Assembly (NCBI GenBank): GCA_910574995.1
Contig: CAJTCS010000007.1
Location: 62,001-126,000, forward strand
Origin: Oscillospiraceae bacterium
Lineage (GTDB): Bacteria > Bacillota > Clostridia > Oscillospirales > Acutalibacteraceae
Reading direction: 5' to 3'
DNA length: 64,000 bases
The notes below the pieces were generated by a model. That model had not been told where the DNA came from. It ran no database searches and worked only from the letters and a program-made list of their open reading frames with translations. Both the position numbers and the translations under genes were made by a program. Each line of letters opens with the position of its first letter. Position 1 is the stretch's first letter. Shown one piece after another: positions 1 to 64,000 of the stretch.

Positions 1-10
1 TAAAAGCGAT

Positions 11-229
11 TTGGCAAGAATGCTTCGAGAAGTGCGTCTCAGCCGGGGGTTCAGCCAGCAGGAAGTTGCCACATTGCTGCATGTAAGCCGCCCCACATAC
101 TCTTACTATGAGACGGCCAGGGTGCTTCCCGATATCGAGACGCTGAAAAAACTTGCGGGCATTTATTCTATTTCGCCAGAATTATTTTTTTACCCCGAAA
201 GGTTTCCCGGCCAGGAAAAAGACTGGTAA
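11..229 (+). CDS. XRE-family helix-turn-helix protein, possibly 5'-partial
   Basis: A 72-residue protein that is almost entirely one Cro/C1-type DNA-binding domain. The recognition stretch reads SQQEVATLLHVSRPTYSYYE, followed by the usual PDIETLKKLAGIYSISPELFF ending. A TTG at 11 and an ATG at 20 are both possible starts. The frame is open to the window edge, so the gene may begin upstream. It probably represses its own or a neighbouring promoter, but its target is not visible. It converges on the pduL gene, with a terminator between them. Confidence 0.75.
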   Translation: MARMLREVRLSRGFSQQEVATLLHVSRPTYSYYETARVLPDIETLKKLAGIYSISPELFFYPERFPGQEKDW

Positions 230-233
230 AAAG

Positions 234-265
234 CAAAAAAAGCCCCCGCCGCACTGGCAGGGGCT
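234..265 (-). terminator. Rho-independent terminator of pduL
   Basis: Read on the minus strand, a 10-bp GC-rich stem (241-250 with 256-265) around a 5-nt loop is followed by a run of T (234-240). It lies just past the pduL stop codon. Confidence 0.8.
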
Positions 266-286
266 TCCCTTATGTAAAGGGCAAGT

Positions 287-853
287 TTACAGGATGATTT
301 CCCCATCCACCGTGCCGGGCAGGGCGGCGGCGTTGGATTCGTCCGTATCCACGTGCATGGCCAGGGCGTAGGCGGGGTTTACACGGCATACTACGTCGCC
401 GAAAGTCAAGCTGCGGCCGTTATACTCCACCTTGACGGAGACGATCTGCTTGTCCACCACACCGGCTTCCTGGGCCTCGGCCGGGGCGAAATGGATGTGC
501 CGTTTGGCGGCGATTACGCCCTTCTCAAGGGTGACTTCACCAGCGGGGCCTTTCAAGGTGCAGCCAGGGGTGCCCTCCAGGTCGCCAGATTCCCGGATGG
601 GGGCGGTAACGCCCAGCTTGCGGGCGTCAGTCAGGGAAATCTCCACCTGGGTCTCCTTGCGGGTGGGGCCTAAAATCGACATGGACATAGAGCCTTTGGG
701 CCCTACTACCTCTACCTTTTCCACGCAGGCAAACTGCCCGGGCTGGGAAAGGTCTTTTTTGTTGGTCAGGGCCGCGCCCTCGCCAAACAGGGTCTTTAGG
801 TCTGCGTCGGAAACATGGACATGGTGGGCAGAGGTCTCTACCATAACTTTCAT
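287..853 (-). CDS. pduL: Phosphate propanoyltransferase (PduL type)
   Basis: 188 residues. PduL moves an acyl group between CoA and phosphate (acetyl- or propionyl-CoA to acyl phosphate). It is a zinc enzyme unrelated to classical Pta. The histidine-rich motifs of the family are visible: SAHHVHVS near the N-terminus and KRHIHF near residue 120. The start at 853 is chosen because AAGGAGGAG lies 7 nt upstream; the longer frame lacks a ribosome site. No microcompartment shell genes are next to it, so it probably serves central acetyl-phosphate metabolism and ATP formation. A sigma-A promoter precedes it and a terminator follows, so it looks monocistronic. Confidence 0.9.
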   Translation of the reverse strand: MKVMVETSAHHVHVSDADLKTLFGEGAALTNKKDLSQPGQFACVEKVEVVGPKGSMSMSILGPTRKETQVEISLTDARKLGVTAPIRESGDLEGTPGCTLKGPAGEVTLEKGVIAAKRHIHFAPAEAQEAGVVDKQIVSVKVEYNGRSLTFGDVVCRVNPAYALAMHVDTDESNAAALPGTVDGEIIL

Positions 854-890
854 TGGAAACTCCTCCTTATATATGGGGTCTATATATTGT

Positions 891-919
891 ATTGTACTAC
901 GCCCTGCAAGGAATTTCAA
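891..919 (-). promoter_or_regulatory. Sigma-A promoter of pduL
   Basis: On the minus strand: TTGAAA, 17-bp spacer, TACAAT, about 40 bp ahead of the pduL start. Confidence 0.65.
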
Positions 920-1015
920 CAAGGAAATTTCCATGGCGGCACTGGAATTTTAGAAGGCAGGGGGTATCGTGGCACCGGCGGGGGCCTTTGCCTTCTATGC
1001 CCAGCTATCCCACGT

Positions 1016-1414
1016 TTACCCGTGGCAGGTGTGCCCGCAAGTATGCCCCCCTCCGCCGCACTGGGCGCCGTGGCCGTGGCCATGGTGGTCGCAGTTGGCC
1101 TCTCCAGAATATTGCAGGCTGCCCGCAAGCAGTTCTTGCACGGCCTGGCCGGCCTGGCCGCTTACGCCGCCATACAGTGTAATGCCTGCCTGGGCCAGGG
1201 CGTTTTTGGCGCCCATGCCGATGCCGCCGCAGATAAGCGCGTCTACGCCCAGGCCTTTCAGGAAACCGGCCAGGGCCCCATGGCCGCTGTCCCCGGCTGG
1301 GACAATCTCTTCCTTCACAACCTGCCCGTCCTGTACGTCAAAGATCTGGAACTGCTTGGTATGGCCAAAGTGCTGGAAAACCAGCCCATTGTCATACGTA
1401 ACCGCTATACGCAT
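1016..1414 (-). CDS. NifX/NafY-like dinitrogenase cofactor-family protein with His/Cys-rich tail
   Basis: 132 residues. The first 100 match the small RNase H-like fold shared by NifX, NafY, VnfX and the C-terminus of NifB: MRIAVTYDNGLVFQHFGHT, then GVDALICGGIGMGAKNAL and an AGITLYGG segment. The last 25 residues are rich in His, Cys and Gly (CDHHGHGHGAQCGGGGHTCG), suggesting metal binding. AAAGGAGCGG supports the ATG at 1414. No nitrogenase genes are nearby. In Clostridia such proteins are common outside nitrogen fixation and are thought to handle Fe-S or metal clusters; the exact role is unknown. Confidence 0.75.
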   Translation of the reverse strand: MRIAVTYDNGLVFQHFGHTKQFQIFDVQDGQVVKEEIVPAGDSGHGALAGFLKGLGVDALICGGIGMGAKNALAQAGITLYGGVSGQAGQAVQELLAGSLQYSGEANCDHHGHGHGAQCGGGGHTCGHTCHG

Positions 1415-1519
1415 CTTGCACCGCTCCTTTTGCAGAATTTGCCCCGCACAATGGGGGCTGGCTTTTATTGTACCGCAAACCGCCCCGCTTTACAAGCCGA
1501 TGGGGAAAAGAAGGGGGAT

Positions 1520-2698
1520 TCAAGCCTTTGCCAGCAAGCATACCGCCGAGGCCGCCATGCCTTCCCCCGCGCCCGTAAAGCCCATGCCCTCTTCGGTGGT
1601 GGCTTTCACGTTCACCTGCCCCACCTCCACCGAACAGGCGGCCGCCAGGTTTTCCCGCATCTGCCCGGTATATGGGGAGACCTTGGGCTTCTGGGCAATT
1701 AAGGTGCAATCGATATTCCCAATGGAGTACCCGGCCTCCCGCACCAGGCGGCACACCTCCCGCAGCAGGGCCAGGCTGTTTGCCCCGGAAAACTGGGGGT
1801 CGGTGTCCGGGAAATGCTGGCCGATATCCCCCAATGCCGCCGCGCCCAGCAAGGCGTCCGCTACGGCATGGGTCAATACGTCTGCGTCCGAGTGGCCCAG
1901 CAGCCCCATCTGGAAAGGCACCTCCACGCCCCCCAGCACCAGCCGCCTGCCAGTAGCCAGCCTGTGTACGTCATACCCATATCCAATGCGCATGGGATAC
2001 CCCTCCTTTTGTCCTATGCCAAAGCCTAACAGCCCCTGCGCCGCTGCCACATCCTCCGGCGTGGTCAGCTTCAGGTTGCGGTAGCTGCCCTCTGCCAGCT
2101 TCACCTGGCCCCCCGCCCATTCGATCAGCTGGCAGTCGTCTGTACAAAACTGCCCTTCCTTTTGGGCCCGGCGCAGGGCGTACAGGTACATTTCCCGTTC
2201 AAAGGCCTGGGGGGTCTGCACGGCCCACAGCCGCTCCCGCGGGGGGGTAGAAGCCACGAAGCCGTCGTCCGCGGCCAGCTTGCAGGTGTCTTTCGACCGT
2301 ACCGCCGCTGTGGCCGCACCATACCGCAGGGCCTCCCGGCATACGGCTTCCACGGCCTCTGTTGTAACCAGCGGCCGCGCCCCGTCATGTACCAGCAGAT
2401 ATCCCCAGCCCTCGTCCAGGGCCTGTACGCCGTTCCAAACGGAATCTTGCCGCTGCGGCCCCCCGGCCGCCACCTGCACGGGCTTGGTCAAGCCGCTGGC
2501 AGCCTTCCAGGCCATGTCCATGTCTTCCTCCCGGCAAACGACACATATCTCGCCTATCAGCGGGCAGGCGTCCAGCACTTCTAAAGACCAGCGCAGCACC
2601 GGCTTGCCACCTAAGATGGCAAAGACCTTCGAGCCTGCCCCGCCCATCCGGGTTGAATTCCCAGCGGCCACCACCACCGCTCCAAACTGTTCGTTCAC
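1520..2698 (-). CDS. ispDF: Bifunctional IspD-IspF enzyme of the MEP isoprenoid pathway
   Basis: 392 residues joining two enzymes of non-mevalonate isoprenoid synthesis. Residues 1 to about 232 are IspD (2-C-methyl-D-erythritol 4-phosphate cytidylyltransferase), with the nucleotide loop [13 protein letters not shown] and the VHDGARPLV motif. From Met236 the protein is IspF (MECDP synthase), with the metal site YDVHRL, the [10 protein letters not shown] motif and the [17 protein letters not shown] end. The fusion skips the intermediate kinase step (IspE), as in other IspDF proteins. The GTG start at 2698 follows AAGGAGGG. A second ribosome site precedes Met236, so IspF may also be made alone. 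Confidence 0.93.
1991..2010 (-). promoter_or_regulatory. Internal ribosome site before the IspF domain of ispDF
   Basis: Minus strand: AAAAGGAGGGG ends 7 nt before an in-frame ATG (1993) that begins the IspF domain ([12 protein letters not shown]). It could allow a separate 157-residue IspF. Confidence 0.5.
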
Positions 2699-2738
2699 AG
2701 AAGATCCCTCCTTGGCCAGCGGTTCTGTGTTTTCTTCC

Positions 2739-2767
2739 AGTATATAATATCGGTCCCGGGAAAGCAA
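2739..2767 (-). promoter_or_regulatory. Promoter of ispDF
   Basis: Minus strand TTGCTT, 17 bp, TATACT. It lies about 40 bp before the GTG start, which argues against translation from codons further upstream. Confidence 0.55.
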
Positions 2768-2922
2768 GCCCCCATATAGCTGCGTAACATGCAAAACCAC
2801 ATTTTCCGGCTGGCGTCTTGCCGGCTGCCCCCTTACAGGAGGGAGGGCCAACATAGCGGCCCTCCCCCCATAAAGCCCCCAATTGGGTCAAACTGTACCG
2901 GCCATAGCATAAAATATAGAAA

Positions 2923-2948
2923 GCCGGTAGGGCTCTTGCCCTACCGGC
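2923..2948 (-). terminator. Terminator of the rplJ-rplL operon
   Basis: Perfect 11-bp stem GCCGGTAGGGC / GCCCTACCGGC with a 4-nt loop. It is followed on the minus strand by a T-rich stretch and lies 22 bp past the rplL stop. Confidence 0.85.
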
Positions 2949-2970
2949 CTCATTGTACAGCCAGGTCTTC

Positions 2971-3348
2971 TTATTTGACCTCGACTTCTGCGCCGGCCTC
3001 GGTCAGCTTGGCCTTCAGGGCCTCGGCGTCGTCCTTGGAGATGCCTTCCTTCACGGGCTTCGGGGCCTCGTCTACCAAAGCCTTGGCTTCCTTCAGGCCC
3101 AGGCCGGTAACTTCCTTCACGACCTTGATGACGTTGATCTTGTTGGCGCCAGCAGACTTCAGGATCACGTCAAACTCGGTCTTCTCCTCGGCGGCGGGGG
3201 CAGCGGCGGCAGGGGCGGCCACGGCAACGGCGGCGGGGGCAGCGGCGGATACGCCGAACTCCTCCTCCAGGGCCTTAACCAGCTCGGAGAGCTCCAGGAC
3301 CGTGAGGGACTTTACTTCTTCAATCAGGTTGGTTACTTTCTCAGACAT
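2971..3348 (-). CDS. rplL: 50S ribosomal protein L7/L12
   Basis: 125 residues, standard length. It forms the flexible stalk of the 50S subunit that recruits translation factors. The N-terminal dimerisation region ([20 protein letters not shown]), the Ala/Pro hinge and the C-terminal factor-binding domain ([20 protein letters not shown], then [20 protein letters not shown]) are all present. The start at 3348 (MSEKV) has GGAGGTA upstream. It is the second gene of the L10-L7/L12 operon and is controlled by the L10 leader. Confidence 0.97.
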
Positions 3349-3395
3349 GGTAAATACCTCCAAAAGTTATAATGTTTGGTTTCGGTCCGCGCGTT

Positions 3396-3926
3396 TTACG
3401 CGCTCTGCTTTTCCGCGATAGCGTTCAGTGCGATGACCAGGCCGCGCATCACGCCGTTGCACACGTTGGCAAAGCCCTGGATGGGGCCGTTCAAGCCGCC
3501 CAATACCTGGGCCACCAATACCTCCTTGGGGGGAAGCTTGGCCAGGGCGTCTATGCTGGCAGCGTCCACGGCGCCGCCGTCAATGAAGCCGGCCTTTACC
3601 TGGAAATTATCATTGTCCTTGGCATAATCGGACAGGATCTTCGGGGCCTCGGTATAGCCGTTCTCGCTGAAAGCGATAGCGGTGGTGCCGGTCAACTGCT
3701 CGTCCAGGCCCTCGATGCCGGCCTCCTGAAAGGCACGGGAAAGCATGGTGTTCTTGACTACCTTGTATTGGCAGCCAGCCTCGCGCAGCTGCTTGCGCAG
3801 CTTGGTGTCCTTCTCCACAGTGATGCCGCTGTAGTTCACCAGCACGCCCACGTTGGCCTTTTTAAAAGCCTCGGTAAGGGCGGCCACCTGCTGCTGCTTC
3901 TGTTCCAGAATCTTCTCGCTGGGCAA
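3396..3926 (-). CDS. rplJ: 50S ribosomal protein L10
   Basis: 176 residues. It anchors L7/L12 dimers to 23S rRNA at the stalk base. The rRNA-binding N-terminal domain (VAALTEAFKKANVGVLVNYS, then KVVKNTMLSRAF) and the C-terminal L12-binding helix are visible. The start codon is TTG at 3926, with GGAGGTG 7 nt upstream; no nearer ATG fits. The untranslated leader is an L10-leader RNA, so L10 (with L12) probably represses its own operon. Confidence 0.96.
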   Translation of the reverse strand: MPSEKILEQKQQQVAALTEAFKKANVGVLVNYSGITVEKDTKLRKQLREAGCQYKVVKNTMLSRAFQEAGIEGLDEQLTGTTAIAFSENGYTEAPKILSDYAKDNDNFQVKAGFIDGGAVDAASIDALAKLPPKEVLVAQVLGGLNGPIQGFANVCNGVMRGLVIALNAIAEKQSA

Positions 3927-3965
3927 TTCGATTCACCTCCGATGAATGGGATCCAAAATTAAAAG

Positions 3966-4138
3966 TACAAAAAACGCCTTTCCCCGGAAAAGCCGCGGAA
4001 AGGCGCAAAACACGCAGAAAAAGACGCTATTATGGTATATAATCCAAAACAACGCTTATCGTTCCCTCGGCAGGCCGGACGCTCCGTTTACACAGCGCAG
4101 ACGCTGTACCTGCTGTCTTTGGTCTGGACAGCTTCTAC
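3966..4138 (-). ncRNA. L10 leader (autoregulatory ribosomal protein leader)
   Basis: Between the promoter and rplJ, the minus-strand transcript carries the conserved AGACCAAAGACAGCAGGU segment and the matching CCUGCCGAGGG later on, which form the L10-binding kink-turn region. It ends in a strong attenuator hairpin: 9-bp stem 3975-3983 with 3997-4005, then a T run (3966-3974). In this family L10/L12 binding favours premature termination. Confidence 0.85.
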
Positions 4139-4167
4139 ACTATACCACATCCGCCCCCGCTTGTCAA
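4139..4167 (-). promoter_or_regulatory. Promoter of the rplJ-rplL operon
   Basis: Minus strand TTGACA, 17 bp, TATAGT: a near-consensus sigma-A promoter just upstream of the L10 leader. Confidence 0.85.
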
Positions 4168-4212
4168 CAGCCTTTTTGCAAAGGGGCATACGGCGCCGGG
4201 GATAACAGGCTA

Positions 4213-4240
4213 TTGACAAGGCGGGGGGACGCCGTATAAT
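4213..4240 (+). promoter_or_regulatory. Promoter of the reductase gene at 4367
   Basis: TTGACA, 16 bp, TATAAT, divergent from the rplJ promoter 46 bp away. The untranslated leader would be about 120 nt. It contains a small GGCG/CGCC hairpin and no riboswitch that I recognise. Confidence 0.75.
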
Positions 4241-4366
4241 AGACATATCGGCGCGTAAGAACGCCAAGGGGATGGGGCCCTTTGCATAGACGGGGGCCTG
4301 CGGTACCATGCTATAGGGTATAGGGCCATTATATATACTCCAAAAAGCAAAGGATGGGAAATTTTT

Positions 4367-5281
4367 ATGCGATTTGAAAGCAAAACCGCCGCACTCCCCC
4401 CCGAAGAGGTCAAACGTGTAAAGGCGCTGGGCTTTTTTTGGGACAAGAATACCCCCGACCGTTTCAACGGGCGGGTCATCACCCGCTGTGGAAAGGTCTC
4501 TGCCGACGAGCTTGCCGCCATTGCCGAGGCGTCCCGCCGCTTTGGCAGTGGTGAGGTGGCCGCTACCACACGCCTGACTTTGGAAGTGCAGGGCGTGCCT
4601 TTTGAGGATATCCAGCCCATGCGGGATTTCCTGGGGAAAGCTGGGCTGGAGACAGGGGGCGCCGGGGCCCAGGTGCGGCCCATTGCCTGCTGCAAGGGGA
4701 CTACCTGCCAATATGGGCTTATCGACGTATACGGGCTGGCCCAGGAGATGCAGCGGCTTTTTTTCTGGGGGGAGGACGGGGCCAAGCTGCCCCATAAATT
4801 CAAAATAGCTGTGGGAGGCTGCCCCAACAACTGCCTGAAGCCTGACCTGAACGACCTGGGCGTGGTGGGCCAGCGGGTACCGCTGCTGGACCTGGACAAA
4901 TGCCGGGGGTGCAAGGTATGCCAGGTCCAAAAAAACTGCCCCATGCAGGCGCCGAGGCTGGAAAACGGCAAGGTCTCCATAGACGACGGCCAGTGCAGCC
5001 GCTGTGGGCGCTGCCTGGGTAAGTGCCCGTTCCATGCAGTCGAGGCTTATACAAGCGGATACCGGGTGTATATCGGCGGGCGGTGGGGTAAAAAGGCGGC
5101 CCGGGGCCGCCCGTTGGGCAGGCTGTTCCTTCAGGAGGGCCAGGTGCTGGAGGTCACGCGCAGGGCCCTGTGCCTGTTCCGCGGCCAGGGCCGGCCAGGG
5201 GAACGCTTTTCCGATACCATCGCCCGGCTGGGCTTCGAGGAAGTGGAGGGGCGGCTTTTGGAAGGCCTGGGCCCGGCATAG
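4367..5281 (+). CDS. Siroheme/4Fe-4S nitrite-sulfite reductase-like protein (AsrC-like)
   Basis: 304 residues. The N-terminal half has the ferredoxin-like half-domain of nitrite and sulfite reductases. Next come the siroheme-[4Fe-4S] ligand motifs CCKGTTCQYG (about residue 109) and GGCPNNCLKP (about residue 150). A two-cluster ferredoxin insert follows (CRGCKVCQVQKNCP and CSRCGRCLGKCP). This matches the catalytic subunit of anaerobic sulfite reductases and short Fsr-like proteins. No asrA or asrB electron-transfer partners are adjacent, so donor and substrate (sulfite or nitrite) are unknown. GGATGGG lies upstream of the ATG. The next gene starts about 60 bp downstream. Confidence 0.82.
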   Translation: MRFESKTAALPPEEVKRVKALGFFWDKNTPDRFNGRVITRCGKVSADELAAIAEASRRFGSGEVAATTRLTLEVQGVPFEDIQPMRDFLGKAGLETGGAGAQVRPIACCKGTTCQYGLIDVYGLAQEMQRLFFWGEDGAKLPHKFKIAVGGCPNNCLKPDLNDLGVVGQRVPLLDLDKCRGCKVCQVQKNCPMQAPRLENGKVSIDDGQCSRCGRCLGKCPFHAVEAYTSGYRVYIGGRWGKKAARGRPLGRLFLQEGQVLEVTRRALCLFRGQGRPGERFSDTIARLGFEEVEGRLLEGLGPA

Positions 5282-5341
5282 CGCGCCTTGTGCGGCGGCC
5301 CCAGCCCTTCCCGATTTTGTTATGAAAGAGGGCGTCTGTTT

Positions 5342-8300
5342 ATGTATATCGCCGACCTACACATCCATTCCCGCTTTGCCCGTGCCACCAGCCGGGACTG
5401 CGACGCGCCCCATCTGGACCTTTGGGCCCGGAAAAAGGGCATCGGGCTTCTGGGCACGGGGGACTTCACGCACCCGGCCTGGCGCGCCGAGTTGGAAGAG
5501 CAGCTGGTCCCTGCCGAAGAGGGCCTTTTCACCCTGCGGCCCGGTTTGGGGTTAGAAGGGGGGCCGGGCGGCGGGGCGGTCCGGTTCGTGCTGTCCGGGG
5601 AGATCAGCTCTATCTATAAAAAGGACGGCAAGGTGCGCAAGGTGCACAACGTGATCCTTTTGCCAGATTTCGACGCGGCCCGCAGGCTTTCCGCCCGGCT
5701 GGAGGCCATTGGGAACCTCCATTCGGACGGCCGTCCTATTTTGGGCCTGGACTGCCGGGACTTGCTGGAAATCACCTTAGACGCCTGCCCCAGCGCCCTT
5801 TTCATCCCCGCCCACATCTGGACGCCCCACTTCTCCCTGTTTGGGGCTTTTTCCGGCTTTTCTACCGTGGAGGAGTGCTTTGGGGACATGGCCGGGGGGA
5901 TACACGCCCTAGAAACCGGCCTTTCCTCAGACCCGCCTATGAACTGGCGGGTCTCCCAGCTGGACAAGTACACCCTGGTGTCCAATTCCGACGCCCACTC
6001 CCCCCAAAAACTGGGCCGGGAGGGGAATCTGCTGGAGGGACCCCTTTCCTATCCCAGCCTGAAACGGGCCATCGAGACAGGCGCGGGCTTTGCCGGTACG
6101 CTGGAATTTTTCCCGGAAGAGGGCAAATACCACCTGGACGGCCATCGGAACTGCGGCGTATGCCTGTCCCCCGGGGAGACGGAGGCGCTGGCCGGCCTGT
6201 GCCCCGTGTGCGGGAAAAAGCTGACCATTGGGGTGGAGCACCGGGTAGAAGACCTGGCCGACCGGGAAGAAGGCTTCCGACCAGCCGGGGCCAAGCCTTT
6301 TGAAAGCCTGGCCCCCCTGCCAGAGGTGATCGCCTCCTGTTGTGGGTATTCCGAATCCAGCAAAAAGGTGCAGGCCTGTTATGAGCATATGCTGCAAGAG
6401 CTGGGGCCAGAGTTCACTATTTTGCGGGAAGCCTCCCTAAAGGATATTGGGCGGGCGGCGGGCCCCGCCGTGGCCGAGGGCATTGCCCGGCTGCGCCGGG
6501 GCCAGGTGGAGCGCCGGGCCGGGTTTGACGGGCAGTTTGGATCGGTGGTTTTGCTTACCCCGGCGGAACAGGAGGCCCTGGAGGGCCAGACTTCCCTGTT
6601 TTCCCTGTATAAGCCCCAGGGGAAGCAGGCGGCCCGGAAAAGGCCCGCTGCTTCCCGGCGGGCGCGGGAAGCAGAAGACAAGGGGACGGCGTTCCCTCCC
6701 GACCCCCAGCAGCAGGACGCCGCCGGGGCCCCAGGGCCTGCCGTGGCCGTGATAGCCGGGCCGGGCGCCGGGAAGACCAAGACCCTTACCGACCGGGTAG
6801 AGTGGCTCATCACACAGCGGGGCGCCAAGCCCCGGGAGATCACCGCCGTCACCTTTACCAACCAGGCGGCCGGTGAACTGCGGCAGCGCCTATCCGCCCG
6901 GCTGGGGGCCCGGGCCGCCGGGGCCATGACCATCGGCACCTTCCACAGCATCTGCTGGCAGCAGGCCGGCAGGCCCGCCCTGGTTGGCGAGAGCGAAGCC
7001 CTGGCCCTGGCCCGGCAGTTGCTGGAAGGCCGCGGGCTGAAGGTATCCCCCCGGCGGTTCCTGCAGGAGGTTTCCCGGGCCAAGGGCGGCCAGCCGCCCC
7101 GGGATGCCTCTGTCACGCCAGAGCTGCGGGAAGCGTACCAGGCCCTTTTGGGCGGCCGGCTGGATTTTGACGACCTACTGCTGCAGGCCCTGGAAGCGGA
7201 ACCGGCAGACCGCCGGCCTTTTACATACCTGTTGGTGGACGAGTTCCAAGACTGCAACCAGGCCCAGTACCAGCTGGCTCTCCATTGGGCAAAAGGCGGC
7301 AAGGGGCTTTTTGTCATCGGCGACCCGGACCAGTCCATTTACGGCTTCCGGGGTGCGGCAGGGGACTGCTTTCAACGTTTGGGGCAGGATATCCCCAGCC
7401 TGGAGACTGTGCGCCTAACCCGGAACTACCGCTCGACCCCCGAGATACTGGGCAGTGCCTTAGCGGCTGTTTCCCACAATCCCGGCGGGCCCCGGAAGCT
7501 TTTAGCCCAGCGCGCCCATGGGGCGAAAGTGCGGCTGCTGGCTGCCCAGGACGAATTTTCCGAGGCCGTGTTCATTGCCAAGGAGGTGGCTGCCATGGCC
7601 GGGGGCGTGGACATGCTGGGCGCCAGCCAGCGGGGCGGCTTCCGGGCCTTTTCGGACATAGCGGTATTGTGCCGTACCCGCCGCCAGCTGGAGCTTATTG
7701 AGAGGTGCCTGCGCCACGACGACATCCCCTGTATGGTAGCCGGGCGTGGGGATATGCTGGAAGGGGCCGCCGCGCGGGGCTGCCTGGCTTTTTTCCAGTT
7801 CTTGCTGGATTTTTCCAACGCCGCCGCGTTGGACAGCTGCCTTTCCCTTTTGTGGGGCTGCCCCGCGCCTTACCGGGCACAGGCAGCCGCTAGCTGCGGG
7901 GGGATCCCCCAAGGGGACCTGGAAGCCCTGGGGGGCCGGCTGGCGGGGATAGAGCCGCTGGGCCCGTTCCTGTCTACGGCCAGGGGTTATTTGCCCCGCC
8001 TGGGGGAGAGGCCGGAAAAGCTGCTGGAAAGCTGGGCCCAGCAGTGGCAAAACGCCCCTGGCCTGCGGGAGCTGAAGGGCATGGGGGCGTTTTACCCGGA
8101 CATGGGCCAGTTCCTGGAAGCCCTTTTGTTGGGGGAGGAGGGGGACCTGGCGCGCGCCTCCGGCAAGGCTTACGCCTCTGGGGCGGTGCGGCTGGGCACC
8201 TTGCACGGGGCCAAGGGGCTGGAATTCCCCGTGGTGTTCCTGGCGGGGCTGCGGCAGGGGGCAATGCCCTTGGAATCAGGCCGGGAGCCTGTAAACCTGG

Positions 8301-8470
8301 AGGAGGAACGCCGTCTTCTGTATGTGGGCATGACCCGCGCCCAAGAGGAGCTGGTCTTGCTGGCCCCGGGCGAGCCCTCGCCGTTTCTAGAAGGGCTGCC
8401 ATCCGGCCTGTTAGAACGGGGCCGGGTCCCTATGCGCCAGCGCCCTGCCCAGCAGCTTTCCCTTTTCTAA
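5342..8470 (+). CDS. EndoQ-like PHP nuclease fused to a UvrD/PcrA-type helicase
   Basis: 1042 residues. Residues 1 to about 400 match endonuclease Q, a PHP-fold enzyme that nicks DNA 5' of deaminated or abasic bases: ADLHIHSRF, GTGDFTHP, LSGEISSIY, PAHIWTPHFSLFG, SNSDAHSP and a four-cysteine knuckle (CGVC...CPVC, about residues 271-290). From about 460 it is a superfamily 1A helicase: Walker A AGPGAGKTKT, TFTNQAAGEL, LLVDEFQD, IGDPDQSIYGFRGA, LTRNYRST, GTLHGAKGLEFPVVF and YVGMTRAQEEL. The linker (about 405-460) is basic and low-complexity. The ATG at 5342 is preferred because the EndoQ fold starts there. It may couple lesion nicking to strand unwinding in repair of hypoxanthine or uracil; this is inference. 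Confidence 0.88.
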   Translation: MYIADLHIHSRFARATSRDCDAPHLDLWARKKGIGLLGTGDFTHPAWRAELEEQLVPAEEGLFTLRPGLGLEGGPGGGAVRFVLSGEISSIYKKDGKVRKVHNVILLPDFDAARRLSARLEAIGNLHSDGRPILGLDCRDLLEITLDACPSALFIPAHIWTPHFSLFGAFSGFSTVEECFGDMAGGIHALETGLSSDPPMNWRVSQLDKYTLVSNSDAHSPQKLGREGNLLEGPLSYPSLKRAIETGAGFAGTLEFFPEEGKYHLDGHRNCGVCLSPGETEALAGLCPVCGKKLTIGVEHRVEDLADREEGFRPAGAKPFESLAPLPEVIASCCGYSESSKKVQACYEHMLQELGPEFTILREASLKDIGRAAGPAVAEGIARLRRGQVERRAGFDGQFGSVVLLTPAEQEALEGQTSLFSLYKPQGKQAARKRPAASRRAREAEDKGTAFPPDPQQQDAAGAPGPAVAVIAGPGAGKTKTLTDRVEWLITQRGAKPREITAVTFTNQAAGELRQRLSARLGARAAGAMTIGTFHSICWQQAGRPALVGESEALALARQLLEGRGLKVSPRRFLQEVSRAKGGQPPRDASVTPELREAYQALLGGRLDFDDLLLQALEAEPADRRPFTYLLVDEFQDCNQAQYQLALHWAKGGKGLFVIGDPDQSIYGFRGAAGDCFQRLGQDIPSLETVRLTRNYRSTPEILGSALAAVSHNPGGPRKLLAQRAHGAKVRLLAAQDEFSEAVFIAKEVAAMAGGVDMLGASQRGGFRAFSDIAVLCRTRRQLELIERCLRHDDIPCMVAGRGDMLEGAAARGCLAFFQFLLDFSNAAALDSCLSLLWGCPAPYRAQAAASCGGIPQGDLEALGGRLAGIEPLGPFLSTARGYLPRLGERPEKLLESWAQQWQNAPGLRELKGMGAFYPDMGQFLEALLLGEEGDLARASGKAYASGAVRLGTLHGAKGLEFPVVFLAGLRQGAMPLESGREPVNLEEERRLLYVGMTRAQEELVLLAPGEPSPFLEGLPSGLLERGRVPMRQRPAQQLSLF

Positions 8471-8492
8471 AAGCCGGGAGGCGGGCATACGG

Positions 8493-8545
8493 AAAAGGGC
8501 CGCGCCATACCGGGGGGTGCCCCCGTTGCGGCGCGGCCCTTTTTG
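8493..8545. terminator. Bidirectional terminator between the helicase and nitroreductase genes
   Basis: Long inverted repeat AAAAGGGCCGCGCC / GGCGCGGCCCTTTTT (8493-8506 with 8530-8545). T runs on both strands serve the convergent genes. The 126 bp between it and the nitroreductase stop holds nothing else that I see. Confidence 0.85.
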
Positions 8546-8671
8546 CCTTTCCAACACTTGCCTGGGAAACCGCCAATAGGGTTTCAGGTGAAAATGGGTA
8601 TCCCCCGCGTGGAAGCCCCCTCTATCCTTCTGTTCCCCCAAAAACGGCGTTCCCCTGTTTTCAAACCCGCA

Positions 8672-9379
8672 TTACTCGCCCATCCAGTTTTTCAGGATCT
8701 CTTTAGACGAACGCTCCATTTCCAGGGCAAAGTCCGAGGTGTACTTCCGCTTGCAGAACGCGATGGCTTTTTCGTTGTCGTAATACTCGTCCAGCTCTTC
8801 TTCCGTCAGGTCGTGGTAGCCGTTCTCAAAGACGATCATCTTCTGGGGGAAGCGGCTGGTCTGCTTGCGGTCCTTCTGTATCTGGGTGGGATAGCCAAAC
8901 ACCAGCATGGATACCGGGGCCACATACTCGGGCAGGCCGAAAACCTCCTGATGGGTCTCCCACTGCTCGAGGATATCGCCGATGTAGCAGGAGCCCACCC
9001 CCAGGCTTTCCGCCGCCACGCAGGCGGCGTGGGCGGCAATGACGGTGTCGTTGGTGGCCAGGATGAAGTCGCTTAGGCGGGGCTTGGGCGCGTCGTAGCC
9101 AGCCTGCAGGAACTTCCGGTACCAGCGGCGGTAGTCGGCGCAGAACACCAGCACCAGGGGGGCGGTGGCGATGAAGGGCTGGTGGTCGCAGGTCTCAGCC
9201 AGCAGGTCTTTCAGCTTCTGGTCGGTGATGTCCAAAATGGAATAGAGCATGGAATTCCCGGCGGTGGGGGCCCGCATGGCCGCCTCCAGGATGGCTTGCT
9301 TGACGTCGGCGGGGATGTCCTTTTTTTCAAACTGGCGTACGGACTTCCGCTGCATCAGTACGCGAATGGTCTCGTTCAT
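8672..9379 (-). CDS. Nitroreductase-family FMN oxidoreductase
   Basis: 235 residues of the FMN-dependent NfsA/FRP-like nitroreductase family. Typical landmarks are RKSVRQFEKKDIP with the basic FMN-phosphate contact, AAMRAPTAGNSM, AAESLGVGSCYIGDI and a C-terminal GYP motif. It probably reduces nitro or quinone compounds using NAD(P)H; the physiological substrate cannot be read. The start at 9379 follows AAAAGGAGG; upstream in-frame ATGs lie in the promoter. The C-terminus beyond residue 185 is charged and slightly longer than in the minimal family members. Confidence 0.85.
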   Translation of the reverse strand: MNETIRVLMQRKSVRQFEKKDIPADVKQAILEAAMRAPTAGNSMLYSILDITDQKLKDLLAETCDHQPFIATAPLVLVFCADYRRWYRKFLQAGYDAPKPRLSDFILATNDTVIAAHAACVAAESLGVGSCYIGDILEQWETHQEVFGLPEYVAPVSMLVFGYPTQIQKDRKQTSRFPQKMIVFENGYHDLTEEELDEYYDNEKAIAFCKRKYTSDFALEMERSSKEILKNWMGE

Positions 9380-9416
9380 AAATGGCCTCCTTTTCATGGT
9401 CCTGCATATTTTCCCC

Positions 9417-9445
9417 ATTGTACCACACTTGGCATGGTGTTGCAA
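9417..9445 (-). promoter_or_regulatory. Promoter of the nitroreductase gene
   Basis: Minus strand TTGCAA, 17 bp, TACAAT. Confidence 0.7.
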
Positions 9446-9486
9446 ATATCAAAAAGAACAGAGGGCAAATTTTTGTGAAATCTGCA

Positions 9487-9515
9487 TTGCAAATGCGGGC
9501 AAGGTAGGGTATAAT
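9487..9515 (+). promoter_or_regulatory. Promoter of the Gfo/Idh operon
   Basis: TTGCAA, 17 bp, TATAAT, divergent from the nitroreductase promoter. It is followed by a 60-nt leader and AAGGAGAG before the ATG at 9581. Confidence 0.75.
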
Positions 9516-9580
9516 CACCGTAAAGCCCCACGGAAGCCATACACCCTCAAACTTAAATTAAGAATTAAGGAGAGTGCCCT

Positions 9581-10636
9581 ATGAAAGTTGCTGTCATTGG
9601 CTGCGGCACCATTGCAAACGCCGCCCATATCCCGTCCTACATGAAAAACCCGGAAGCGGAAATTAAGTATTTCTGCGACATCATCCCGGAACGTGCCGAA
9701 AAGGCCGTGAAGGAGTACGGCTGCGGCACGGCTGTGGCAGATTATCATGATGTGCTGGCCGACCCGGAGATCGAGGCTGTGTCCGTTTGCACGCCCAACG
9801 ATATGCACCCGGTCATCGCCATGGACGCCCTGCGGGCCGGGAAAAATGTGCTGTGCGAAAAGCCCGCCGCCCGTACCTATGCCGAAGCCCTGGAGATGCA
9901 GAAGGTCCAGCACGAGACAGGCAAGGTGCTGAACATCGGCGTGGTGAACCGATTTAACGACGGCGTCAACCGCATCAAGGAATATATCGACTCCGGCAGG
10001 CTGGGCAATATCCACCATGTATACGTCAGCTTCCGGGCCCACCGCTCCATCCCCGGCCTGGGCGGCGCGTTCACCACCAAGGCCATAGCAGGCGGCGGCG
10101 CCCTCATCGACTGGGGCGTGCACTACCTGGATATCGTCATGTACTGCTGCGGCGACCCCACGGTCCATACCGTTACCGGCGAGGCTTTCTGCAAGCTGGG
10201 CAAGGACATGGAAAATTACGTCTATAAGGACATGTGGGCGGGCCCGCCCAAGTATGACGGCGTGTACGACGTGGACGACTCTGTCACCGGCCTGATCCGC
10301 ACCTCCGGCCCGGTCATCACCTTAAACGGCGCCTGGGCCCAGAACATTGGCGTAGAGGACCGCTACATCGACTTCATGGGGGACAAGGGCGGCATCCGCC
10401 TGCAATATGGCAAGGAGTTTACCCTTTACACCGTAGAGAACGGCGCGCTGGTGGAGTTCACCCCCCAGTACACCACACGGGACATGTTCCAGAACGAGAT
10501 AGACGCTTTTGTGGACTGCGTGAAGACCGGCAAGAAGCTGCCCAGCCACATCGACACCGTCATCGTCACCGCCCAGATGATGCAGGCTATCTACGACTCT
10601 TCCGAGCAGCACAGGGAGATTGTTTTGAACGGTTAA
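9581..10636 (+). CDS. Gfo/Idh/MocA-family NAD(P)-dependent oxidoreductase
   Basis: 351 residues. A Rossmann domain (VAVIGCGTIANAAHIPSY) binds NAD(P). The family's catalytic region follows (CEKPAART with the Lys-Pro pair, about residue 94), and then the alpha/beta substrate domain containing GGGALIDWGVHYLDI (His about residue 183). Members oxidise or epimerise sugars and inositols. It is first in an operon with a Nudix protein and a TIM-barrel sugar-phosphate isomerase, so it probably acts in breakdown or interconversion of a sugar or polyol that cannot be named here. Confidence 0.9.
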   Translation: MKVAVIGCGTIANAAHIPSYMKNPEAEIKYFCDIIPERAEKAVKEYGCGTAVADYHDVLADPEIEAVSVCTPNDMHPVIAMDALRAGKNVLCEKPAARTYAEALEMQKVQHETGKVLNIGVVNRFNDGVNRIKEYIDSGRLGNIHHVYVSFRAHRSIPGLGGAFTTKAIAGGGALIDWGVHYLDIVMYCCGDPTVHTVTGEAFCKLGKDMENYVYKDMWAGPPKYDGVYDVDDSVTGLIRTSGPVITLNGAWAQNIGVEDRYIDFMGDKGGIRLQYGKEFTLYTVENGALVEFTPQYTTRDMFQNEIDAFVDCVKTGKKLPSHIDTVIVTAQMMQAIYDSSEQHREIVLNG

Positions 10637-10657
10637 AGATCCATGGGAGGTTTTATG

Positions 10658-11089
10658 ATGCCAAAAAAATTCCAGCTTACCGGAGCCAGCGTTATCGTTT
10701 ACAAGGATAACAGGATCTTATTGCAGCAGCGGCAGGACAACAAATGCTGGGGATATCCTGGCGGGAGGATTGAACTGGGGGAGGTCGTAGAGGAAGCGGC
10801 CAAGCGGGAAACTTTGGAGGAAACAGGGCTTACCGTCCATTCCCTGGAACTGTTTGGCGTGTTCTCCGGCCCGGACCTGCACCATGTCTACCCGGACGGC
10901 AACGAGGTGGATATCATCGACATTGTTTTTACCAGCAGTGATTTTTCCGGGGAACTGAAAGCCCAGGAAAGCGAGGTCCGGAACCTGAAATGGTTCGATA
11001 TGGACGCTGTCCCAGAAGAGGGGCAGATCAGCCCGCCTGTGCGCCGCCCGCTGCGCACGTTCCTGGAAGCGCACAAAAGACAACTATAA
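10658..11089 (+). CDS. Nudix hydrolase
   Basis: 143 residues. The Nudix box is complete: GGRIELGEVVEEAAKRETLE followed by ETGL (about residues 38-61), giving the Gx5Ex7REUXEEXGU pattern that binds Mg2+ and hydrolyses nucleoside diphosphates linked to another moiety. The substrate is unknown. Two adjacent ATGs (10655 and 10658) are possible; GGGAGG is 7 nt before the second. It is second in the Gfo/Idh operon with a gap of about 20 bp. It may be a house-cleaning enzyme or act on a nucleotide sugar. Confidence 0.88.
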   Translation: MPKKFQLTGASVIVYKDNRILLQQRQDNKCWGYPGGRIELGEVVEEAAKRETLEETGLTVHSLELFGVFSGPDLHHVYPDGNEVDIIDIVFTSSDFSGELKAQESEVRNLKWFDMDAVPEEGQISPPVRRPLRTFLEAHKRQL

Positions 11090-11114
11090 AAAACAACTGA
11101 TAAGGAGAACCGTT

Positions 11115-11957
11115 ATGTATCCCTTTTCTATCGGCGTAATGCTGGATTCTTTCCGCACCGACATGCTCACCGCCCTGGACAAGGCCGCGGCCCTGGGGGC
11201 CAAGGGCATCCAGGTGTACGCCACCCGGGGGGAGATGTCCCCGGAGCAGATGGACGCCCAGAAGCGGCGGGAGTTCCTGAAAGCCGTCAAAGACCACGGC
11301 CTGGTGGTTTCCGCCCTGTGCGGCGACCTGGGCAAAGGCTTTGTAAATCCGGAGCTGAACCCTGGGCTTATCGAGCAGTCCAAGCGTATCCTGGATCTTG
11401 CTAAAGATTTGGAAACAGACGTGGTCACCACACACATCGGCGTGGTGCCCGAAGACCCGGCCCACCCCCGCTATGCCGTCATGCAGGAGGCCTGCGGCCA
11501 GCTGGCGGCCTATGCGGACGGGATGCGGGCCCATTTCGCCATCGAGACCGGCCCGGAAAAGGCCGCCACCCTGAAGGGGTTCCTAGATGGGCTCCATTCC
11601 ACCGGCGTGGCCGTGAACCTGGACCCCGCCAACTTTGTCATGGTTACCGGCGACGACCCGGTACAGGCTGTGTACACCTTAAAAGACTACATCGTCCACA
11701 CCCACGCCAAGGATGGCCGCCGTTTGGCTGTCCGCGACCCAGAGGTGCTGTACGGCATGGTAGAGGCGGAAATGCTTAACGACCCCTCTTACATCGAGCT
11801 GCCCCTGGGCGAAGGGGACGTGGATTTCCCCAACTACCTGAAGGCCTTGTACGAAATTGGCTTTTCTGGCTTCCTCACCATCGAGCGGGAGGTGGGCGAC
11901 GACCCCGAGGGGGACATCGGCGCGGCGGTGCGGTTCCTGGAAAGCCATATCCGGTAA
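11115..11957 (+). CDS. Sugar phosphate isomerase/epimerase (xylose isomerase-like TIM barrel)
   Basis: 280 residues of the AP-endonuclease-2/xylose-isomerase-like TIM-barrel superfamily. Metal-site candidates are visible: THIGVVPED, AIETGPEK, NLDPANFVM, VHTHAKDG and FLTIEREVG (Glu, Asp, His, Glu). Such proteins interconvert keto and aldo sugars or inositol derivatives and often sit with Gfo/Idh dehydrogenases, as here. AAGGAGAAC lies upstream. It is the last gene of the operon; a terminator lies about 160 bp downstream. Confidence 0.88.
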   Translation: MYPFSIGVMLDSFRTDMLTALDKAAALGAKGIQVYATRGEMSPEQMDAQKRREFLKAVKDHGLVVSALCGDLGKGFVNPELNPGLIEQSKRILDLAKDLETDVVTTHIGVVPEDPAHPRYAVMQEACGQLAAYADGMRAHFAIETGPEKAATLKGFLDGLHSTGVAVNLDPANFVMVTGDDPVQAVYTLKDYIVHTHAKDGRRLAVRDPEVLYGMVEAEMLNDPSYIELPLGEGDVDFPNYLKALYEIGFSGFLTIEREVGDDPEGDIGAAVRFLESHIR

Positions 11958-12118
11958 AAGGCCCTGTGGCGGCGGGCGGATAACCAAAAACAGCTATGGC
12001 CACCCTGAACCTGGAGCTGTGCCTCCTCAACATCCCTGGGCGCCCTTTGGGGGGTGACGCCGGGCGGCAAAAGGGCAGGGGAGGGCCGGACGAATAAAAT
12101 GTTTTTATAGATTTATAT

Positions 12119-12157
12119 GGCCGCGGCCCCGTTTTTGGGCGCCGCGGCTGTTTTTTA
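12119..12157 (+). terminator. Terminator after the Gfo/Idh operon
   Basis: Stem of about 11 bp with one bulge (12119-12130 with 12137-12148) followed by TGTTTTTTATT. The surrounding gap 11958-12255 otherwise holds only a small GCGGCT/AGCCGC hairpin (12220-12236) in the leader of the next gene. Confidence 0.75.
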
Positions 12158-12255
12158 TTGGGAAACGGCTTGTAAAATGGGGCAAAGGATGGTAAAATCT
12201 TTTTTAGCCATGAAAAAATGCGGCTGGTGCAGCCGCTAAAACGGGGGGTCCATGT

Positions 12256-13152
12256 ATGGCAGAGGAAGCGCCTAAGCGCCGCGCCTTGCCTTGGCCGGGC
12301 AGGGCGGGCATACAAAAATTCCTGGTTATCAACGCGGGGGTGTTTTTACTCTCGTTGGGGGTTTACTTTTTCAAATTCCCCAATAATTTTACCACCGGGG
12401 GCGTCAGCGGCCTTTCCATCATCCTGGGCAGGCTCATCCCCATCCCGGCCCTGTCCCCGGCCATGCTGATGTCCATCATCAACCTGGCCCTGCTGGGGGT
12501 GGGGTTCCTGTTCCTGGGCACGGGCTTCGGTTTTTGGACGGCCTATTGCAGCGTCATGTTTTCCTTTGAGACCTGGCTTTTCGAGAAGCTGTTCCCCATG
12601 GACAGGCCCTTTACCGACCAGCCCCTTTTAGAGTTGTGCTTTGCCATCCTGTTGCCGGCGGTGGGCTCGGCCCTGCTGTTCAATAGCGGCGCTTCCAGCG
12701 GCGGCACGGACATTGTGGCCATGATCTTGAAAAAATATACCCCCCTTACGGATATCGGCAAGGCCCTGTTCGCCAGCGACGGCCTCATTGCCTTGTCCTC
12801 CTGTTTCCTCTTTGGCATGCAAACGGGCCTTTTTTCCCTGTTGGGCCTGTTTTTGAAGGCCTTTGTGGTGGATTCCGTGATCGAAAGCATCAACTTGTGC
12901 AAGTTCTTTGCCATTGTCACCTCCAGGCCCCAGGAGATTTGCGACTATATCATCCATGGCCTGGGCCATAGTTCTACCGTCATTGACGCCATGGGGGCCT
13001 ACACCCGGGCTGGGTGCAAGGTTGTGCTCATTGCATGCCGCCGTGGGGAGGCCGTGCGCCTGCGCCAAAAGTGCAAGGCCATAGACCCACAATGCTTCAT
13101 GTTTATCACCAATACCAGCGAGATCATCGGGAAAGGCTTCCGGACGGTCTGA
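12256..13152 (+). CDS. YitT-family membrane protein with C-terminal DUF2179 domain
   Basis: 298 residues. About five or six hydrophobic segments fill residues 20-210 (for example FLVINAGVFLLSLGVYFF and AMLMSIINLALLGVGFLFLG). They are followed by a soluble DUF2179 domain ending in AIDPQCFMFITNTSEIIGKG. The glycine-rich FTTGGVSGLS and SGASSGGTDI motifs are typical of YitT proteins. Their substrate is not established and they are widespread in Bacillota. GGGGGG precedes the ATG. The HD protein follows 46 bp downstream and may be cotranscribed. Confidence 0.88.
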   Translation: MAEEAPKRRALPWPGRAGIQKFLVINAGVFLLSLGVYFFKFPNNFTTGGVSGLSIILGRLIPIPALSPAMLMSIINLALLGVGFLFLGTGFGFWTAYCSVMFSFETWLFEKLFPMDRPFTDQPLLELCFAILLPAVGSALLFNSGASSGGTDIVAMILKKYTPLTDIGKALFASDGLIALSSCFLFGMQTGLFSLLGLFLKAFVVDSVIESINLCKFFAIVTSRPQEICDYIIHGLGHSSTVIDAMGAYTRAGCKVVLIACRRGEAVRLRQKCKAIDPQCFMFITNTSEIIGKGFRTV

Positions 13153-13198
13153 CAGGGATACGAAGAAAGTTTTGACACAGAAGGGGATGGCAGCGTAA

Positions 13199-13786
13199 AT
13201 GGAAAACCCATATAAAGAAGAGTTTGTCCGCATATTCCAGCAGCATGTGGCCCGGGAGGGTGGGGAAAAGCTGCTCTCCTGGCTTTCCGGCACAGATTTT
13301 TTCACGGCCCCAGCCAGTACCAAGTTCCACTGCGCCTGCGAGTGCGGCCTGGCGCAGCACAGCGTGAACGTGTACAAGGTGCTGCGGGAGAAGTATTTCG
13401 AAGAGGGCGACAGCGAGGAAAGCTTTGCCCTGTGCGGCCTTTTGCACGACGTGTGCAAGGCTCAGTTCTACAAAATATCTACCCGGAACGTGAAAAATGA
13501 CGAGACTGGCCAGTGGGAGAAAAAGCCTTTCTATACGGTAGAGGATGCTTTCCCTTACGGCCATGGGGAGAAGTCTGTCTACCTCATCGAGCGGTTCGTG
13601 CGCCTGAAGCCCGCCGAGGCCATGGCGGTGCGGTGGCACATGGGGGGGTTCGACGATTCGGTAAAGGGCGGCAGCTACGCCCTCAGTACCGCTTTCGACC
13701 GGTACCCCCTGGCTGTGAAACTCCATCTATCCGACCTGGAGGCCACTTACCTCCACGAGCACGGCACCTCGGAGGTCAGGCGCTGA
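13199..13786 (+). CDS. HD-domain hydrolase
   Basis: 195 residues. The metal-binding HD signature is seen as GLAQHSVNVYKVL (His) and LCGLLHDVCK (His-Asp), with a later RWHMGG and a final HLSDLEATYL. These proteins hydrolyse phosphate esters, often of nucleotides; no substrate can be assigned. AAGGGGATGG precedes the ATG. Its stop is 20 bp before the start of the ABC ATPase gene, so it may be the first gene of that transcript. Confidence 0.8.
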   Translation: MENPYKEEFVRIFQQHVAREGGEKLLSWLSGTDFFTAPASTKFHCACECGLAQHSVNVYKVLREKYFEEGDSEESFALCGLLHDVCKAQFYKISTRNVKNDETGQWEKKPFYTVEDAFPYGHGEKSVYLIERFVRLKPAEAMAVRWHMGGFDDSVKGGSYALSTAFDRYPLAVKLHLSDLEATYLHEHGTSEVRR

Positions 13787-13808
13787 ATTGCGGGAAAGGG
13801 GTGTGCGC

Positions 13809-14951
13809 ATGGACGCCATCGTGGCCTATGGCCTGACAAAGGAATATAACGGGCAGCTGGCCTTAGACGGGCTGAACCTACAGGTACCAGAGGGGACTGC
13901 CATGGCCTGCGCGGGGCGGGAAGGCTCTGGCAAGACCACGTTGATCCGTCTGTTGGCCGGGCTGTGCAGGCCCACCTCTGGGGAATGCTCTATCTATGGC
14001 ATGTCCCCGGCCCATGAGTCCGCCAAGCTCCATGGGGCGGCCGGGGTGGTGCTGGGAAGCGCGCCCCTATACGGCGGCATGACGTTGGCGGAGAACCTGC
14101 GCTTTTTTGCGGGGGTCCACAATGTAGACCAAAACGATGGGGCGGAACGTTCCTCTTTCCTGCTGCATCAGCTGGATATCTGGGAAGAGCGGGACCAAAG
14201 CGCCGGAAGCCTGCCCACCAGCGTTGCCCGCCGGGCCAGCCTGGCCCGGGCCTTGATGCACCGGCCCCGGGTGCTGTTGCTGGACGACCCAGCCCAGGGC
14301 CTGGATATGGAGACGGCCGAAGTCGTCCAGGGGCTGCTGGCATACCTTTTGGAGGAAGAAAGCCTTACCTTGCTGCTGTGTACCCAGAATATGGGTTTTG
14401 CCCAAAAGGTGTGCGGAAGCTTTACCTTGCTGCGGGAAGGGGCCATGCTGGCCCGGGGGGATTTCGACTCCCTGCGGGAAGGGGCGGGGGTATGGCCCCG
14501 GGCGGCCCTGCGGCTGGCCGAGGGGGGCAAGCCCCCCCAAGGCTTCCGCTTAGAGGGAGGCCTGTGGCAAAAGGAGATCCGCTCGGAAGAAGAGATGCCT
14601 GCCATCATCGCCCAGGCGGTGGGGGAGGGCAGAAGCCTGTACGAAGCAAAGTTGATCCGCCCCACGTTGGAGGAGGTCTACCAGGCCTATCTAGAGGGTG
14701 GGCGGAGAAGGGAGGCGCCAGCCTATGGAGAAGGGGACCGTCCAGAGCCGGAGGTACCGGCCGAAAAACCAGCCGGCCCGGCAGGGGAAGGGCCGGGACA
14801 GCCTGCGGCCTGCCCGGCCGGGTACTCCCCCCAGCCAGGGCCTGCGGCCGCCCCAGGACCACACGCCCCAGATGGGTCGTCATGCCCAGGGGATGGGGAA
14901 GCCCCCCCGGCAGGAGAGGCGGCGCTGGGGGCCACAACCCAGGGGGAGTAA
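13809..14951 (+). CDS. ABC transporter ATP-binding protein with degenerate catalytic motifs
   Basis: 380 residues. Walker A is intact (GREGSGKTT, 36-44). The LSGGQ signature region reads SLPTSVARR (134-142). Walker B is LLLDDPA, with Asp160 where the catalytic Glu normally stands. The switch His is Gln193 (CTQNM). The Q-loop region reads VLGSAP. The nucleotide-binding fold is therefore kept but hydrolysis may be weak. After about residue 300 the tail is a Pro/Gly/Ala-rich stretch of about 75 residues that overlaps the next gene in another frame. The start at 13809 fits AAAGGGG and the domain edge. Partner of the ABC-2 permease downstream; substrate unknown. Confidence 0.85.
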   Translation: MDAIVAYGLTKEYNGQLALDGLNLQVPEGTAMACAGREGSGKTTLIRLLAGLCRPTSGECSIYGMSPAHESAKLHGAAGVVLGSAPLYGGMTLAENLRFFAGVHNVDQNDGAERSSFLLHQLDIWEERDQSAGSLPTSVARRASLARALMHRPRVLLLDDPAQGLDMETAEVVQGLLAYLLEEESLTLLLCTQNMGFAQKVCGSFTLLREGAMLARGDFDSLREGAGVWPRAALRLAEGGKPPQGFRLEGGLWQKEIRSEEEMPAIIAQAVGEGRSLYEAKLIRPTLEEVYQAYLEGGRRREAPAYGEGDRPEPEVPAEKPAGPAGEGPGQPAACPAGYSPQPGPAAAPGPHAPDGSSCPGDGEAPPAGEAALGATTQGE

Positions 14952-15771
14952 ACCCTCTGGCTTTTTCACCTCTTCTGAGATCATTTTGGTAAAAAAAGAC
15001 CTGGGGGCTATCTGGGGCCGCAAGGGGGTACGGGCTTTGCTGATGCTGCTGCCTGTTTTGCTGATGGTGGCCATCCCCTTGCTGTATTTTGTGGTAATTT
15101 CCATGCTGCCCGCGGCGGATGGCGTGCGGGTGCCCCAGGGGATCCTGCGCCTTTTGCCAGATTCTGTTTCCAGCCTGGAATACCGCCCTGCCTGGATCGA
15201 GGCCTTTACCACATTGCTTTGCCCCATGCTGTTCCTGTGCATCCCCTTGCTGACAGGGGCGGTGTCGGCTTCCTGCGCTTTTGTGGGCGAGAAGGAAGAG
15301 GGCACCCTAGAGACGCTGCTGCTTACCTCTATGGAGTCCCGCTCGGTCTTCAACGTGAAGGTCAGCTGTTGCGTGCTGTTGTCCTGTTTTTTGTCCTTGG
15401 TATCCTTTGTGGCCTTTTTTGTCACCGTCACCGTGGTGGACGTGCTGACAGGCGCGCCTTTCTTCCTGCGGCTAGAGTGGCTTGTTATGGTGTTCCTGTT
15501 AATGCCGGCGCTTTCCCTGTTTTCGGTGGTGTTTGTCAGCCTGATCATTTCCCGGGTGCACAGCACGGGCGAATCCCTCCAGACCATGGGCTACCTGATC
15601 TTGCCCATCGTCCTCCTGTACCTGATGCAGTTTGCCGGGGTGTTCCCCATGAATTGGCTGGTGCTGCTGGGCCTGGCAGTGGCGGCAGCGGTAGCGGCGG
15701 TGGTCTTATACAATAGGGCGGCCAGGAACTTCCAGCCGGAAAAGCTTTTTGCCCAGCGGCAGGAGGCCTAG
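14725..15771 (+). CDS. ABC-2 type permease overlapping the ATPase gene
   Basis: 348 residues. From about residue 90 it has an ABC-2 membrane domain with about six segments (LLMLLPVLLMVAIPLLYFVV, FTTLLCPMLFLCIPLL and others) and the cytoplasmic GEKEEGTLETLLLTS motif typical of exporter permeases. The N-terminal 80 residues are basic, Pro/Gly-rich and lie in a 227-bp out-of-frame overlap with the ATPase tail. GGGAGG lies about 9 nt before the ATG at 14725. A later start is possible, but I find no well-placed ribosome site. Exported substrate unknown. Confidence 0.78.
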   Translation: MEKGTVQSRRYRPKNQPARQGKGRDSLRPARPGTPPSQGLRPPQDHTPQMGRHAQGMGKPPRQERRRWGPQPRGSKPSGFFTSSEIILVKKDLGAIWGRKGVRALLMLLPVLLMVAIPLLYFVVISMLPAADGVRVPQGILRLLPDSVSSLEYRPAWIEAFTTLLCPMLFLCIPLLTGAVSASCAFVGEKEEGTLETLLLTSMESRSVFNVKVSCCVLLSCFLSLVSFVAFFVTVTVVDVLTGAPFFLRLEWLVMVFLLMPALSLFSVVFVSLIISRVHSTGESLQTMGYLILPIVLLYLMQFAGVFPMNWLVLLGLAVAAAVAAVVLYNRAARNFQPEKLFAQRQEA

Positions 15772-15808
15772 TGGGGCGGTGCCTGGGCGCTTCCCCGGGA
15801 AATCTCTC

Positions 15809-15837
15809 TTGACAAAGGGGCCGGGATTTGCTACATT
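15809..15837 (+). promoter_or_regulatory. Promoter of the TSCPD protein gene
   Basis: TTGACA, 17 bp, TACATT. Confidence 0.75.
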
Positions 15838-15882
15838 GGATATAGCGTATGTTTTACAGACACGATAGAAAGGATGGTTTTT

Positions 15883-16131
15883 ATGGAGATCCACTATACG
15901 CCTACAGGGGTCTGTTCCCGTAAGATCGATGTTATCGTAGAAGACGGCGTCATCCGTTCGGTGCGTTTCACCGGCGGGTGCAGCGGCAACACCCAGGGTG
16001 TAGCCGCCCTGGCCCAAGGCATGAAGGTGCAAGAGTATATTGACCGCTGCAAGGATATCCGTTGCGGGGCAAAGGCCACGTCCTGTCCGGCCCAGCTGGC
16101 AGAGGCCCTGGCCCAAGCGTTGGAAGCGTAA
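15883..16131 (+). CDS. TSCPD-domain four-cysteine protein (TIGR03905 type)
   Basis: 82 residues. It has four conserved cysteines (GVCSRK, GGCSGNTQG, RCKDIRCGAKATSCP) and the C-terminal TSCPxQLA motif of the TSCPD family, which is also found at the end of class II ribonucleotide reductases. A metal or nucleotide-binding role is suspected but not established. The start at 15883 has AAAGGA at good spacing; the earlier ATG at 15874 overlaps that site. Monocistronic, with its own promoter and terminator. Confidence 0.85.
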   Translation: MEIHYTPTGVCSRKIDVIVEDGVIRSVRFTGGCSGNTQGVAALAQGMKVQEYIDRCKDIRCGAKATSCPAQLAEALAQALEA

Positions 16132-16150
16132 GCCTGGCATGGAATAGGGA

Positions 16151-16186
16151 AAGGGGCGCTGTCCTTATAGGACAGCGCCCCTTTTT
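16151..16186 (+). terminator. Terminator of the TSCPD gene
   Basis: Stem of about 15 bp (16151-16165 with 16169-16183, GGGGCGCTGTCC / GGACAGCGCCCC core) followed by TTTTT. Confidence 0.9.
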
Positions 16187-16215
16187 GGCGCCCTTATCGG
16201 GCCTGGTGGGCTTGG

Positions 16216-16359
16216 TTAGCAGCCACAGTTGCCGCAGCCGTTGCAGCCGCAGTCGTTGTTGCCGCAGCCGTTGTTAAAGCCGCCAAAGTTCCCGCAGCCA
16301 CCGCAGCACAGAAGGAGCAAGATGATGATGATGATCCAAGAGCAACCTCCGTTACACAT
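16216..16359 (-). CDS. Small Cys/Gly-rich membrane-anchored protein
   Basis: 47 residues. It starts MCNGGCSW, then a hydrophobic run IIIIILLLLCC, then a tail built of Gly, Asn and Cys with a CG every few residues (GCGNNDCGCNGCGNCGC). Similar tiny proteins are frequent in gut Oscillospirales and are often mis-named chorion high-cysteine proteins; some comparable ones belong to spore coats in other Bacillota. AAAGGAGGCG is 7 nt before the ATG at 16359, which decides the start against a much longer open frame. Its function is unknown; a spore or envelope role is a guess. Confidence 0.7.
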   Translation of the reverse strand: MCNGGCSWIIIIILLLLCCGGCGNFGGFNNGCGNNDCGCNGCGNCGC

Positions 16360-16553
16360 TGCCGAACGCCTCCTTTCGCTTGGGCGGCCCCGCCGGGGCA
16401 TCGCCCTTACACTGCTATCATATGGCAGAGGCAGGAAAGTGTTACAGGGATGAAAAGGCGAGGAAACTCTTGATTTCGCCTGTAAACAGGAGGAAATGTT
16501 TGATATCCCGCCCATATAGGCAATTGCAGGTAAATTTTTCCTGCGATATCCCC

Positions 16554-16601
16554 TTGACTTTCGTGGGAAACCTGGTATACTTAAAGTCAAAGAAAGTCAA
16601 A
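16554..16601 (+). promoter_or_regulatory. Promoter and CtsR operator of the ctsR operon
   Basis: TTGACT (16554-16559), 16 bp, TATACT (16576-16581), followed by the direct heptad repeat AGTCAAAGAAAGTCAAA (16585-16601). This matches the CtsR consensus RGTCAAANANRGTCAAA exactly. CtsR bound here would block transcription initiation. Confidence 0.92.
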
Positions 16602-16622
16602 GACAAATAGAGGTGGTCAACC

Positions 16623-17075
16623 ATGCGCATGAGCGACAGCGTAGCCAACTATATTTTGCAGCTGCTGAACGAAACCAACGGTATTGCTGAGATACAGCGC
16701 AACGAGCTTGCCAGCTTCCTGGGATGTGTCCCCAGCCAGATCAATTATGTCATCACCTCCCGTTTTACCCCCGAGCAGGGGTATTTGGTGGAAAGCCGCC
16801 GGGGAGGCGGGGGCTATATCCGCATCACGCGGATGCGGCTTTCGAAAGCGGACATGATTATGCACATCGTCAACGCGGTGGGGGATTCCCTGGACGCGGC
16901 CACGGCCCGGGCCATGACCGGCAACATGCTGCAAAACGGCGTGCTGGAACCCATGGCGGCCAGGCTCATCCAGGCGGCGGTTTCCAACAAGGCCCTGGGC
17001 CTGGTGCCCAAAGAGCTGCGGGACCAGGTGCGGGCGGTTATTTATAAGAATATGCTGCTGGCCACCCGGGTATAA
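16623..17075 (+). CDS. ctsR: CtsR, repressor of class III stress genes
   Basis: 150 residues, standard length. The N-terminal winged HTH (IAEIQRNELASFLGCVPSQI, NYVITSRFTPEQGYLVESRR) contains the glycine-rich RGGGGYIRI wing that senses heat. The C-terminal half is the dimerisation and McsB/Clp-interaction domain. It represses this operon through the operator 22 bp upstream. GAGGTGG precedes the ATG. Order ctsR-mcsA-mcsB-clpC is the classic low-GC Gram-positive arrangement. Confidence 0.97.
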   Translation: MRMSDSVANYILQLLNETNGIAEIQRNELASFLGCVPSQINYVITSRFTPEQGYLVESRRGGGGYIRITRMRLSKADMIMHIVNAVGDSLDAATARAMTGNMLQNGVLEPMAARLIQAAVSNKALGLVPKELRDQVRAVIYKNMLLATRV

Positions 17076-17137
17076 AGCGGAAACCCGCCGCAAGGGCGGC
17101 GAAGGAGATACAAACGGCGAGATGGGAGGAATTTTTT

Positions 17138-17647
17138 ATGGTTTGCCAGGCTTGCGGGAAAAATACGGCGACAACGCATGTGAAAACGACTGTAAACGGG
17201 AAACTTACGGAATACTATCTGTGTGACGGGTGCGCTGCCCAACAGGGGTATGGGAACATTTTTGACGGGTGGGGCCTTGGCAGCTTGATGAGCGGCCTAA
17301 TGGGCGCGGCCCCTGCCCAGCGCGCGGTACGGCGGTGCCCGACTTGCGGGGCCAGCTTCGATGAGATCACAAGCTCTGGTAAGATCGGCTGCGCCAACTG
17401 CTATAGGGTTTTCCGCAGCCAGCTGCTGCCTGTTATCCAGCGGGTGCACGGCACAGTCAGGCATAAGGGCAAAGCGCCCGGGGGTTCGGCCCTGCGGGTA
17501 GTAGACGCCCCCAAACAGATGGTGGCGGTGGAAACCACCCGGCTGGAGGAAAAGAGGCGTCTGCTGCAAAAGGCTATAGAGGCCCAAGACTTCGAGCGTG
17601 CCGCCGTGCTGCGCGACGAGATCAGAGAGCTGGAGAAAGGCCAATAA
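17138..17647 (+). CDS. mcsA: McsA, zinc-finger activator of McsB
   Basis: 169 residues. It has four CxxC-type pairs arranged as two zinc sites (MVCQACGK and LCDGCAAQ; RCPTCGAS and GCANCYRVF) and a C-terminal UVR motif (LLQKAIEAQDFERAAVLRDE). McsA activates the arginine kinase McsB. The gene lies between ctsR and mcsB; its stop is 16 bp before the mcsB ATG. Confidence 0.96.
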   Translation: MVCQACGKNTATTHVKTTVNGKLTEYYLCDGCAAQQGYGNIFDGWGLGSLMSGLMGAAPAQRAVRRCPTCGASFDEITSSGKIGCANCYRVFRSQLLPVIQRVHGTVRHKGKAPGGSALRVVDAPKQMVAVETTRLEEKRRLLQKAIEAQDFERAAVLRDEIRELEKGQ

Positions 17648-17663
17648 GAAAGGGGTGGGCAGT

Positions 17664-18713
17664 ATGGCAGAGCAAGTAAAATGGTATGAAAAGGCGGGCC
17701 CCAACGGGGATGTGGTTTGTAGCACCCGGGTGCGGCTGGCCCGGAACCTGGCGCGGTACCCGTTCCCGGATAGGGCCAGCCTGCAGCAAAAAGAGGAAAT
17801 CAAAGAAAAGGCCCGGGAAGCCTTGCTTTCGGGCAACAGCATCCTTTCCAAGGAGTTCCGTTTCCTGCCCCTGGAGGATTTGGACCAGCAGGCGGCGGTC
17901 TCCCTGGTAGAGCGCCACATCGTCAGCCCGGGGTTTATCAGCCGCCGCCAGGGCAAGGGCGTGCTGATTTCCGAGGATGAAAGCGTCTCGATTATGATAA
18001 ATGAGGAGGACCATCTGCGTATCCAGGTGCTGCGGGAGGGGCTTTCCCTGCAAGAGGCGGCCGAAACAGCCGACCGCATCGATACGCTGCTTAGCGAGTC
18101 GCTCTCTTTCGCTTTTGACCCAGAGTTCGGCTACCTGACCCAGTGCCCCACCAACTTGGGCACCGGCATGCGGGCTTCCTTCATGCTGCATCTGCCCGCC
18201 CTGCAGGAGAGCGGCTCTATGGGGCGCATCGCTTCCAACCTCTCGAAACTGGGCCTGGCCTTGCGGGGTACTTACGGCGAGGGCACCCAGGTGGCCGGGG
18301 CGCTGTACCAGCTTTCCAACCAGATTACCTTAGGCCTCAGCGAAAACGAGGCTATCGGGAACCTTTCCGCTATTGCCGGCCAGCTGATCGAGGAGGAGCG
18401 CCGCTTGCGGGGGCAGATGGGCAAGGGGCTGGCGCTGCAGGACAAAGTTGCCCGCGCTGCGGGGGTGCTGAAAAGCGCCCGGGTCCTTTCCAGCGGGGAG
18501 TTTATGGAACTGCTGTCCTATGTGCGTTTCGGGGTGGCGGCGGGCTTGCTGGAAGGCGTGGGCCAGGAGGAGCTGAATGCCTTATCGGTTCATGTGCAGC
18601 CCGCCACGCTGATGGCTGCGCAGGGCGGTGAACTGCCCGAGGCCCAGCGGGATGTATTGCGCGCGCAGATGGCCCGAAGGGTCTGCGGCAAATTGAGAGA
18701 GGCGTCGGAGTAG
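17664..18713 (+). CDS. mcsB: McsB, protein arginine kinase
   Basis: 349 residues. It is related to phosphagen kinases: the nucleotide-binding CSTRVRLARNLARYPFP near residue 20, the QCPTNLGTGMRASFMLHLP region near 160 and the SNQITLGLSENEAIGNL segment. It phosphorylates arginines on CtsR and misfolded proteins, marking them for ClpC-ClpP. The ATG at 17664 follows AAAGGGGTGGG; an upstream in-frame ATG lies inside mcsA. Confidence 0.95.
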   Translation: MAEQVKWYEKAGPNGDVVCSTRVRLARNLARYPFPDRASLQQKEEIKEKAREALLSGNSILSKEFRFLPLEDLDQQAAVSLVERHIVSPGFISRRQGKGVLISEDESVSIMINEEDHLRIQVLREGLSLQEAAETADRIDTLLSESLSFAFDPEFGYLTQCPTNLGTGMRASFMLHLPALQESGSMGRIASNLSKLGLALRGTYGEGTQVAGALYQLSNQITLGLSENEAIGNLSAIAGQLIEEERRLRGQMGKGLALQDKVARAAGVLKSARVLSSGEFMELLSYVRFGVAAGLLEGVGQEELNALSVHVQPATLMAAQGGELPEAQRDVLRAQMARRVCGKLREASE

Positions 18714-18877
18714 AAAGGACATTGCTAACTATAATGTATGGGCAGGCGTCTGGCGGACAGAAGGGGCTGCGGGGGCCATGTCCCTGTATAAGGTCCAGGG
18801 ACGGGGGTTCCTGGCAGGGGGCGGGGCAAAGCCTTGGCCCCAAACACCATCAAACCATCAAAAGGGGGATACCAACT

Positions 18878-21325
18878 ATGCCATATCGTTTCAACGGTTT
18901 CACAGAAAAGGCTAACCAGGCATTGAACCTGGCCATAGAGGCCGCCCAAGGGCTGGGCCATGATTATATCGGCAGCGAGCATCTGGTGCTGGGGCTGCTG
19001 CAAGAAGGCAGCGGCGTGGCCTATACCGTGCTGGATAAACTGGGGGTGACGGCGGAAGGCTATGAAAAGCTGATCCGCGAGCGCATTGGCACAGGGCAGG
19101 CCGTCAGCCTTTCCCCAGACAGCTTTACCCCCCGCACGAAGCAGATCTTGCAGGTGGCGGCCATGGCGGGGGCCCGCCTGCATAACGCCTATGTGGGCAC
19201 CGAGCACCTGCTTATCGCCATTATGCAGGACGAAGGCTGCTATGGCATCCGTTTCCTGAAGATACTGGGCGTAGACCCGGACCGGGTGGTGGGAGAGCTT
19301 TCCACTTTGCTGCGCAACACAGCCTTCTCTGGGCAGGAGGGCGGGGCCCCCATGGGCCGGGAGGGCCGCCAGGCTGGGAAAGCCCTAGAGCAGTTTGGCA
19401 GGGATTTGACCCAGCTGGCTGCCCAGGGGAAGATTGACCCGGTCATCGGCCGGCAGACGGAGATCGAGCGGGTGGTGCAGATACTGTCCCGCCGCACCAA
19501 AAACAACCCCTGCCTCATCGGTGAGCCCGGCGTGGGCAAGACCGCCGTAGCCGAGGGCTTGGCCCTGAAGATCCACGCGGGGGAAGTGCCCGAGACCCTG
19601 AAGGGCAAGCGGCTGGTCTCCCTGGACCTGACCGGCATGGTGGCCGGGGCCAAATACCGGGGGGATTTCGAGGAGCGCATTAAGGCGGCCATTGACGAAG
19701 TGAAAGCAGATGGCAGCGTCATCCTGTTTATCGACGAGCTGCATACCATCATTGGCGCGGGCTCGGCCGAGGGTTCGGCCGACGCCGCCAACATCCTGAA
19801 GCCGGCCCTGGCCCGGGGTGATTTCCAGGTCATCGGCGCCACCACTATCGACGAATACAGGAAACACATTGAAAAGGATGCGGCCCTGGAGCGGCGCTTC
19901 CAGCCAGTAACGGTGGGCGAGCCCACCGAAGAAGAGGCCGTGGAGATTTTAAAAGGCCTGAAGGACCGCTATGAGGCCCACCACAAGGTACAGATCACAG
20001 ACAGTTCTATCGACGCGGCGGTGAAGCTTTCCGCCCGGTATATCGCCGACCGCTACCTGCCCGACAAGGCCATTGACCTGGTGGACGAAGCGGCTTCCCG
20101 GGTGCGGCTGCGTACCTTCACCGCCCCGGAAAGCCTGCAGGACCTGGAGAAGCAGATTAAAGACGCGGAGATCGACAAAGCCGCGGCCATCAATTCCCAG
20201 GACTTCGAGCGGGCCGCCGCCCTGCGGGATAAACAGAAAGGGCTGCAAGAGCAGCTGGAAAAGGCCCGGGATGAATGGGCCGCCAAGAACGAGCGCAGCA
20301 ACAGCGTGGTCACGCCGGAAGACATCGCGGATATCGTCTCCATGTGGACGGGGATCCCCGTTTCCCAGCTGACCGAGGAGGAAAGCCAGCGGCTGCTGCG
20401 GCTGGAGGATACCCTACACCAGCGGGTCGTCGGCCAGGAGGAAGCGGTTACCGCCATTGCCAAGGCCATCCGCCGGGGCCGCGTGGGCCTGAAAGACAAA
20501 AACCGCCCCATTGGTTCCTTCATCTTCCTGGGCCCCACAGGCGTGGGCAAGACCGAGCTGTGCAAGGCTTTGGCCGAGGCCATGTTCGGCGACGAAAAGG
20601 CCATGGTGCGCTTTGACATGTCCGAGTATATGGAGAAGCACACGGTGTCCCGGCTGGTGGGGTCTCCTCCCGGGTATGTAGGCTTTGACGAGGGCGGCCA
20701 GTTGACTGAGGCCGTGCGGCGTAAGCCATATTCGGTGGTGCTGTTCGACGAGATCGAAAAGGCGCATCCAGACGTGTTCAACATCCTTTTACAGATTTTA
20801 GAGGACGGCCGGGCGACCGATTCCCAGGGCAAGACCGTAGATTTCAAGAACACGGTGATCATCATGACCTCTAACGCCGGGGCGCGGCTGATCACGGAAA
20901 AGCAGCGGACCTTGGGCTTTGCCGGAGGCGAGAGCGAAGGCAAGGACTTTGAGAAGACCAAGGAATTGGTGATGGGGGAGCTGAAGAACCTCTTCAAGCC
21001 CGAGTTTTTGAACCGTGTAGACGACATCATCGTCTTCCACAAGCTGACCCGGGAGGATACCGCCCAGATTGCCGGGAAGCTGCTGGAGGCCCTGCGGGGG
21101 AAACTGCAGGCCATGGACGTGGAGATGGGGTTTACGCCAGAGGCTGTAGAGGCCGTGGCGGAAATGGGTTACGACCCCCTGTACGGGGCGCGGCCCCTGC
21201 GGCGGGTTATCCAAAGCCAGATTGAGGATACCGTCTCGGAACGGATGCTGGAGGGGGCCGTCACTGCCGGGAAGCACTATATCTGCAGCTATCAGGACGG
21301 GGCGTTCACCTTTACAGAAGCATAA
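18878..21325 (+). CDS. clpC: ClpC AAA+ unfoldase
   Basis: 815 residues, usual length. It has double Clp N repeats (about 1-145), a first AAA domain (Walker [14 protein letters not shown], about residue 215), a middle domain with a UVR-like coil ([19 protein letters not shown]), a second AAA domain ([14 protein letters not shown], about residue 550) and a C-terminal small domain. It unfolds arginine-phosphorylated and McsB- or MecA-delivered substrates for ClpP. AAAGGGGG precedes the ATG at 18878. The 164-bp gap after mcsB holds a possible extra TATAAT and a small GTCCCTG/CAGGGAC hairpin. Confidence 0.97.
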
Positions 21326-21340
21326 AAAACAGTGTTGCGG

Positions 21341-21366
21341 GGGAGGGCTTTCCAGCCCTCCCTTTT
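21341..21366 (+). terminator. Terminator of the ctsR-clpC operon
   Basis: GGGAGGGCT / AGCCCTCCC stem (21341-21349 with 21354-21362) followed by TTTT. Confidence 0.85.
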
Positions 21367-21519
21367 GCTGTACCAAAGGCGCAAGGGGCTTTGGGCGGGC
21401 CTCGGGAATAAGGGGGAAAAAGGGGACGGGGATAAGGGGCGCGGGGCAGGGCGGACGGCGCAGGCAGGCGGGATGCGTAAGCCCTTCGCGGCGGATGTGC
21501 CCCCGCGCCCTATCCATAC

Positions 21520-21548
21520 TTGCAATAAGTGGATACATATGGTATAAT
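21520..21548 (+). promoter_or_regulatory. Promoter of ybaB-recR
   Basis: TTGCAA, 17 bp, TATAAT. The 150 bp upstream (21367-21519) shows no gene. Confidence 0.85.
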
Positions 21549-21613
21549 AGTATACATTTCGGGGTTTGGCCGGCCTGTGCTGGCGCCCAAACGGAAAGGA
21601 AGTATACCAAAAC

Positions 21614-21964
21614 ATGAAAGCAAGATTGCCCCAGGGATACGGCGGCGGTGGCGCCGCCAATTTGCAGCAGCTGGCCAGGCAGGCCCAGAAGATGCAGGAA
21701 CAGATGGAAGCCGTTTCGGCCGAGCTGGACGGGAAGGAATACGTAGCCACGGCCGGGGGCGACGCGGTAAAAGCGGTGGTTACCGGGAAAATGGAAGTGA
21801 AAGCCGTCGATATCAAGCCCGAGGTCATCGACCCGGAGGACGCGGAGATGTTGGGCGACCTGGTAACGGCTGCCGTGAACGGGGCCTTGCGGGCCGCCTC
21901 ACAAGAGCGTGAAGAGCGTATGGGCGCCCTTTCCGGAGGTATGGGCGTTCCCGGCCTGTTGTAA
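21614..21964 (+). CDS. ybaB: YbaB/EbfC nucleoid-associated protein
   Basis: 116 residues. It has a Gly-rich start (MKARLPQGYGGGGAANLQQL), an amphipathic helix (ARQAQKMQEQMEAVSAELDG), the beta sheet with AGGDAVKAVVTGKMEVKAVDI, and a Met/Gly-rich end. It binds DNA as a dimer and is nearly always encoded next to recR. The usual dnaX gene upstream is missing here. It has its own promoter, and its stop is 6 bp before the recR ATG. Confidence 0.93.
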   Translation: MKARLPQGYGGGGAANLQQLARQAQKMQEQMEAVSAELDGKEYVATAGGDAVKAVVTGKMEVKAVDIKPEVIDPEDAEMLGDLVTAAVNGALRAASQEREERMGALSGGMGVPGLL

Positions 21965-21970
21965 GCCAAG

Positions 21971-22570
21971 ATGGCCGGTTACCATGTGCCGCCCTTAGAG
22001 GGGCTGGTGGAAAAGTTTGAAAGCCTGCCAGGCATTGGCCACAAAACGGCCCAGCGCCTGGCTTACCATGTGCTGGACATGCCCAGGGAGCAGGCGGAAA
22101 GCTTTGCCCAGGCCATTGTAGAGGCACACGAGAAGATCCGTTATTGCGCCGTATGCTGCAACCTGACAGACGCCAGCCTGTGCCCTGTGTGCCGCAGCGC
22201 GGTGCGGGATACCACCGCTATCTGCGTGGTGGAAGAGCCCAAAGACGTGTTCGCGCTAGAGCGGGCCGGGGAATACAACGGCCTGTACCATGTGTTGCAT
22301 GGGGCCATCTCGCCCCTGTCAGGCATCGGCCCGGACCAGCTGAAAATCAAAGAGCTGCTGGCCCGCATGGGCGGGGGGGTGGGGGAGGTCATTATGGCCA
22401 CGAATCCTACCGTAGAGGGGGAAGCCACCGCCATGTACCTTTCACGGCTTTTGAAGCCTTTGGGCGTAAAGGTGACCCGCCTGGCCTATGGTATCCCCGT
22501 GGGGGGCGACCTGGAGTATGCCGACGAGGTTACCCTGCAAAGGGCCATGGAGGGCCGGCAAGAGTTATGA
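21971..22570 (+). CDS. recR: Recombination mediator RecR
   Basis: 199 residues, standard. It has a helix-hairpin-helix ([18 protein letters not shown]), a C4 zinc finger ([16 protein letters not shown]), a Toprim domain ([14 protein letters not shown], then [15 protein letters not shown]) and a Walker-B-like C-terminus. It helps RecF/RecO load RecA on gapped DNA. Its TGA overlaps the ATG of the CPBP protease gene. Confidence 0.97.
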
Positions 22571-23313
22571 GAGGGTATTTGAAAAAATACGCATGGGCTG
22601 CTTTATGGGCCTTTGCGGTGTATCTTTTGTCTTTTTTGGCCTATCTGCCCGCCCTTTTGCAACGGTGCGGCGTGGCCGTTCCCGACGCCGCCCTATACCT
22701 GCGCTATGGCTTTGTGCTGGTGCCCGCGCTGGTCTCCCTGGTTTTCCTGTTGCGGGAACGGGGAGTGGCTGCCTTTATGCGGGGGAATTTCCGGCGGGCC
22801 TCTTGGGAAGAATGGGGCGTCTGCGGGGCTTTTGCCCTGGCAGGCGCGGCGGTCACGCTGGGATATTCCGCCCTGTCCGGCATAGACCTGTTTGCTGCGG
22901 AGTACCCGTCTGCCTTACAGTTCGCGGCCGCCGGCGCATACCTGTTTGCCACTGCTCTTGTGGAAGAAACGGCTTGGCGGGGGTATCTTTTGCGGCGTTT
23001 GGCGGCAGGGGGCGGTAAAACACGCCACGTTTTATCCGTAGGGGCCCTTTGGGGCGTCTGGCACCTGCCTATGTGGTGTATACGCAATTCCCTGGGGCTA
23101 AAGGAGGTTTTCCCGCTGCTGCTTTGGACACTGCTGGTCTCTTGGGCGCTGGGGTCTGTATACATGCGCTACCGCAGCCTGTTCTCTACAACCCTGTGCC
23201 ATATGGCCTTTAACATGTGTTTTTTGGCCCCTGTGTGGTACAATATCCTGGCCTTGCTTGCCATATCTGCCCTGTGCGGCCGTGTCCGCGCCTGCAGGAT
23301 GGCCCACAAATAA
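22567..23313 (+). CDS. CPBP-family intramembrane metalloprotease
   Basis: 248 residues with about seven membrane segments. The three catalytic motifs of the CAAX protease/bacteriocin-processing family are intact: EETAWRGY (EExxxR), WGVWHLP (xxxxH) and HMAFN (HxxxN). Members process or give immunity to peptides, or cleave prenylated proteins; the target here is unknown. The start overlaps the recR stop (ATGA), which suggests translational coupling even though the roles differ. Confidence 0.9.
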
Positions 23314-23328
23314 AAGGGAGGTGCGCTT

Positions 23329-23796
23329 ATGCCCGCGAAATCCAACACAAAAACCATTGCCCAGAACAAGAAGGCTTACCACGATTATTTCGTAGAGGAA
23401 AGCTTTGAGGCCGGTATCGAGCTGGTGGGCACAGAGGTAAAGTCCCTGCGCCAAGGCCGGGCCAACCTGAAAGACGCTTGGTGCTCGGTGGTGGGTGGGG
23501 AACTGCTTTTGAACGGCTGCCACATCAGCCCTTATGACTTTGGCAACATTTTTAACCGGGACCCTATGCGGGTGCGCCGCCTGTTGATGCACAAGCGGGA
23601 GATCAACCGCCTGTACGGCGTGGTAAAACAGCAGGGGTATTCCCTTATCCCCTTGTCCCTGTATTTCAAGGATTCCCGCGTGAAGGTACAGGTGGGCCTA
23701 TGCAAGGGTAAAAAGCTGTATGACAAGCGTGCGGACGCCGCCAAGCGGGATGCCCAGCGGGATATCGAGCGTACCCTGAAGGAACGGAACCGGTAA
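23329..23796 (+). CDS. smpB: SsrA-binding protein SmpB
   Basis: 155 residues, standard. It has [40 protein letters not shown] and a basic C-terminal tail ([20 protein letters not shown]) that mimics an anticodon arm. It partners with tmRNA to rescue stalled ribosomes; the tmRNA gene is not in this window. AAGGGAGGTG precedes the ATG. It lies 15 bp after the CPBP gene. Confidence 0.97.
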
Positions 23797-23815
23797 GGCA
23801 CAGGGGGGGATGGGG

Positions 23816-24373
23816 ATGTTGCGCCTAAAAGAAGCCAACTGGGAAGACGCCGAAAAAGAGCATGCGTTCATCGCGGCATTGCCCCGGGATGAAAACGGTT
23901 TCACCAACCAGGACTATGGCGTGGGCTGGGAAGAATTCCAGGCGTCTGTGCTGCCCCGGTACATCCGGCATGCCAAAGGGGTAGGGCTTCCCCCAGGCTA
24001 TGTCCCCTGCACGGCATATTTTTTGTGGGACGGCGGGGAGATTGTGGGCCTGTTCCGCCTCCGCCATTGTCTAAATGACGCCCTGCGGGAGGGCGCCGGG
24101 CACATTGGCTATAGTATTAAAAAGGGATGCCGGGGCAGGGGATATGCCACCCAAGGTTTAGCCATGGTGCTGCGGAAAGCCTGGGGGATTGTGCCGGAAG
24201 ACGAGGTGTATTTGTCTGTCCATAAAGGCAACCCAGCCTCCCTGCGGGTACAGCTGAAAAATGGGGCCTATATCCACCACGAAGGGGAAACGGAGTTTTA
24301 TACCAGGGTGAAAAGGCCCGCCAGCCCGCCCAAGGACCCGTACGCATCCGCCGTGTTTTGCGGGCGCATGTAA
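23816..24373 (+). CDS. GNAT-family N-acetyltransferase
   Basis: 185 residues. The acetyl-CoA loop is visible as KKGCRGRGYATQGL (Q/RxxGxG/A pattern, about residue 104), with a preceding beta strand GAGHIGYSIK and a following SVHKGNPASLRVQLKNG segment. The substrate is unknown. ATG at 23810 or 23816; a G-rich ribosome site fits 23816 better. Last gene before a strong terminator. Confidence 0.85.
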   Translation: MLRLKEANWEDAEKEHAFIAALPRDENGFTNQDYGVGWEEFQASVLPRYIRHAKGVGLPPGYVPCTAYFLWDGGEIVGLFRLRHCLNDALREGAGHIGYSIKKGCRGRGYATQGLAMVLRKAWGIVPEDEVYLSVHKGNPASLRVQLKNGAYIHHEGETEFYTRVKRPASPPKDPYASAVFCGRM

Positions 24374-24417
24374 AGGCGGGGCTGCGGCGGCATCGGAATT
24401 CTGGCAAGCCCAAAAGG

Positions 24418-24446
24418 GCGGCCTGGGGATCCCCGGGCCGCTTTTT
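24418..24446 (+). terminator. Terminator after the smpB/GNAT genes
   Basis: GC-rich stem of about 12 bp (24418-24441, GCGGCC...GGCCGC with GGGG/CCCC) followed by TTTTT. Confidence 0.9.
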
Positions 24447-24473
24447 ATGTAGGCGGGCTGTCTCCCTTATGCG

Positions 24474-24953
24474 TCAGGCTTCCTCTTGCCCCGTCCTATC
24501 CGGTTCCTGGCTGTAAGCGCAGGCTTCCCGCAGCAGGCCCTGGTCGAAGCCGAAAGCCCTGTACCCTTCCAGGCAGGCGGCCAAGTATTCCGGGGAGGGC
24601 GGCCCGGCGGGGAACCCTTCCCGCATGATGTATACGAATACTTCCTGGGTGTAGGTTTCCCCGGTCCCCAGCCCCTGGCACAGGACCGGCAACGAAGCTT
24701 TGTAATAAAAAGCAGGGTAATCCTCATAGTCGTCCAGGGCCCGCTCGTCCTCCTCTGTTATGGCCCACACCACAGCAGGGACGGTATGGCCGGGCGCTGG
24801 CTGTACTGTCAAATAGTTCCCCGAGCCCCTCCCCCGGAAAACCAGCCGCCAGCCCTCCAGCGCGCTGGTGCCCAGGGCCTTAGCCCCGGGGCAGCGGGCT
24901 TCCATCTGGGGCAGGTTCAGGTTGCTGCCATATGCAAGATAGTATTTTTCCAT
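24474..24953 (-). CDS. Gamma-glutamylcyclotransferase-like (AIG2/GGCT fold) protein
   Basis: 159 residues. The signature LAYGSNLN is at the N-terminus, with the catalytic glutamate in the VWAITEEDERALDDYEDYP segment. GGCT-fold enzymes cyclise gamma-glutamyl amino acids or amines to release 5-oxoproline; the substrate here is unknown. The start at 24953 is set by AGGAG 8 nt upstream; longer frames run into the leader. Confidence 0.82.
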   Translation of the reverse strand: MEKYYLAYGSNLNLPQMEARCPGAKALGTSALEGWRLVFRGRGSGNYLTVQPAPGHTVPAVVWAITEEDERALDDYEDYPAFYYKASLPVLCQGLGTGETYTQEVFVYIMREGFPAGPPSPEYLAACLEGYRAFGFDQGLLREACAYSQEPDRTGQEEA

Positions 24954-25091
24954 GTCCCACACTCCTGTATATATATGGTTTGTCTGTCCAGCGTCCACTG
25001 GGAAGGCTGGTGCGTTTCGCGGTAAAACAAACGCAGGTATAACCCCCTTGTGCATGGATATATATCGCGGTTGGACTGGCCGCAAACGGGG

Positions 25092-25139
25092 GAAGAAAAG
25101 GGAAAGGGCCGGAAAATATCCAGCCCTTTCCCTTCTTTT
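25092..25139. terminator. Strong hairpin, terminator- or attenuator-like
   Basis: A near-perfect inverted repeat with GAAAAGGGAAAGGGC on the left and GCCCTTTCCCTTCTTTT on the right (25092-25109 with 25123-25139). The plus-strand arm ends in CTTCTTTT. On the minus strand it falls inside the predicted GGCT leader. Confidence 0.6.
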
Positions 25140-25203
25140 GGGGAGGAGTTGTATTGAAAAGTGCGGCTGCCGCCGCGTGGCTTGTACTCTTGATTACGAC
25201 TAT

Positions 25204-25233
25204 ATTATAGTGGAACCCCAGGGGGGATGTCAA
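25204..25233 (-). promoter_or_regulatory. Promoter upstream of the GGCT gene
   Basis: Minus strand TTGACA, 18 bp, TATAAT. It would give a leader of about 245 nt containing the hairpin at 25092-25139. Confidence 0.6.
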
Positions 25234-25436
25234 CGTTTTTTCATAGAATCTACTTTTTCCATCAATCCGCTTCTGCCCGCAAAAGCCTTTTTATCCATTT
25301 GATACAAGGCAAATGCCCCAAAACCGCAGCGCGCCGCCGTTTTGGGGGCTTGCCCTTCTGCTTGTAGGGCAAAGGGGTATACAGGCGGGATATCCGTGTT
25401 ATCAGGGCCCCAGGCGTTGGGGGCCATCAGGCTGCC

Positions 25437-25465
25437 TTGCTTTCCCGCCTTTTTTGTGGTACACT
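25437..25465 (+). promoter_or_regulatory. Promoter of rlmD
   Basis: TTGCTT, 17 bp, TACACT, about 35 bp before the ATG. Confidence 0.6.
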
Positions 25466-25498
25466 GGGGGAAATCCCCCACAGCAAAGGATGGAGCCC

Positions 25499-27172
25499 AT
25501 GGATCTGAAAAAGAATGACTGTATCGAATTGGAATTTACCGCCATGACCTCCCAGGGCCAGGCTATTGGGCATTACAGCCCTGCCCCAGGGCTGGGCAAG
25601 GGGATAGCCGTGTTCGTCCCTTTGGCGGCGCCGGGGGACCGGGGGCTGGTGCGCATCGTTAAGGTTGGGAAGACGTTTTGCTATGGTAAGCTGGAGAAGA
25701 TCCTTGCCCCGTCCCCACACCGGGTGCAGCCCGATTGCCCTTGTTTTGCCCAGTGCGGCGGTTGTTGTTACCGGCACATCACCTATGAAGAGGAACTGCG
25801 CGTCAAGTGGCAGCGCGTGCAGGACGCCCTGGAGCGGGTGGGGGGATTCCCCCAATTGCCCCTGCGGCCTATCCTGGGCGCAAGCTCCCGTAACGGCTAC
25901 CGGAACAAAGCTTTGCTGCCCCTGGGCGCCGGTCCCGGCGGCCGGTTAGCCATGGGCTTTTATGCGGTGAATTCCCATCGGATCGTAGACTGCCAGGCAT
26001 GCCAGCTGCATCCGCCGGTTTTCAACCAGGCCATGGAAGCTTTCCGCTTGTGGGCCAAAACCTATGGGGATGCCCCATATGATGAGTTTTCCCACACCGG
26101 CGTCATGCGCCGGCTGTATCTGCGCATGGGGGCGCGCACCGGCCAGGTGATGGCCTGCGTGGTGGTGAACGGCCGGGGCCTTTCCCACGAGAAAGAGCTG
26201 ATAGATTACCTGCGGCAAGCCATGCCGGGGCTGTCCACAGTAGTTATAAACAGCAACCGGGACCGCACCAACGTGGCGCTGGGCAAGGGGCTGCGTACCT
26301 TATATGGGCCTGGCTACATCGAGGACGAGCTGTGCGGGCTGCGGTTTTGCATTTCGCCCCTGTCCTTTTACCAGGTGAACCCGGCCCAGGCCCAGAGGCT
26401 GTATGAGAAGGCCGGGGAATATGCCGGCCTGACTGGTAGCGAGACCCTGTTGGACCTCTATTGCGGCACAGGGACGATTGGGCTGTCCATGGCGGCCAGG
26501 GCGGGGCAAGTGGTCGGCGTAGAGGCAGTGCCCCAGGCAGTGGAAAACGCCTGGGAGAATGCCCGGCGCAACGGTATCGGGAATGCAGAATTCATCTGTG
26601 CAGACGCGGCCCAGGCTGCAGCCCAGCTGGCCCAGCGGGGGCAGCGTCCTCAGGTCGTCATATTGGACCCGCCCCGCAAGGGCGTAAGTGGAAGCCTGGT
26701 GGAAACAGTGGCTGCCATGGGGCCCCAGCGTGTGGTATATGTCTCCTGCGACCCCGCCACCTTGGCCCGGGACTTGAAAGCCTTTTCCGGGCAGGGCTTT
26801 GCGCCTGTGGAGGCCACCCCAGTGGACATGTTCCCTGGCACTGCCCATGTGGAGACGGTAGTATTATTGTCCAAACTTCGAGCGGAGCATCATATTGAGG
26901 TTGACCTGGACTTGGGCGAAATGGATTTGACTTCTGCCGAGAGTAAGGCCACCTATGAGGAAATCAAGGCGTATGTGTTGGAGAAGTTTGGGTTGAAAGT
27001 TTCCCACTTGTATATCTCTCAGGTTAAACGGAAGTGTGGACTGGAGGTCGGACCGAACTATAATTTGCCAAAGTCCGAGGGCCAGAGAGTGCCACAGTGT
27101 CCGCCAGAAAAGGAAAAGGCAATCATGGCAGCACTGGAACATTTCCAGATGATTGAAGGGAGTGACAGTTAA
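25499..27172 (+). CDS. rlmD: 23S rRNA (uracil-5-)-methyltransferase RlmD/RumA, chimeric with mobile-element tail
   Basis: 557 residues; the family is usually about 450. It has a TRAM domain (about 1-60), an Fe-S cluster site (CPCFAQCGGCC), SAM motif LLDLYCGTGTIGLSMA, ILDPPRKGV and the catalytic YVSCDPATLARDL. The enzyme makes m5U in 23S rRNA. The normal C-terminus HVETVVLLS is reached at residue 450. The last 100 residues (KLRAEHHIEVDLDLGEMD onward to FQMIEGSDS) are encoded by the integrated element and have lower GC. Such tails are common where integrative elements use this gene as target, and they keep the enzyme whole. The ATG at 25499 has AAAGGA 8 nt upstream. Confidence 0.93.
   Translation: MDLKKNDCIELEFTAMTSQGQAIGHYSPAPGLGKGIAVFVPLAAPGDRGLVRIVKVGKTFCYGKLEKILAPSPHRVQPDCPCFAQCGGCCYRHITYEEELRVKWQRVQDALERVGGFPQLPLRPILGASSRNGYRNKALLPLGAGPGGRLAMGFYAVNSHRIVDCQACQLHPPVFNQAMEAFRLWAKTYGDAPYDEFSHTGVMRRLYLRMGARTGQVMACVVVNGRGLSHEKELIDYLRQAMPGLSTVVINSNRDRTNVALGKGLRTLYGPGYIEDELCGLRFCISPLSFYQVNPAQAQRLYEKAGEYAGLTGSETLLDLYCGTGTIGLSMAARAGQVVGVEAVPQAVENAWENARRNGIGNAEFICADAAQAAAQLAQRGQRPQVVILDPPRKGVSGSLVETVAAMGPQRVVYVSCDPATLARDLKAFSGQGFAPVEATPVDMFPGTAHVETVVLLSKLRAEHHIEVDLDLGEMDLTSAESKATYEEIKAYVLEKFGLKVSHLYISQVKRKCGLEVGPNYNLPKSEGQRVPQCPPEKEKAIMAALEHFQMIEGSDS
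26841..26880 (+). other. attL: left junction of mobile element 1 in rlmD
   Basis: The codons for HVETVVLL (26846-26869) mark where host-like rlmD ends and element DNA begins. GC content and codon use fall immediately after. Similar codons recur at 39672-39695 and 54873-54896. The exact crossover cannot be fixed from sequence alone; the shared core is around GTGGA. Confidence 0.7.
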
Positions 27173-27418
27173 ATGGGGAAATTGCTCTCCTGTGAATTCA
27201 ACATGGATACCGTTTGTGTGGAATTGAAATTCGCTGATGGCAGTATGCTCTCTATTGACTGTATTGCTGTGGAGAATGAATTTGTTAAAAATATGTATCA
27301 GCAGTCGGAGTTGGACTATTTGATTTATAATGACCCGATTGGCTATGCTGATTTGATCCTCAATGGTGACCCGGATGAGTATCTGAAAAATGTGACGGAT
27401 TATTCACCGTTGGATTAA
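27173..27418 (+). CDS. DUF6061-like small protein
   Basis: 81 residues, acidic, with no membrane segment. It begins MGKLLSCEFNMDTVCVELKF and ends in a DPDEYLKN segment. It starts directly after the rlmD stop, with GGGAG about 10 nt upstream. Proteins of this kind often follow the element-derived rlmD tail in clostridial integrative elements. Function unknown. Confidence 0.65.
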   Translation: MGKLLSCEFNMDTVCVELKFADGSMLSIDCIAVENEFVKNMYQQSELDYLIYNDPIGYADLILNGDPDEYLKNVTDYSPLD

Positions 27419-27488
27419 CACAAAAACGCCATAGCAGATGCACTACTGCAAGTATCCTAAAATTTATGTGCTACCAACAATTTGTGGC

Positions 27489-27520
27489 GAGGGTAGATTG
27501 TGTTTATACAATCTACCCTC
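27489..27520. terminator. Bidirectional terminator
   Basis: Perfect 13-bp stem GAGGGTAGATTGT / ACAATCTACCCTC between convergent genes, with T-rich flanks on the plus side. Confidence 0.8.
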
Positions 27521-27527
27521 GATAGTT

Positions 27528-27851
27528 TTACACTTTATAAGGTGCATTTTCATCTGCAAGTTCTATGCTGTATCGTTCTATTGCGCTGCGATATAGACTT
27601 GTGCTTTCATCCTTAAAGCGCGTTTTATTGCTAGATAAATCCTTCAATTTTGAATAAAGGTTGCGATAAATTATTTTATGGGCGGCATGTTGCACAAGGT
27701 TTTCATCGTACTCATCCATCTCCGCGTCGTAATCGATAATCAAATCCAACATCTTCAGCAAATCATCTTTTGTAATCTGATCCAAGGGGACTTTGTGTTC
27801 TCCGTCAAGAGAATAATATCCCTTTCCACTCTCAATCAGCAGGCATTTCAT
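27528..27851 (-). CDS. Small protein overlapping the PHP-ATPase gene
   Basis: 107 residues, acidic and mostly helical in appearance. It starts MKCLLIESGKGYYSLDG and contains LLKMLDLIIDYDAEMDEYDE. No family recognised. Its start lies inside the 3' end of the PHP-ATPase gene (20-bp overlap), which suggests translational coupling and a shared job, for instance as partner, immunity or sensor subunit. Last gene before a terminator. Confidence 0.6.
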   Translation of the reverse strand: MKCLLIESGKGYYSLDGEHKVPLDQITKDDLLKMLDLIIDYDAEMDEYDENLVQHAAHKIIYRNLYSKLKDLSSNKTRFKDESTSLYRSAIERYSIELADENAPYKV

Positions 27852-29859
27852 ATGTTGTCCTCCGTTCAATATAGGCCGGTTCTCCAGCTTCTAAACAATC
27901 GAGAAGCACATCGTGTTTGTTAATTACCTCACCACCTAGTTCAGTTAAAACTGCACTTGTGGGAAAGCCGCTAAAAATTTGATAGGTTACTTCGCCAGTT
28001 TCACTGACAACTTTTCGTGTATACAAAATATAGTCTGGTTTTACAGATGCACCAATTGTATTGTTATGGGTAGCAACAACGACAGGTACAATTTGTGAAA
28101 TGTCCTTGATTAACTTATTCACATCACTCTTTAAGAACAAATTATCAAAGGAAGACTCTGGTTCATCCAATAGCAAAATATCATATTGTGTTGCATCCGC
28201 AAGTTGTTCAAGTAAATTGTATTCCGACCGCTCACCGCCTGATGCTCTAAAGCCATACTTGTTAAAAACCTCATATTTAATACTCACAAAATACTTATAG
28301 TAATCAGATACCGGCAATTCATCTTTATTCCTCAATATACCAAGATACCTATATGGTTCGTCATATTCTGCAAAGGCATCAGAAAATGTAAGAACCTTCC
28401 CACTAAGGTCTTTTAATCCTTTTGCACCTGTAAAAGGGCGAGCAGTAGCGACAACATTAAAGGAATGTAGTTCTTTAGAGTAAATAACCTTTTCCCTCTT
28501 AACAGCATTTGCAATCTGGATGAACCGGTTAACTTTTCTTTTGTTCATCAGCGAATTGTAGAAATCTATGTCTGGAATAGGAATTGCAGCCGTCCGAACT
28601 CTTAATTCAGCCTTAATTGCTTCAAGAATGTCATTAAGGTAGGCTTTTTTCAAAAGCAACTCTTTTTCTTCTGCGTACTTTTTCATAAGCGCCACTGCAA
28701 GGCTTATAAGAGATTGACGATTAACGAATTGATGGATTATTGAAGCAAACTCTTTATTCTCAATCAAGACATTTACTGCACTGATAAGCCTTTCAAGCGA
28801 TGACAGATCGCTTGAATCAAAAAGTGGTTCACTGAAAAGGCTTGTCTTTGAAAATATATCCTCCTTATCGGCATCGGAGGCCAATTTAAGCAACACTCTA
28901 ACATAGTCTTCCAGTGCCGCTTCATCTCTATCCAAATATATGGTTCTAACATCTTCAACCACGTTTTTGAATGGCATTAAATATTCTTCTGAAATTGATG
29001 CACAACGATTTCTCAATGTCTCTTCAAACTTTTTTTCATCAAGTTCTGCATCTCTTGTCAGTAGAGAAAACTGCCTAATATATTTAGGATTATCCACGTT
29101 TTTGGAAATTTCATCCAGCGTATAAGTTTTTCCTGATGACCGCTCTCCCAAAAGGACAGTTAATCCTGTCGAAATCTTTAGCCCATTGCTGAGAATATCA
29201 GTAAGTTGATGTCCGTCATCCAGAGAAAGAGCGACTTTGCTTTTATCAGCAAACGCTTGCTTGATAGATGAAATAGAAATCGTGTCAACATCGACATAAG
29301 TATATCTTGCAGGAAAAGATGTAAGTCCCCTTTTTATTCTAATATCGCTAAAGAATACAGGGATGAGTTTATCTTCTGCTTTTTTACAGCTTTCAAATTT
29401 CTTAATGCTGTTTACTTCTCCACATGTAATAAATTGGTTCAAAAACGGAACTTTATCTAACAATAGAGCAGGACTTTTTTCATAATGGGGAATTAAAATA
29501 TATTTATCAACTGATGAAAAAATTTCTTTGAATTGCGATGCGCTTAAATAATCGGTAGCCGTAGAAACCAAGGCACTGACCCTTTCACAACGCACAGCAA
29601 AATCAGCAACATCCTCATAGCTGGTGATTACCAGCAGATGGCCCTTTTCAATGTCAATTTCAATGCCAGGAAATACGGGGATAGACAAATTTCCACATAT
29701 TGTCTCATATTGCTGTTTATCAAACTGGTTGTGATTAGTAATAGCGATTGCATCCAGTGACAGTTCGCTTATATAATCAACTAGCACGGATTGATCAAAT
29801 GTAAAATCCTGATCACTTACAGTCGCTATCGTATGAATGTGAAAATCTATTTTTTTCAT
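27832..29859 (-). CDS. PHP-domain protein fused to an ABC/SMC-type ATPase (TrlF-like), candidate defence protein
   Basis: 675 residues. N-terminal PHP phosphoesterase: DFHIHT (His7, His9), AITNHNQFD, FPGIEID (Glu) and LIPHYEK (His). The last expected Asp-x-His motif reads FFSDIRIK, so its His is missing. ATPase: Walker A GERSSGKT (238-245), a helical middle of about 280 residues, signature SGGERS (about 540), Walker B LLLDEPESSFDN and switch ATHNN. The layout resembles TrlF-type PHP-ATPases and the nuclease-ATPase pairs of phage defence. AGGAGAG precedes the ATG at 29859. It sits behind a methyltransferase and HNH nuclease, on the same strand. AT-rich relative to the host. Confidence 0.8.
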   Translation of the reverse strand: MKKIDFHIHTIATVSDQDFTFDQSVLVDYISELSLDAIAITNHNQFDKQQYETICGNLSIPVFPGIEIDIEKGHLLVITSYEDVADFAVRCERVSALVSTATDYLSASQFKEIFSSVDKYILIPHYEKSPALLLDKVPFLNQFITCGEVNSIKKFESCKKAEDKLIPVFFSDIRIKRGLTSFPARYTYVDVDTISISSIKQAFADKSKVALSLDDGHQLTDILSNGLKISTGLTVLLGERSSGKTYTLDEISKNVDNPKYIRQFSLLTRDAELDEKKFEETLRNRCASISEEYLMPFKNVVEDVRTIYLDRDEAALEDYVRVLLKLASDADKEDIFSKTSLFSEPLFDSSDLSSLERLISAVNVLIENKEFASIIHQFVNRQSLISLAVALMKKYAEEKELLLKKAYLNDILEAIKAELRVRTAAIPIPDIDFYNSLMNKRKVNRFIQIANAVKREKVIYSKELHSFNVVATARPFTGAKGLKDLSGKVLTFSDAFAEYDEPYRYLGILRNKDELPVSDYYKYFVSIKYEVFNKYGFRASGGERSEYNLLEQLADATQYDILLLDEPESSFDNLFLKSDVNKLIKDISQIVPVVVATHNNTIGASVKPDYILYTRKVVSETGEVTYQIFSGFPTSAVLTELGGEVINKHDVLLDCLEAGEPAYIERRTTYEMPAD

Positions 29860-29928
29860 AATGGTACTCTCCTGCAAAGACAATTCTAAATGACTCCGTA
29901 CTATTTGTTCAGAACAATCAAGCCATTC

Positions 29929-31083
29929 CTATATGTCACTCTTCCTTCGATTACACTCCCGACACCGCATCTTGCAATTCTCCGGGACAGTCCTGCCGCC
30001 TCTGCTCCAGGGCGTAATGTGGTCGGCCTCCATCTCATCAAAGTCGTAGCGTACCTTGGCTTTTCCCGCCGCTTGACAATCGGGGCAAATACCGCCCTGG
30101 CGCTCATATGCCTCCCGCTTTTGAGCGGTAGTGAATGCCCGGAGGCTCAAATACTTTTCTTCTCTGGTGAGGACATAGGTATAGACGCCTTTCTTGTTTG
30201 TCACTTCATCATCTATCAGCAGAGCCTTGACTTCCCGCTCCAGCGCGTCTGGGTCAAGTTCTGCGTCCTTGAAGCGATTGTAGAGCAGGCCCCACTCGAT
30301 GCCCTTCATCTCTTTCCGCTTGACCGGGAAAATCGCTTCCACCCACTCGATGACCCGGCGGAAGTAGAGCCAAATCTGATTGGCATTCTCGTCCTGCTGG
30401 TGGAGAGCCATATATTCCTCGATAGACCCTAGGCCGTCCCTGGCAGCGATCCACTCAATGGCCGTTTCCAGGTACTCCTGCCGGATAGGGGAGCCATTCA
30501 CATAATCCTTAGCGATACGATAGGCGGTACAGTTCGGCTTGGAAAAATGGAGCTTTGCGTCAGACAGCCACGGGCCGGTGTAGGATGTATTCCGCAATTC
30601 TTGGGGCGAGAGAACCTTGCCTGCTATGTTGATGATTTTGAACCAGTCCAGCACCTCGGAGGGTGTGCCGTCACAGACGTAAATATCCAGCACATAATCC
30701 CGGATGCGCTGTTTCTGATCTTCTGGCAGATTGAAGAAATACAGATTATCTACCGAAAAGCATTGCTCATAGCTCTGCCGGTCAGCCTCGTCCTTGACCG
30801 CTGCATAGCGGCAAATGGAGATAGTGCGCTGTTGACCGTCCATCAGTTCATAACGTCCATCGGCAGTCTTGGCCCAGTACATCACATTGATAGGAAATTT
30901 CTTTTTGACAGAGCGGATGACCTCATCCCGGTCTTTGTCGGGATAGATGTATTCCCTCTGATAGGCGGGGCGAACATCCAGCCTGCCTCCATAGGCCACC
31001 ACGCCCTCAAGGCCATCCGGCCCTTTTTCTTCATAGCCGTCAATCAGTTCTTGAACTGTCACTTGGATACGGTCAATATTCAT
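29929..31083 (-). CDS. DUF262 plus HNH endonuclease protein (GmrSD-like)
   Basis: 384 residues. The N-terminal DUF262 domain carries the nucleotide-binding motif MDGQQRTISI (82-86 is DGQQR), as in GmrS and SspE. The C-terminal HNH nuclease has CPDCQ, DHITPWSRGG, ENCKMRC and CNRRKSD. Such proteins cut DNA and are found in type IV restriction and other phage defence systems. The ATG overlaps the stop of the methyltransferase gene (ATGA), so the pair is translationally coupled and probably works as a modification-restriction unit. Confidence 0.85.
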   Translation of the reverse strand: MNIDRIQVTVQELIDGYEEKGPDGLEGVVAYGGRLDVRPAYQREYIYPDKDRDEVIRSVKKKFPINVMYWAKTADGRYELMDGQQRTISICRYAAVKDEADRQSYEQCFSVDNLYFFNLPEDQKQRIRDYVLDIYVCDGTPSEVLDWFKIINIAGKVLSPQELRNTSYTGPWLSDAKLHFSKPNCTAYRIAKDYVNGSPIRQEYLETAIEWIAARDGLGSIEEYMALHQQDENANQIWLYFRRVIEWVEAIFPVKRKEMKGIEWGLLYNRFKDAELDPDALEREVKALLIDDEVTNKKGVYTYVLTREEKYLSLRAFTTAQKREAYERQGGICPDCQAAGKAKVRYDFDEMEADHITPWSRGGRTVPENCKMRCRECNRRKSDI

Positions 31084-32069
31084 TTCTGTATCCTCCTAAT
31101 CAGGATACGGGCGTAGGTTTCTTTTCCATTGATTGTAAACCGATGCCCATATTGGGGATTATCTGATACATAGCGGTCTACCCCTAACATTTCAAACTGT
31201 TCTGGGCTATACTTATCAAGGAATGTAATGGGAACTCCCATAATGCCGTCATATCCATCTGGTATCTCCGCTGTCTTATTTACGTTGATGGCATTGTATT
31301 GATCGTACTTTGGGTATTTGTCCGGGGTATATTGGATATAAAGATCAATCGGCTGGTGGCGCTTCTCAATATCCATATTGGTAAACCAGCAGATGTTTCC
31401 CATGCGTCTCCACTTCTGCCCTGTCTCATCTATTTTGAAATCGGTTCCTTTGGGTTCATAGTAATCGGGAACACGAAACCAAAAATGACCGCTATTATAC
31501 CCGAGCCATACTTTATCTTCTTGGAAATAGTGGAAAATTTCACTTATAATTGCGTGGTTCATATTCCCCAAAATCAAAAACTGCTTACCGCTGTTTATGA
31601 GCAGAGGAAGATACTCTTTCATCAACGAGAAGGGCGGATTTGTCACTACAATGTCGCACTCTTCCAACAAAGCTAAACACTCTGGGGAGCGAAAGTCGCC
31701 GCTGCCCTCCAGGGAAGTCCTCACATAGTCCGGTAAACCAATCTGCTCGTCATGGTCGCTGCTGACGATTTCAAATTTATAACTGGGTTTGTCCGCCTCA
31801 TAGTGGGTGGTAATCAGCTTCTTAATGCCCAGTTGAGTAAAGTTCAGTTGGAAGTAGCGGAAGAAATTGCTGGTGTAACCGCCAAGGCCGTCACCGAAAT
31901 GGTCTTGCCCATCTTCCCCAATCGCTGGGTCGTCAGCGTTGCAGAAAATGACCTTGCCCTTGAAATATTTTCGATAATGCCGCAGCTCGTCCTCTATCGT
32001 AGAAAGTTGGGTATAAAACTCATCCGTCTTTCCGGCCCTGGACATATGCAGGTTGCTGTTGCCCGCCAT
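31080..32069 (-). CDS. Adenine-specific DNA methyltransferase, EcoRI type
   Basis: 329 residues, close to the length of M.EcoRI. It has an N-terminal KTDEFYTQLSTIEDEL, a VIFCNADDPAIGEDG segment and the catalytic DIVVTNPPFSLM (NPPF 144-147) of N6-adenine methyltransferases. It probably methylates a target site and so shields the element and host from the coupled DUF262-HNH nuclease. GGGAGGTG lies 7 nt before the ATG at 32069. It is first in the minus-strand cargo operon behind a sigma-A promoter. Confidence 0.88.
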   Translation of the reverse strand: MAGNSNLHMSRAGKTDEFYTQLSTIEDELRHYRKYFKGKVIFCNADDPAIGEDGQDHFGDGLGGYTSNFFRYFQLNFTQLGIKKLITTHYEADKPSYKFEIVSSDHDEQIGLPDYVRTSLEGSGDFRSPECLALLEECDIVVTNPPFSLMKEYLPLLINSGKQFLILGNMNHAIISEIFHYFQEDKVWLGYNSGHFWFRVPDYYEPKGTDFKIDETGQKWRRMGNICWFTNMDIEKRHQPIDLYIQYTPDKYPKYDQYNAINVNKTAEIPDGYDGIMGVPITFLDKYSPEQFEMLGVDRYVSDNPQYGHRFTINGKETYARILIRRIQK

Positions 32070-32103
32070 AGTGACACCTCCCCATGTGAAAACTGACAGG
32101 ATA

Positions 32104-32132
32104 ATCATACCATATCTGGTGCCAGAAAACAA
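32104..32132 (-). promoter_or_regulatory. Promoter of the methyltransferase-nuclease cargo
   Basis: Minus strand TTGTTT, 17 bp, TATGAT. Confidence 0.55.
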
Positions 32133-32162
32133 CGGCGCATTTCGACTTTTGCAAAAATTCCT

Positions 32163-32663
32163 TCATACTGGATTGATTATGATAATCTCTCGTCCCTTCT
32201 TTCGGGCATACCTCACTGTCATCGCCGTCCCGCCCCGCCACTCGCCGTTATAGACAGCCAGCAGGCAAGCGGCGTGATCGACCAGATAGCGGTTGCGTTT
32301 CAGCATACAATCCTTACTGTACTCCCGGCTCACATACACAACCTCGTCCGCCTGCCCCAGAATAGAAAAATAGAGTTCCCGCGCTGAAGCTAACCACTCG
32401 TCCGCCTGCCCCTCGCAGGGCAGGACACAGTGGAGTTTCAGCGCGGGATTTTCTTTTTTCAAGGCCAGAACAGCCAACGATGCCCATGTATCGGTTCCCT
32501 CCGCCATGCCAGAGAGGAAGTCCGTATATCCCGCCTCTACCAACTTGACGATTTCTCTGGTAAGCGCCTGTTTCAGAGCTACACACTTGGTATCTGCCTC
32601 GTTATATCCCCACGGAAATTTCCGTGGACGGTGGCCCGTAAAGGCACAGCATTTCTCAATCAT
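32163..32663 (-). CDS. SLOG-family protein (DUF1273/YpsA-like)
   Basis: 166 residues. A Rossmann-like fold begins CCAFTGHRPRKFPWGYNE, with TDFLSGMAEGTDTWAS and a LPCEGQADEW segment, as in DUF1273 SLOG proteins. SLOG domains bind nucleotides or ADP-ribose-like ligands and often sense signals in mobile or defence loci. It is divergent from a small XRE gene across a palindromic operator. The stop is only about 95 bp from the methyltransferase start. Role on the element unknown. Confidence 0.82.
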   Translation of the reverse strand: MIEKCCAFTGHRPRKFPWGYNEADTKCVALKQALTREIVKLVEAGYTDFLSGMAEGTDTWASLAVLALKKENPALKLHCVLPCEGQADEWLASARELYFSILGQADEVVYVSREYSKDCMLKRNRYLVDHAACLLAVYNGEWRGGTAMTVRYARKKGREIIIINPV

Positions 32664-32692
32664 TACAGTTTCTCTCCTGACTTTAATTTGTA

Positions 32693-32737
32693 TATGGGGG
32701 TTATATCCCCTTAATAAGAGAGATTATAACCCCCATA
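32693..32737. promoter_or_regulatory. Palindromic operator between SLOG and XRE genes
   Basis: Perfect 13-bp inverted repeat TATGGGGGTTATA (32693-32705) and TATAACCCCCATA (32725-32737) in the divergent promoter region. It is the likely binding site of the adjacent XRE repressor. Confidence 0.65.
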
Positions 32738-32766
32738 CTAGTTGATGTCAATCAGGGGGTGAGGTC

Positions 32767-32970
32767 GTGATTATTTTTGATAAGCTGTGGGATGTGATGA
32801 AGGAAAGGGGTGTTTCCACCTACCAGCTTCGGGAGAAATGCGGCATCGACAGCAAGACCGTCCGGCGTCTGCGGGCCAATGACAACATGGAAACAAAGAC
32901 GCTGAACAAATTGTGTTCGGCGTTGGACTGCCGCCTGGAGGACATTGCGGAGTACGTCCCCGACGAATAA
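32767..32970 (+). CDS. Small XRE-family repressor
   Basis: 67 residues, a single Cro-like HTH: DVMKERGVSTYQLREKCGID, then SKTVRRLRANDNMETKTLNK and LCSALDCRLEDIAEYVPDE. GTG start at 32767 with GGGGGTGAGG upstream. It probably represses the divergent SLOG gene and itself through the dyad upstream. A hairpin terminator follows directly. Confidence 0.82.
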   Translation: MIIFDKLWDVMKERGVSTYQLREKCGIDSKTVRRLRANDNMETKTLNKLCSALDCRLEDIAEYVPDE

Positions 32971-33009
32971 CAGCTCTACGGGCCTGCAAACGCAGAACCG
33001 TAGAGCTGT
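32970..33009 (+). terminator. Hairpin after the XRE gene
   Basis: 12-bp stem ACAGCTCTACGG / CCGTAGAGCTGT (32970-32981 with 32998-33009), followed by TCCCATTTT. Confidence 0.65.
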
Positions 33010-33330
33010 TCCCATTTTCGAGGTGTGGGGCCGGACTGCGTTTTTGCAGTCTGTGGCCACACAGCTCCCGAAAATGGCGGGGGTTTCCAAAGGGGGGACA
33101 GTCCCCCTTTGGCACACGACTTTTGGAACGCAGTGGAAAAAGTCTAGTGTGTTATACCTTTTGCCCCGGCTGGCGCGGGAAAGGGGATGTACGGGAGGAC
33201 AGCCGCTTTCCCGCACCAGGAAAGCAGACGGAGGAATGGAGCGGCAGCAATCATTCCTCCGCCTGCTTTCGGGAGGGGCAAAAGGTATATACAGCCCCCG
33301 TCCCTCGTCCTCCGTCCCGCCGCAGCGACA
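32971..33330. other. Structured non-coding region of element 1
   Basis: 360 bp without a gene between the XRE and sigma genes (convergent). It contains the XRE terminator, a CCAAAGGGGG / CCCCCTTTGG hairpin (33087-33112) and the nested inverted repeats at 33153-33289. Confidence 0.6.
33153..33289. repeat. Nested inverted repeats forming a three-way junction
   Basis: Outer stem TATACCTTTTGCCCC (33153-33167) with GGGGCAAAAGGTATA (33275-33289). Inside are two side stems: GCGGGAAA (33175-33182) with TTTCCCGC (33207-33214), and an 18-bp stem with one mismatch (33221-33238 with 33252-33269). It could be a transfer or replication signal, or a structured RNA. Confidence 0.6.
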
Positions 33331-33900
33331 TCAATGTGGCAGCCTGCGCCGCAGATCGTTCAGCGCGGTTTGTTCCGTTTTCTGCGCCCGCTTCACCGTC
33401 AGTTGGAAGTGCGCCGCAGTCTTCGGAATGGGATGCTCGTCCCCATCGGTGAAACCGTAGCGGTAGAGCAAATAAGTCCGCTCCCTGGCGGAAATCTGCC
33501 GCAGGCCCTCGTGCAGTTCGGCGTAGGTTTCCGCTTGCAGAATAATTTGCTCCGGGGATTTTCCATAAGCCTGTGGAAGAGAAAAATCCTCCAACTCATC
33601 CAGGCTGATCTCATCAGATGCAGTGACGATGCTGACCGACTCCTGCATGAATTTCCTGATCCACCAGACAGCGTAGGTCAAAAATTTCGTGCCGCGCTCC
33701 GGGACAAAGCGACTGATCGCCTCCATCAGACCGAAGCAGCCCTCTTGAATGAGGTCGTCCACATCAAAACGATTATCACCATATCGTTCAATGAATTGAT
33801 TGGCCTGTTGCTGGATAAAGGCCAGATTATTTTCCAGCAGTTGGTTCCGGGCATCTATGCTGCCATTCCTGGCAAGTACGCAGAGTTCCTCATTGCTCAT
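33331..33900 (-). CDS. Sigma-70-like factor of the element
   Basis: 189 residues. Region 2 is clear (NNLAFIQQQANQFIERYGDN, DVDDLIQEGCFGLMEAISRF, GTKFLTYAVWWIRKFMQES), and region 4 ends with RTYLLYRYGF...IPKTAAHFQLTVKRAQKTEQ. It lacks region 1. Sigma-like proteins of integrative elements control excision or transfer genes. Its start overlaps the stop of the upstream XRE gene by 11 bp. No promoter motif for it could be recognised. Confidence 0.85.
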   Translation of the reverse strand: MSNEELCVLARNGSIDARNQLLENNLAFIQQQANQFIERYGDNRFDVDDLIQEGCFGLMEAISRFVPERGTKFLTYAVWWIRKFMQESVSIVTASDEISLDELEDFSLPQAYGKSPEQIILQAETYAELHEGLRQISARERTYLLYRYGFTDGDEHPIPKTAAHFQLTVKRAQKTEQTALNDLRRRLPH

Positions 33901-34690
33901 GCGCTGCCCTGGGAAGATTTTCAAATAGAGAAACAACGCCAGACCGGAAGTCCGTCAGCTTGTCCGGGTCAAAAACCGTGGTGTCTACCGTATGTAAAAT
34001 TGCGTCTGTCATCTGCTCCGGTGTGATTTCAGTCAAGGGCTTGTCCTGCCCCTTTGTTAATTCCGCCATCATCTGTGCTACGATTTCCTTTGTTGCTGTC
34101 TGCTTCTCTGCCAAGGTGGATTCCATGTCCCGCTTCATTTCTCGCAGCATTGCCATAAAGGTGTTCTGAATTTTTGTCAGCTCCACCTGATGCGGCGGCG
34201 TCCTGGACAGGCTTGCCGCCTGGGCCGCTTCCCGCTGTCCCTGCCCTATAAGCAGCTCACTCATGGAGGCAAAAATCTGGTTTTGTGCGGCAATCCCTGC
34301 CGCCAGGGTATCATCGAAATATTGGGCAATCATGGCGGTCAGCGCGACAAACCTGGGATGCTCCAACATCAAATTGACAACATCCGCGTTGACTCTCTGG
34401 GTGTAGAGGTTTCTCGCTGCAAGCGCCGACAGGCCCAACTCCCCAATATCATAATTCTTTCGGTCAGGGATATTCGTCAGGCCCAGCAGAAAGTCGGCGG
34501 ACACGTTAAATTCTCGCACCAGGGCAGTCAACACCTCATCACTGAATTTCTGTATTTGACCATTCTCCAACCGGCTGAGGGTGGATGTACTGACGCCCAC
34601 CCGTTCCGCCAATTCTTCTTTTGTCAGGCCCTGCTGCTCCCGCAGTTCTGCAAGCCGCTGGCCTATCTTTCCTGGTAAATATTCTGTCAT
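33890..34690 (-). CDS. XRE-family regulator with long C-terminal region
   Basis: 266 residues. The N-terminal HTH (LAELREQQGLTKEELAERVG, VSTSTLSRLENGQIQKFSDE, VLTALVREFNVSADFLLGLT) is followed by about 190 mostly helical residues of unknown role. AAGGAGGTGCG precedes the ATG at 34690. It is cotranscribed and overlapping with the sigma factor gene, and divergent from the primase gene. It probably controls the switch between maintenance and replication. Confidence 0.8.
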   Translation of the reverse strand: MTEYLPGKIGQRLAELREQQGLTKEELAERVGVSTSTLSRLENGQIQKFSDEVLTALVREFNVSADFLLGLTNIPDRKNYDIGELGLSALAARNLYTQRVNADVVNLMLEHPRFVALTAMIAQYFDDTLAAGIAAQNQIFASMSELLIGQGQREAAQAASLSRTPPHQVELTKIQNTFMAMLREMKRDMESTLAEKQTATKEIVAQMMAELTKGQDKPLTEITPEQMTDAILHTVDTTVFDPDKLTDFRSGVVSLFENLPRAAHEQ

Positions 34691-34899
34691 TACGCACCTC
34701 CTTGTCGTATTCTTGATTTTATCACGGCATTTCCGCAATAAAACGTGAATTATGTCGGTTCGGAGTTTGCATTTCTGCAAATTTTCCGGACTGATTTTTA
34801 TTTTCCGGTCAGTTCTGCAAAAAACAGGGGCAATCACCGGTTTTTCCGTATATTGAGATAGGCAAATGAAAACGCCAATCTTTTTACGGAGGAATGCAA

Positions 34900-36237
34900 T
34901 TGAACAACTATGAAACAACAAATCACGCCGCCCGCCTGCCGTCAGGGATGGAGGACTGGCCCGCCTGGTTCGACGGCAAGAAGATCAATGAAGTCCTGTT
35001 CAGCGAGGAATTTCTGCAAGATCATCCCATGCTCTGCATCCACGATGCGTTTTTCACCACGGAGGGGCGGGTGACGGATGAAACGATGCTGAAAAAGGAA
35101 ATCTTGGACCGCATCAAGCCCTATGTCACCTCCGGCGTGGCGAAGCGGGCGATAAACTTGCTGGACGCTCTGCGGGTAGAGTGCTGGTCGCCGCCCCTGC
35201 CGGTCTTTCAGGACAGGATACACGTTGCCAACGGTACATTTTTTCTTAACGGCACATTTTCAGAGGCAAAGGATTTCTGTATCAACCGCCTGCCGGTCCG
35301 CTATGCACCGGACGCTCCGCCGCCGTTGAAGTGGCTGGCGTTCCTGGCGGACTTGTTGGAACCGGACGACATTCTGACTCTCCAGGAATTTATGGGCTAC
35401 TGCCTCATTCCCTCCACTAAGGGACAAAAGATGCTCATCATCACCGGCAGAGGCGGCGAAGGAAAATCTCGTCTGGGCCTGGTCCTTCGCTCCCTGCTGG
35501 GGCAGAACATGAACACCGGCAGTATCGCCAAGGTGGAAACAAACCCATTTGCCCGCGCCGACCTGGAGCATGAGCTGCTGATGGTGGACGATGATATGAA
35601 GCTGGAGGCTCTGCCCCAGACCAATCACATCAAGGCTATTGTCACCGCTGAGCTTCCTATGGATTTGGAGAAGAAGGGCAGGCAGAGCTATCAAGGCCAA
35701 CTGTATGTCCGCTTCATTGGCCTGGGCAATGGAACACTCCACTCCCTCTATGACCGGAGTGTTGGCTTCTTTCGGCGTCAAATCATTCTGACTGCCAAAG
35801 AACGTCCAGCTAACCGGGTGGATGACCCATTCATCGCGGAAAAAATGTGCGGTGAGGCAGAGGGTATCTTTCTGTGGGCGCTGGAGGGGCTGCGGCGGTT
35901 GATTGTCAACAACTATCGTTTTACTATCAGCCAGCAGGCCCAGGAAAATATGAAAGCGGCGGTGGCGGACGGCAACAACATCGTTGAGTTCATGCAGTCC
36001 ACCGGATACATCGCCTTTCAGCCGGACGCCGCTTCCAGCTCCAAAGACTTGTACGCCGCCTACAAGCTGTGGTGTGAGGACAATGCCTACAACGCTCTTT
36101 CCATGAAAAGTTTCTGCAATTATCTCACTCAAAACGCCGGAAGCTACGGCATCAGTCACACCAACAACATCTACATCGGCAACGGCAGGCGCTCCAGAGG
36201 TTTTACTGGCCTGCAAGTGCTGATACCGCATTTTTGA
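34900..36237 (+). CDS. Phage/plasmid primase-helicase (P4-type, SF3 helicase)
   Basis: 445 residues. The central SF3 AAA core has Walker A ITGRGGEGKSRLG, Walker B HELLMVDDDM and sensor segments (VRFIGLGNGTLHSLYD), with a C-terminal winged-helix part ending in RRSRGFTGLQVLIPHF. It unwinds DNA for element replication after excision. TTG at 34900 is preferred because GGAGG sits 7 nt upstream; the nearby ATG at 34894 is only 1 nt from it. An iteron-like cluster follows the gene. Confidence 0.85.
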   Translation: MNNYETTNHAARLPSGMEDWPAWFDGKKINEVLFSEEFLQDHPMLCIHDAFFTTEGRVTDETMLKKEILDRIKPYVTSGVAKRAINLLDALRVECWSPPLPVFQDRIHVANGTFFLNGTFSEAKDFCINRLPVRYAPDAPPPLKWLAFLADLLEPDDILTLQEFMGYCLIPSTKGQKMLIITGRGGEGKSRLGLVLRSLLGQNMNTGSIAKVETNPFARADLEHELLMVDDDMKLEALPQTNHIKAIVTAELPMDLEKKGRQSYQGQLYVRFIGLGNGTLHSLYDRSVGFFRRQIILTAKERPANRVDDPFIAEKMCGEAEGIFLWALEGLRRLIVNNYRFTISQQAQENMKAAVADGNNIVEFMQSTGYIAFQPDAASSSKDLYAAYKLWCEDNAYNALSMKSFCNYLTQNAGSYGISHTNNIYIGNGRRSRGFTGLQVLIPHF

Positions 36238-36262
36238 AAATAGACAGTGACCCGAAATCTCC

Positions 36263-36312
36263 CGTACAATGCGTACAAGCGTACACCGCCGTACTCATGT
36301 ACGCAATGTACG
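36263..36312. repeat. Iteron-like GTAC cluster, candidate replication origin
   Basis: Six GTAC words lie in 50 bp: CGTACA three times (36263, 36272, 36280), CGTACT once (36290), then TGTACG twice in the opposite sense (36298, 36307). It is directly downstream of the helicase-primase gene. Confidence 0.55.
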
Positions 36313-36522
36313 CTTCTTTTGCGGCCAGCGGTAGATTTTTCAGCGGTAATGTGGACGGGGTAATATAGTAGGTCACCTTTGTCGCTAAAACTTCGACACT
36401 TTTTAAATCCGCAAACTTTTTGATGCAGTCGAGAATGAATTTTACGGAACCGCGCTTCTCGAAAGCGTAAACAAACTTTCCGATTTTTCAGGTATTTTCA
36501 TCATTTCAACAAAAGTCACTCG

Positions 36523-36565
36523 GAGGCACGAAATCGGTAGGTGCTTCTATTGCGTGACAACCACG
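36523..36565 (+). other. Candidate oriT of element 1
   Basis: Two small adjacent stems (GAGGCAC...GTGCTTC at 36523-36547; CGTG...CACG at 36553-36565) immediately upstream of the MobV operon, where MobV origins usually lie. The pMV158-type consensus is not recognisable. Confidence 0.3.
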
Positions 36566-36585
36566 TAGAAATCAGGAGGTCTTTA

Positions 36586-36798
36586 TTGAACATCAGAAAT
36601 GAAATCAAAGCGCAGATCGTCCGCGCCGGGTACACCATGCAGGAGGTTGTAGATATGCTCGCCACTGAACACGGCTGGAGCGACAGCGTGTCCAATCTCT
36701 CCGCCAAATTGCAGCGGGGTTCGCTACGATACATTGAGGCCATTCAGCTGGCCGATGTGCTGGGATTTGATTTGGTCTGGCAGAGGAGGGACAAATGA
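36586..36798 (+). CDS. Small HTH-like protein of the mob operon
   Basis: 70 residues: a phage-repressor-like helical domain (IRNEIKAQIVRAGYTMQEVV, DMLATEHGWSDSVSNLSAKL, QRGSLRYIEAIQLADVLGFD). TTG start at 36586 with AGGAGG 7 nt before it. Its stop overlaps the relaxase ATG (ATGA), so it is coupled to mobilisation, perhaps as an autoregulator or relaxosome accessory. Confidence 0.7.
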   Translation: MNIRNEIKAQIVRAGYTMQEVVDMLATEHGWSDSVSNLSAKLQRGSLRYIEAIQLADVLGFDLVWQRRDK

Positions 36799-37769
36799 TG
36801 CTGAAACCGCAGTACGCCATTCTCCGCTTTGCCAAATACAAAGGGCCGGAGATCGGCCACATCGAGGCCCACAATGAGCGCACCAAGGAGAAGTACGCCA
36901 GTAATCCCGATGTGGACACCAGCCGGAGCCACCTCAACTTCCATCTTGTTCAGCCCGAACGGAAATACCGGGCCGAAGCAGAGCGGCAGATCGCCGAGGC
37001 CAAGTGCCGTATCCGCAAGGACAGCATTCGGGTGGTGGAGACGTTGGTGACGGCCAGCCCGGAATTCTTCAAGGGCAAAAAGAAAGCGGAAATCAGAGAA
37101 TTCTTCGAGGAAGCCGTTCGTTTCATAGAAAAACATCAGTCGAAAGACACGATCATATCCGCCGTGGTGCATATGGACGAGAAAACACCCCATATGCACC
37201 TTTCTTTTGTCCCTCTAACGGCGGACGGGCGGCTGAGTGCCAAGGACATTGTGGGCAACAAGAAAAAACTGACTTGGTGGCAGGATGAATTCTGGAAGCA
37301 CATGGTAAAGAAATGGCCTGACCTGGAGCGCGGCGAGAGTGCAAGCGAGACAGGCAGGACGCATATCCCGCCCCGGCTGTTCAAGGAAGCGGCCCATCTC
37401 AACCGGCAGCGGGATATGCTGTTGCAGCTGTTGGGCGAATTGAATCCCCTTAACGCCAAAAAGAAAAGCACCGAGATTGAGGCACTGCTGGAGCAGTATA
37501 TTCCCGGCGTGGAGCGTATGCAGACGAAACTGCGGAAGTACGATGCCGCCTACAAGAACCTCAGAGCCGAAAACGCTGCCTTGAAAAAGAAGGATGACGC
37601 CAGCCGGGAGAGTGTCAAGCACCGCCTGGAAGTGGCACAGCAGCTTCAGGAATTTGAGGATTTAAAACGGGCGGTGGAGAATGTGCCGCCAGAGGTTTTG
37701 CAGGCGTATCAGCAGAGTTCTATACTGACACAGAAGGAGGTTGGCGCAAAGAATGCCCTTGGCCGATGA
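36795..37769 (+). CDS. MobV-family relaxase (Pre/Mob)
   Basis: 324 residues. N-terminal AILRFAKYKGPEIGHIEAHN, then the histidine motif VVHMDEKTPHMHLSFVPL (HxDExTPHxH) and a C-terminal coiled coil (LRAENAALKKKDDASRES). It nicks oriT and leads the strand in mobilisation by a helper conjugative element. GAGGAGGGA precedes the start. It makes element 1 mobilizable rather than conjugative. Confidence 0.9.
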   Translation: MMLKPQYAILRFAKYKGPEIGHIEAHNERTKEKYASNPDVDTSRSHLNFHLVQPERKYRAEAERQIAEAKCRIRKDSIRVVETLVTASPEFFKGKKKAEIREFFEEAVRFIEKHQSKDTIISAVVHMDEKTPHMHLSFVPLTADGRLSAKDIVGNKKKLTWWQDEFWKHMVKKWPDLERGESASETGRTHIPPRLFKEAAHLNRQRDMLLQLLGELNPLNAKKKSTEIEALLEQYIPGVERMQTKLRKYDAAYKNLRAENAALKKKDDASRESVKHRLEVAQQLQEFEDLKRAVENVPPEVLQAYQQSSILTQKEVGAKNALGR

Positions 37770-37935
37770 ATGGAGTGGACTTGCCACATTGCTGGCAAAT
37801 CTGATTGAGAAGTATGCATCGGACTTGGGGCTAGATGATATGCCCTTTCCAAGCGTTGACCAGACCAGGATCGGAGCTGACGAAAAAAACTGTCAGAACC
37901 ATAAATCCAATATTGAAAAGACTGTTGCGATGTGA
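37753..37935 (+). CDS. Small hypothetical protein between mobV and the recombinase gene
   Basis: 60 residues (MPLADEWSGLATLLANLIEK...). Overlaps the end of the relaxase gene by 17 bp. AAGGAGG lies about 12 nt upstream of the ATG. No family recognised; a short acidic helical protein is all that can be said. Confidence 0.45.
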   Translation: MPLADEWSGLATLLANLIEKYASDLGLDDMPFPSVDQTRIGADEKNCQNHKSNIEKTVAM

Positions 37936-38029
37936 TATAATCACAGACGTGATTTGAATGTCCAAACTTCTTGTTGGAGAAGAAACCGCTCTCCAACAAG
38001 AAGCGGATAACAGGAAATGTGAGGTTATC

Positions 38030-39712
38030 ATGCGCAAAGAAAAAGAGAAGGTTTATATCTACACCAGAGTATCCACCACTATGCAGATCGACGGCTACTC
38101 CCTGGATGCTCAAAAGGCCAGAATGAAAGCGTTCGCAGACTTCAACAATTATGAGATCGTTGGAGAATATGAGGATGCAGGCAAATCCGGAAAATCTATC
38201 GAGGGCAGAATGCAGTTCAGCCAGATGATGGAGGACATCAAATCCGGGAAAGACGGCGTTTCCTTTGTTCTGGTATTCAAACTCTCCCGCTTTGGCAGAA
38301 ACGCCGCAGATGTTCTCTCCACTCTGCAAATCATGCAGGACTTTGGGGTGAACCTGATTTGCGTAGAGGATGGTATTGATTCCTCCAAGGATGCCGGGAA
38401 GCTGATGATTTCTGTCCTCTCCGCTGTGGCTGAAATCGAACGGGAAAACATCCGTGTCCAAACCATGGAGGGCCGTATCCAGAAAGCTAGGGAAGGCCGC
38501 TGGAATGGGGGCTTTGCGCCCTATGGCTATCGTCTCGTGGACGGTAATCTGGAGATTAACGAGGAAGAAGCGGAGGCCATTCGCGTTATATTTGAGCAGT
38601 ACATCTCCACTGACACCGGCGCAAATGGTATCTCAAAGTATCTGGAAACTCACGGTATTCGTAAGATGCAACGCCAAAATGGGAAAAATCCGCTGTTTGA
38701 TGCCGGTTTAATCCGTAAAATCTTGAAAAATCCTGTCTATTGCGGAAAAATTGCTTACGGGCGACGAAAGACAGAGAAAGTCCACGGCACCAGAAACGAC
38801 TACCACCTGGTAGAGCAGGATAATTATCTTTTGGCGGACGGTCAGCATGAGGGGATTGTGTCTGAGGATGTCTGGCAGATGGCCCAAGTGAAGCTGCTGG
38901 CCCAGGCTAAGAAATACGAACATGTGAACAAAGGGCAAAACGAGCGGACCCATTTGCTCACCGGAATTGTAAAGTGTCCCATCTGCGGGGCTGGTATGTA
39001 TGCCAACAAGAGCGTCAAATATAAAAAAGATGGGACAAAATATAAAGATTTTTTCTACTATGGGTGCAAACACCGTACCATGCAGCGGGGACACAAATGC
39101 GATTACCGTAAGCAAATCCGGGAGGAACTGTTGGATGATGCTGTGGCTGAGGTCATTGTCAAGCTGGTAAGCAATCCCAAGTTTGCGGCCATGATGCAGG
39201 AAAAAATCAATATGAAGGTAGACACCGCCGCTATCGACCAGGAAATTGCCAACTACGAAAAGCAACTGCGCCAGAGCTATTCCATTAAGTCCAAGCTGAT
39301 GGAGGAAATAGACGGCCTTGACCCGGACGACCGGCACTACATCAAACGAAAAGCCGACCTTGACGACCGGCTTTACAAGATGTACGATAGGATTGAAGAG
39401 ATTGAGTCACAGCTTATCACCGCTCGGGCCAAAAAGCAGGCCATTGAGGCGGAAAAGCTGACCGGAGACAATATTTACAAGGTTCTGATTTATTTTGAAA
39501 AGCTGTATGCGGTGATGAACGAGGTGGAACGGCGGCAATTGTTTGAGGCATTGATCTCGGAAATCCAGATTTATGAGGAACGCCAGCCCAACGGGCAATG
39601 GCTGAAATCCATCAAGTTCAAGCTGCCAATCATTGAACAGGACATGGATTTGAGTTTGGACAATGATGAACAAGTGGAGACTATTGTGTTGCTACAAAGA
39701 GAAAACTCGTAG
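38030..39712 (+). CDS. Large serine recombinase (integrase of element 1)
   Basis: 560 residues. Resolvase domain with catalytic Ser15 (IYTRVSTTMQIDGYSLDAQK), LVFKLSRFGRN and the SAVAEIERENI helix. Recombinase domain (GGFAPYGYRL, LIRKILKNPVYCGKIAYGRR), zinc ribbon (CPICGAGM...CKHR...CDYRKQ) and a long coiled coil. It catalyses excision and integration without host factors. GTGAGGTT precedes the ATG at 38030. The C-terminus ends in QVETIVLLQRENS, echoing the RlmD C-terminus, so the gene end lies at an attachment site. Confidence 0.92.
   Translation: MRKEKEKVYIYTRVSTTMQIDGYSLDAQKARMKAFADFNNYEIVGEYEDAGKSGKSIEGRMQFSQMMEDIKSGKDGVSFVLVFKLSRFGRNAADVLSTLQIMQDFGVNLICVEDGIDSSKDAGKLMISVLSAVAEIERENIRVQTMEGRIQKAREGRWNGGFAPYGYRLVDGNLEINEEEAEAIRVIFEQYISTDTGANGISKYLETHGIRKMQRQNGKNPLFDAGLIRKILKNPVYCGKIAYGRRKTEKVHGTRNDYHLVEQDNYLLADGQHEGIVSEDVWQMAQVKLLAQAKKYEHVNKGQNERTHLLTGIVKCPICGAGMYANKSVKYKKDGTKYKDFFYYGCKHRTMQRGHKCDYRKQIREELLDDAVAEVIVKLVSNPKFAAMMQEKINMKVDTAAIDQEIANYEKQLRQSYSIKSKLMEEIDGLDPDDRHYIKRKADLDDRLYKMYDRIEEIESQLITARAKKQAIEAEKLTGDNIYKVLIYFEKLYAVMNEVERRQLFEALISEIQIYEERQPNGQWLKSIKFKLPIIEQDMDLSLDNDEQVETIVLLQRENS
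39670..39712 (+). other. Second att-like site, between elements 1 and 2
   Basis: The recombinase gene ends in codons for QVETIVLL (39672-39695), which match attL (26846) in GTGGAGAC and in the encoded peptide. It is the likely right end of element 1 and left end of element 2. Confidence 0.55.
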
Positions 39713-39852
39713 AAATCCTGTGTTTCCAATACTTTGCCCGTCATGTGGTGTTCGACGCCGAGGGCGATAAACTCCGCAATAAGCGCATTGAGGACTATAT
39801 CACCGTTTCAGTCGTCATTGATATGGAGTGTGGGAACACAAAAACTGAATAG
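39709..39852 (+). pseudogene. 3' remnant of an unidentified gene
   Basis: An open frame with no start that continues from the att-like site. It encodes about 47 residues (VEILCFQYFARHVVFDAEGD...RIEDYITVSVVIDMECGN) and ends at TAG 39850-39852. No family recognised. It is followed by a terminator, so it is the tail of a gene cut by integration or deletion. Confidence 0.5.
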
Positions 39853-39865
39853 AGTAGGGACAGAC

Positions 39866-39904
39866 AAACGCCGCAGATTTTGAAAAAAGTCTGCGGCGTT
39901 TTTT
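39866..39904 (+). terminator. Terminator
   Basis: 12-bp stem AAACGCCGCAGA / TCTGCGGCGTTT (39866-39877 with 39890-39901) followed by T. Confidence 0.85.
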
Positions 39905-39935
39905 CATGTCCAGACACCGAAAGGAGCGGAGAACC

Positions 39936-40321
39936 ATGCCAGTATTCCGCGTGGAGAGGAACAAAGGGTACACGGTGATGTCGAACCATCACCTGCGGAA
40001 CAAAGACCTGACCCTGAAAGCCAAGGGCCTGCTGTCGCAAATGTTGTCACTCCCGGAAGATTGGGATTATACCCTGTCCGGCCTGTGCTACACCAACCGG
40101 GAGAGCAAGGACGCCATTCGTTCCGCTGTCAACGAATTGGAGCGGGCCGGGTACATCGAGCGCCACCAGACCACGGACGAGGGCGGCAAGTTCAGCAGCA
40201 ACGAGTACATCATCCACGAACAGCCCACTTCTTTGCCGCCGTCGTTGGATAAACCGTTGTCGGAAAACCCGACAACGGAAAAACCGCCGTCGGGAAATTC
40301 AACGCAATTAAATAATGCTCT
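39936..40321 (+). pseudogene. Truncated HTH replication-organiser protein of the ICE
   Basis: N-terminal 127 residues of a winged-helix protein typical of Tn1549-like replication modules (MPVFRVERNKGYTVMSNHHL, LTLKAKGLLSQMLSLPEDWD, RSAVNELERAGYIERHQT). After a Pro/Ser-rich linker ending in NSTQLNN, the reading frame runs into antisense DNA of a Cys-rich gene, so the C-terminal half is lost. GAAAGGAGCGG precedes the ATG at 39936. Confidence 0.7.
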
Positions 40322-40445
40322 GCACACAGATACATTCCTCTCCATCGTCCAGCAGGAGGCAGTTGCCGCCCACGTTGTTGCAGCACTCCCGCGTCAGCCT
40401 CCGGGCCTTGCGGTACTGCGGATAATTCATCTTCGGTATGCTCAC
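40308..40445 (-). pseudogene. Truncated Cys-rich VLP-domain protein
   Basis: 45 residues from a GTG that overlaps the relaxase stop. The sequence (PKMNYPQYRKARRLTRECC, GGNCLLLDDGEECICVQS) matches the N-terminus of the Cys-rich VLP family, usually encoded right after MobP relaxases. It then hits a stop at the junction with the truncated replication gene; intact members are about 110-120 residues. Confidence 0.7.
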
Positions 40446-41776
40446 AGCTCTTGCTTCCTTTCCTGTTGCCGAGGCGTCACCCGCAAAATGCCGTCCACAT
40501 TCTGCTTGATGATGCCGTACTCTTTCAACTCCTTTTTCACTTCGCCGTACTTGGCGTACAGCCGTTCCTTTTCCTCCGACAGCCGGGCATACTCCGCTTT
40601 CAATGCGGCCAGATCGGACAGCTTCTTCACGCCGCCCTCCCGCAAGGCACGGCCCGCCGCCTCGTACAGTATCAGGGCGCTTTCATGCTCCTGCCGGAAC
40701 CGGGACTTGTCCGCCGCCCGACGGTACTCCATCGCCACGGGCCGGGTCTGCTTGTAGGTGGTGACGTTCTTTATCAGCACGGCCATTTCTCCCAAACGCC
40801 GCTCCGCCGTTTTCAGCGCGGCGGCGGCTTCCTCACTGGCGGCGCTGATCTCCGCCACCCGGCTTTCCAGATCAGAATAGGCGTCAATCCCATGCTCGGT
40901 CAGGAAGTTCATCGTCTTTGCCGCCTGCTGCAAGTTGTGTATCTTCGCCCACCGCGCATAGCCCGCCGATTGCTGGGCCTTGATGCTGTTCTCAATGTCG
41001 ATACGCAGGGAAATACCCTTGCGGACTTTCGGCTTCCGTGCGGCGATGGCCCGGCCCTGGATGCGCTCGGTGATGGCTTCCTCGGTGTAGGCTTCGCCCA
41101 GCGACTTGCACCTGGTAAACCGCTCCTGGCCGGGGGCGCGGAACGACACAAATTTGCCCCGCTTGATTTCATAGCCCTGCTTCTCCATGAGCCGCAGAAA
41201 ATCTTCAAAATCCTTTGCCTGGGGGATAGCGGCGTCAATGGCAATTTTCAGCTTTGCTTTCCAGCTCCGGCCCCGCCGCTGGGCGTCCCACTCGGCATAG
41301 GACTGGCCTCTGTCCTGGCCCGGCTTCACCACGGACAGCCCTTGTTCCCGGCACAGCCGGTCGCTGGTGCGCCGGATGAAAGAATAGCTTTGCTTGTTGG
41401 AAACATACTTCCGGCAGTTCACCATATCCACAGCGCAGAAAATGATGTGATTATGGACATGGCCCTTGTCGATGTGGGTTGTCAGCACATAGGGGTATTT
41501 GCCCTGCAACACCTCGTCGGCCAGCCGTTTCCCGATCTCATGGGCCTGCTCCGGCGTGGCCTCGCCGGGGGCAAAGGACTGTATCAGGTGGTGGCCCAAG
41601 TTGTTCCCTTTCTGGATGGCCTGGGCCAGCAGCATTTCAAATTCTATGTCCGCCGTTTCATAGGAACAGCCAAAGGAGGACACCAGCATTTTCCCGTCCG
41701 TCTTGTCCGGGTTCTCAATGTAGTCAAGGGCCTTTTTCAGCGTTGACTTGATAGGATGTATCTTTGTAATTGCCAT
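40442..41776 (-). CDS. MobP-type relaxase (Tn1549-like)
   Basis: 444 residues. It begins MAITKIHPIKSTLKKALDYI. The metal-binding histidine motif HIDKGHVHNHIIF (101-113) is intact and followed by NKQSYSFIRRTSDRLC. The C-terminal third is a helical coiled coil. It nicks oriT and pilots the strand through a conjugation channel; no channel genes remain here. It overlaps mobC by 40 bp. Confidence 0.92.
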   Translation of the reverse strand: MAITKIHPIKSTLKKALDYIENPDKTDGKMLVSSFGCSYETADIEFEMLLAQAIQKGNNLGHHLIQSFAPGEATPEQAHEIGKRLADEVLQGKYPYVLTTHIDKGHVHNHIIFCAVDMVNCRKYVSNKQSYSFIRRTSDRLCREQGLSVVKPGQDRGQSYAEWDAQRRGRSWKAKLKIAIDAAIPQAKDFEDFLRLMEKQGYEIKRGKFVSFRAPGQERFTRCKSLGEAYTEEAITERIQGRAIAARKPKVRKGISLRIDIENSIKAQQSAGYARWAKIHNLQQAAKTMNFLTEHGIDAYSDLESRVAEISAASEEAAAALKTAERRLGEMAVLIKNVTTYKQTRPVAMEYRRAADKSRFRQEHESALILYEAAGRALREGGVKKLSDLAALKAEYARLSEEKERLYAKYGEVKKELKEYGIIKQNVDGILRVTPRQQERKQEL

Positions 41777-42066
41777 ATCTCCGCCAGCGCCTCCTTGATG
41801 TCCTCCATATCCTGCGCGTACACTGTGCCGGTGCTGTTCACCCTGCGGGCGATCTGATTGATATTGACGCCGATTTTCTGTATCTCCGCCGTCTGCGCCC
41901 GGATGTCGCTGGTGTCCACGTTGACGATATAGCCGTCAATCAGCATCTTCCGGGCATAGGCCGAAAAATTAGCCGTATGGAGCAAGGCCATTTTCTGCTG
42001 TATCAACGCCTGTTCCTCCGCCGTCACCGGGACACGCAGCACAATCTTCCGCTTCCTGTTCGCCAT
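41737..42066 (-). CDS. mobC: MobC relaxosome protein
   Basis: 109 residues. Ribbon-helix-helix-like start (RKIVLRVPVTAEEQALIQQK) and the conserved IGVNINQIARRVNSTGTVYA motif of MobC. It helps the relaxase open DNA at oriT, which lies just upstream. GGAGGTGACGC precedes the ATG at 42066. Confidence 0.9.
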   Translation of the reverse strand: MANRKRKIVLRVPVTAEEQALIQQKMALLHTANFSAYARKMLIDGYIVNVDTSDIRAQTAEIQKIGVNINQIARRVNSTGTVYAQDMEDIKEALAEIWQLQRYILSSQR

Positions 42067-42093
42067 GCGTCACCTCCGTTCTGCATAAGGGTT

Positions 42094-42176
42094 TGGGATT
42101 ATCCCAACAAGCGAAAACGGACACGGCCCGGCAGGGGCCGGGGCTGGCCGTTTTCCGGGAGTGTGGCCACACTCCC
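42094..42176 (-). other. Candidate oriT of element 2
   Basis: Three dyads lie directly upstream of mobC: TGGGATTATCCCA (42094-42106), GAAAACGG/CCGTTTTC (42113-42120 with 42148-42155) enclosing a GC-rich block, and the perfect palindrome GGGAGTGTGGCCACACTCCC (42157-42176). This is the usual position for a Tn1549-type transfer origin. The rest of the gap to 42329 holds nothing else that I recognise. Confidence 0.55.
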
Positions 42177-42329
42177 TATGCTTGCTACGTTACCCCTCCC
42201 CCCGTTCCGTTTCCCCCATCCTCTGTACTAATAAAGCGAATTGGAACGCCTAAACTGTGCGCCAAAGGCTGGAAAATTCCGAAAAACCGCAAAAAATAGA
42301 AGCCGCCCTGCGTTCTCGCAAAGCGACCC

Positions 42330-42671
42330 CTATTTGCTTTCGATAGCCCCGTCTAATGCTCCCTCAATAACCGGCAGATGTTCTTCTGGACACATCAGCA
42401 CCTTGCGGCTTATGCGCTGGCGCTGGTCGTTTTCCTCCCCGGCCACAAGCTGGTTGAAATACTTTGCGGCGGGAAGATTAAGAATTTGAATAAGCCGAAT
42501 TATGACTGGCAGCGCCGGTATGATGTGGTTGTTCTCAATATTGATAAGATAGACCGTTGAAATATCCACCATTTCAGCGACCTTTTGCCTGGACAGACGC
42601 CGCTTTTTCCTCGCCACCTTGACATCCTCCCCAAAGGGTTCAAAACCGGGACAATCCTCAATCTTCGCCAT
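42330..42671 (-). CDS. XRE-family regulator of lantibiotic cassette A
   Basis: 113 residues. HTH: VARKKRRLSRQKVAEMVDIS, TVYLINIENNHIIPALPVII; a C-terminal segment contains QRQRISRKVLMCPEEHLPVIEG. It is a clear paralogue of the protein at 48029-48373: same MAK(I/V)EDCPGFE start and same C-terminal layout. Divergent from the ABC operon; likely represses it through the TATAGTTCAT repeats between them. Such regulators typically accompany lantibiotic-immunity loci on clostridial ICEs. Confidence 0.8.
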   Translation of the reverse strand: MAKIEDCPGFEPFGEDVKVARKKRRLSRQKVAEMVDISTVYLINIENNHIIPALPVIIRLIQILNLPAAKYFNQLVAGEENDQRQRISRKVLMCPEEHLPVIEGALDGAIESK

Positions 42672-42693
42672 ATCACATCACCCTGTAACAGTA

Positions 42694-42756
42694 TATAGTT
42701 CATATACTGTGCTTGGGAATGAAATTATATACACTTTACCACGGTTTATAGTTCAT
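42694..42756. promoter_or_regulatory. Operator pair A (TATAGTTCAT twice)
   Basis: TATAGTTCAT at 42694-42703 and 42747-42756, 53 bp apart, in the divergent region. The same word occurs twice, 48 bp apart, in front of the paralogous XRE gene of cassette B. Confidence 0.6.
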
Positions 42757-42770
42757 ATATTTTTTGTGAA

Positions 42771-42792
42771 AATCTTTATGAAATCTTCAAAA
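42771..42792 (+). promoter_or_regulatory. Repeat element upstream of ABC operon A, candidate response-regulator site
   Basis: A 22-bp element (core CTTTATGAAATCTTCAAAA) recurs with one mismatch at 47489-47510, just after the operon. Placed about 45 bp before the ATPase start, it could be the binding site of the operon's OmpR-type regulator. Confidence 0.5.
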
Positions 42793-42837
42793 TCATAGGA
42801 TATGCTATCGTTACAATCAAAAAAAGGGGTTGATTAT

Positions 42838-43545
42838 ATGGATATGATCTTAAAAACAACTGTCCTCTGTAAATGCTTCAAAGGGCAAATGGCCGTGAAC
42901 AATGTGTCACTGAATATTCAGCGCAACTCAATTTATGGGCTGCTTGGGCCGAATGGTGCGGGGAAATCTACCATCTTGAAAATGATTACAGGTATTCTCC
43001 GTCCCACCTCTGGCTTGATTGAATTTGACGGCCATCCGTGGAGCCGGGCAGATTTGGAAAACATTGGCGCTTTGATTGAGATGCCTCCGCTCTATGAAAA
43101 TCTCTCGGCCTATGAAAACCTGAAAGCCCGAACACTGGCCCTGGGGCTTCCAGAAAGCCGCATCAAGCAAGTGCTTGGTATTGTTCAGCTTGAGAATACT
43201 GGAAAAAAACGGGCAGGCCATTTTTCGCTGGGAATGAAACAGCGGCTTGGAATTGCCTTGGCTCTGTTGTCACAGCCCAAATTGCTTATCTTGGACGAAC
43301 CGACAAATGGGTTAGACCCGATTGGAATTCAAGATTTGCGTGAGCTTATCAGAAGTTTTCCGCGAAAAGGGATCACCGTCATATTGTCCAGTCATATACT
43401 CTCCGAAGTTGAGCAAATTGCTGACCACATTGGCATTATATCTGCCGGACATTTAGGCTATGAAAACGAAATCCATAAGAACCACGATCTGGAACGTATT
43501 TTTATGGATATTGTTGGCGCACATAGGGAAAGGAGTGAGAAATAA
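42838..43545 (+). CDS. Lantibiotic-protection ABC transporter ATPase (cassette A)
   Basis: 235 residues. Walker A GPNGAGKST, signature FSLGMKQRLGIA (LSGGQ-equivalent LGMKQ typical of bacteriocin-immunity ATPases), Walker B LLILDEPTNGLDP and switch SSHILSEVEQ. It resembles NisF, SpaF, NukF and CprA. It powers export of lantibiotics from the membrane for self-protection or resistance. AAGGGG precedes the ATG at 42838. Its TAA overlaps the next ATG. Confidence 0.9.
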   Translation: MDMILKTTVLCKCFKGQMAVNNVSLNIQRNSIYGLLGPNGAGKSTILKMITGILRPTSGLIEFDGHPWSRADLENIGALIEMPPLYENLSAYENLKARTLALGLPESRIKQVLGIVQLENTGKKRAGHFSLGMKQRLGIALALLSQPKLLILDEPTNGLDPIGIQDLRELIRSFPRKGITVILSSHILSEVEQIADHIGIISAGHLGYENEIHKNHDLERIFMDIVGAHRERSEK

Positions 43546-44276
43546 TGTTCGGGATTGTACGTTCGGAACTTCTTAAAATGCGGCACAGCTTCTCGATGAA
43601 ATTGATTTTTGGTGCGCCATTGGCAACTGTACTTGCCGGCTTTTTATTGAGCAGTCATGCAGTACAATATTCGGCTTACAACTGGTGGTACACTATGCTT
43701 CTTCCTGTTGTGACCGCACTGTGGGCCGCAGGTACAGTTATCCGTGAGAAAAATACAGGGCTGCAAAACATTGTTTGTTTGCCGTTCCCTTCTGCGAAAA
43801 TATGGATTGGCAAAGGACTTGCCCTGGCTGCTGTGTTTTTTATCAGCAATCTGCTCATGTGGTTATTTACTACGGGAATTGCCAGTTTTACGACTATGAA
43901 TATTTCGCCGCTGGACAGCATAATCGGCTGTATGCTGCTGTTCCTTACTTGCTTGTGGCAACTCCCTTTTGTTATGCTGATAGCAAGCAAAACAGGGTAT
44001 CTTCCCTCTGTGCTAATAACTTTTGTGCCGAATATTGTTTCATCTACTATTGGCGCAGAAAAAGCATGGTTCTTTCTTAATCCATACGCTATTCCGGCCC
44101 GTGTAGTTTGCCCATTTTTCAAGATACGGCCTAACGGACTTCCCATTGAGGACGGTTCTCCGTTATTGGCAGTTGAGCACATTTTTCCCGCTCTTGCCAT
44201 TAGCTTGGCATTAGCTGCTGCCTCCTTTTGGATTTGCTCTAAATTGCTTGGAAGTGGGGGGAAGTCCAATGACTAA
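43545..44276 (+). CDS. Lantibiotic-immunity ABC permease, MutE/EpiE type (cassette A)
   Basis: 243 residues with six predicted membrane segments (for example PLATVLAGFLLSSHAVQYSA and YTMLLPVVTALWAAGTVI) and the RNA-like short loop EKNTGLQNIVCLPFPSAKIW typical of ABC-2 immunity permeases. It is one of two permeases forming the channel with the upstream ATPase. The start overlaps the ATPase stop; the gene overlaps the next one by 8 bp. Confidence 0.85.
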   Translation: MFGIVRSELLKMRHSFSMKLIFGAPLATVLAGFLLSSHAVQYSAYNWWYTMLLPVVTALWAAGTVIREKNTGLQNIVCLPFPSAKIWIGKGLALAAVFFISNLLMWLFTTGIASFTTMNISPLDSIIGCMLLFLTCLWQLPFVMLIASKTGYLPSVLITFVPNIVSSTIGAEKAWFFLNPYAIPARVVCPFFKIRPNGLPIEDGSPLLAVEHIFPALAISLALAAASFWICSKLLGSGGKSND

Positions 44277-45021
44277 CTATATCTGCTATTTGAAAAGTGA
44301 TTTATACAAATTATGTCATTCCTGCTTTTTCCTTCTGCACGTCATTTTTGCCGTATGTGGGGCGGCTATGATGTTACTGTATGCGGGCGTTTCCCAAAGC
44401 GATGACATCAATAAACTGGCTGCTTATTTTCAGATCATGGCCGTTGCTTTTCCCTTTGCAATCGGGATTGTCTGCTATGTTGCAGCAGAACAGGAGGCAA
44501 AAGCAGGACATTTTCAAAATATATTGACACTTCCGTACAGACAAAAAGCCGCTCTTTCCAAATTGACTATTTTGCTTGTGACTGGACTTTTGGCAACCGT
44601 ATTGAGTAGTGTACTATTTGGTGCGCTATTTCCACTGGTTGGCGGCACAACAGAAATTCCTTCCGGATTTTATACAGTAATTCCACTTGTTCTTTGGGGC
44701 AGTAACATTTTGCTGTATGGTATTCATTTCGTATTAGCAATTCGATTTGGTAAAAATTTGGGAATAGGGATTGGAGTGTTCGGGAGCCTTTTGGTTGCGC
44801 TTCTCCAAACAGGATTAGGCACGGGGATCTGGTTTGTCATCCCTTATGGCTGGGGTATTCGTTTTTCTTCTTACGTTCTGGAAACGACCTTTGGCCTAAT
44901 GCCGCCAGACAGAATAGGTATGGATTTTGGCATCCTCTTTTGCATATTGTCAACGTGTGCTATAATAGGAATTGCAGTCCACTGGTTTTCCAGATATAGC
45001 GGAAATCGGTCAGCCGATTGA
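44269..45021 (+). CDS. Lantibiotic-immunity ABC permease, MutG type (cassette A)
   Basis: 250 residues with six hydrophobic segments (FLLHVIFAVCGAAMMLLYAG, FPFAIGIVCYVAAEQEAKAG). The QEAKAGHFQNILTLPYRQKA loop matches the equivalent loop of the partner permease. GGGGGGAAG precedes the ATG at 44269. Together the A operon encodes a complete FEG-like immunity exporter. Confidence 0.85.
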   Translation: MTNYICYLKSDLYKLCHSCFFLLHVIFAVCGAAMMLLYAGVSQSDDINKLAAYFQIMAVAFPFAIGIVCYVAAEQEAKAGHFQNILTLPYRQKAALSKLTILLVTGLLATVLSSVLFGALFPLVGGTTEIPSGFYTVIPLVLWGSNILLYGIHFVLAIRFGKNLGIGIGVFGSLLVALLQTGLGTGIWFVIPYGWGIRFSSYVLETTFGLMPPDRIGMDFGILFCILSTCAIIGIAVHWFSRYSGNRSAD

Positions 45022-45038
45022 GCGTGGAGGTAGAATTG

Positions 45039-45398
45039 ATGAATTGGTTGGGCAATATTATTTGGTTCTTGTGCTGCGGACTATGGCAGGGAATTTCTTG
45101 GCTGGTTGCCGGTGTTTTATGGAGCATTACCATTGTCGGTATTCCGATTGGCCGCCAATGCTTTAAGTTTGCGTCACTCGCTTTCTTCCCTTTTGGAAAA
45201 GATGTGAATTATGGCGGCGGTGCTATGTCCGCGATTGCCAATATCCTCTGGCTCCTTATCAGCGGTATCCCTTTGGCGTTGGTGGCGCTGCTGAATGGGG
45301 TGCTTTTGTGTTGTACGATTATCGGGATTCCTTTCGGAGTACAGTGCTTCAAAATGGCAAAACTGGCGTTGATGCCTTTTGGCGCAACAGTAATGTAG
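45039..45398 (+). CDS. YccF/DUF307 small membrane protein
   Basis: 119 residues made of two repeats of one unit: a hydrophobic segment followed by IPIGRQCFKFASLAFFPFGK in the first copy and IPFGVQCFKMAKLALMPFGA in the second. This is the YccF domain. Function is not established. It lies inside the operon between transporter and response regulator, with GGAGG before the ATG, so it probably contributes to membrane-stress sensing or resistance. Confidence 0.82.
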   Translation: MNWLGNIIWFLCCGLWQGISWLVAGVLWSITIVGIPIGRQCFKFASLAFFPFGKDVNYGGGAMSAIANILWLLISGIPLALVALLNGVLLCCTIIGIPFGVQCFKMAKLALMPFGATVM

Positions 45399-45445
45399 AT
45401 GTCCTTGGAGCGCAAATATATAAATCAGGACAGAGAGGTGAGATA

Positions 45446-46105
45446 ATGGCGCATATATTAGTAGTGGACGATGATATTGCTATGCTCCAGCTTGTCAGGC
45501 GTGTTTTAGAAAAAGATCAGCACTTAGTTACACTACAATCAAATGCCAAGGCAGTCACAGAAATGGATTTTTCAAAGTTTGGCTTGATTTTGCTGGATGT
45601 TATGATGCCGGAAATGGATGGTTTTAACCTCTGCAATCAAATCCGCGACCGTGTAGATTGCCCAATCATTTTCCTTACTGCAAAAACGCAGGAAAGTGAA
45701 ATTGTTCAGGGATTAGGACTTGGAGCAGATGACTATATTACTAAGCCGTTTGGGACAAACGAACTTAGAGCGCGGGTAAATGCTCACTTGCGGCGTGATG
45801 TACGAGAAAAGAAAAACAGCTTTTCAATATCCGGCGTCATTTTCCGCCTCAATGCAAAAGAAGCTGAAATCAACTCAAAAAAGGTTCCGTTGACAAAAAG
45901 TGAGTACGAAATATGCGAATATCTGGCGCGGCATCATGGACAAACATTTACGCGGGAGCAAATCTATGAGGCGGTCTTTGGATTTGACGGAGAAAGTGAT
46001 AGTTGTGTTATCTCTACTCACATTAAGAATATACGCGGGAAGTTAGCTGAATTTCACTTGTCAACGATTGAAACAATTTGGGGGGTTGGCTATAAATGGG
46101 TGTAA
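45446..46105 (+). CDS. OmpR-family response regulator (cassette A)
   Basis: 219 residues. Receiver domain with the acidic pocket (VVDDD) and phospho-acceptor Asp51 (ILLDVMMPEMDG), the Lys switch (YITKPFG) and a C-terminal winged helix (LTKSEYEICEYLARHHGQTF; STHIKNIRGKL). It likely activates the ABC operon when a lantibiotic is sensed. GAGGTGAG precedes the ATG at 45446. It overlaps the kinase gene by 10 bp. Confidence 0.92.
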   Translation: MAHILVVDDDIAMLQLVRRVLEKDQHLVTLQSNAKAVTEMDFSKFGLILLDVMMPEMDGFNLCNQIRDRVDCPIIFLTAKTQESEIVQGLGLGADDYITKPFGTNELRARVNAHLRRDVREKKNSFSISGVIFRLNAKEAEINSKKVPLTKSEYEICEYLARHHGQTFTREQIYEAVFGFDGESDSCVISTHIKNIRGKLAEFHLSTIETIWGVGYKWV

Positions 46106-47451
46106 GAAAACTGCGTACTGTTTTTATGAAGTATGCGATATTTCTTGCGCTTGGTGTCTTTCTGGTTGCTTTTGTCAACATAGCCTTCTATCTATTTGGA
46201 GTTGAAATTGGATTTATATACCCAATAAATAAAATGAGCGCGGAAATAGAAAATGCGAGGGGAAGTTTACAATCCACAGATCGGATTACAGAAAATGAAA
46301 TACCACCTCTTTGTGAATATGCCCTTTTCACAAAAGACGGAAAGTATATTGGCGGTTCGCTCGATCTGGAAGAAACAGCTTCCGTTTGGAAAATGTGTAT
46401 TGTGAACAATCAGACAAGCAGCAAGCCTTATCTGTATGCTGTGATAGACAGGACTGACGAAATACTGATTTTAAGGTATAGAATGACCGCCCAATTCAGC
46501 AATCCACTGCTGCATAGAATATTTTCTTCGGCAGATTGGGTTTTAATTGCTGTCATTATATTGGAAATTCTGCTTCTCTTGATTGTTTTGTCATACCTAT
46601 TCGGGAAATATCTTGGGAACAAAATGGATAAATTGCTGACTGCTGTAAAGAAAATTGAGCAGCAGGATTTGAATTTTGAGGTTGAAAAAAGCCATTTATA
46701 TGAAATCGACTTAACTCTTGACGCACTCAATCACATGAAATTGGCACTAAAAAAATCGCTTACAGAACAATGGCAGGCCGACAAACTGCGGCAAGAACAG
46801 ATTTCTGCATTAGCCCATGATCTCAAGACACCACTAACCATCATCCGAGGCAATACGGAATTGTTGTACGATACTGACTTAACAATAGAACAACAGGAAT
46901 GTGCTGACTACATCACAGACAGCTATACGCAGATGCAAGTTTATGTTAAAACCCTGATAGACCTGTCTACGGCTTCAACAGGGTATCAGCTTAATAAAGA
47001 AATCTTTAATCTTCCTGATTATCTAAAGCAAGTGAAAGTATCAATAGATGCTTTGTGCAGGACAAAAGAAATTCATTTGCGAATAAGTACGTCCGACATC
47101 CCGATGCAACTAACCGCAGATAAGGTTTTGTTAGGACGTGCTATTCAAAATGTGGTAAATAATGCGTTGGACTATTCCCCTCAAGATGGAACACTTCATA
47201 TAGATGTCTGCGGAAAAGACAATTTCGTTGAAATTTCAGTCACGGACGAGGGGGAAGGATTTTCTAACGAAGCGTTGCAGCACGCGCAAGAACAATTCTT
47301 TATGGACGATCAAAGCCGTAATTCAAAGCTGCACTTTGGTATGGGCCTATATATTGCAAAATCCATTATGGAACAACATAGTGGTGAGCTTGTCTTAAAA
47401 AACTCCAAAAGTACAGGCGGTGCAAAAGTAATTTTGAAAATTCCATTTTGA
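46096..47451 (+). CDS. Sensor histidine kinase (cassette A)
   Basis: 451 residues. Two membrane helices (about 11-33 and 148-175) enclose an extracellular sensor of about 115 residues. A linker follows, then the H box LAHDLKTPLTIIRGN (His about 240), the N box NVVNNALDYSP and the G boxes DEGEGFS and FGMGLYIAKSI. It is similar in layout to the NisK/CprK type that senses lantibiotics. It pairs with the overlapping regulator gene. Confidence 0.92.
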   Translation: MGVRKLRTVFMKYAIFLALGVFLVAFVNIAFYLFGVEIGFIYPINKMSAEIENARGSLQSTDRITENEIPPLCEYALFTKDGKYIGGSLDLEETASVWKMCIVNNQTSSKPYLYAVIDRTDEILILRYRMTAQFSNPLLHRIFSSADWVLIAVIILEILLLLIVLSYLFGKYLGNKMDKLLTAVKKIEQQDLNFEVEKSHLYEIDLTLDALNHMKLALKKSLTEQWQADKLRQEQISALAHDLKTPLTIIRGNTELLYDTDLTIEQQECADYITDSYTQMQVYVKTLIDLSTASTGYQLNKEIFNLPDYLKQVKVSIDALCRTKEIHLRISTSDIPMQLTADKVLLGRAIQNVVNNALDYSPQDGTLHIDVCGKDNFVEISVTDEGEGFSNEALQHAQEQFFMDDQSRNSKLHFGMGLYIAKSIMEQHSGELVLKNSKSTGGAKVILKIPF

Positions 47452-47455
47452 TAGG

Positions 47456-47485
47456 ATGGGTGGCTTTTATAGCCACCCATTTTTT
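47456..47485 (+). terminator. Terminator of lantibiotic operon A
   Basis: 10-bp stem ATGGGTGGCT / AGCCACCCAT with a 5-nt loop and a T run. Confidence 0.9.
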
Positions 47486-47488
47486 GCA

Positions 47489-47510
47489 AATCTTTATGAA
47501 ACCTTCAAAA
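47489..47510 (+). promoter_or_regulatory. Second copy of the 22-bp repeat element
   Basis: Nearly identical to 42771-42792 (one change, C for T). It would precede the next transcription unit, which is now reduced to the truncated HTH gene, and may mark a lost member of the regulon. Confidence 0.45.
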
Positions 47511-47593
47511 ACTTCTCTTATTATATCTCTAAAGTAAATGATCTGCCCAGCGGCAGAAAAGAAAAAAACCGTTGCTGGGCAGGCCGATTTCCC

Positions 47594-47791
47594 ATGCCGG
47601 TGATCGAAGCCGCCCGCGCCGGGGATACCGAGGCCGTGGAATGTGTCTTGCGGTACTACGAGGGCTACATAAACAAGCTCTGCACCCGGACGCTGTATGA
47701 CGAGTACGGCAACCCCTATGTCTGCCTGGACGAGTGGATGAAGCACCACCTGGAAAACAAGCTCATGCAGGCTATCGTCGGTTTAGACTGA
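47594..47791 (+). pseudogene. 5'-truncated HTH_16-type gene
   Basis: 65 residues (MPVIEAARAGDTEAVECVLR, ...DEWMKHHLENKLMQAIVGLD). They match the last 65 of the intact paralogue at 54208-54444 at roughly 85-90% nucleotide identity. The upstream start and the sigma gene that normally precedes it are missing. Confidence 0.65.
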
Positions 47792-47900
47792 CGGCAACCG
47801 GCCCGGCAGGGCAGGCGGAACACCTTAAAACAAGCTCATGCAGGCTATCGTCGGTTTAGACTGACGGCAACCGGCCCGGCAGGGCAGGCGGAACACCTTA
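47754..47900 (+). repeat. 73-bp tandem duplication
   Basis: Units 47754-47826 and 47827-47899 are identical. Each ends in a 40-bp block (47788-47827 and 47861-47900) that is also present at 54441-54480. Confidence 0.9.
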
Positions 47901-47991
47901 CCCTTTCCATGTTCCCCCGCCTCCGGCTCGGCTCTGCACCTTGACAAAGAAAGCCCGCAAAATAACGGCAGGCATTTTCTGAAAAAGACGC

Positions 47992-48030
47992 AAAAAACAG
48001 ATGCCGCTTCGCTCTCGCAAAACGGCATCT
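47992..48030 (-). terminator. Terminator of the XRE gene of cassette B
   Basis: Minus strand: AGATGCCG / CGGCATCT stem (47999-48006 with 48023-48030) followed by T (47992-47998), overlapping the stop codon. Confidence 0.75.
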
Positions 48031-48373
48031 ATTCTTCCAATTTGATTGCTCCGTCAATGGTAGCTTCGACGATGGACAGGTACTTTTCCGGGCATAGCTT
48101 CAATTTTTGGCTGACCCGCTGACGCTGGGCACTGTCCTCCCCGACAAGTTCAGGGTTGAAATAGCATTCTATCGGCAGGCGACAGACCCGTACCAACTGT
48201 AAAATCACAGGGATGCTTGGAATGGTAGGCTTCAATTCGATTTCTGAAAGATACCGCGGGTCAATATTGATCTGTTTTGCCAGCGCCTTGATCGTAAGCC
48301 CCAATGCTTCCCGTGCGGCCCGTACATCTTCGCCAAAAGTTTCAAAGCCGGGACAGTCCTCGACTTTCGCCAT
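48029..48373 (-). CDS. XRE-family regulator of lantibiotic cassette B
   Basis: 114 residues, paralogue of 42330-42671. HTH: AREALGLTIKALAKQINIDP, RYLSEIELKPTIPSIPVILQ; C-terminal QRQRVSQKLKLCPEKYLSIV. Its 5' region has the same pair of TATAGTTCAT words as cassette A. On the same strand as the kinase and response regulator genes but downstream of them; likely repressor of the cassette. Confidence 0.8.
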   Translation of the reverse strand: MAKVEDCPGFETFGEDVRAAREALGLTIKALAKQINIDPRYLSEIELKPTIPSIPVILQLVRVCRLPIECYFNPELVGEDSAQRQRVSQKLKLCPEKYLSIVEATIDGAIKLEE

Positions 48374-48395
48374 ATCACATCACCCTATAACAGTA

Positions 48396-48453
48396 TATAG
48401 TTCATAGGGTGTCCTTTGGAATGATATGCAGTTTAGAACGGTTTATAGTTCAT
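48396..48453. promoter_or_regulatory. Operator pair B (TATAGTTCAT twice)
   Basis: TATAGTTCAT at 48396-48405 and 48444-48453, 48 bp apart, upstream of the XRE gene. Confidence 0.6.
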
Positions 48454-48470
48454 CCACAGTGTAAATACCT

Positions 48471-49838
48471 TTAAGAAAGCGGCAGTTGGAATGTCAAAAT
48501 TGTTTTATACCCACTTTGCGGCGCACTTTCAATTTCCATTGTTCCGCCATGTGCCTCCACAATTTGCCTTACTAACAGTAGCCCCAGCCCATGCCGCAAG
48601 TCCAGCCGTTCATCGGTACTCTCCATGTAGTGCGGTTTTTCTTCCAGTTCCCGCAGCTTTTCGGGGGATAGACCCACGCCATCATCGGCAACGGTGAGAA
48701 AAATGGTCGTGTCCGAGCGGATAAGGCCCAGGCTGATGGTACAGCCTTGCGGGTTATGATTGATGCTGTTCTGTACCAGATTGTTGATCGCCCGTGGGAT
48801 CAGCCGTGCGTCACATTCTATGACCACAGTTTCAGCGTCTTTTGAAAGTTCCATTTCTAATGAGCATTTTTCAGGAATACCAGCATTGAGCAAGTCCGCC
48901 GCATAGGAGCGTAGCAGCTTGGACAGGCGCACCGGCTCCTTATGGAGCGGCTGCATTTCGTATTCCAACTGCGATACTAAATTCAAGTCCTGCACCAAAT
49001 CTTTGATTTTTGCGCTCTGTGCCCGAATGATTTCTGCCTCCTGCTGAATGTCTCCGCTGGCTAACCTGTCGCTGGCAATCCGTCCGGCATACCCCATAAT
49101 CATAGAAAGCGGGGTGCGTATATCGTGGGAAACGCCGCTGATCCAGTTGGCGCGGGCCTGGTTCTGTCTGCTCAATACCTGGGACGCCTGATTAACACTA
49201 TCCGCAATTTCCGACAGCTCACCTTGAATAGACAGGTTGACAGGTTTACCAGCGGACAGCGTTTTGATAGAAGTCATAATCGGCTCCGTGTTTTTGGAAA
49301 TCCTGCGTTTAGAAAAATAGTAGTGTAAAAACAAAAGCAGTATGTCTATCGCCAAGATACCCGTCACAAAAAGCGGAAAAATTCTGACCGCTCGTATCGG
49401 AAAATAGTTTCCCGTCAGCTTCATAAAGCTGTCTTTCGGATAGCCCAGTACCAATAGACCGTTGTCCATGTCCCGCACAAAAACAGGATAGTCTTGCAGA
49501 TAACCTTTTGAGAACACAGCCACATCCTGAATTGTGTACTGTGTTGGTATTTCCTCCGGCAAAAATAGCGCCCAATCACATTTTCCATCTGCATTAAGCA
49601 GCATAGCCCAAATATGATTGCACTCTAACTCCTGCGACTTTTCTTCTGATATGCCGGATGCCGCCAAATCAGCGGCCACGGCCTCTAACATATTCGCTGG
49701 GGACGCTGAACCGTATTCTTTGGACACGATGCCGCTGAACGTCAAAGCAAACGCCAGAATGTTGACGAACAGGAGAACCAGCGCAAAGGCAAAAAAGGAG
49801 AGAAGATATTTTGAGATATATTTTCCAAATGCTTTCAT
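48471..49838 (-). CDS. Sensor histidine kinase (cassette B)
   Basis: 455 residues. Two membrane helices (about 12-35 and 150-172) enclose a sensor domain of about 115 residues. A HAMP-like segment follows, then the H box SHDIRTPLSMIMGY (His about 240), NLVQNSINHNP, DDGVGLS and LRHGLGLLLVRQIV. Similar to CprK/NsaS-type kinases that respond to lantibiotics. It begins 3 bp after the response regulator stop. Confidence 0.92.
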   Translation of the reverse strand: MKAFGKYISKYLLSFFAFALVLLFVNILAFALTFSGIVSKEYGSASPANMLEAVAADLAASGISEEKSQELECNHIWAMLLNADGKCDWALFLPEEIPTQYTIQDVAVFSKGYLQDYPVFVRDMDNGLLVLGYPKDSFMKLTGNYFPIRAVRIFPLFVTGILAIDILLLFLHYYFSKRRISKNTEPIMTSIKTLSAGKPVNLSIQGELSEIADSVNQASQVLSRQNQARANWISGVSHDIRTPLSMIMGYAGRIASDRLASGDIQQEAEIIRAQSAKIKDLVQDLNLVSQLEYEMQPLHKEPVRLSKLLRSYAADLLNAGIPEKCSLEMELSKDAETVVIECDARLIPRAINNLVQNSINHNPQGCTISLGLIRSDTTIFLTVADDGVGLSPEKLRELEEKPHYMESTDERLDLRHGLGLLLVRQIVEAHGGTMEIESAPQSGYKTILTFQLPLS

Positions 49839-49841
49839 CTG

Positions 49842-50543
49842 CTATTTCCTCGCCAGCAGCTTATAGCCCAGCCCCTTGACCGTCAGCAGAGAAACCGGCT
49901 TTGACGGGTCTGCCTCAATCTTCTCCCGAACGCGCCGCACATGGGCGTTCAGGCTGTTTTCATAGCCAAAAGGATTGTCGCCCCATAGAGCCTCGCAGAG
50001 TATGTCCACTGTCACAATGCGGCCCTCATTCTTCGCAAGAGTTTCCAGCAGCCTATGCTCCATCGCTGTCAAGGGAAGTATCTCACCGCCCTTATCCACC
50101 TCGGCCCGGCTGAAATCCACCGTACAGCTATCCAACTTCAAAACGGTTGCGTCCTCTTTGTAGCACCGACGCAGAACAGCATAGACCCGCAACAAAAATT
50201 CTTGCGGCAGAAAAGGTTTTGCAATATAATCATCGGCTCCAAGTCCAAGCCCCGCCAGCTTGTCCGCCGCCTCGTCACGGGCTGTCAGAAAAATCACGGG
50301 AATATCCGTCCATGTGCGTATCTGCTCCATCAGCGAAAAGCCGTCGCCGTCCGGGAGCATCACATCTAAAATCGCCAAATCAGGCTTTTCCGTTTTAACA
50401 GCGGTAATTCCATCTTTCATATTTGCGGCGGAAACAAGATGCTGAAAGCCCTCGTCCGCTAAAATAGTCGATACCATTTTCAAAAGCTCCGGCTCGTCAT
50501 CCACCAGCAGGAGTTTTTTGCTGTATAAAAATGAATTGTCCAT
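49842..50543 (-). CDS. OmpR-family response regulator (cassette B)
   Basis: 233 residues. Receiver (LLVDDEPEL; Asp60 in AILDVMLPDGDG; YIAKPFLP) and winged-helix DNA-binding domain (LTAMEHRLLETLAKNEGRIV; NSLNAHVRRVREKI). It is divergent from the ABC genes and probably binds the direct repeat at 50610-50627 to switch them on. CAGGAGGTG precedes the ATG at 50543. Confidence 0.92.
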   Translation of the reverse strand: MDNSFLYSKKLLLVDDEPELLKMVSTILADEGFQHLVSAANMKDGITAVKTEKPDLAILDVMLPDGDGFSLMEQIRTWTDIPVIFLTARDEAADKLAGLGLGADDYIAKPFLPQEFLLRVYAVLRRCYKEDATVLKLDSCTVDFSRAEVDKGGEILPLTAMEHRLLETLAKNEGRIVTVDILCEALWGDNPFGYENSLNAHVRRVREKIEADPSKPVSLLTVKGLGYKLLARK

Positions 50544-50609
50544 CGTGACACCTCCTGTCCATCCCCATTATAGCATACCTGCTCAACTTTATGGATAGCC
50601 CTTTGAAAA

Positions 50610-50627
50610 AGTAAGGTAAAAGTAAGG
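50610..50627 (+). promoter_or_regulatory. Direct repeat AGTAAGG, candidate response-regulator site
   Basis: AGTAAGG at 50610-50616 and 50621-50627, 11 bp start to start. One helical turn is the spacing expected for an OmpR-type dimer. It lies 60-80 bp before the ATPase start. Confidence 0.5.
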
Positions 50628-50687
50628 ACGAGAGAATGTAGAAGTCAGGTTGATGCTGTACCATAGGGGCAGAAAGGAGATGTGTCT

Positions 50688-51452
50688 ATGGACTATATCA
50701 TCACCACAGAGCAGCTGACGAAAAAATACAAAAGCTTTACCTCCGTCAACCATGTGTCGCTCCATGTCCGCCGGGGCAGCATCTACGGCTTTCTCGGCCC
50801 CAACGGAGCGGGCAAATCCACCACCATGAAAATGCTCCTGGGGCTGACCGCCCCCACAGAGGGCAATTTCACCGTTGATGGAAAGCAGTTTCCGGGGGAC
50901 CGGCTGGCAATTCTGAAAGAAATTGGCTCTTTCATTGAATCCCCCTCGTTCTACGCCAACCTGACGGGCCGGGAAAACCTGGATGTGATACGCCGGATTT
51001 TGGGCTTGCGGAAGAACACCGTGGAGGACGCCTTGGAGCTGGTGGGACTGTCCGAGTTTGGAGATCGCCTCGCAAAAAAGTATTCCCTTGGCATGAAGCA
51101 GCGGCTTGGCCTCGCCGGGGCGCTGCTGGGCCGTCCACCTATCCTCATCCTGGACGAACCGACCAATGGCCTCGACCCCTCCGGCATCCACGAGATACGC
51201 AATTTGGTGAAGTCCCTGCCCAATCTGTACGATTGCACCATCCTCATTTCCTCCCATATGCTGTCGGAAATTGAACTGATGGCGGACGACATCGGCATCC
51301 TCAATCATGGACGGCTGTTGTTCGAGGGCAGCTTGGACGATCTGCGGCACAGCGCACGGCAGGCGGGACTGTCCGCCGATAATCTGGAAGATGTGTTCCT
51401 CTCCATCGTAGAGCAGGACAACGCCGCCAGAAAGCAGAGGGCAAAGCTATGA
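50688..51452 (+). CDS. Lantibiotic-protection ABC transporter ATPase (cassette B)
   Basis: 254 residues. Walker A GPNGAGKST, signature YSLGMKQRLGLAG, Walker B ILILDEPTNGLDPSG and ISSHMLSEIE. Close in layout to CprA, BcrA and NukF and a homologue of the cassette A ATPase. AAAGGAGA is 8 nt before the ATG at 50688. It overlaps the next gene by 4 bp (ATGA). Confidence 0.9.
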   Translation: MDYIITTEQLTKKYKSFTSVNHVSLHVRRGSIYGFLGPNGAGKSTTMKMLLGLTAPTEGNFTVDGKQFPGDRLAILKEIGSFIESPSFYANLTGRENLDVIRRILGLRKNTVEDALELVGLSEFGDRLAKKYSLGMKQRLGLAGALLGRPPILILDEPTNGLDPSGIHEIRNLVKSLPNLYDCTILISSHMLSEIELMADDIGILNHGRLLFEGSLDDLRHSARQAGLSADNLEDVFLSIVEQDNAARKQRAKL

Positions 51453-52174
51453 GGGCACTTGTGATCGAATTTCGGAAAGAGAAGCGGACAGGGGTGATCC
51501 CGGTGCTACTGGCTGTCGGTATTTTAGGCGCGGCCTATGCCTTTGTCAACTTCCTTGTCCGAAAAGATACGCTGCTGGGTCTTCCGCTGGCCCCGATGGA
51601 CGTACTACTGACCCAGCTTTACGGCATGATTATGATCCTGAACCTGTTTGGCATCGTCGTTGCGGCCTGCATGGTCTACAACATGGAGTTTAAGGGCAGC
51701 GCAATCAAAAAAATGTATATGCTCCCCATGAGCGTACCGGGAATGTACCTCTGCAAATTCCTGATTTTGACCATCATGCTCTTTGTGGCAGTAGCTCTGG
51801 AAAATCTGGCGCTCATGAAAATCGGAATGAGCGATCTGCCGCAGGGGGCATTTGAAATGGGAACCCTGCTCCGCTTTACAGTCTATTCGTTCCTCACATC
51901 CATGCCGGTGCTGTCCTTTATGGTGCTGATTTCCTCCCGCTTTGAAAATATGTGGGTTCCCCTCGGCGTGGGAGTTGCCGGTTTTTTGAGTGGGATGGCC
52001 CTGGCGTCGTCAGCCGCAACGGTTTTGATGGTGCATCCGTTCATTGTGATGTTTAAGCCTGCGGTGGCTATGAGCGCACAGCCGGATATGCTGGTGGTGC
52101 TGTTTGCTCTGATTGAAACGCTCCTTTTCCTCGGTGTTGGACTGTGGATGGCAAAAAATCTGCGCTATGAGTAA
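51449..52174 (+). CDS. Lantibiotic-immunity ABC permease 1 (cassette B)
   Basis: 241 residues with six membrane segments (GVIPVLLAVGILGAAYAFVN, GMIMILNLFGIVVAACMVYN). The first cytoplasmic loop NMEFKGSAIKKMYMLPMSVP is characteristic of this permease class. Partner of the ATPase upstream. Confidence 0.85.
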   Translation: MRALVIEFRKEKRTGVIPVLLAVGILGAAYAFVNFLVRKDTLLGLPLAPMDVLLTQLYGMIMILNLFGIVVAACMVYNMEFKGSAIKKMYMLPMSVPGMYLCKFLILTIMLFVAVALENLALMKIGMSDLPQGAFEMGTLLRFTVYSFLTSMPVLSFMVLISSRFENMWVPLGVGVAGFLSGMALASSAATVLMVHPFIVMFKPAVAMSAQPDMLVVLFALIETLLFLGVGLWMAKNLRYE

Positions 52175-52186
52175 AGGAGAAACCGC

Positions 52187-52951
52187 ATGAACTTTTTGGA
52201 TTTGCTCGGCATCGAGTTTATGAAAGTGAAACGCTCGAAAATCGTTCCCTTAATCTTCGTTGCTCCGCTGTTGGTCGTGGCCTCCGGGGTGGCGGCGTTA
52301 AGCCGCTACTTTACGCCGGAGTACACCAACGCATGGCCCGCTATGTTCATTCAAAGTGCCCTGGTCTATGCCTATTATCTGCTGCCGTTCAGCATGATCG
52401 TGGTCTGCGTGATGATTGCGGGGCGGGAAACGCAGAACAATGGCATATTGAAAATGCTGGCCCTGCCGGTCAGCGGTCAAGCCCTTTCCCTGGCAAAGTT
52501 TTGTGTCCTGATGTTTTATCTGTTCATGGAAATGGTTGTCTTTCTGGCGGTGTTCGCAGTTGCCGGTATGCTGGCTACTTCCACAATGGGTATTACGGAA
52601 ACATTGCCTGTTCTCTATCTTCTGAAATGGTGCGTGGGGCTGTTTCTGACGATGCTCCCCTGCTTGGCGGCGATGTGGGCGATTACAGTGCTATTTGAAA
52701 AGCCTCTGCTTTCAGTAGGACTAAATCTACTGCTGGTTATTCCCGGCATCCTGGTTGCCAACACACCGCTCTGGATTGCTTATCCCTACTGTTACAGCGG
52801 CTATCTGGTGTCCTGCTCCCTGCATGATTTTACAGCGGAAACCTCTGACGCCGCATTTGATTTGATACCGTTCCTACCCTGTGCAATCGCTGTATTCGCT
52901 GTCCTGCTTGCCCTGTCAATCACACAATTTGGAAAAAAGGAAATGAGGTAA
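52187..52951 (+). CDS. Lantibiotic-immunity ABC permease 2 (cassette B)
   Basis: 254 residues with six membrane segments and the loop GRETQNNGILKMLALPVSGQ, parallel to the partner permease. AAAGGAG precedes the ATG. Second half of the channel. Confidence 0.85.
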   Translation: MNFLDLLGIEFMKVKRSKIVPLIFVAPLLVVASGVAALSRYFTPEYTNAWPAMFIQSALVYAYYLLPFSMIVVCVMIAGRETQNNGILKMLALPVSGQALSLAKFCVLMFYLFMEMVVFLAVFAVAGMLATSTMGITETLPVLYLLKWCVGLFLTMLPCLAAMWAITVLFEKPLLSVGLNLLLVIPGILVANTPLWIAYPYCYSGYLVSCSLHDFTAETSDAAFDLIPFLPCAIAVFAVLLALSITQFGKKEMR

Positions 52952-52955
52952 TCGT

Positions 52956-53255
52956 ATGGAAGTCACAAAAAAACTGCAAAAGCTCAGTCTGGCCGCGCTG
53001 ATTGTCAGCCTGCTGCCACTGGCAACACTTGTCCCGGTGTTTCTGAAAATCGCCCTGCCTGATGGTGTACGCACGGTTTGGGCGGTCTGCAACATTGTCC
53101 TTGTGCTGTCGGGCCTCCTGCTCTCTGTGATCTGCGTGAAAAGCGAGGAAAGCCGGAGCGGTGTCAATATCATGTCCACAATTATCAGCGTGGTGCTGGC
53201 GCTGATGATGCTGGGGATTGTCGCCCTTGCCCTGGTTCTCAACTTCTTACAGTAA
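52956..53255 (+). CDS. Small three-helix membrane protein of cassette B
   Basis: 99 residues with three hydrophobic segments (LAALIVSLLPLATLVPVFL, VWAVCNIVLVLSGLLLSVIC, IMSTIISVVLALMMLGIVAL). It starts 4 bp after the permease stop and so belongs to the operon. It may be an immunity-peptide-like accessory or a stabiliser of the transporter. No family could be named. Confidence 0.7.
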   Translation: MEVTKKLQKLSLAALIVSLLPLATLVPVFLKIALPDGVRTVWAVCNIVLVLSGLLLSVICVKSEESRSGVNIMSTIISVVLALMMLGIVALALVLNFLQ

Positions 53256-53300
53256 TATCACAATAGAACCTGCCGTATCAGGCAGATAACATCTGAAAAA

Positions 53301-53342
53301 CTGCCGCACGACGGCAAAAGAAAAAAAGCCGTCGTGCGGCAG
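53301..53342 (-). repeat. Long inverted repeat after cassette B
   Basis: Perfect 15-bp stem CTGCCGCACGACGGC / GCCGTCGTGCGGCAG around a 12-nt A-rich loop. A T run follows on the minus strand only; on the plus strand it may act as a processing or stability hairpin. Confidence 0.6.
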
Positions 53343-53465
53343 TCCATAGTTATGCCCATTTGGAGAACGGTGGCTTTTGAAATCCAAGCCGCCGTTCTTT
53401 TTCGTCCCCCAAGAGAATGACGCGGTAACGCTGATAAATACGGCGGCTGATAGGAGGCAGCCGCT

Positions 53466-53576
53466 ATGAAGCGTATAGCCATTCGACAAAATCTGACGAG
53501 GTTTGACCCATCAAAAAAAGCCCGTCCCTCGCCTATGGATATTCCGGCCACGAGTATGAACTATACACAGCTATAA
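53466..53576 (+). CDS. Small 36-residue open frame with good ribosome site
   Basis: MKRIAIRQNLTRFDPSKKAR then PSPMDIPATSMNYTQL, basic at the front. TAGGAGGCAG lies 7 nt before the ATG. No family recognised. Another frame of the same stretch is also open, so a frameshifted older gene is possible. Confidence 0.4.
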   Translation: MKRIAIRQNLTRFDPSKKARPSPMDIPATSMNYTQL

Positions 53577-53598
53577 AGTGCAATTTTATTCCAATTCC

Positions 53599-53634
53599 AC
53601 GCCTGGTAGGTCTGCGACCTGCCGGGCGTTTTTT
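53599..53634 (+). terminator. Terminator
   Basis: Stem ACGCC...GGCGT with AGGTC/GACCT inside (53599-53629), followed by TTTTTT. Confidence 0.8.
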
Positions 53635-53775
53635 GTCGCTTTCTGCGGTCTGCGCCGATCAGGAAAGATTATTTTCGCAAAGGGGGCTTTTAGCGGGTAG
53701 TAGACGGCCTTGCCGGTGTCATGTTAGCGGAAAGGGAGAGAACCACCACCATCCCCAACGAAAGGGGGTGAGAAG

Positions 53776-54201
53776 ATGGAAGCTATCCCCCGCAACTATG
53801 ACGAGTGCCGGTTTGACGCCTTTTGTAAATCGGTACTGCGGAACGAGGCCCATAACTACCGGCGCGGCTTAAAGCGCCAGCGTGACCGGCTGGTGTCGAT
53901 CAGCGCCTTGTCGCAGGCCGATATGGACAAGCTCTGCACAGCAGATTGCTACCCCAGCGACAGTTTCACTTTTTCGTCGCACGGGTACCTGCATATCAAT
54001 AACGAGCTTGTGGCCGATGCCTTTGCCAGCCTGTCCGCACAGACATAGAGCGTTTTGATTTTACGCTTTGTACTGGATTTAGGCGACGCCGAGATCGGTA
54101 GCCTTGTGGGTATGTCCCGTAGCGCCGTCCAACGGCACAGGAAGAAAACACTGGACGAACTGCGGAACAAATTGACGGCGTTGATGCCAAAGGGAGGTTG
54201 A
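53776..54201 (+). pseudogene. ICE-type sigma factor interrupted by an in-frame TAG
   Basis: 142 codons in one frame with a single amber codon at 54046-54048. The part before (ADAFASLSAQT) and after it (SVLILRFVLDLGDAEIGSLV, GMSRSAVQRHRKKTLDELRN) together make a standard element sigma-70-like protein, with region 4 after the stop. GGGGGTGAGAAG precedes the ATG. Unless read through, the product lacks its -35-binding helix. Confidence 0.8.
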
Positions 54202-54207
54202 GCGCGG

Positions 54208-54444
54208 ATGATGAACCCCAGCTACAAGGGCCGGGCGCTTCTCCCCATGCCGGTGATCGAAGCCGCCCGCGCCGGGGACGCCGAGGCCGTGGAACGTGTC
54301 TTGCGGTACTACGAGGGCTACATAAACAAGCTCTGTACCCGGACACTCTATGACGAGTACGGCTATCCCCATGAGTGCGTGGACGAGTACATGAAACACT
54401 TGCTGGAAATCAAGCTCATCCACGCTATTGTCGCCATGAACTGA
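54208..54444 (+). CDS. HTH_16-type small protein of the ICE
   Basis: 78 residues (MMNPSYKGRALLPMPVIEAA, RAGDAEAVERVLRYYEGYIN, KLCTRTLYDEYG). This family sits right after the sigma gene in Tn1549/Tn916-like elements, as here (6 bp gap). It probably helps control excision genes. A truncated second copy lies at 47594-47791. Confidence 0.8.
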   Translation: MMNPSYKGRALLPMPVIEAARAGDAEAVERVLRYYEGYINKLCTRTLYDEYGYPHECVDEYMKHLLEIKLIHAIVAMN

Positions 54445-54480
54445 CGGCAACCGGCCCGGCAGGGCAGGCGGAACACCTTA
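54441..54480 (+). repeat. Third copy of the 40-bp junction block
   Basis: A 40-bp block beginning CTGACGGCAACCGGCCCGGC is identical at 47788-47827, 47861-47900 and here. Different sequence follows in each case, so it marks a recombination border. Confidence 0.8.
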
Positions 54481-54937
54481 TGAAAGCAAATATCTTGATC
54501 TGACAGGCCAGATCGAACAGTTTCAATCCCAGCAGCGCGATTTGCAGGAAGCGGCAGAAACCGAAAGCACCATGAAAAAGCGCATTGCCGAGTTCAGAAG
54601 AACGCTGGAGCAAAACAATGTGCTTGAAGAATTTGATCGCTATGTTTTTGAAAGTATAGTTGAAAAAGTGATCGTTGGGGGGTATGATGAAGAAGGCCGC
54701 AAAGATCCGGCCAAGCTGACATTCATTTACAAGACAGGTTTCCAAAGTCACATGGATGGAACAATCTTTAAGCCGCCGCGCAAGAACAGCAAGACCGCAA
54801 AGCAGGCTGCCGGTTTGTGTTCCCATCCTACCGACAAGGCGGAAACGACGTGTTCCCATCATAGTGACGACACATGTAGAATGCGTAATTCTTCTAACCC
54901 GCATAAAATAAGCTTTTTTGGTACGGCTGATACCTGA
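54479..54937 (+). pseudogene. C-terminal fragment of a large serine recombinase
   Basis: 153 codons with no start of their own: a coiled-coil part (YESKYLDLTGQIEQFQSQQR), the typical NVLEEFDRYVFESIVEKVIV segment and a C-terminal tail (CSHPTDKAETTCSHHSDDTC). The first roughly 400 residues, including the catalytic domain, are gone and are replaced by the sigma/HTH module at the 40-bp block. Element 2 therefore cannot excise with its own enzyme. Confidence 0.82.
54871..54914 (+). other. attR with displaced rlmD 3' end
   Basis: In a frame different from the recombinase fragment, 54870-54914 encodes THVECVILLTRIK and a stop, the C-terminus expected of RlmD. It lies 28 kb from the rest of the gene. 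Its codons are AT-rich, so it may come from an older insertion rather than the original host gene. Confidence 0.6.
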
Positions 54938-54989
54938 AAAAGGGGGTTTTCCACCGATCTGCCACTTGGATTTTCTAAATCTGCTTTGA

Positions 54990-55042
54990 ACATGAAAAGA
55001 GGGATGAACCGCTAAACGATTGGTTCATCCCTCTTTTCATGT
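54990..55042. terminator. Long perfect hairpin after attR
   Basis: A 21-bp stem (54990-55010 with 55022-55042; ACATGAAAAGAGGG on the left arm) with an 11-nt loop, probably the terminator once belonging to rlmD or to an earlier element. The rest of 54938-55204 is AT-rich and shows no gene. Confidence 0.7.
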
Positions 55043-55204
55043 ATCCTTGATTGACGGCCTGTTCAAAGCTGTCAACAGGTTGTGCAGCCATTCTTAGAGT
55101 ATCATGCATATAGGTTTGCAGTGCGTTTGGTTTAGCGCCCCCGCTCCAATGTGATTGGATATTTTGTGGGAATAGCAGGGGTTTGACGCGAATTTGCCGG
55201 GGGC

Positions 55205-55798
55205 TTACAGGTAGTAGACCGCGCCGGATTTTTTCCGGCGGTCTGTGGGCAACAGGGAATAGAGGCTCAAATCCACAATGCCCTTATCCGGCCAGAGGAA
55301 TCCCTCCCGGATCGTCCCCTCTTTTTGGAAGCCACAGCGTTCCAGCACCAGCACGCCCCGGTAATTGGTGGGGAGCACATAAGCCTGGATGCGGTGTACC
55401 CCGGCTGTGGATATCAGATAGTCCGCAGCCGCCCGCACGGCCGCAGAGGCGTAGCCCATACCGGTATGCTGGCGGTGCAGGGTGAACCGGATGGTCACAG
55501 CCCGTACCTGGGGGTCTATACCATAGATCTCCAGGAAGCCGGCCAGCCGGTTTTCCCGGCCGTTGGGGTAGATACCTAACGTGATGGCCATCCGGTCCCG
55601 GAACATAGCCTCGATCTGCCGCAGCTTCCGGGCGCATTCGGCGGGGGACCGTAGGGCGGCCGTAGGGGCAAAACGGTAGTTTTCTTCGTCCCCCATAATT
55701 TCCCACATGGCTTCCAGGTCCAGCTCGGTCATGCGGGCCAGGGTCACCTTTTCGCTGGTCATAAAGGGGAAGCTGGAAAATAAAAGGCTGGTTTTCAT
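55205..55798 (-). CDS. GNAT-family N-acetyltransferase (RimJ/RimL type)
   Basis: 197 residues. It starts MKTSLLFSSFPFMTSEKVTL. It has the VRAVTIRFTLHRQHTGMGYA acetyl-CoA segment, then VHRIQAYVLPTNYRGVLVLE and RCGFQKEGTIREGFLW. This pattern is typical of ribosomal-protein or small-molecule acetyltransferases acting on N-termini. The substrate is unknown. AGGAGG is 13 nt before the ATG at 55798; Met at 55762 is an alternative. First host gene after the mobile region. Confidence 0.82.
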   Translation of the reverse strand: MKTSLLFSSFPFMTSEKVTLARMTELDLEAMWEIMGDEENYRFAPTAALRSPAECARKLRQIEAMFRDRMAITLGIYPNGRENRLAGFLEIYGIDPQVRAVTIRFTLHRQHTGMGYASAAVRAAADYLISTAGVHRIQAYVLPTNYRGVLVLERCGFQKEGTIREGFLWPDKGIVDLSLYSLLPTDRRKKSGAVYYL

Positions 55799-55872
55799 AA
55801 AGCGTAGGCCGCCTCCTTTCCGGGGGGATCGCAGGGATGGCTGGTAAACCAAAAAAGCTTTGGGGCAAGGCC

Positions 55873-56496
55873 CTATTCTAGAAGCGTAAGCAGCTCCAGG
55901 GGCGAAGCAATGGCAAGCACGCCTTCTACCTGGCCAAAACCATAAGCCGCGTGGATGAAAGGCACCCTGGCAGCCTGGGCAGCCTCATAGTCCAGCAGGG
56001 TGTCGCCTACATAGACCGGGCTTTCCAGGTGGTTGCGCTGTATCACCAGCTGGATATTCTCCCCTTTGGAAAGGCCGGTACGGCCGCTGCATTCCCAATC
56101 GTCAAAGTATTTTTCCATATCATGGGCTTTCAAAAAACAGGGGGCATATTCCGCGTTGCAGTTGCTGACAATGGCCAGCGCCGTTTCCCCCCGCAGGTTT
56201 TCCAGCAGTTCCCCAACGCCGGGGTACAGCTGGCCGCCGTGCCGGAGCAAGTAATCGTTTTCCACCTCGCAGCAGCGTGCAAACAGCTCTGCGCCCCTCT
56301 CCTCCGAGATGTGGGGGAAAAGGGTAGCCATCAGCTGCCTGGCCGTCATACCCATCACCCGCTCCAGCTGGGCTACCGTGGGGGGGTGGGGGATGTCTTC
56401 CGCGCCCTGCAAGGCCAACTGCCAAGAGATGGCAATGGCCTCCGTAGCGTTCCACAGGGTGCCGTCCAAATCAAATAAAACGCCGTCGTATTTCAT
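55873..56496 (-). CDS. HAD-family phosphatase (phosphoglycolate phosphatase-like)
   Basis: 207 residues. HAD motifs: I FDLDGTLWNATEA, II IVSNCNAEY, III GLSKGENIQL, IV YVGDTLLDYEAA. The helical cap (about 15-80) is typical of the beta-phosphoglucomutase/Gph subfamily. The substrate is uncertain. AAAGGAAACC precedes the ATG at 56496. Upstream of the GNAT gene on the same strand, with a 74-bp gap, so they may share the promoter. Confidence 0.85.
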   Translation of the reverse strand: MKYDGVLFDLDGTLWNATEAIAISWQLALQGAEDIPHPPTVAQLERVMGMTARQLMATLFPHISEERGAELFARCCEVENDYLLRHGGQLYPGVGELLENLRGETALAIVSNCNAEYAPCFLKAHDMEKYFDDWECSGRTGLSKGENIQLVIQRNHLESPVYVGDTLLDYEAAQAARVPFIHAAYGFGQVEGVLAIASPLELLTLLE

Positions 56497-56547
56497 CGGG
56501 TGGTTTCCTTTCCATATTCTTGGTCTGCCCATGACGGGCTACTTCCT

Positions 56548-56576
56548 ATTATAGCGGGAGGGAGAGGGAAAATCAA
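56548..56576 (-). promoter_or_regulatory. Promoter of the HAD gene
   Basis: Minus strand TTGATT, 17 bp, TATAAT. Confidence 0.75.
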
Positions 56577-56740
56577 GGCGGGGGCGGGTAAAGATTTAAG
56601 GCCCGCACCAAATCACGCCAGGCGCTATAAAATGGAAAAGGGCGTAGCCCCGTGCCGGAAAAGTTTTTCCCTTTGATTAAACGTTCCCTTTTGGGGGCAG
56701 AATAGCTGTGAAAGATTTCTGAATGTGGAGCGTGAAACCA

Positions 56741-57091
56741 GTGAACGTGCATAGAGGCGACATTTATTATGCAGACCTGAGCCCCGTGGTGGGCTCTGAA
56801 CAGGGGGGCGTGCGGCCAGTGCTCATCGTGCAGAACGACGTGGGCAACCGCTTCAGCCCCACAGTCATCGCGGCGGCTATTACCAGCCAGCGGGACAAGG
56901 CAAACCTGCCCACCCATATCGAGGTGGACGCCCAGGACAGCGGGCTTTTGAAAGACTCGGTGGTCCTCTTGGAACAGGTGCGCACCATCGACAAGCACCG
57001 GCTGCGTGAAAAAATGGGCAAGCTGGACCAGGATTCCATGAGCAGGGTGAACCAGGCTTTGTCGATCAGCTTCGGCCTGCGGGCTACATAG
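56741..57091 (+). CDS. mazF: MazF/NdoA-type endoribonuclease toxin without adjacent antitoxin
   Basis: 116 residues from the GTG at 56741, matching the B. subtilis NdoA length. [40 protein letters not shown] and AAITSQ are the hallmark fold and RNA-binding motifs, with [18 protein letters not shown] near the end. It cuts mRNA at short U-containing sites. An ATG at 56723 would add six residues. No mazE-like gene lies next to it; the HAD gene upstream points the other way. A terminator follows. Confidence 0.88.
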
Positions 57092-57107
57092 CCCGGTTAA
57101 GCCGCCG

Positions 57108-57145
57108 GCTTGTGGCCGCGCCCTGTATAGGGCGCGGCCACAAGC
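57108..57145 (+). terminator. Terminator of mazF
   Basis: 17-bp perfect stem around GTAT (57108-57124 with 57129-57145), followed by TTTGCC; the T run is short. Confidence 0.75.
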
Positions 57146-57296
57146 TTTGCCAGCCGCGGGCTTTTTCCGCTGGGGTTTCCCGGGGAATAGGGACAAGCCT
57201 ATCTGGCAAGCGTTTGGGAATTATAACAATATATTTTCCATATTCTGTTAAAGGTTAGGGATATATAACAAAACTCTTTTCCCCTCTTGACAAGTC

Positions 57297-57325
57297 TTTT
57301 TTCTTAATTTATACTACTTTTTGAC
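57297..57325 (+). promoter_or_regulatory. Promoter of the lipoprotein gene
   Basis: TTGACA, 17 bp, TATACT in an AT-rich stretch. Confidence 0.85.
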
Positions 57326-57378
57326 ATTACGCCCTCACCGGGCTTGTAATGGAACTAAAGCTTTTTTTAGAAAGGTGT

Positions 57379-57942
57379 ATGAAAATGAAAAAGAATCTGT
57401 TCCGTATCCTCGCCTGCGTCATGGCACTGGCCATGGTGCTCTCCCTGGCTGCCTGCAGCGACAGCGGCAAGAAGGACGATGCCAGCAGCAAGGCCCCCGT
57501 TTCTTCCGCCGCGGAGAGCAAGCCCGCTTCCTCCGCTGCGGATGAACCTTCCAGCACACCAGCTTCTTCCAGCGAAGTCAGCAAGGCCGTTTCCATCGGC
57601 AAATATGCCTCGATTTCCGAGTTCCTGGCTGACCCCGACGTTTCTAGCCAGCTGGAAAGCATGATGAGCGCCATGGGCGACGATATGCAGATCGATATCA
57701 CTGGCGAGGGGGAAAAGCTGGTATATACCTTTACCTTTACCGAAGAGCTGGGGGATGACCTGGATTCCATTTCCGCTGCTATGAAGGAAGAAATGGCCGA
57801 CGAGAGCTTTACCGCCACCTTTGAGGGCATCGCCGCTTCCCTGTCCGATGCCATTGAAGTGACAAACCCCTCTGTTGTTGTCACCTATAAGGCTGCAGAC
57901 GGCACGGAAATTTATTCCCAGGAGTACTTCCCGGCCGAGTAA
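57379..57942 (+). CDS. Secreted lipoprotein, DUF4854-like
   Basis: 187 residues. Signal peptide with lipobox LSLAAC (Cys about residue 25), then a Ser/Ala/Pro-rich linker of about 35 residues and a globular domain (YASISEFLADPDVSSQLESM, YTFTFTEELGDDLDSISAAM, VVVTYKAADGTEIYSQEYFP). It is anchored on the outer face of the membrane; function unknown. GAAAGG precedes the ATG at 57379. Confidence 0.82.
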   Translation: MKMKKNLFRILACVMALAMVLSLAACSDSGKKDDASSKAPVSSAAESKPASSAADEPSSTPASSSEVSKAVSIGKYASISEFLADPDVSSQLESMMSAMGDDMQIDITGEGEKLVYTFTFTEELGDDLDSISAAMKEEMADESFTATFEGIAASLSDAIEVTNPSVVVTYKAADGTEIYSQEYFPAE

Positions 57943-57984
57943 AATCTTTACATGGGCTGCAAAAACAGTATTTTTCATAGAAAA

Positions 57985-58012
57985 GGGCGCCGGGAAACCC
58001 CGGCGTCCTTTC
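57985..58012 (+). terminator. Terminator of the lipoprotein gene
   Basis: 10-bp stem GGGCGCCGGG with its complement (57985-57994 with about 57998-58008, one G-T pair), followed by TTTCT. Confidence 0.65.
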
Positions 58013-58040
58013 TGCGGCTTGGAGGAGAGAAAAGCCTGGG

Positions 58041-59213
58041 TTATCGCAGTGCCTCGCGGATAGCGGCGCCTACGCACCCGGCTGGGTACCCCACGCCGAA
58101 AGCGGCGCATATGGTGGCGCCCAGGTCTCCGAAAGTGGGGCGGTCCGGCAGGCGGGTCCCGGGCAGTCTGGGGGCCCAGGCCAGCAGGGGCGTCTGTTCC
58201 CGGGTGTGGTCGGTGCCGGTGTGGGTGGGGTCATTGCCATGGTCGGCGGTGATACACAGCAGGTCTTGGGGGCCGATAAGGGGCAGCAGCATCCCCAGCT
58301 TTTCGTCGAAGCGTTCCAGTTCCCTGGCATAACCGTCCGGGTTCCGGCGGTGGCCCCACAGGGCGTCGAAGTCCACCAGGTTTACAAAACACAGGCCGTG
58401 AAAAGCTTCCTGGGCAATGCCGATGGCCTGCTCCATGCCGTGCACGCTGCTTTCCGAGTGGTAGGATCGGGTAAGCCCCTGCCCGGAAAAGATATCCCCG
58501 ATCTTCCCCACGCCGATAACGTCCAGCCCGGCCCCCTGCAGCGCGTCCAGGGCGGTGGGGCCAAAGGGGGGGACGGCGTAATCCCGGCGGTTGGCGGTGC
58601 GCCGGAATTGGCCGGGTTTCCCCCCCACGTAGGGGCGGGCAATGACCCGGCCCACTTTCCAAGGCTCCCGCATGGTTATTTCCCGGGCGATTTCACAGCA
58701 GCGGTATAGCTCTTCCAGGCCCATGGCCTCCTCGCTGCCACAGATTTGTAAGACAGAGTCGGCAGAGGTATACACGATCAGTTCGCCGGTTTCCAGCTGG
58801 CGTGGGGCCAGTTCTTCCAAGATTGCGGTGCCGCTGGCAGCCTTGTTCCCGATGATCCCCCGGCCGGTGCGCCGGGCCAGCTCGTCCAGCAGCTCTTGTG
58901 GGAAGCCGGCGCCTGTGAAGGTGCGGAAAGGGGAGGTGGTGCGCAGGCCCATCATCTCCCAATGGCCGGCCATGGTGTCCTTCCCGGCGCTGCGTTCGTT
59001 CATGGCCATGGCAAGGCCCTGGAAGCCCTGGGGCGTGCCCGGCAAGGGGCACAGGGCCCCCATCCCCAAGGAGAGCAGGTGGGGGATGCGCAGCGGCCCG
59101 GCCTTCTCGCTGACGTGCAGCAGCGTGTTGGTCCCCAGGTCGCCGTAATCCCCGGCGTCTTCCATAGCGCCGATGCCCAGGGAATCCAGCACGATGACAA
59201 ATATACGCTTCAT
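58041..59213 (-). CDS. deoB: Phosphopentomutase
   Basis: 390 residues, standard length. Alkaline-phosphatase superfamily: VIVLDSLGIGAMEDAGDYGD (metal Asp), GKDTMAGHWEMMG (phospho-Thr), HSESSVHGMEQ, NLVDFDALWGHRRNPDGYAR and ADHGNDPTHTGTDHTREQTP (metal Asp and His). It converts ribose- or deoxyribose-1-phosphate to the 5-phosphate in nucleoside salvage. AAAGGAGGCG precedes the ATG at 59213. No other deo genes adjoin it. Confidence 0.96.
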   Translation of the reverse strand: MKRIFVIVLDSLGIGAMEDAGDYGDLGTNTLLHVSEKAGPLRIPHLLSLGMGALCPLPGTPQGFQGLAMAMNERSAGKDTMAGHWEMMGLRTTSPFRTFTGAGFPQELLDELARRTGRGIIGNKAASGTAILEELAPRQLETGELIVYTSADSVLQICGSEEAMGLEELYRCCEIAREITMREPWKVGRVIARPYVGGKPGQFRRTANRRDYAVPPFGPTALDALQGAGLDVIGVGKIGDIFSGQGLTRSYHSESSVHGMEQAIGIAQEAFHGLCFVNLVDFDALWGHRRNPDGYARELERFDEKLGMLLPLIGPQDLLCITADHGNDPTHTGTDHTREQTPLLAWAPRLPGTRLPDRPTFGDLGATICAAFGVGYPAGCVGAAIREALR

Positions 59214-59252
59214 GTTCGCGCCTCCTTTTGGCGGTTCGTGTTCTTTCCTTCC

Positions 59253-59281
59253 ATTATACCTGGTTCCCGGCCTATGGGCAA
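59253..59281 (-). promoter_or_regulatory. Promoter of deoB
   Basis: Minus strand TTGCCC, 17 bp, TATAAT. Confidence 0.7.
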
Positions 59282-59297
59282 GCCTGGATTTTCCTGT

Positions 59298-59326
59298 TTG
59301 ACTGCGGCCCTGGCCTTTGCTATAAT
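59298..59326 (+). promoter_or_regulatory. Promoter of the isomerase gene at 59367
   Basis: TTGACT, 17 bp, TATAAT, divergent from deoB. Confidence 0.8.
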
Positions 59327-59366
59327 AAACCTGCAAGCATTTGAAAACATACGGGAGGGACCAAGT

Positions 59367-60128
59367 ATGATGGAGTTGGGCGCGCAGCTGTTCACGCTGC
59401 GGGAGTATACCCAGACAGAGGAGGACCTGGATTATTCCTTGGGCCGGGTAGCGGGGATGGGTTATAAAACCGTACAGATATCTGCCATAGGGCCTATACC
59501 GGCAAAAAGGGTGCGGGCCCTGTGCGACAAGCACGGCCTGCGCATTGTGGTGACCCACACGGACCCCATGCGCATCCTGCGGGAGACCGAGGCGGTGATA
59601 GAAGAGCATGACACCATGGGATGCCGCTATATCGGCATCGGGATGATGCCGCCCAAGTACCGTTCGCCGGAATGGCTGTGGCATTTTGCCGAAGATTATA
59701 AAAAGCCTGCCCAAAAAATCGCGGCGGCGGGCAAGCGTCTGCTGTACCACAACCACAACCTGGAGTTCCAAAAATTTGGCGGCAAGCTGGTGCTGGAAAC
59801 GCTGCTGGAAAGTTTTGCGCCAGAGGAGCTGGGCATCATCCTGGACACTTACTGGGTGCAGATGGGGGGCGGGGACGTGTGCGCTTGGCTGGAGAAGCTG
59901 GAGGGCCGCCTGCCCTGCGTACACCTGAAGGATATGGCCGTGCGGGGCATGGAACCCATTATGGCCCCTGTGATGGAGGGGAACCTGGATTTCCCAAAGA
60001 TACTAGGGACATTGGAGCGGCAGGGGGGCACCGAGTACCTGTTGGTAGAACAGGATATCTGTGACGGCAGCCCCTTCGACTGCCTGCAGGCAAGCTATTG
60101 CAACTTGCATACCTTAGGGTATGCGTAA
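59367..60128 (+). CDS. Sugar phosphate isomerase/epimerase (xylose isomerase-like)
   Basis: 253 residues, TIM barrel. It starts MMELGAQLFTLREYTQTEED. Metal-site motifs: IVVTHTDP, LLYHNHNLEF, IILDTYWVQ, CVHLKDMAV and LVEQD. Same superfamily as the enzyme at 11115-11957 but not a close copy. It probably interconverts sugars or sugar phosphates; substrate unknown. GGGAGGGAC precedes the ATG. Monocistronic from its own promoter. Confidence 0.88.
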   Translation: MMELGAQLFTLREYTQTEEDLDYSLGRVAGMGYKTVQISAIGPIPAKRVRALCDKHGLRIVVTHTDPMRILRETEAVIEEHDTMGCRYIGIGMMPPKYRSPEWLWHFAEDYKKPAQKIAAAGKRLLYHNHNLEFQKFGGKLVLETLLESFAPEELGIILDTYWVQMGGGDVCAWLEKLEGRLPCVHLKDMAVRGMEPIMAPVMEGNLDFPKILGTLERQGGTEYLLVEQDICDGSPFDCLQASYCNLHTLGYA

Positions 60129-60148
60129 GCCCCAGGGCCTGCCGGGGC

Positions 60149-60206
60149 CCCGCGCCCTTTTAGGGCGCGGGCGCCGCGGGCGGCGAAAACCGGCGCAGCC
60201 GGTTTT
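60149..60206. repeat. Two adjacent hairpins between genes
   Basis: CCCGCGCCC / GGGCGCGGG (60149-60157 with 60163-60171) and AAAACCGGC / GCCGGTTTT (60186-60194 with 60198-60206). The second ends in a short T run and may terminate the isomerase transcript. Confidence 0.6.
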
Positions 60207-60262
60207 GCCCCGGCGGGCCCTGTCCGGCAAGCCGTACAACGAAGAAACAGGAGGCAAACGGT

Positions 60263-60544
60263 ATGGAAAAAGTGGAAAAGGCGGTCATCACCGTTATCGG
60301 GAAGGATATGGTGGGCATTTTGGCAAAGGTATCCAACCTGTGCGCGGAAAAGGGCGTGAACGTGCTGGAGGTTACCCAGTCCGTCTTACAGGACTTGTTC
60401 GCCATGGTGATGCTGGTGGATATCACCCGCTCTACGGCGGAGGTGGCGGAACTGGCGGATATTTTCGATGGCCTGGGCCAGCGCCTGGGTTTAAAGATCC
60501 ATGTGATGCATGAGGATATTTTCAACTCCATGCACAAGGTTTGA
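60263..60544 (+). CDS. ACT-domain protein (UPF0237 type)
   Basis: 93 residues, a single ACT domain (AVITVIGKDMVGILAKVSNL, EKGVNVLEVTQSVLQDLFAM) of the family encoded with UPF0210 proteins. ACT domains bind amino acids. CAGGAGG precedes the ATG. A GNAT gene is inserted between it and the usual UPF0210 partner. Confidence 0.9.
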   Translation: MEKVEKAVITVIGKDMVGILAKVSNLCAEKGVNVLEVTQSVLQDLFAMVMLVDITRSTAEVAELADIFDGLGQRLGLKIHVMHEDIFNSMHKV

Positions 60545-60553
60545 GGGGCGCGC

Positions 60554-61036
60554 ATGGAGATACGGAAAGCGCGGCCCGAGGACCTGCAAACCGTTGGCGC
60601 AATCGCTCGGGACACGATAGCCGCCGTGTACCCCCATTATTACCCGCAGGGCGCGGTGGATTTTTTCCTATGGCTGCACAGCACGGCCCGTATAAAGCCG
60701 GACGTGGACCAGGGGCGCGTCCACCTGCTGTATGCCGGCGGGGCCCCGGTGGGGACAGTCACCCTGCGGGAAGAGGAGCTGGGGCGCCTGTTTGTCCTGC
60801 CTGGATACCAAGGGAAGGGCTATGGCCGGGCCCTATTGGATTTTGCCGAAGAAGCCATAGGCCCGGCACAGGGCAAAATTGTTTTGGATGCTTCCCTGCC
60901 TGGCAAGGTGATCTATCTCAGGCGGGGGTACCGGGTGGTGGATTCCAAAACAGAACGACTGGAAAACGGCGACATGCTTTGCTGGGACGTGATGGAAAAG
61001 CTTTGGGCAAAACCGCCGCGGTCTATAGGGGAATAA
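60554..61036 (+). CDS. GNAT-family N-acetyltransferase
   Basis: 160 residues. Acetyl-CoA motif [18 protein letters not shown] (about residues 82-99) after the strand GRLFV. GAGGGG lies just upstream of the ATG, and the gap to the ACT gene is 9 bp, so the genes are cotranscribed. Substrate unknown. Confidence 0.87.
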
Positions 61037-61064
61037 GCGGGCGCGCCCAAAAGGGGGAATCAAC

Positions 61065-62423
61065 TTGAATACAAACGAAATACTAGAAACCATCAATATG
61101 ATCGATAACGAGAACCTGGACGTGCGTACCATTACCATGGGCATATCGCTGCTGGACTGCATGGGCCCCGCCGTGGACAAGGCCGTCCAGGCGGTTTATG
61201 ACAAGGTTTGCCGCTATGCGGAGAATTTGGTGCGCACAGGCGAGGATATCAGCCGCCAATACGGCATCCCCATTATCAACAAGCGCATCTCCGTCACCCC
61301 CATCGCCATGGTGGCCGGGGCTTGCCCAGGGGCCTCCCCCGTGCGCTTTGCCAAGGCTTTGGATGACGCCGCCCGCACCGTGGGGGTAAATTTTATCGGG
61401 GGTTATTCGGCTTTGGTACACAAGGGCTTCGGCCCTGGGGACTACGCCCTTATCGAGAGCATCCCCCAGGCCCTTTCCGAGACGGAGCTGGTTTGTTCCT
61501 CTGTAAACGTGGGCAGCACCAAGGCGGGCATCAACATGGACGCGGTACAGAAGATGGGCCGGGTGGTCAAGGAGACGGCGGAGCGTACGGCGGACCGGGA
61601 GTGTATCGGCGCGGCTAAGCTGGTGGTGTTCTGCAACGCCCCCGAGGACAACCCTTTCATGGCGGGCGCGTTCCACGGCCCCGGCGAACCGGACTGCGTC
61701 ATCAATGTGGGCGTGTCTGGGCCGGGGGTGGTGCGGGCGGCCATCCAGAAGTCCGGCGGCGGGAAAAACCTGACGGAGATTGCCGAGCTTATCAAACGCA
61801 CCGCTTTTAAGATCACCCGTATGGGCCAGCTGGTGGCCCAAGAAGCCTCCCGGCGGCTGTGCGTGCCCTTTGGCATTGTCGATTTGTCCTTGGCCCCCAC
61901 CCCTGCCATTGGCGACAGCGTGGCTTATATTCTAGAGGGCATGGGGCTGGAGCAATGCGGGGCCCACGGCACCACAGCGGCCCTGGCGCTGCTGAACGAC
62001 GCGGTGAAAAAGGGCGGCGTGATGGCCTCCTCCAGCGTGGGCGGGCTTTCGGGCGCGTTCATCCCCGTGACGGAGGACGCGGGGATGATAGAGGCGGCCC
62101 GCAGCGGCTGCTTGACCCTGAGCAAGCTGGAAGCCATGACAGCCGTGTGTTCGGTGGGCCTGGACATGATCTGCATCCCCGGGGACGTTACGCCGGAGAT
62201 CATTTCCGGCATCATCGCCGACGAAGCGGCTATCGGCATGGTCAATTCGAAAACCACGGCGGTGCGTGTCATCCCGGCGGTTGGGAAGAAGGCTGGGGAA
62301 GAGCTGGACTTCGGCGGGCTGCTGGGCATGGGGCCCATCATGGACGTGAACCAAGCCTCGCCCCTGGAGTTCATCAACCGGGGAGGGCGCATCCCCGCGC
62401 CCCTGCAAAGCCTGAAGAATTAG
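61065..62423 (+). CDS. UPF0210 (DUF711) PFL-like protein
   Basis: 452 residues. The family's marks are [20 protein letters not shown] at the N-terminus, [40 protein letters not shown] and a Gly-rich C-terminus. The fold resembles pyruvate formate-lyase but without a known reaction; it is always linked to a small ACT protein, as here. TTG start at 61065 with AAAGGGGGAATC upstream. Confidence 0.92.
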
Positions 62424-62485
62424 GGCCCGCGGCGCAAGGCCCCGGGGCGGCAGCCCCGGCCAAGGTGGAGACGAAGAGGTGGAAA

Positions 62486-63685
62486 ATGGAATCTTTACGA
62501 GAATTGTACCGGATAGGCCGGGGGCCCTCCAGCTCCCATACCATGGGGCCCAGCCATGCGGCCGCCCTGTTTAGAACGGAATATCCCCAAGCGGATGGTT
62601 TCCAGGTGACGCTGTACGGCTCGTTGGCAAAAACGGGCCGGGGGCACCTTACAGACGTAGCTGTGGCCGAGGCTTTGGAACCTTTGCCCACCCGCATCCT
62701 TTTCGATGCTGAAACGGGCGGCCTGCCCCACCCCAATACCATGGACCTGGAGGCTTTCCAGGGTGGGGAGCGGCTAGGGTTCTGGAGGGTGTGCAGCGTG
62801 GGCGGCGGGAAGGTCACCATAGAAGGCAGGCCTTCTGCCAACCCGCCCCAGGTATACCCCCTGGACAGCTTTTCCAGCATTAAAGGCTATTGCCGGGAGA
62901 AAGACATGTTCCTATGGCAGTATGTGGAGGAATGTGAGGGCCCAGGCATCTGGGATTACCTCTCTGAGGTATGGGAGGCTATGAAGGAGGCCGTATACCG
63001 GGGTATCCGCAAAGAAGGCGAGCTGGCTGGGGGGCTTGGCGTGCAGCGCAAGGCCATGTACCTGAACCGCCAGCGCCATATGGATGAAAGCAAGGAGACC
63101 CGGGAGAACCGGAAGGTGTGCGCCTATGCCTTTGCTGTCAGCGAGGAGAACGCGGGGGGCGGAACCATTGTCACGGCGCCCACTTGCGGGGCCTGCGGTG
63201 TGCTGCCCGCTGTCTTGGTGTATAAGCAGGAGCAGATGGGCTTTTCTGACAAGGACATGCGTAAAGGCTTGGCGGCGGCCGGCGTCATCGGCAATGTAAT
63301 CAAGACCAACGCCTCCATCAGCGGCGCAGAGTGCGGCTGCCAGGCGGAGATCGGCAGCGCGTGTTCGATGGCGGCGGCAGCCTTGGCGGAGATATACCAC
63401 ATGGACCTAGATCAGATCGAATACGCCGCCGAGGTGGCCATGGAGCACCACCTGGGCCTTACCTGCGACCCCATTGGCGGCCTGGTGCAGATCCCCTGTA
63501 TCGAGCGCAACGCCGTGGCGGCCATGCGGGCCATCAATGCCCTTAGCCTGGCAAACTTCCTCACCTATACCCGGAAAATATCCTTCGACGTGGTGGTGAA
63601 GACCATGTATGAGACAGGCCGGGACCTGTTCAGCAAATATAGGGAGACCAGCGAGGGCGGCCTTGCCAAGATGTACCGGCCATGA
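62486..63685 (+). CDS. sdaA: L-serine ammonia-lyase, iron-sulfur dependent
   Basis: 399 residues, single-chain form with the N-terminal beta part (GPSSSHTMGPSHAAALF) and the catalytic alpha part. Cluster cysteines are seen in APTCGACGVLPA and ECGCQAEIGSACSMAA, with TCDPIGGLVQIPCIERNAVA near the end. It deaminates serine to pyruvate and ammonia using an oxygen-labile [4Fe-4S] cluster, consistent with an anaerobe. GAGGTGG precedes the ATG at 62486. It follows the UPF0210 gene by about 60 bp. Confidence 0.95.
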   Translation: MESLRELYRIGRGPSSSHTMGPSHAAALFRTEYPQADGFQVTLYGSLAKTGRGHLTDVAVAEALEPLPTRILFDAETGGLPHPNTMDLEAFQGGERLGFWRVCSVGGGKVTIEGRPSANPPQVYPLDSFSSIKGYCREKDMFLWQYVEECEGPGIWDYLSEVWEAMKEAVYRGIRKEGELAGGLGVQRKAMYLNRQRHMDESKETRENRKVCAYAFAVSEENAGGGTIVTAPTCGACGVLPAVLVYKQEQMGFSDKDMRKGLAAAGVIGNVIKTNASISGAECGCQAEIGSACSMAAAALAEIYHMDLDQIEYAAEVAMEHHLGLTCDPIGGLVQIPCIERNAVAAMRAINALSLANFLTYTRKISFDVVVKTMYETGRDLFSKYRETSEGGLAKMYRP

Positions 63686-63711
63686 AAGGCAGGGAATGTA
63701 AAGGGAAGGCG

Positions 63712-63734
63712 GCTGGCTTTACGGCCAGCGTTTT
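63712..63734 (+). terminator. Weak terminator after sdaA
   Basis: Short stem GCTGGC / GCCAGC (63712-63717 with 63724-63729) with TTTT after it. Confidence 0.45.
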
Positions 63735-63850
63735 GCCCTTGAAGGGGCGCCAGGCCGTCGCTTTCCCCCTAACAGGTTTGGCGGCGGGCCGCCCCTTCTC
63801 AGGTGGCGGCCACATCTCCAGAGAAAATTATTATAACAGGAGGGTGCCTT

Positions 63851-64000
63851 ATGCGCGGCAAACGGTTCGTATCCCTGTTGCTGGCCTTATGTCTGCTTTG
63901 CCCCATGGCGGCCTGCGAGGACGGGCAGGAGCGGCTTTATGACCAGCTGACCCAAAAAAACAGCGCCTCCCCGCAGCCCTTGCCTGGCAGCGGTGGGGAG
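63851..64000 (+). CDS. Lipoprotein, 3'-partial
   Basis: Only the first 50 residues are in the window: a signal peptide (MRGKRFVSLLLALCLLCP) with lipobox MAAC, then a polar start of the mature protein. AGGAGGGTGCC precedes the ATG at 63851. It continues past the window end, so no function can be given. Confidence 0.75.
   Translation, partial: MRGKRFVSLLLALCLLCPMAACEDGQERLYDQLTQKNSASPQPLPGSGGE

Follow-up and report, generated by a model that had tools for sequence, protein, structure and literature searches.

A predicted type II restriction-modification pair and a candidate PDC-M49 defence pair side by side in a mobile element of an Oscillospiraceae bacterium

In a stretch of 64,000 nucleotides from an Oscillospiraceae bacterium of the gut (the whole of which is called here the window) four neighbouring genes raise the question of whether they form one composite defence system or two that lie next to each other. 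A sequence-only reading had described them as an EcoRI-type adenine methyltransferase, a DUF262-HNH nuclease, a PHP-ABC ATPase and a small protein, and had considered both possibilities. Open reading frame and profile checks placed all four genes on the minus strand at the coordinates first claimed (Table 1). The ATGA coupling of the methyltransferase gene to the nuclease gene and the overlap of the small gene with the ATPase gene were found as described, and the distance from the HNH stop codon to the ATPase start, given as about 70 bp, measured 69 bp. The claimed motifs NPPF, DGQQR and HNH, and Walker A, SGGE and DEP in the ATPase, were also located, and the identity of the methyltransferase is borne out by its Pfam match and by NPPF. 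The block is very probably made up of two independent defence cassettes, a restriction-modification (R-M) pair and PDC-M49.

Table 1. Features of the block and its surroundings (positions in the window)
Feature	Position	Strand	Details
EcoRI-family adenine methyltransferase (M of R-M pair)	31080-32069	-	329 aa; NPPF; PF13651 EcoRI_methylase E 1.6e-105; PADLOC MTase_II (PDLC03297) E 4.2e-101
DUF262-HNH nuclease (R of R-M pair)	29929-31083	-	384 aa; GmrSD_N 1.2e-17, HNH 9.2e-11; DGQQR
PHP-ABC ATPase, PDC-M49A	27832-29859	-	675 aa; PADLOC PDC-M49A 911.9 bits
Small partner protein, PDC-M49B	27528-27851	-	107 aa; PADLOC 120.0 bits; AlphaFold2 mean pLDDT 90
ATGA overlap, methyltransferase stop / nuclease start	31080-31083	-	
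20-bp overlap, M49A / M49B genes	27832-27851	-	20-26 bp in 15/15 intact M49 loci
HNH-gene 3' end matching relic in L003	29929-29983	-	48/55 bases identical, small indels
YpsA/SLOG gene at head of same-strand run	32163-32663	-	PF06908 E 4.7e-28; retained in L003
Sigma-70-like promoter-like site	32723-32751	-	12/12 consensus bases, 17-base spacer
Inverted repeat, M49B gene to convergent DUF6061 gene	27488-27521	.	z -7.2; T-rich tail on plus strand

The methyltransferase gene adjoins the DUF262-HNH gene on the same strand in all 40 independent loci, a count that omits the window copies L001, L004 and L032, and in 37 of these 40 other loci the spacing is -20 to +18 bp. Divergence of the one protein moreover tracks that of the other (Mantel r 0.81, n=35, 0 of 5000 permutations), in a test that also omits the truncated or irregular loci L026, L029, L030, L034, L038 and L045. 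The nuclease matches the PADLOC REase_II model PDLC03418 across residues 7-383 (E 7.4e-127), and its DGQQR (82-86), D354, H355, N369 and N378 are invariant in 35 aligned proteins. When the sequences were compared with solved structures, HNH nucleases were matched by the DUF262-HNH protein, and nothing was obtained for the methyltransferase at E 0.1. Because of the conserved pairing, the catalytic motifs (NPPF in the methyltransferase and HNH in the nuclease) and the in-step divergence, the two genes are predicted to be a type II R-M pair, which is also their PADLOC label. A short site in host DNA would be methylated at adenine by the EcoRI-family enzyme, and DNA lacking methylation there would be cut by the DUF262-HNH protein, whose DUF262 domain probably uses a nucleotide. 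In relation to the catalogued R-M systems of this kind (PDLC03297 and PDLC03418) the matches are full-length and order and spacing are the same, the difference being the position of the window pair beside M49. GmrSD-type enzymes are described as joining a DGQQR-bearing DUF262 domain to a nuclease of the His-Me finger kind (PMC4619093, PMC12707154). The window nuclease shares these features, but its C-terminus matches PF01844/PF14279 and it is paired with a methyltransferase. DUF1524, looked for as a mark of the type IV GmrSD class, was absent from the window nuclease, in which only GmrSD_N, HNH and HNH_5 were found, and the paired methyltransferase would argue against GmrSD-like cutting of modified DNA.

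The ATPase and the small protein both match PADLOC PDC-M49 models over nearly their full length and are encoded by adjacent genes. They are listed by PADLOC as a candidate two-gene defence system, PDC-M49 A and B (M49A and M49B), and no difference from the catalogued entry was found. The set as a whole matches no named system, as had been stated before, but each half matches a PADLOC entry. The term PDC-M49, like any account of what the family does, was absent from the literature searched, preprints and most subscription papers lying outside that search. The M49B gene adjoins and overlaps the M49A gene in the same order in all 15 intact loci, which omit L057, where M49A is split in two open reading frames. 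Distances between the M49A proteins are likewise correlated with those between the M49B proteins (Mantel r 0.96, n=12, 0 of 5000 permutations, near-duplicates L003, L012 and L059 omitted). The description of M49A as a PHP-ABC ATPase agrees with its PADLOC match, whereas both Pfam scores are below their cut-offs (PHP 22.8 against 26.4 bits; ABC_tran 17.7 against 25 bits). M49A contains the Walker A sequence GERSSGKT (238-245), SGGER (540-544), DEPE (565-568) and THN (597-599), and these motifs are kept in 15 of 15 loci. Of the nine metal ligands expected of a PHP enzyme, those of PolIIIalpha, eight are kept in the window protein; the ninth position is R174, a point against the predicted PHP activity. 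Among solved structures M49A matched generic ABC/SMC-type ATPases only, with AriA, Rad50 and SMC among the weak profile matches, and M49B gave chance-level rows only.

A related element, L003, carries an ATPase pair 99% identical to that of the window, but its R-M slot is filled by another pair, a C5-methyltransferase and a NotI-type nuclease. Next to these genes 55 bp of the DUF262-HNH gene survive as a relic (Table 1). The comparison indicates that the R-M slot has been exchanged between elements and that M49 has been retained. Of the 676 codons of the M49A gene, 25 differ synonymously and 6 non-synonymously between the window and L003, and this excess of synonymous differences suggests that the function of M49A has been kept.

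The distribution of the genes points the same way. Among 295 genomes of the order the nuclease was found in 27 and M49A, at E 1e-30, only in the window's own, which leaves 26 of the 27 nuclease-bearing genomes without it. The M49A model matches 12 of 14 control genomes at E 0.001 because of its ABC ATPase part, so cut-offs of E 1e-30, and 1e-20 for the sister model, were used, at both of which the controls gave 0. No M49 gene was found in any of 20 widened R-M neighbourhoods out of 29 R-M loci, the other nine being viewed with 1.5 kb flanks only. At 12 of the 15 M49 loci neither the annotation nor inspection of the stretch read revealed an R-M gene, a count limited by the early ends of L008, L043 and L058 and by incomplete PLSDB annotation, and judged for L043 and L087 from open reading frame translations, some of them scanned. 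M49 lies directly beside R-M genes, in the same orientation, at the remaining loci, where these are EcoRI-type (window), NotI-type (L003) and type I (L044). M49 was found on plasmids and mobile elements; an M49A match occurs in 56 plasmid records, of which the surroundings of 11, hand-picked, were inspected. Relatives of M49A were obtained from viral contigs with alignment A1 (two) and from the genome contig collection (one, 99% identical). None was obtained with three single queries or in 50,697 phage records, and a DNA search with the pair of L043 gave none in E. coli genomes.

The co-occurrence of the four families in other genomes had been proposed as a check, and the pairs were mostly found apart. 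If the four genes were one system, methylation would mark self DNA and the HNH and PHP nucleases would both be effectors, as the common strand, the tight spacing and a single strong promoter-like site heading the run might suggest. Such a composite is rejected on the occurrence of each pair without the other across genomes and loci and on the R-M exchange in L003, and we regard it as highly improbable. The reading as two adjacent systems is preferred because the pairs are conserved, diverge in step, occur apart and differ in G+C (0.37 and 0.38 in the M49 pair, 0.45 in the methyltransferase gene and 0.53 in the HNH gene), and because one of them was replaced beside the other in L003. Since M49 adjoins R-M genes at three of 15 loci and one promoter-like site may drive five genes, some joint action in this particular element is conceivable. 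The division separates M49, a catalogued candidate, from a neighbour likely to confuse experiments, and it reduces the minimal testable M49 unit to two genes of about 2.3 kb. Moreover the window element and its relative L003 provide a natural experiment, since they share the ATPase pair and the R-M pairs next to it are unrelated.

Both kinds of gene pair are already catalogued, and the mechanism of M49 is one that we infer; either pair could serve phage defence in this genome. M49A would join a PHP phosphoesterase at its N-terminus to an ATPase of the ABC/SMC type, and its gene overlaps that of the small partner. Infection is most likely sensed by the ATPase, which would control the PHP domain and let it cut a nucleic acid, tRNA or DNA, and M49B may hold M49A off or relay the trigger. 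This gated nuclease is proposed because of the conserved pair, the nearly complete catalytic motifs and the purifying selection, and we give it about even chances.

PrrC is set off when its partner EcoPrrI is blocked, and PARIS by anti-restriction proteins. M49 could likewise be a guardian or backup effector of the adjacent R-M system, silent as long as restriction works, its PHP nuclease being released once a phage protein blocks restriction, and the three unrelated R-M types beside it, together with TrlF, a distantly related PHP-ATPase lying between hsdR and hsdS in L056, are consistent with this. Guardian or backup-effector ideas have been published for other ATPases (PMC12707154, PMC12839542). 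However, most M49 loci lack a recognised R-M gene in the stretch read, the window and L003 represent one element lineage, and defence genes cluster anyway, and we consider the guardian role unlikely. We have equally little confidence that PDC-M49 is a portable restriction guard that would kill or stall the cell upon a restriction block and be kept by elements that swap their R-M cassettes; if M49 did guard restriction, a PHP-type effector would be added to the class of PrrC and PARIS. M49 might also be mainly a toxin-antitoxin-like maintenance module, with phage defence secondary, in which M49A is toxic, M49B neutralises it and cells that lose the element are harmed. An obligate small partner, overlapping genes and the presence on plasmids and mobile elements would fit. 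Two points speak against it: the toxic gene does not usually come first in toxin-antitoxin pairs, whereas the large, presumably toxic M49A gene does, and PADLOC places M49 among its defence candidates. Guarded defence effectors have the same traits, so that the two readings overlap, and we hold maintenance as the main role to be rather doubtful.

The ppl gene is described as encoding a protein in which a PHP domain precedes an ATPase domain (PMC13152194). M49A shares this architecture with Ppl/TrlF but differs in having a small partner. Assignment of M49A to either family was rejected (no PADLOC Ppl match at E 0.01; a score of 69.4 bits with the TrlF model, NCBIfam NF045780, whose cut-off is 350). 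An alignment of its C-terminal ATPase with TrlF from L056 spans 165 columns at an hhalign probability of 99%. This TrlF itself matches PADLOC Ppl (119.5 bits, E 3.2e-35) and M49A (59.5 bits), and from these alignments a distant relation to Ppl/TrlF is clear. For TrlF the literature search gave no relevant paper among the matches listed. PrrC, PARIS, Septu and OLD-ABC likewise couple an ABC-type ATPase to a nuclease; in M49A the predicted nuclease is the N-terminal PHP domain, and linkage to R-M is confined to 3 of 15 loci.

The block lies near the left end of the mobile element, which is inserted in a rumA-like host gene, at its 3' end; the right end was not located. All five genes of the same-strand run might be transcribed from one promoter-like site, and the 16 promoter-like sites of the region are no excess over the 12.0 (sd 3.6) in shuffles. 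Behind this site and on the same strand lies the YpsA/SLOG gene (G+C 0.54), absent from the sequence-only reading and at most a candidate member of either module. M49 DNA was absent from 14 stretches, some of them short, at other rumA or tail sites (blastn against the window). Among these stretches, L074 has DUF6061 at 80%.

All four open reading frames described in the sequence-only reading are present on the minus strand in the order proposed, together with their ATGA overlap and the named motifs. The first half of the block is an ordinary restriction-modification (R-M) pair, an EcoRI-family methyltransferase and a DUF262-HNH nuclease, and the second half is a candidate already catalogued by PADLOC, without a known mechanism, as PDC-M49 (a PHP-ABC ATPase, M49A, and a small protein, M49B).

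Coordinates of the gene block and of mobility genes in the window
Feature	Position	Strand	Remark
methyltransferase	31080-32069	-	
DUF262-HNH	29929-31083	-	
PHP-ATPase	27832-29859	-	
small protein	27528-27851	-	
YpsA/SLOG gene	32163-32663	-	fifth gene, first in the same-strand run
inverted repeat	27488-27521		between small gene and convergent DUF6061 gene
large serine recombinase	37958-39712		on element
Mob_Pre protein	36795-37769		on element
MobA-type relaxase	40442-41776		on element

A promoter-like site upstream of the YpsA/SLOG gene (32163-32751, gene included) matches 12 of 12 consensus bases, and such sites are not in excess in the region (16 against 12.0 in shuffles, sd 3.6). YpsA-like matches also adjoin the R-M pair in two other loci, L027 and L042. 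The inverted repeat folds well (z -7.2), but its T-rich tail sits on the plus strand. The G+C content differs along the block (0.37-0.38 in the ATPase pair, 0.45 in the methyltransferase, 0.53 in HNH and 0.54 in YpsA), which hints that its genes are of different origins.

The methyltransferase was assigned by PADLOC to MTase_II (E 4.2e-101) and residues 7-383 of the nuclease to REase_II (PDLC03418, E 7.4e-127), a model which matches 27 of the 295 genomes of the window's order. The search returned 30 loci including the window, and the 29 others were compared along with 11 loci from viral contigs. In all 40 the methyltransferase adjoins the nuclease on the same strand, at -20 to +18 bp in 37; the exceptions are L030 (288 bp), L038 (138 bp, near a contig end) and L045, where a tandem of two EcoRI-type methyltransferases is followed by a single DUF262-HNH nuclease (2818-4981). 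DGQQR is present in every nuclease and NPPF in 38 of the 40 methyltransferases, the remaining two being truncated by contig ends. Moreover, the distances of the two proteins are correlated (r 0.81, n=35; r 0.59 for the 29 closest), and in neither case did any of 5000 permutations reach the observed value. The nuclease is matched by 90 plasmid records, and among the matches listed an EcoRI-family methyltransferase is annotated there on Aeromonas, Mammaliicoccus, Variovorax, Gordonia, Ruania, Sulfitobacter and Lactiplantibacillus plasmids. The two genes are predicted to form an ordinary type II R-M cassette.

For the second pair, the PADLOC scores were 911.9 bits for PDC-M49A and 120.0 bits for PDC-M49B. 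With model PDLC04680, M49A is scarce in the window's order (1 of 295 genomes, the window's own) and family (2 of 398), as it is in the phylum with the sister model (1 of 398), the window's own genome being counted in each. With tblastn, relatives turned up on 56 plasmids, mostly of Enterococcus (45) and otherwise of Staphylococcus (9), Rhizobium (1) and Phaeobacter (1). The intact loci number 15. Besides the window they comprise L003, whose source is an uncultured Oscillibacter, ten stretches of annotated plasmids (L005-L012, L058 and L059), viral contigs L043 and L044, and L087, which belongs to a different genus within the family. In all of them the small gene and M49A share an overlap of 20-26 bp, and divergence of the one protein tracks that of the other (r 0.96, 12 non-redundant loci, 0 of 5000 permutations).

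The left end of the element carrying these genes is placed by sequence comparison at 26875-26884, because the rumA-like proteins of three relatives (G189, G694 and G693) align with the window only up to this point and identity between the window and L003 rises there; the right end of the element was not found. The rumA-like ORF (25313-27172) has a tail of about 95 residues contributed by the element, and tail-like sequence, 38-39% identical, occurs at two further places in the same genome (C1:5919 and C6:150399). By eye, ORFs at 42802-52951 of the element resemble two ABC-transporter and sensor/regulator clusters.

L003 and the window share a common frame composed of the rumA-like gene (its tail contributed by the element), DUF6061, the small gene, the PHP-ATPase, an R-M slot and YpsA. 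At the DNA level the M49 genes of the two are 0.985-0.99 identical; the corresponding values are 0.95 for DUF6061, 0.90 for the tail and 0.83 for YpsA. In L003 the slot holds a C5-methyltransferase and a NotI-type nuclease, of families unlike those of the window, and a 55-bp 3' end of the DUF262-HNH gene remains beside M49 (48/55 identical, small indels). Therefore, an R-M cassette was replaced next to an intact M49 in this lineage. The 25 synonymous and 6 non-synonymous differences among the 676 codons of M49A are a sign that the protein is preserved between the two.

Three of the 15 M49 loci have R-M genes, namely the window, L003 and L044, the last of type I (hsdR, hsdM and hsdS); in the other 12 none was annotated or recognised within the stretch read, which for L087, where the M49 pair (ATPase 50% identical) adjoins a rumA-like gene, was 19.9 kb. 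The nuclease and M49A searches took the same 295 genomes, and among the 27 with the nuclease M49A was found at E 1e-30 only in the window's own. Of the 29 R-M loci, 20 were widened to 8.9-16.5 kb; no M49 match was obtained in any of these 20, and in many of them the surrounding genes look like housekeeping genes. The proposal that the four genes act together is therefore not supported, and that of two adjacent systems is. It is unlikely that M49 serves as a guardian beside R-M systems. A sixteenth, split M49 copy (L057) has an AlwI-type pair about 3 kb away on the other strand. An IncC plasmid (L056, 1996-10023) has a TrlF PHP-ATPase gene flanked by annotated type I R and S subunit genes, one on either side.

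The Walker A, signature, Walker B and His-loop residues of M49A are kept in all 15 loci, except for E/Q and R/A changes in the signature. Of nine positions which we take, from PolIIIalpha, to be the PHP metal ligands, the window's M49A retains eight, the ninth being R174. The Staphylococcus/E. casseliflavus subgroup has H174, with E at position 125, so that the subgroups show complementary changes (H125 with R174 in 10 of 15 loci, E125 with H174 in 5). The M49B model is confident and shows three strands and two helices, one at residues 28-41 and a long one at 56-101; no telling structural match to it was found. Comparable ATPase-nuclease systems release a nuclease upon infection, among them PrrC and PARIS (PMC12707154), Septu and AriB, which cut tRNA (PMC13096335, PMC12409363), and OLD-ABC backup effectors (PMC12839542). 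The nearest PHP-ATPase with a link to phage is ppl, for which a genome-wide association with resistance to phage is reported in S. epidermidis; the same paper states that its mechanism is not clearly described (PMC13152194). That M49A is itself Ppl was ruled out by profile search. A second ORF of 1060 aa with a PHP-like start lies at 5288-8470, far from the four-gene block.
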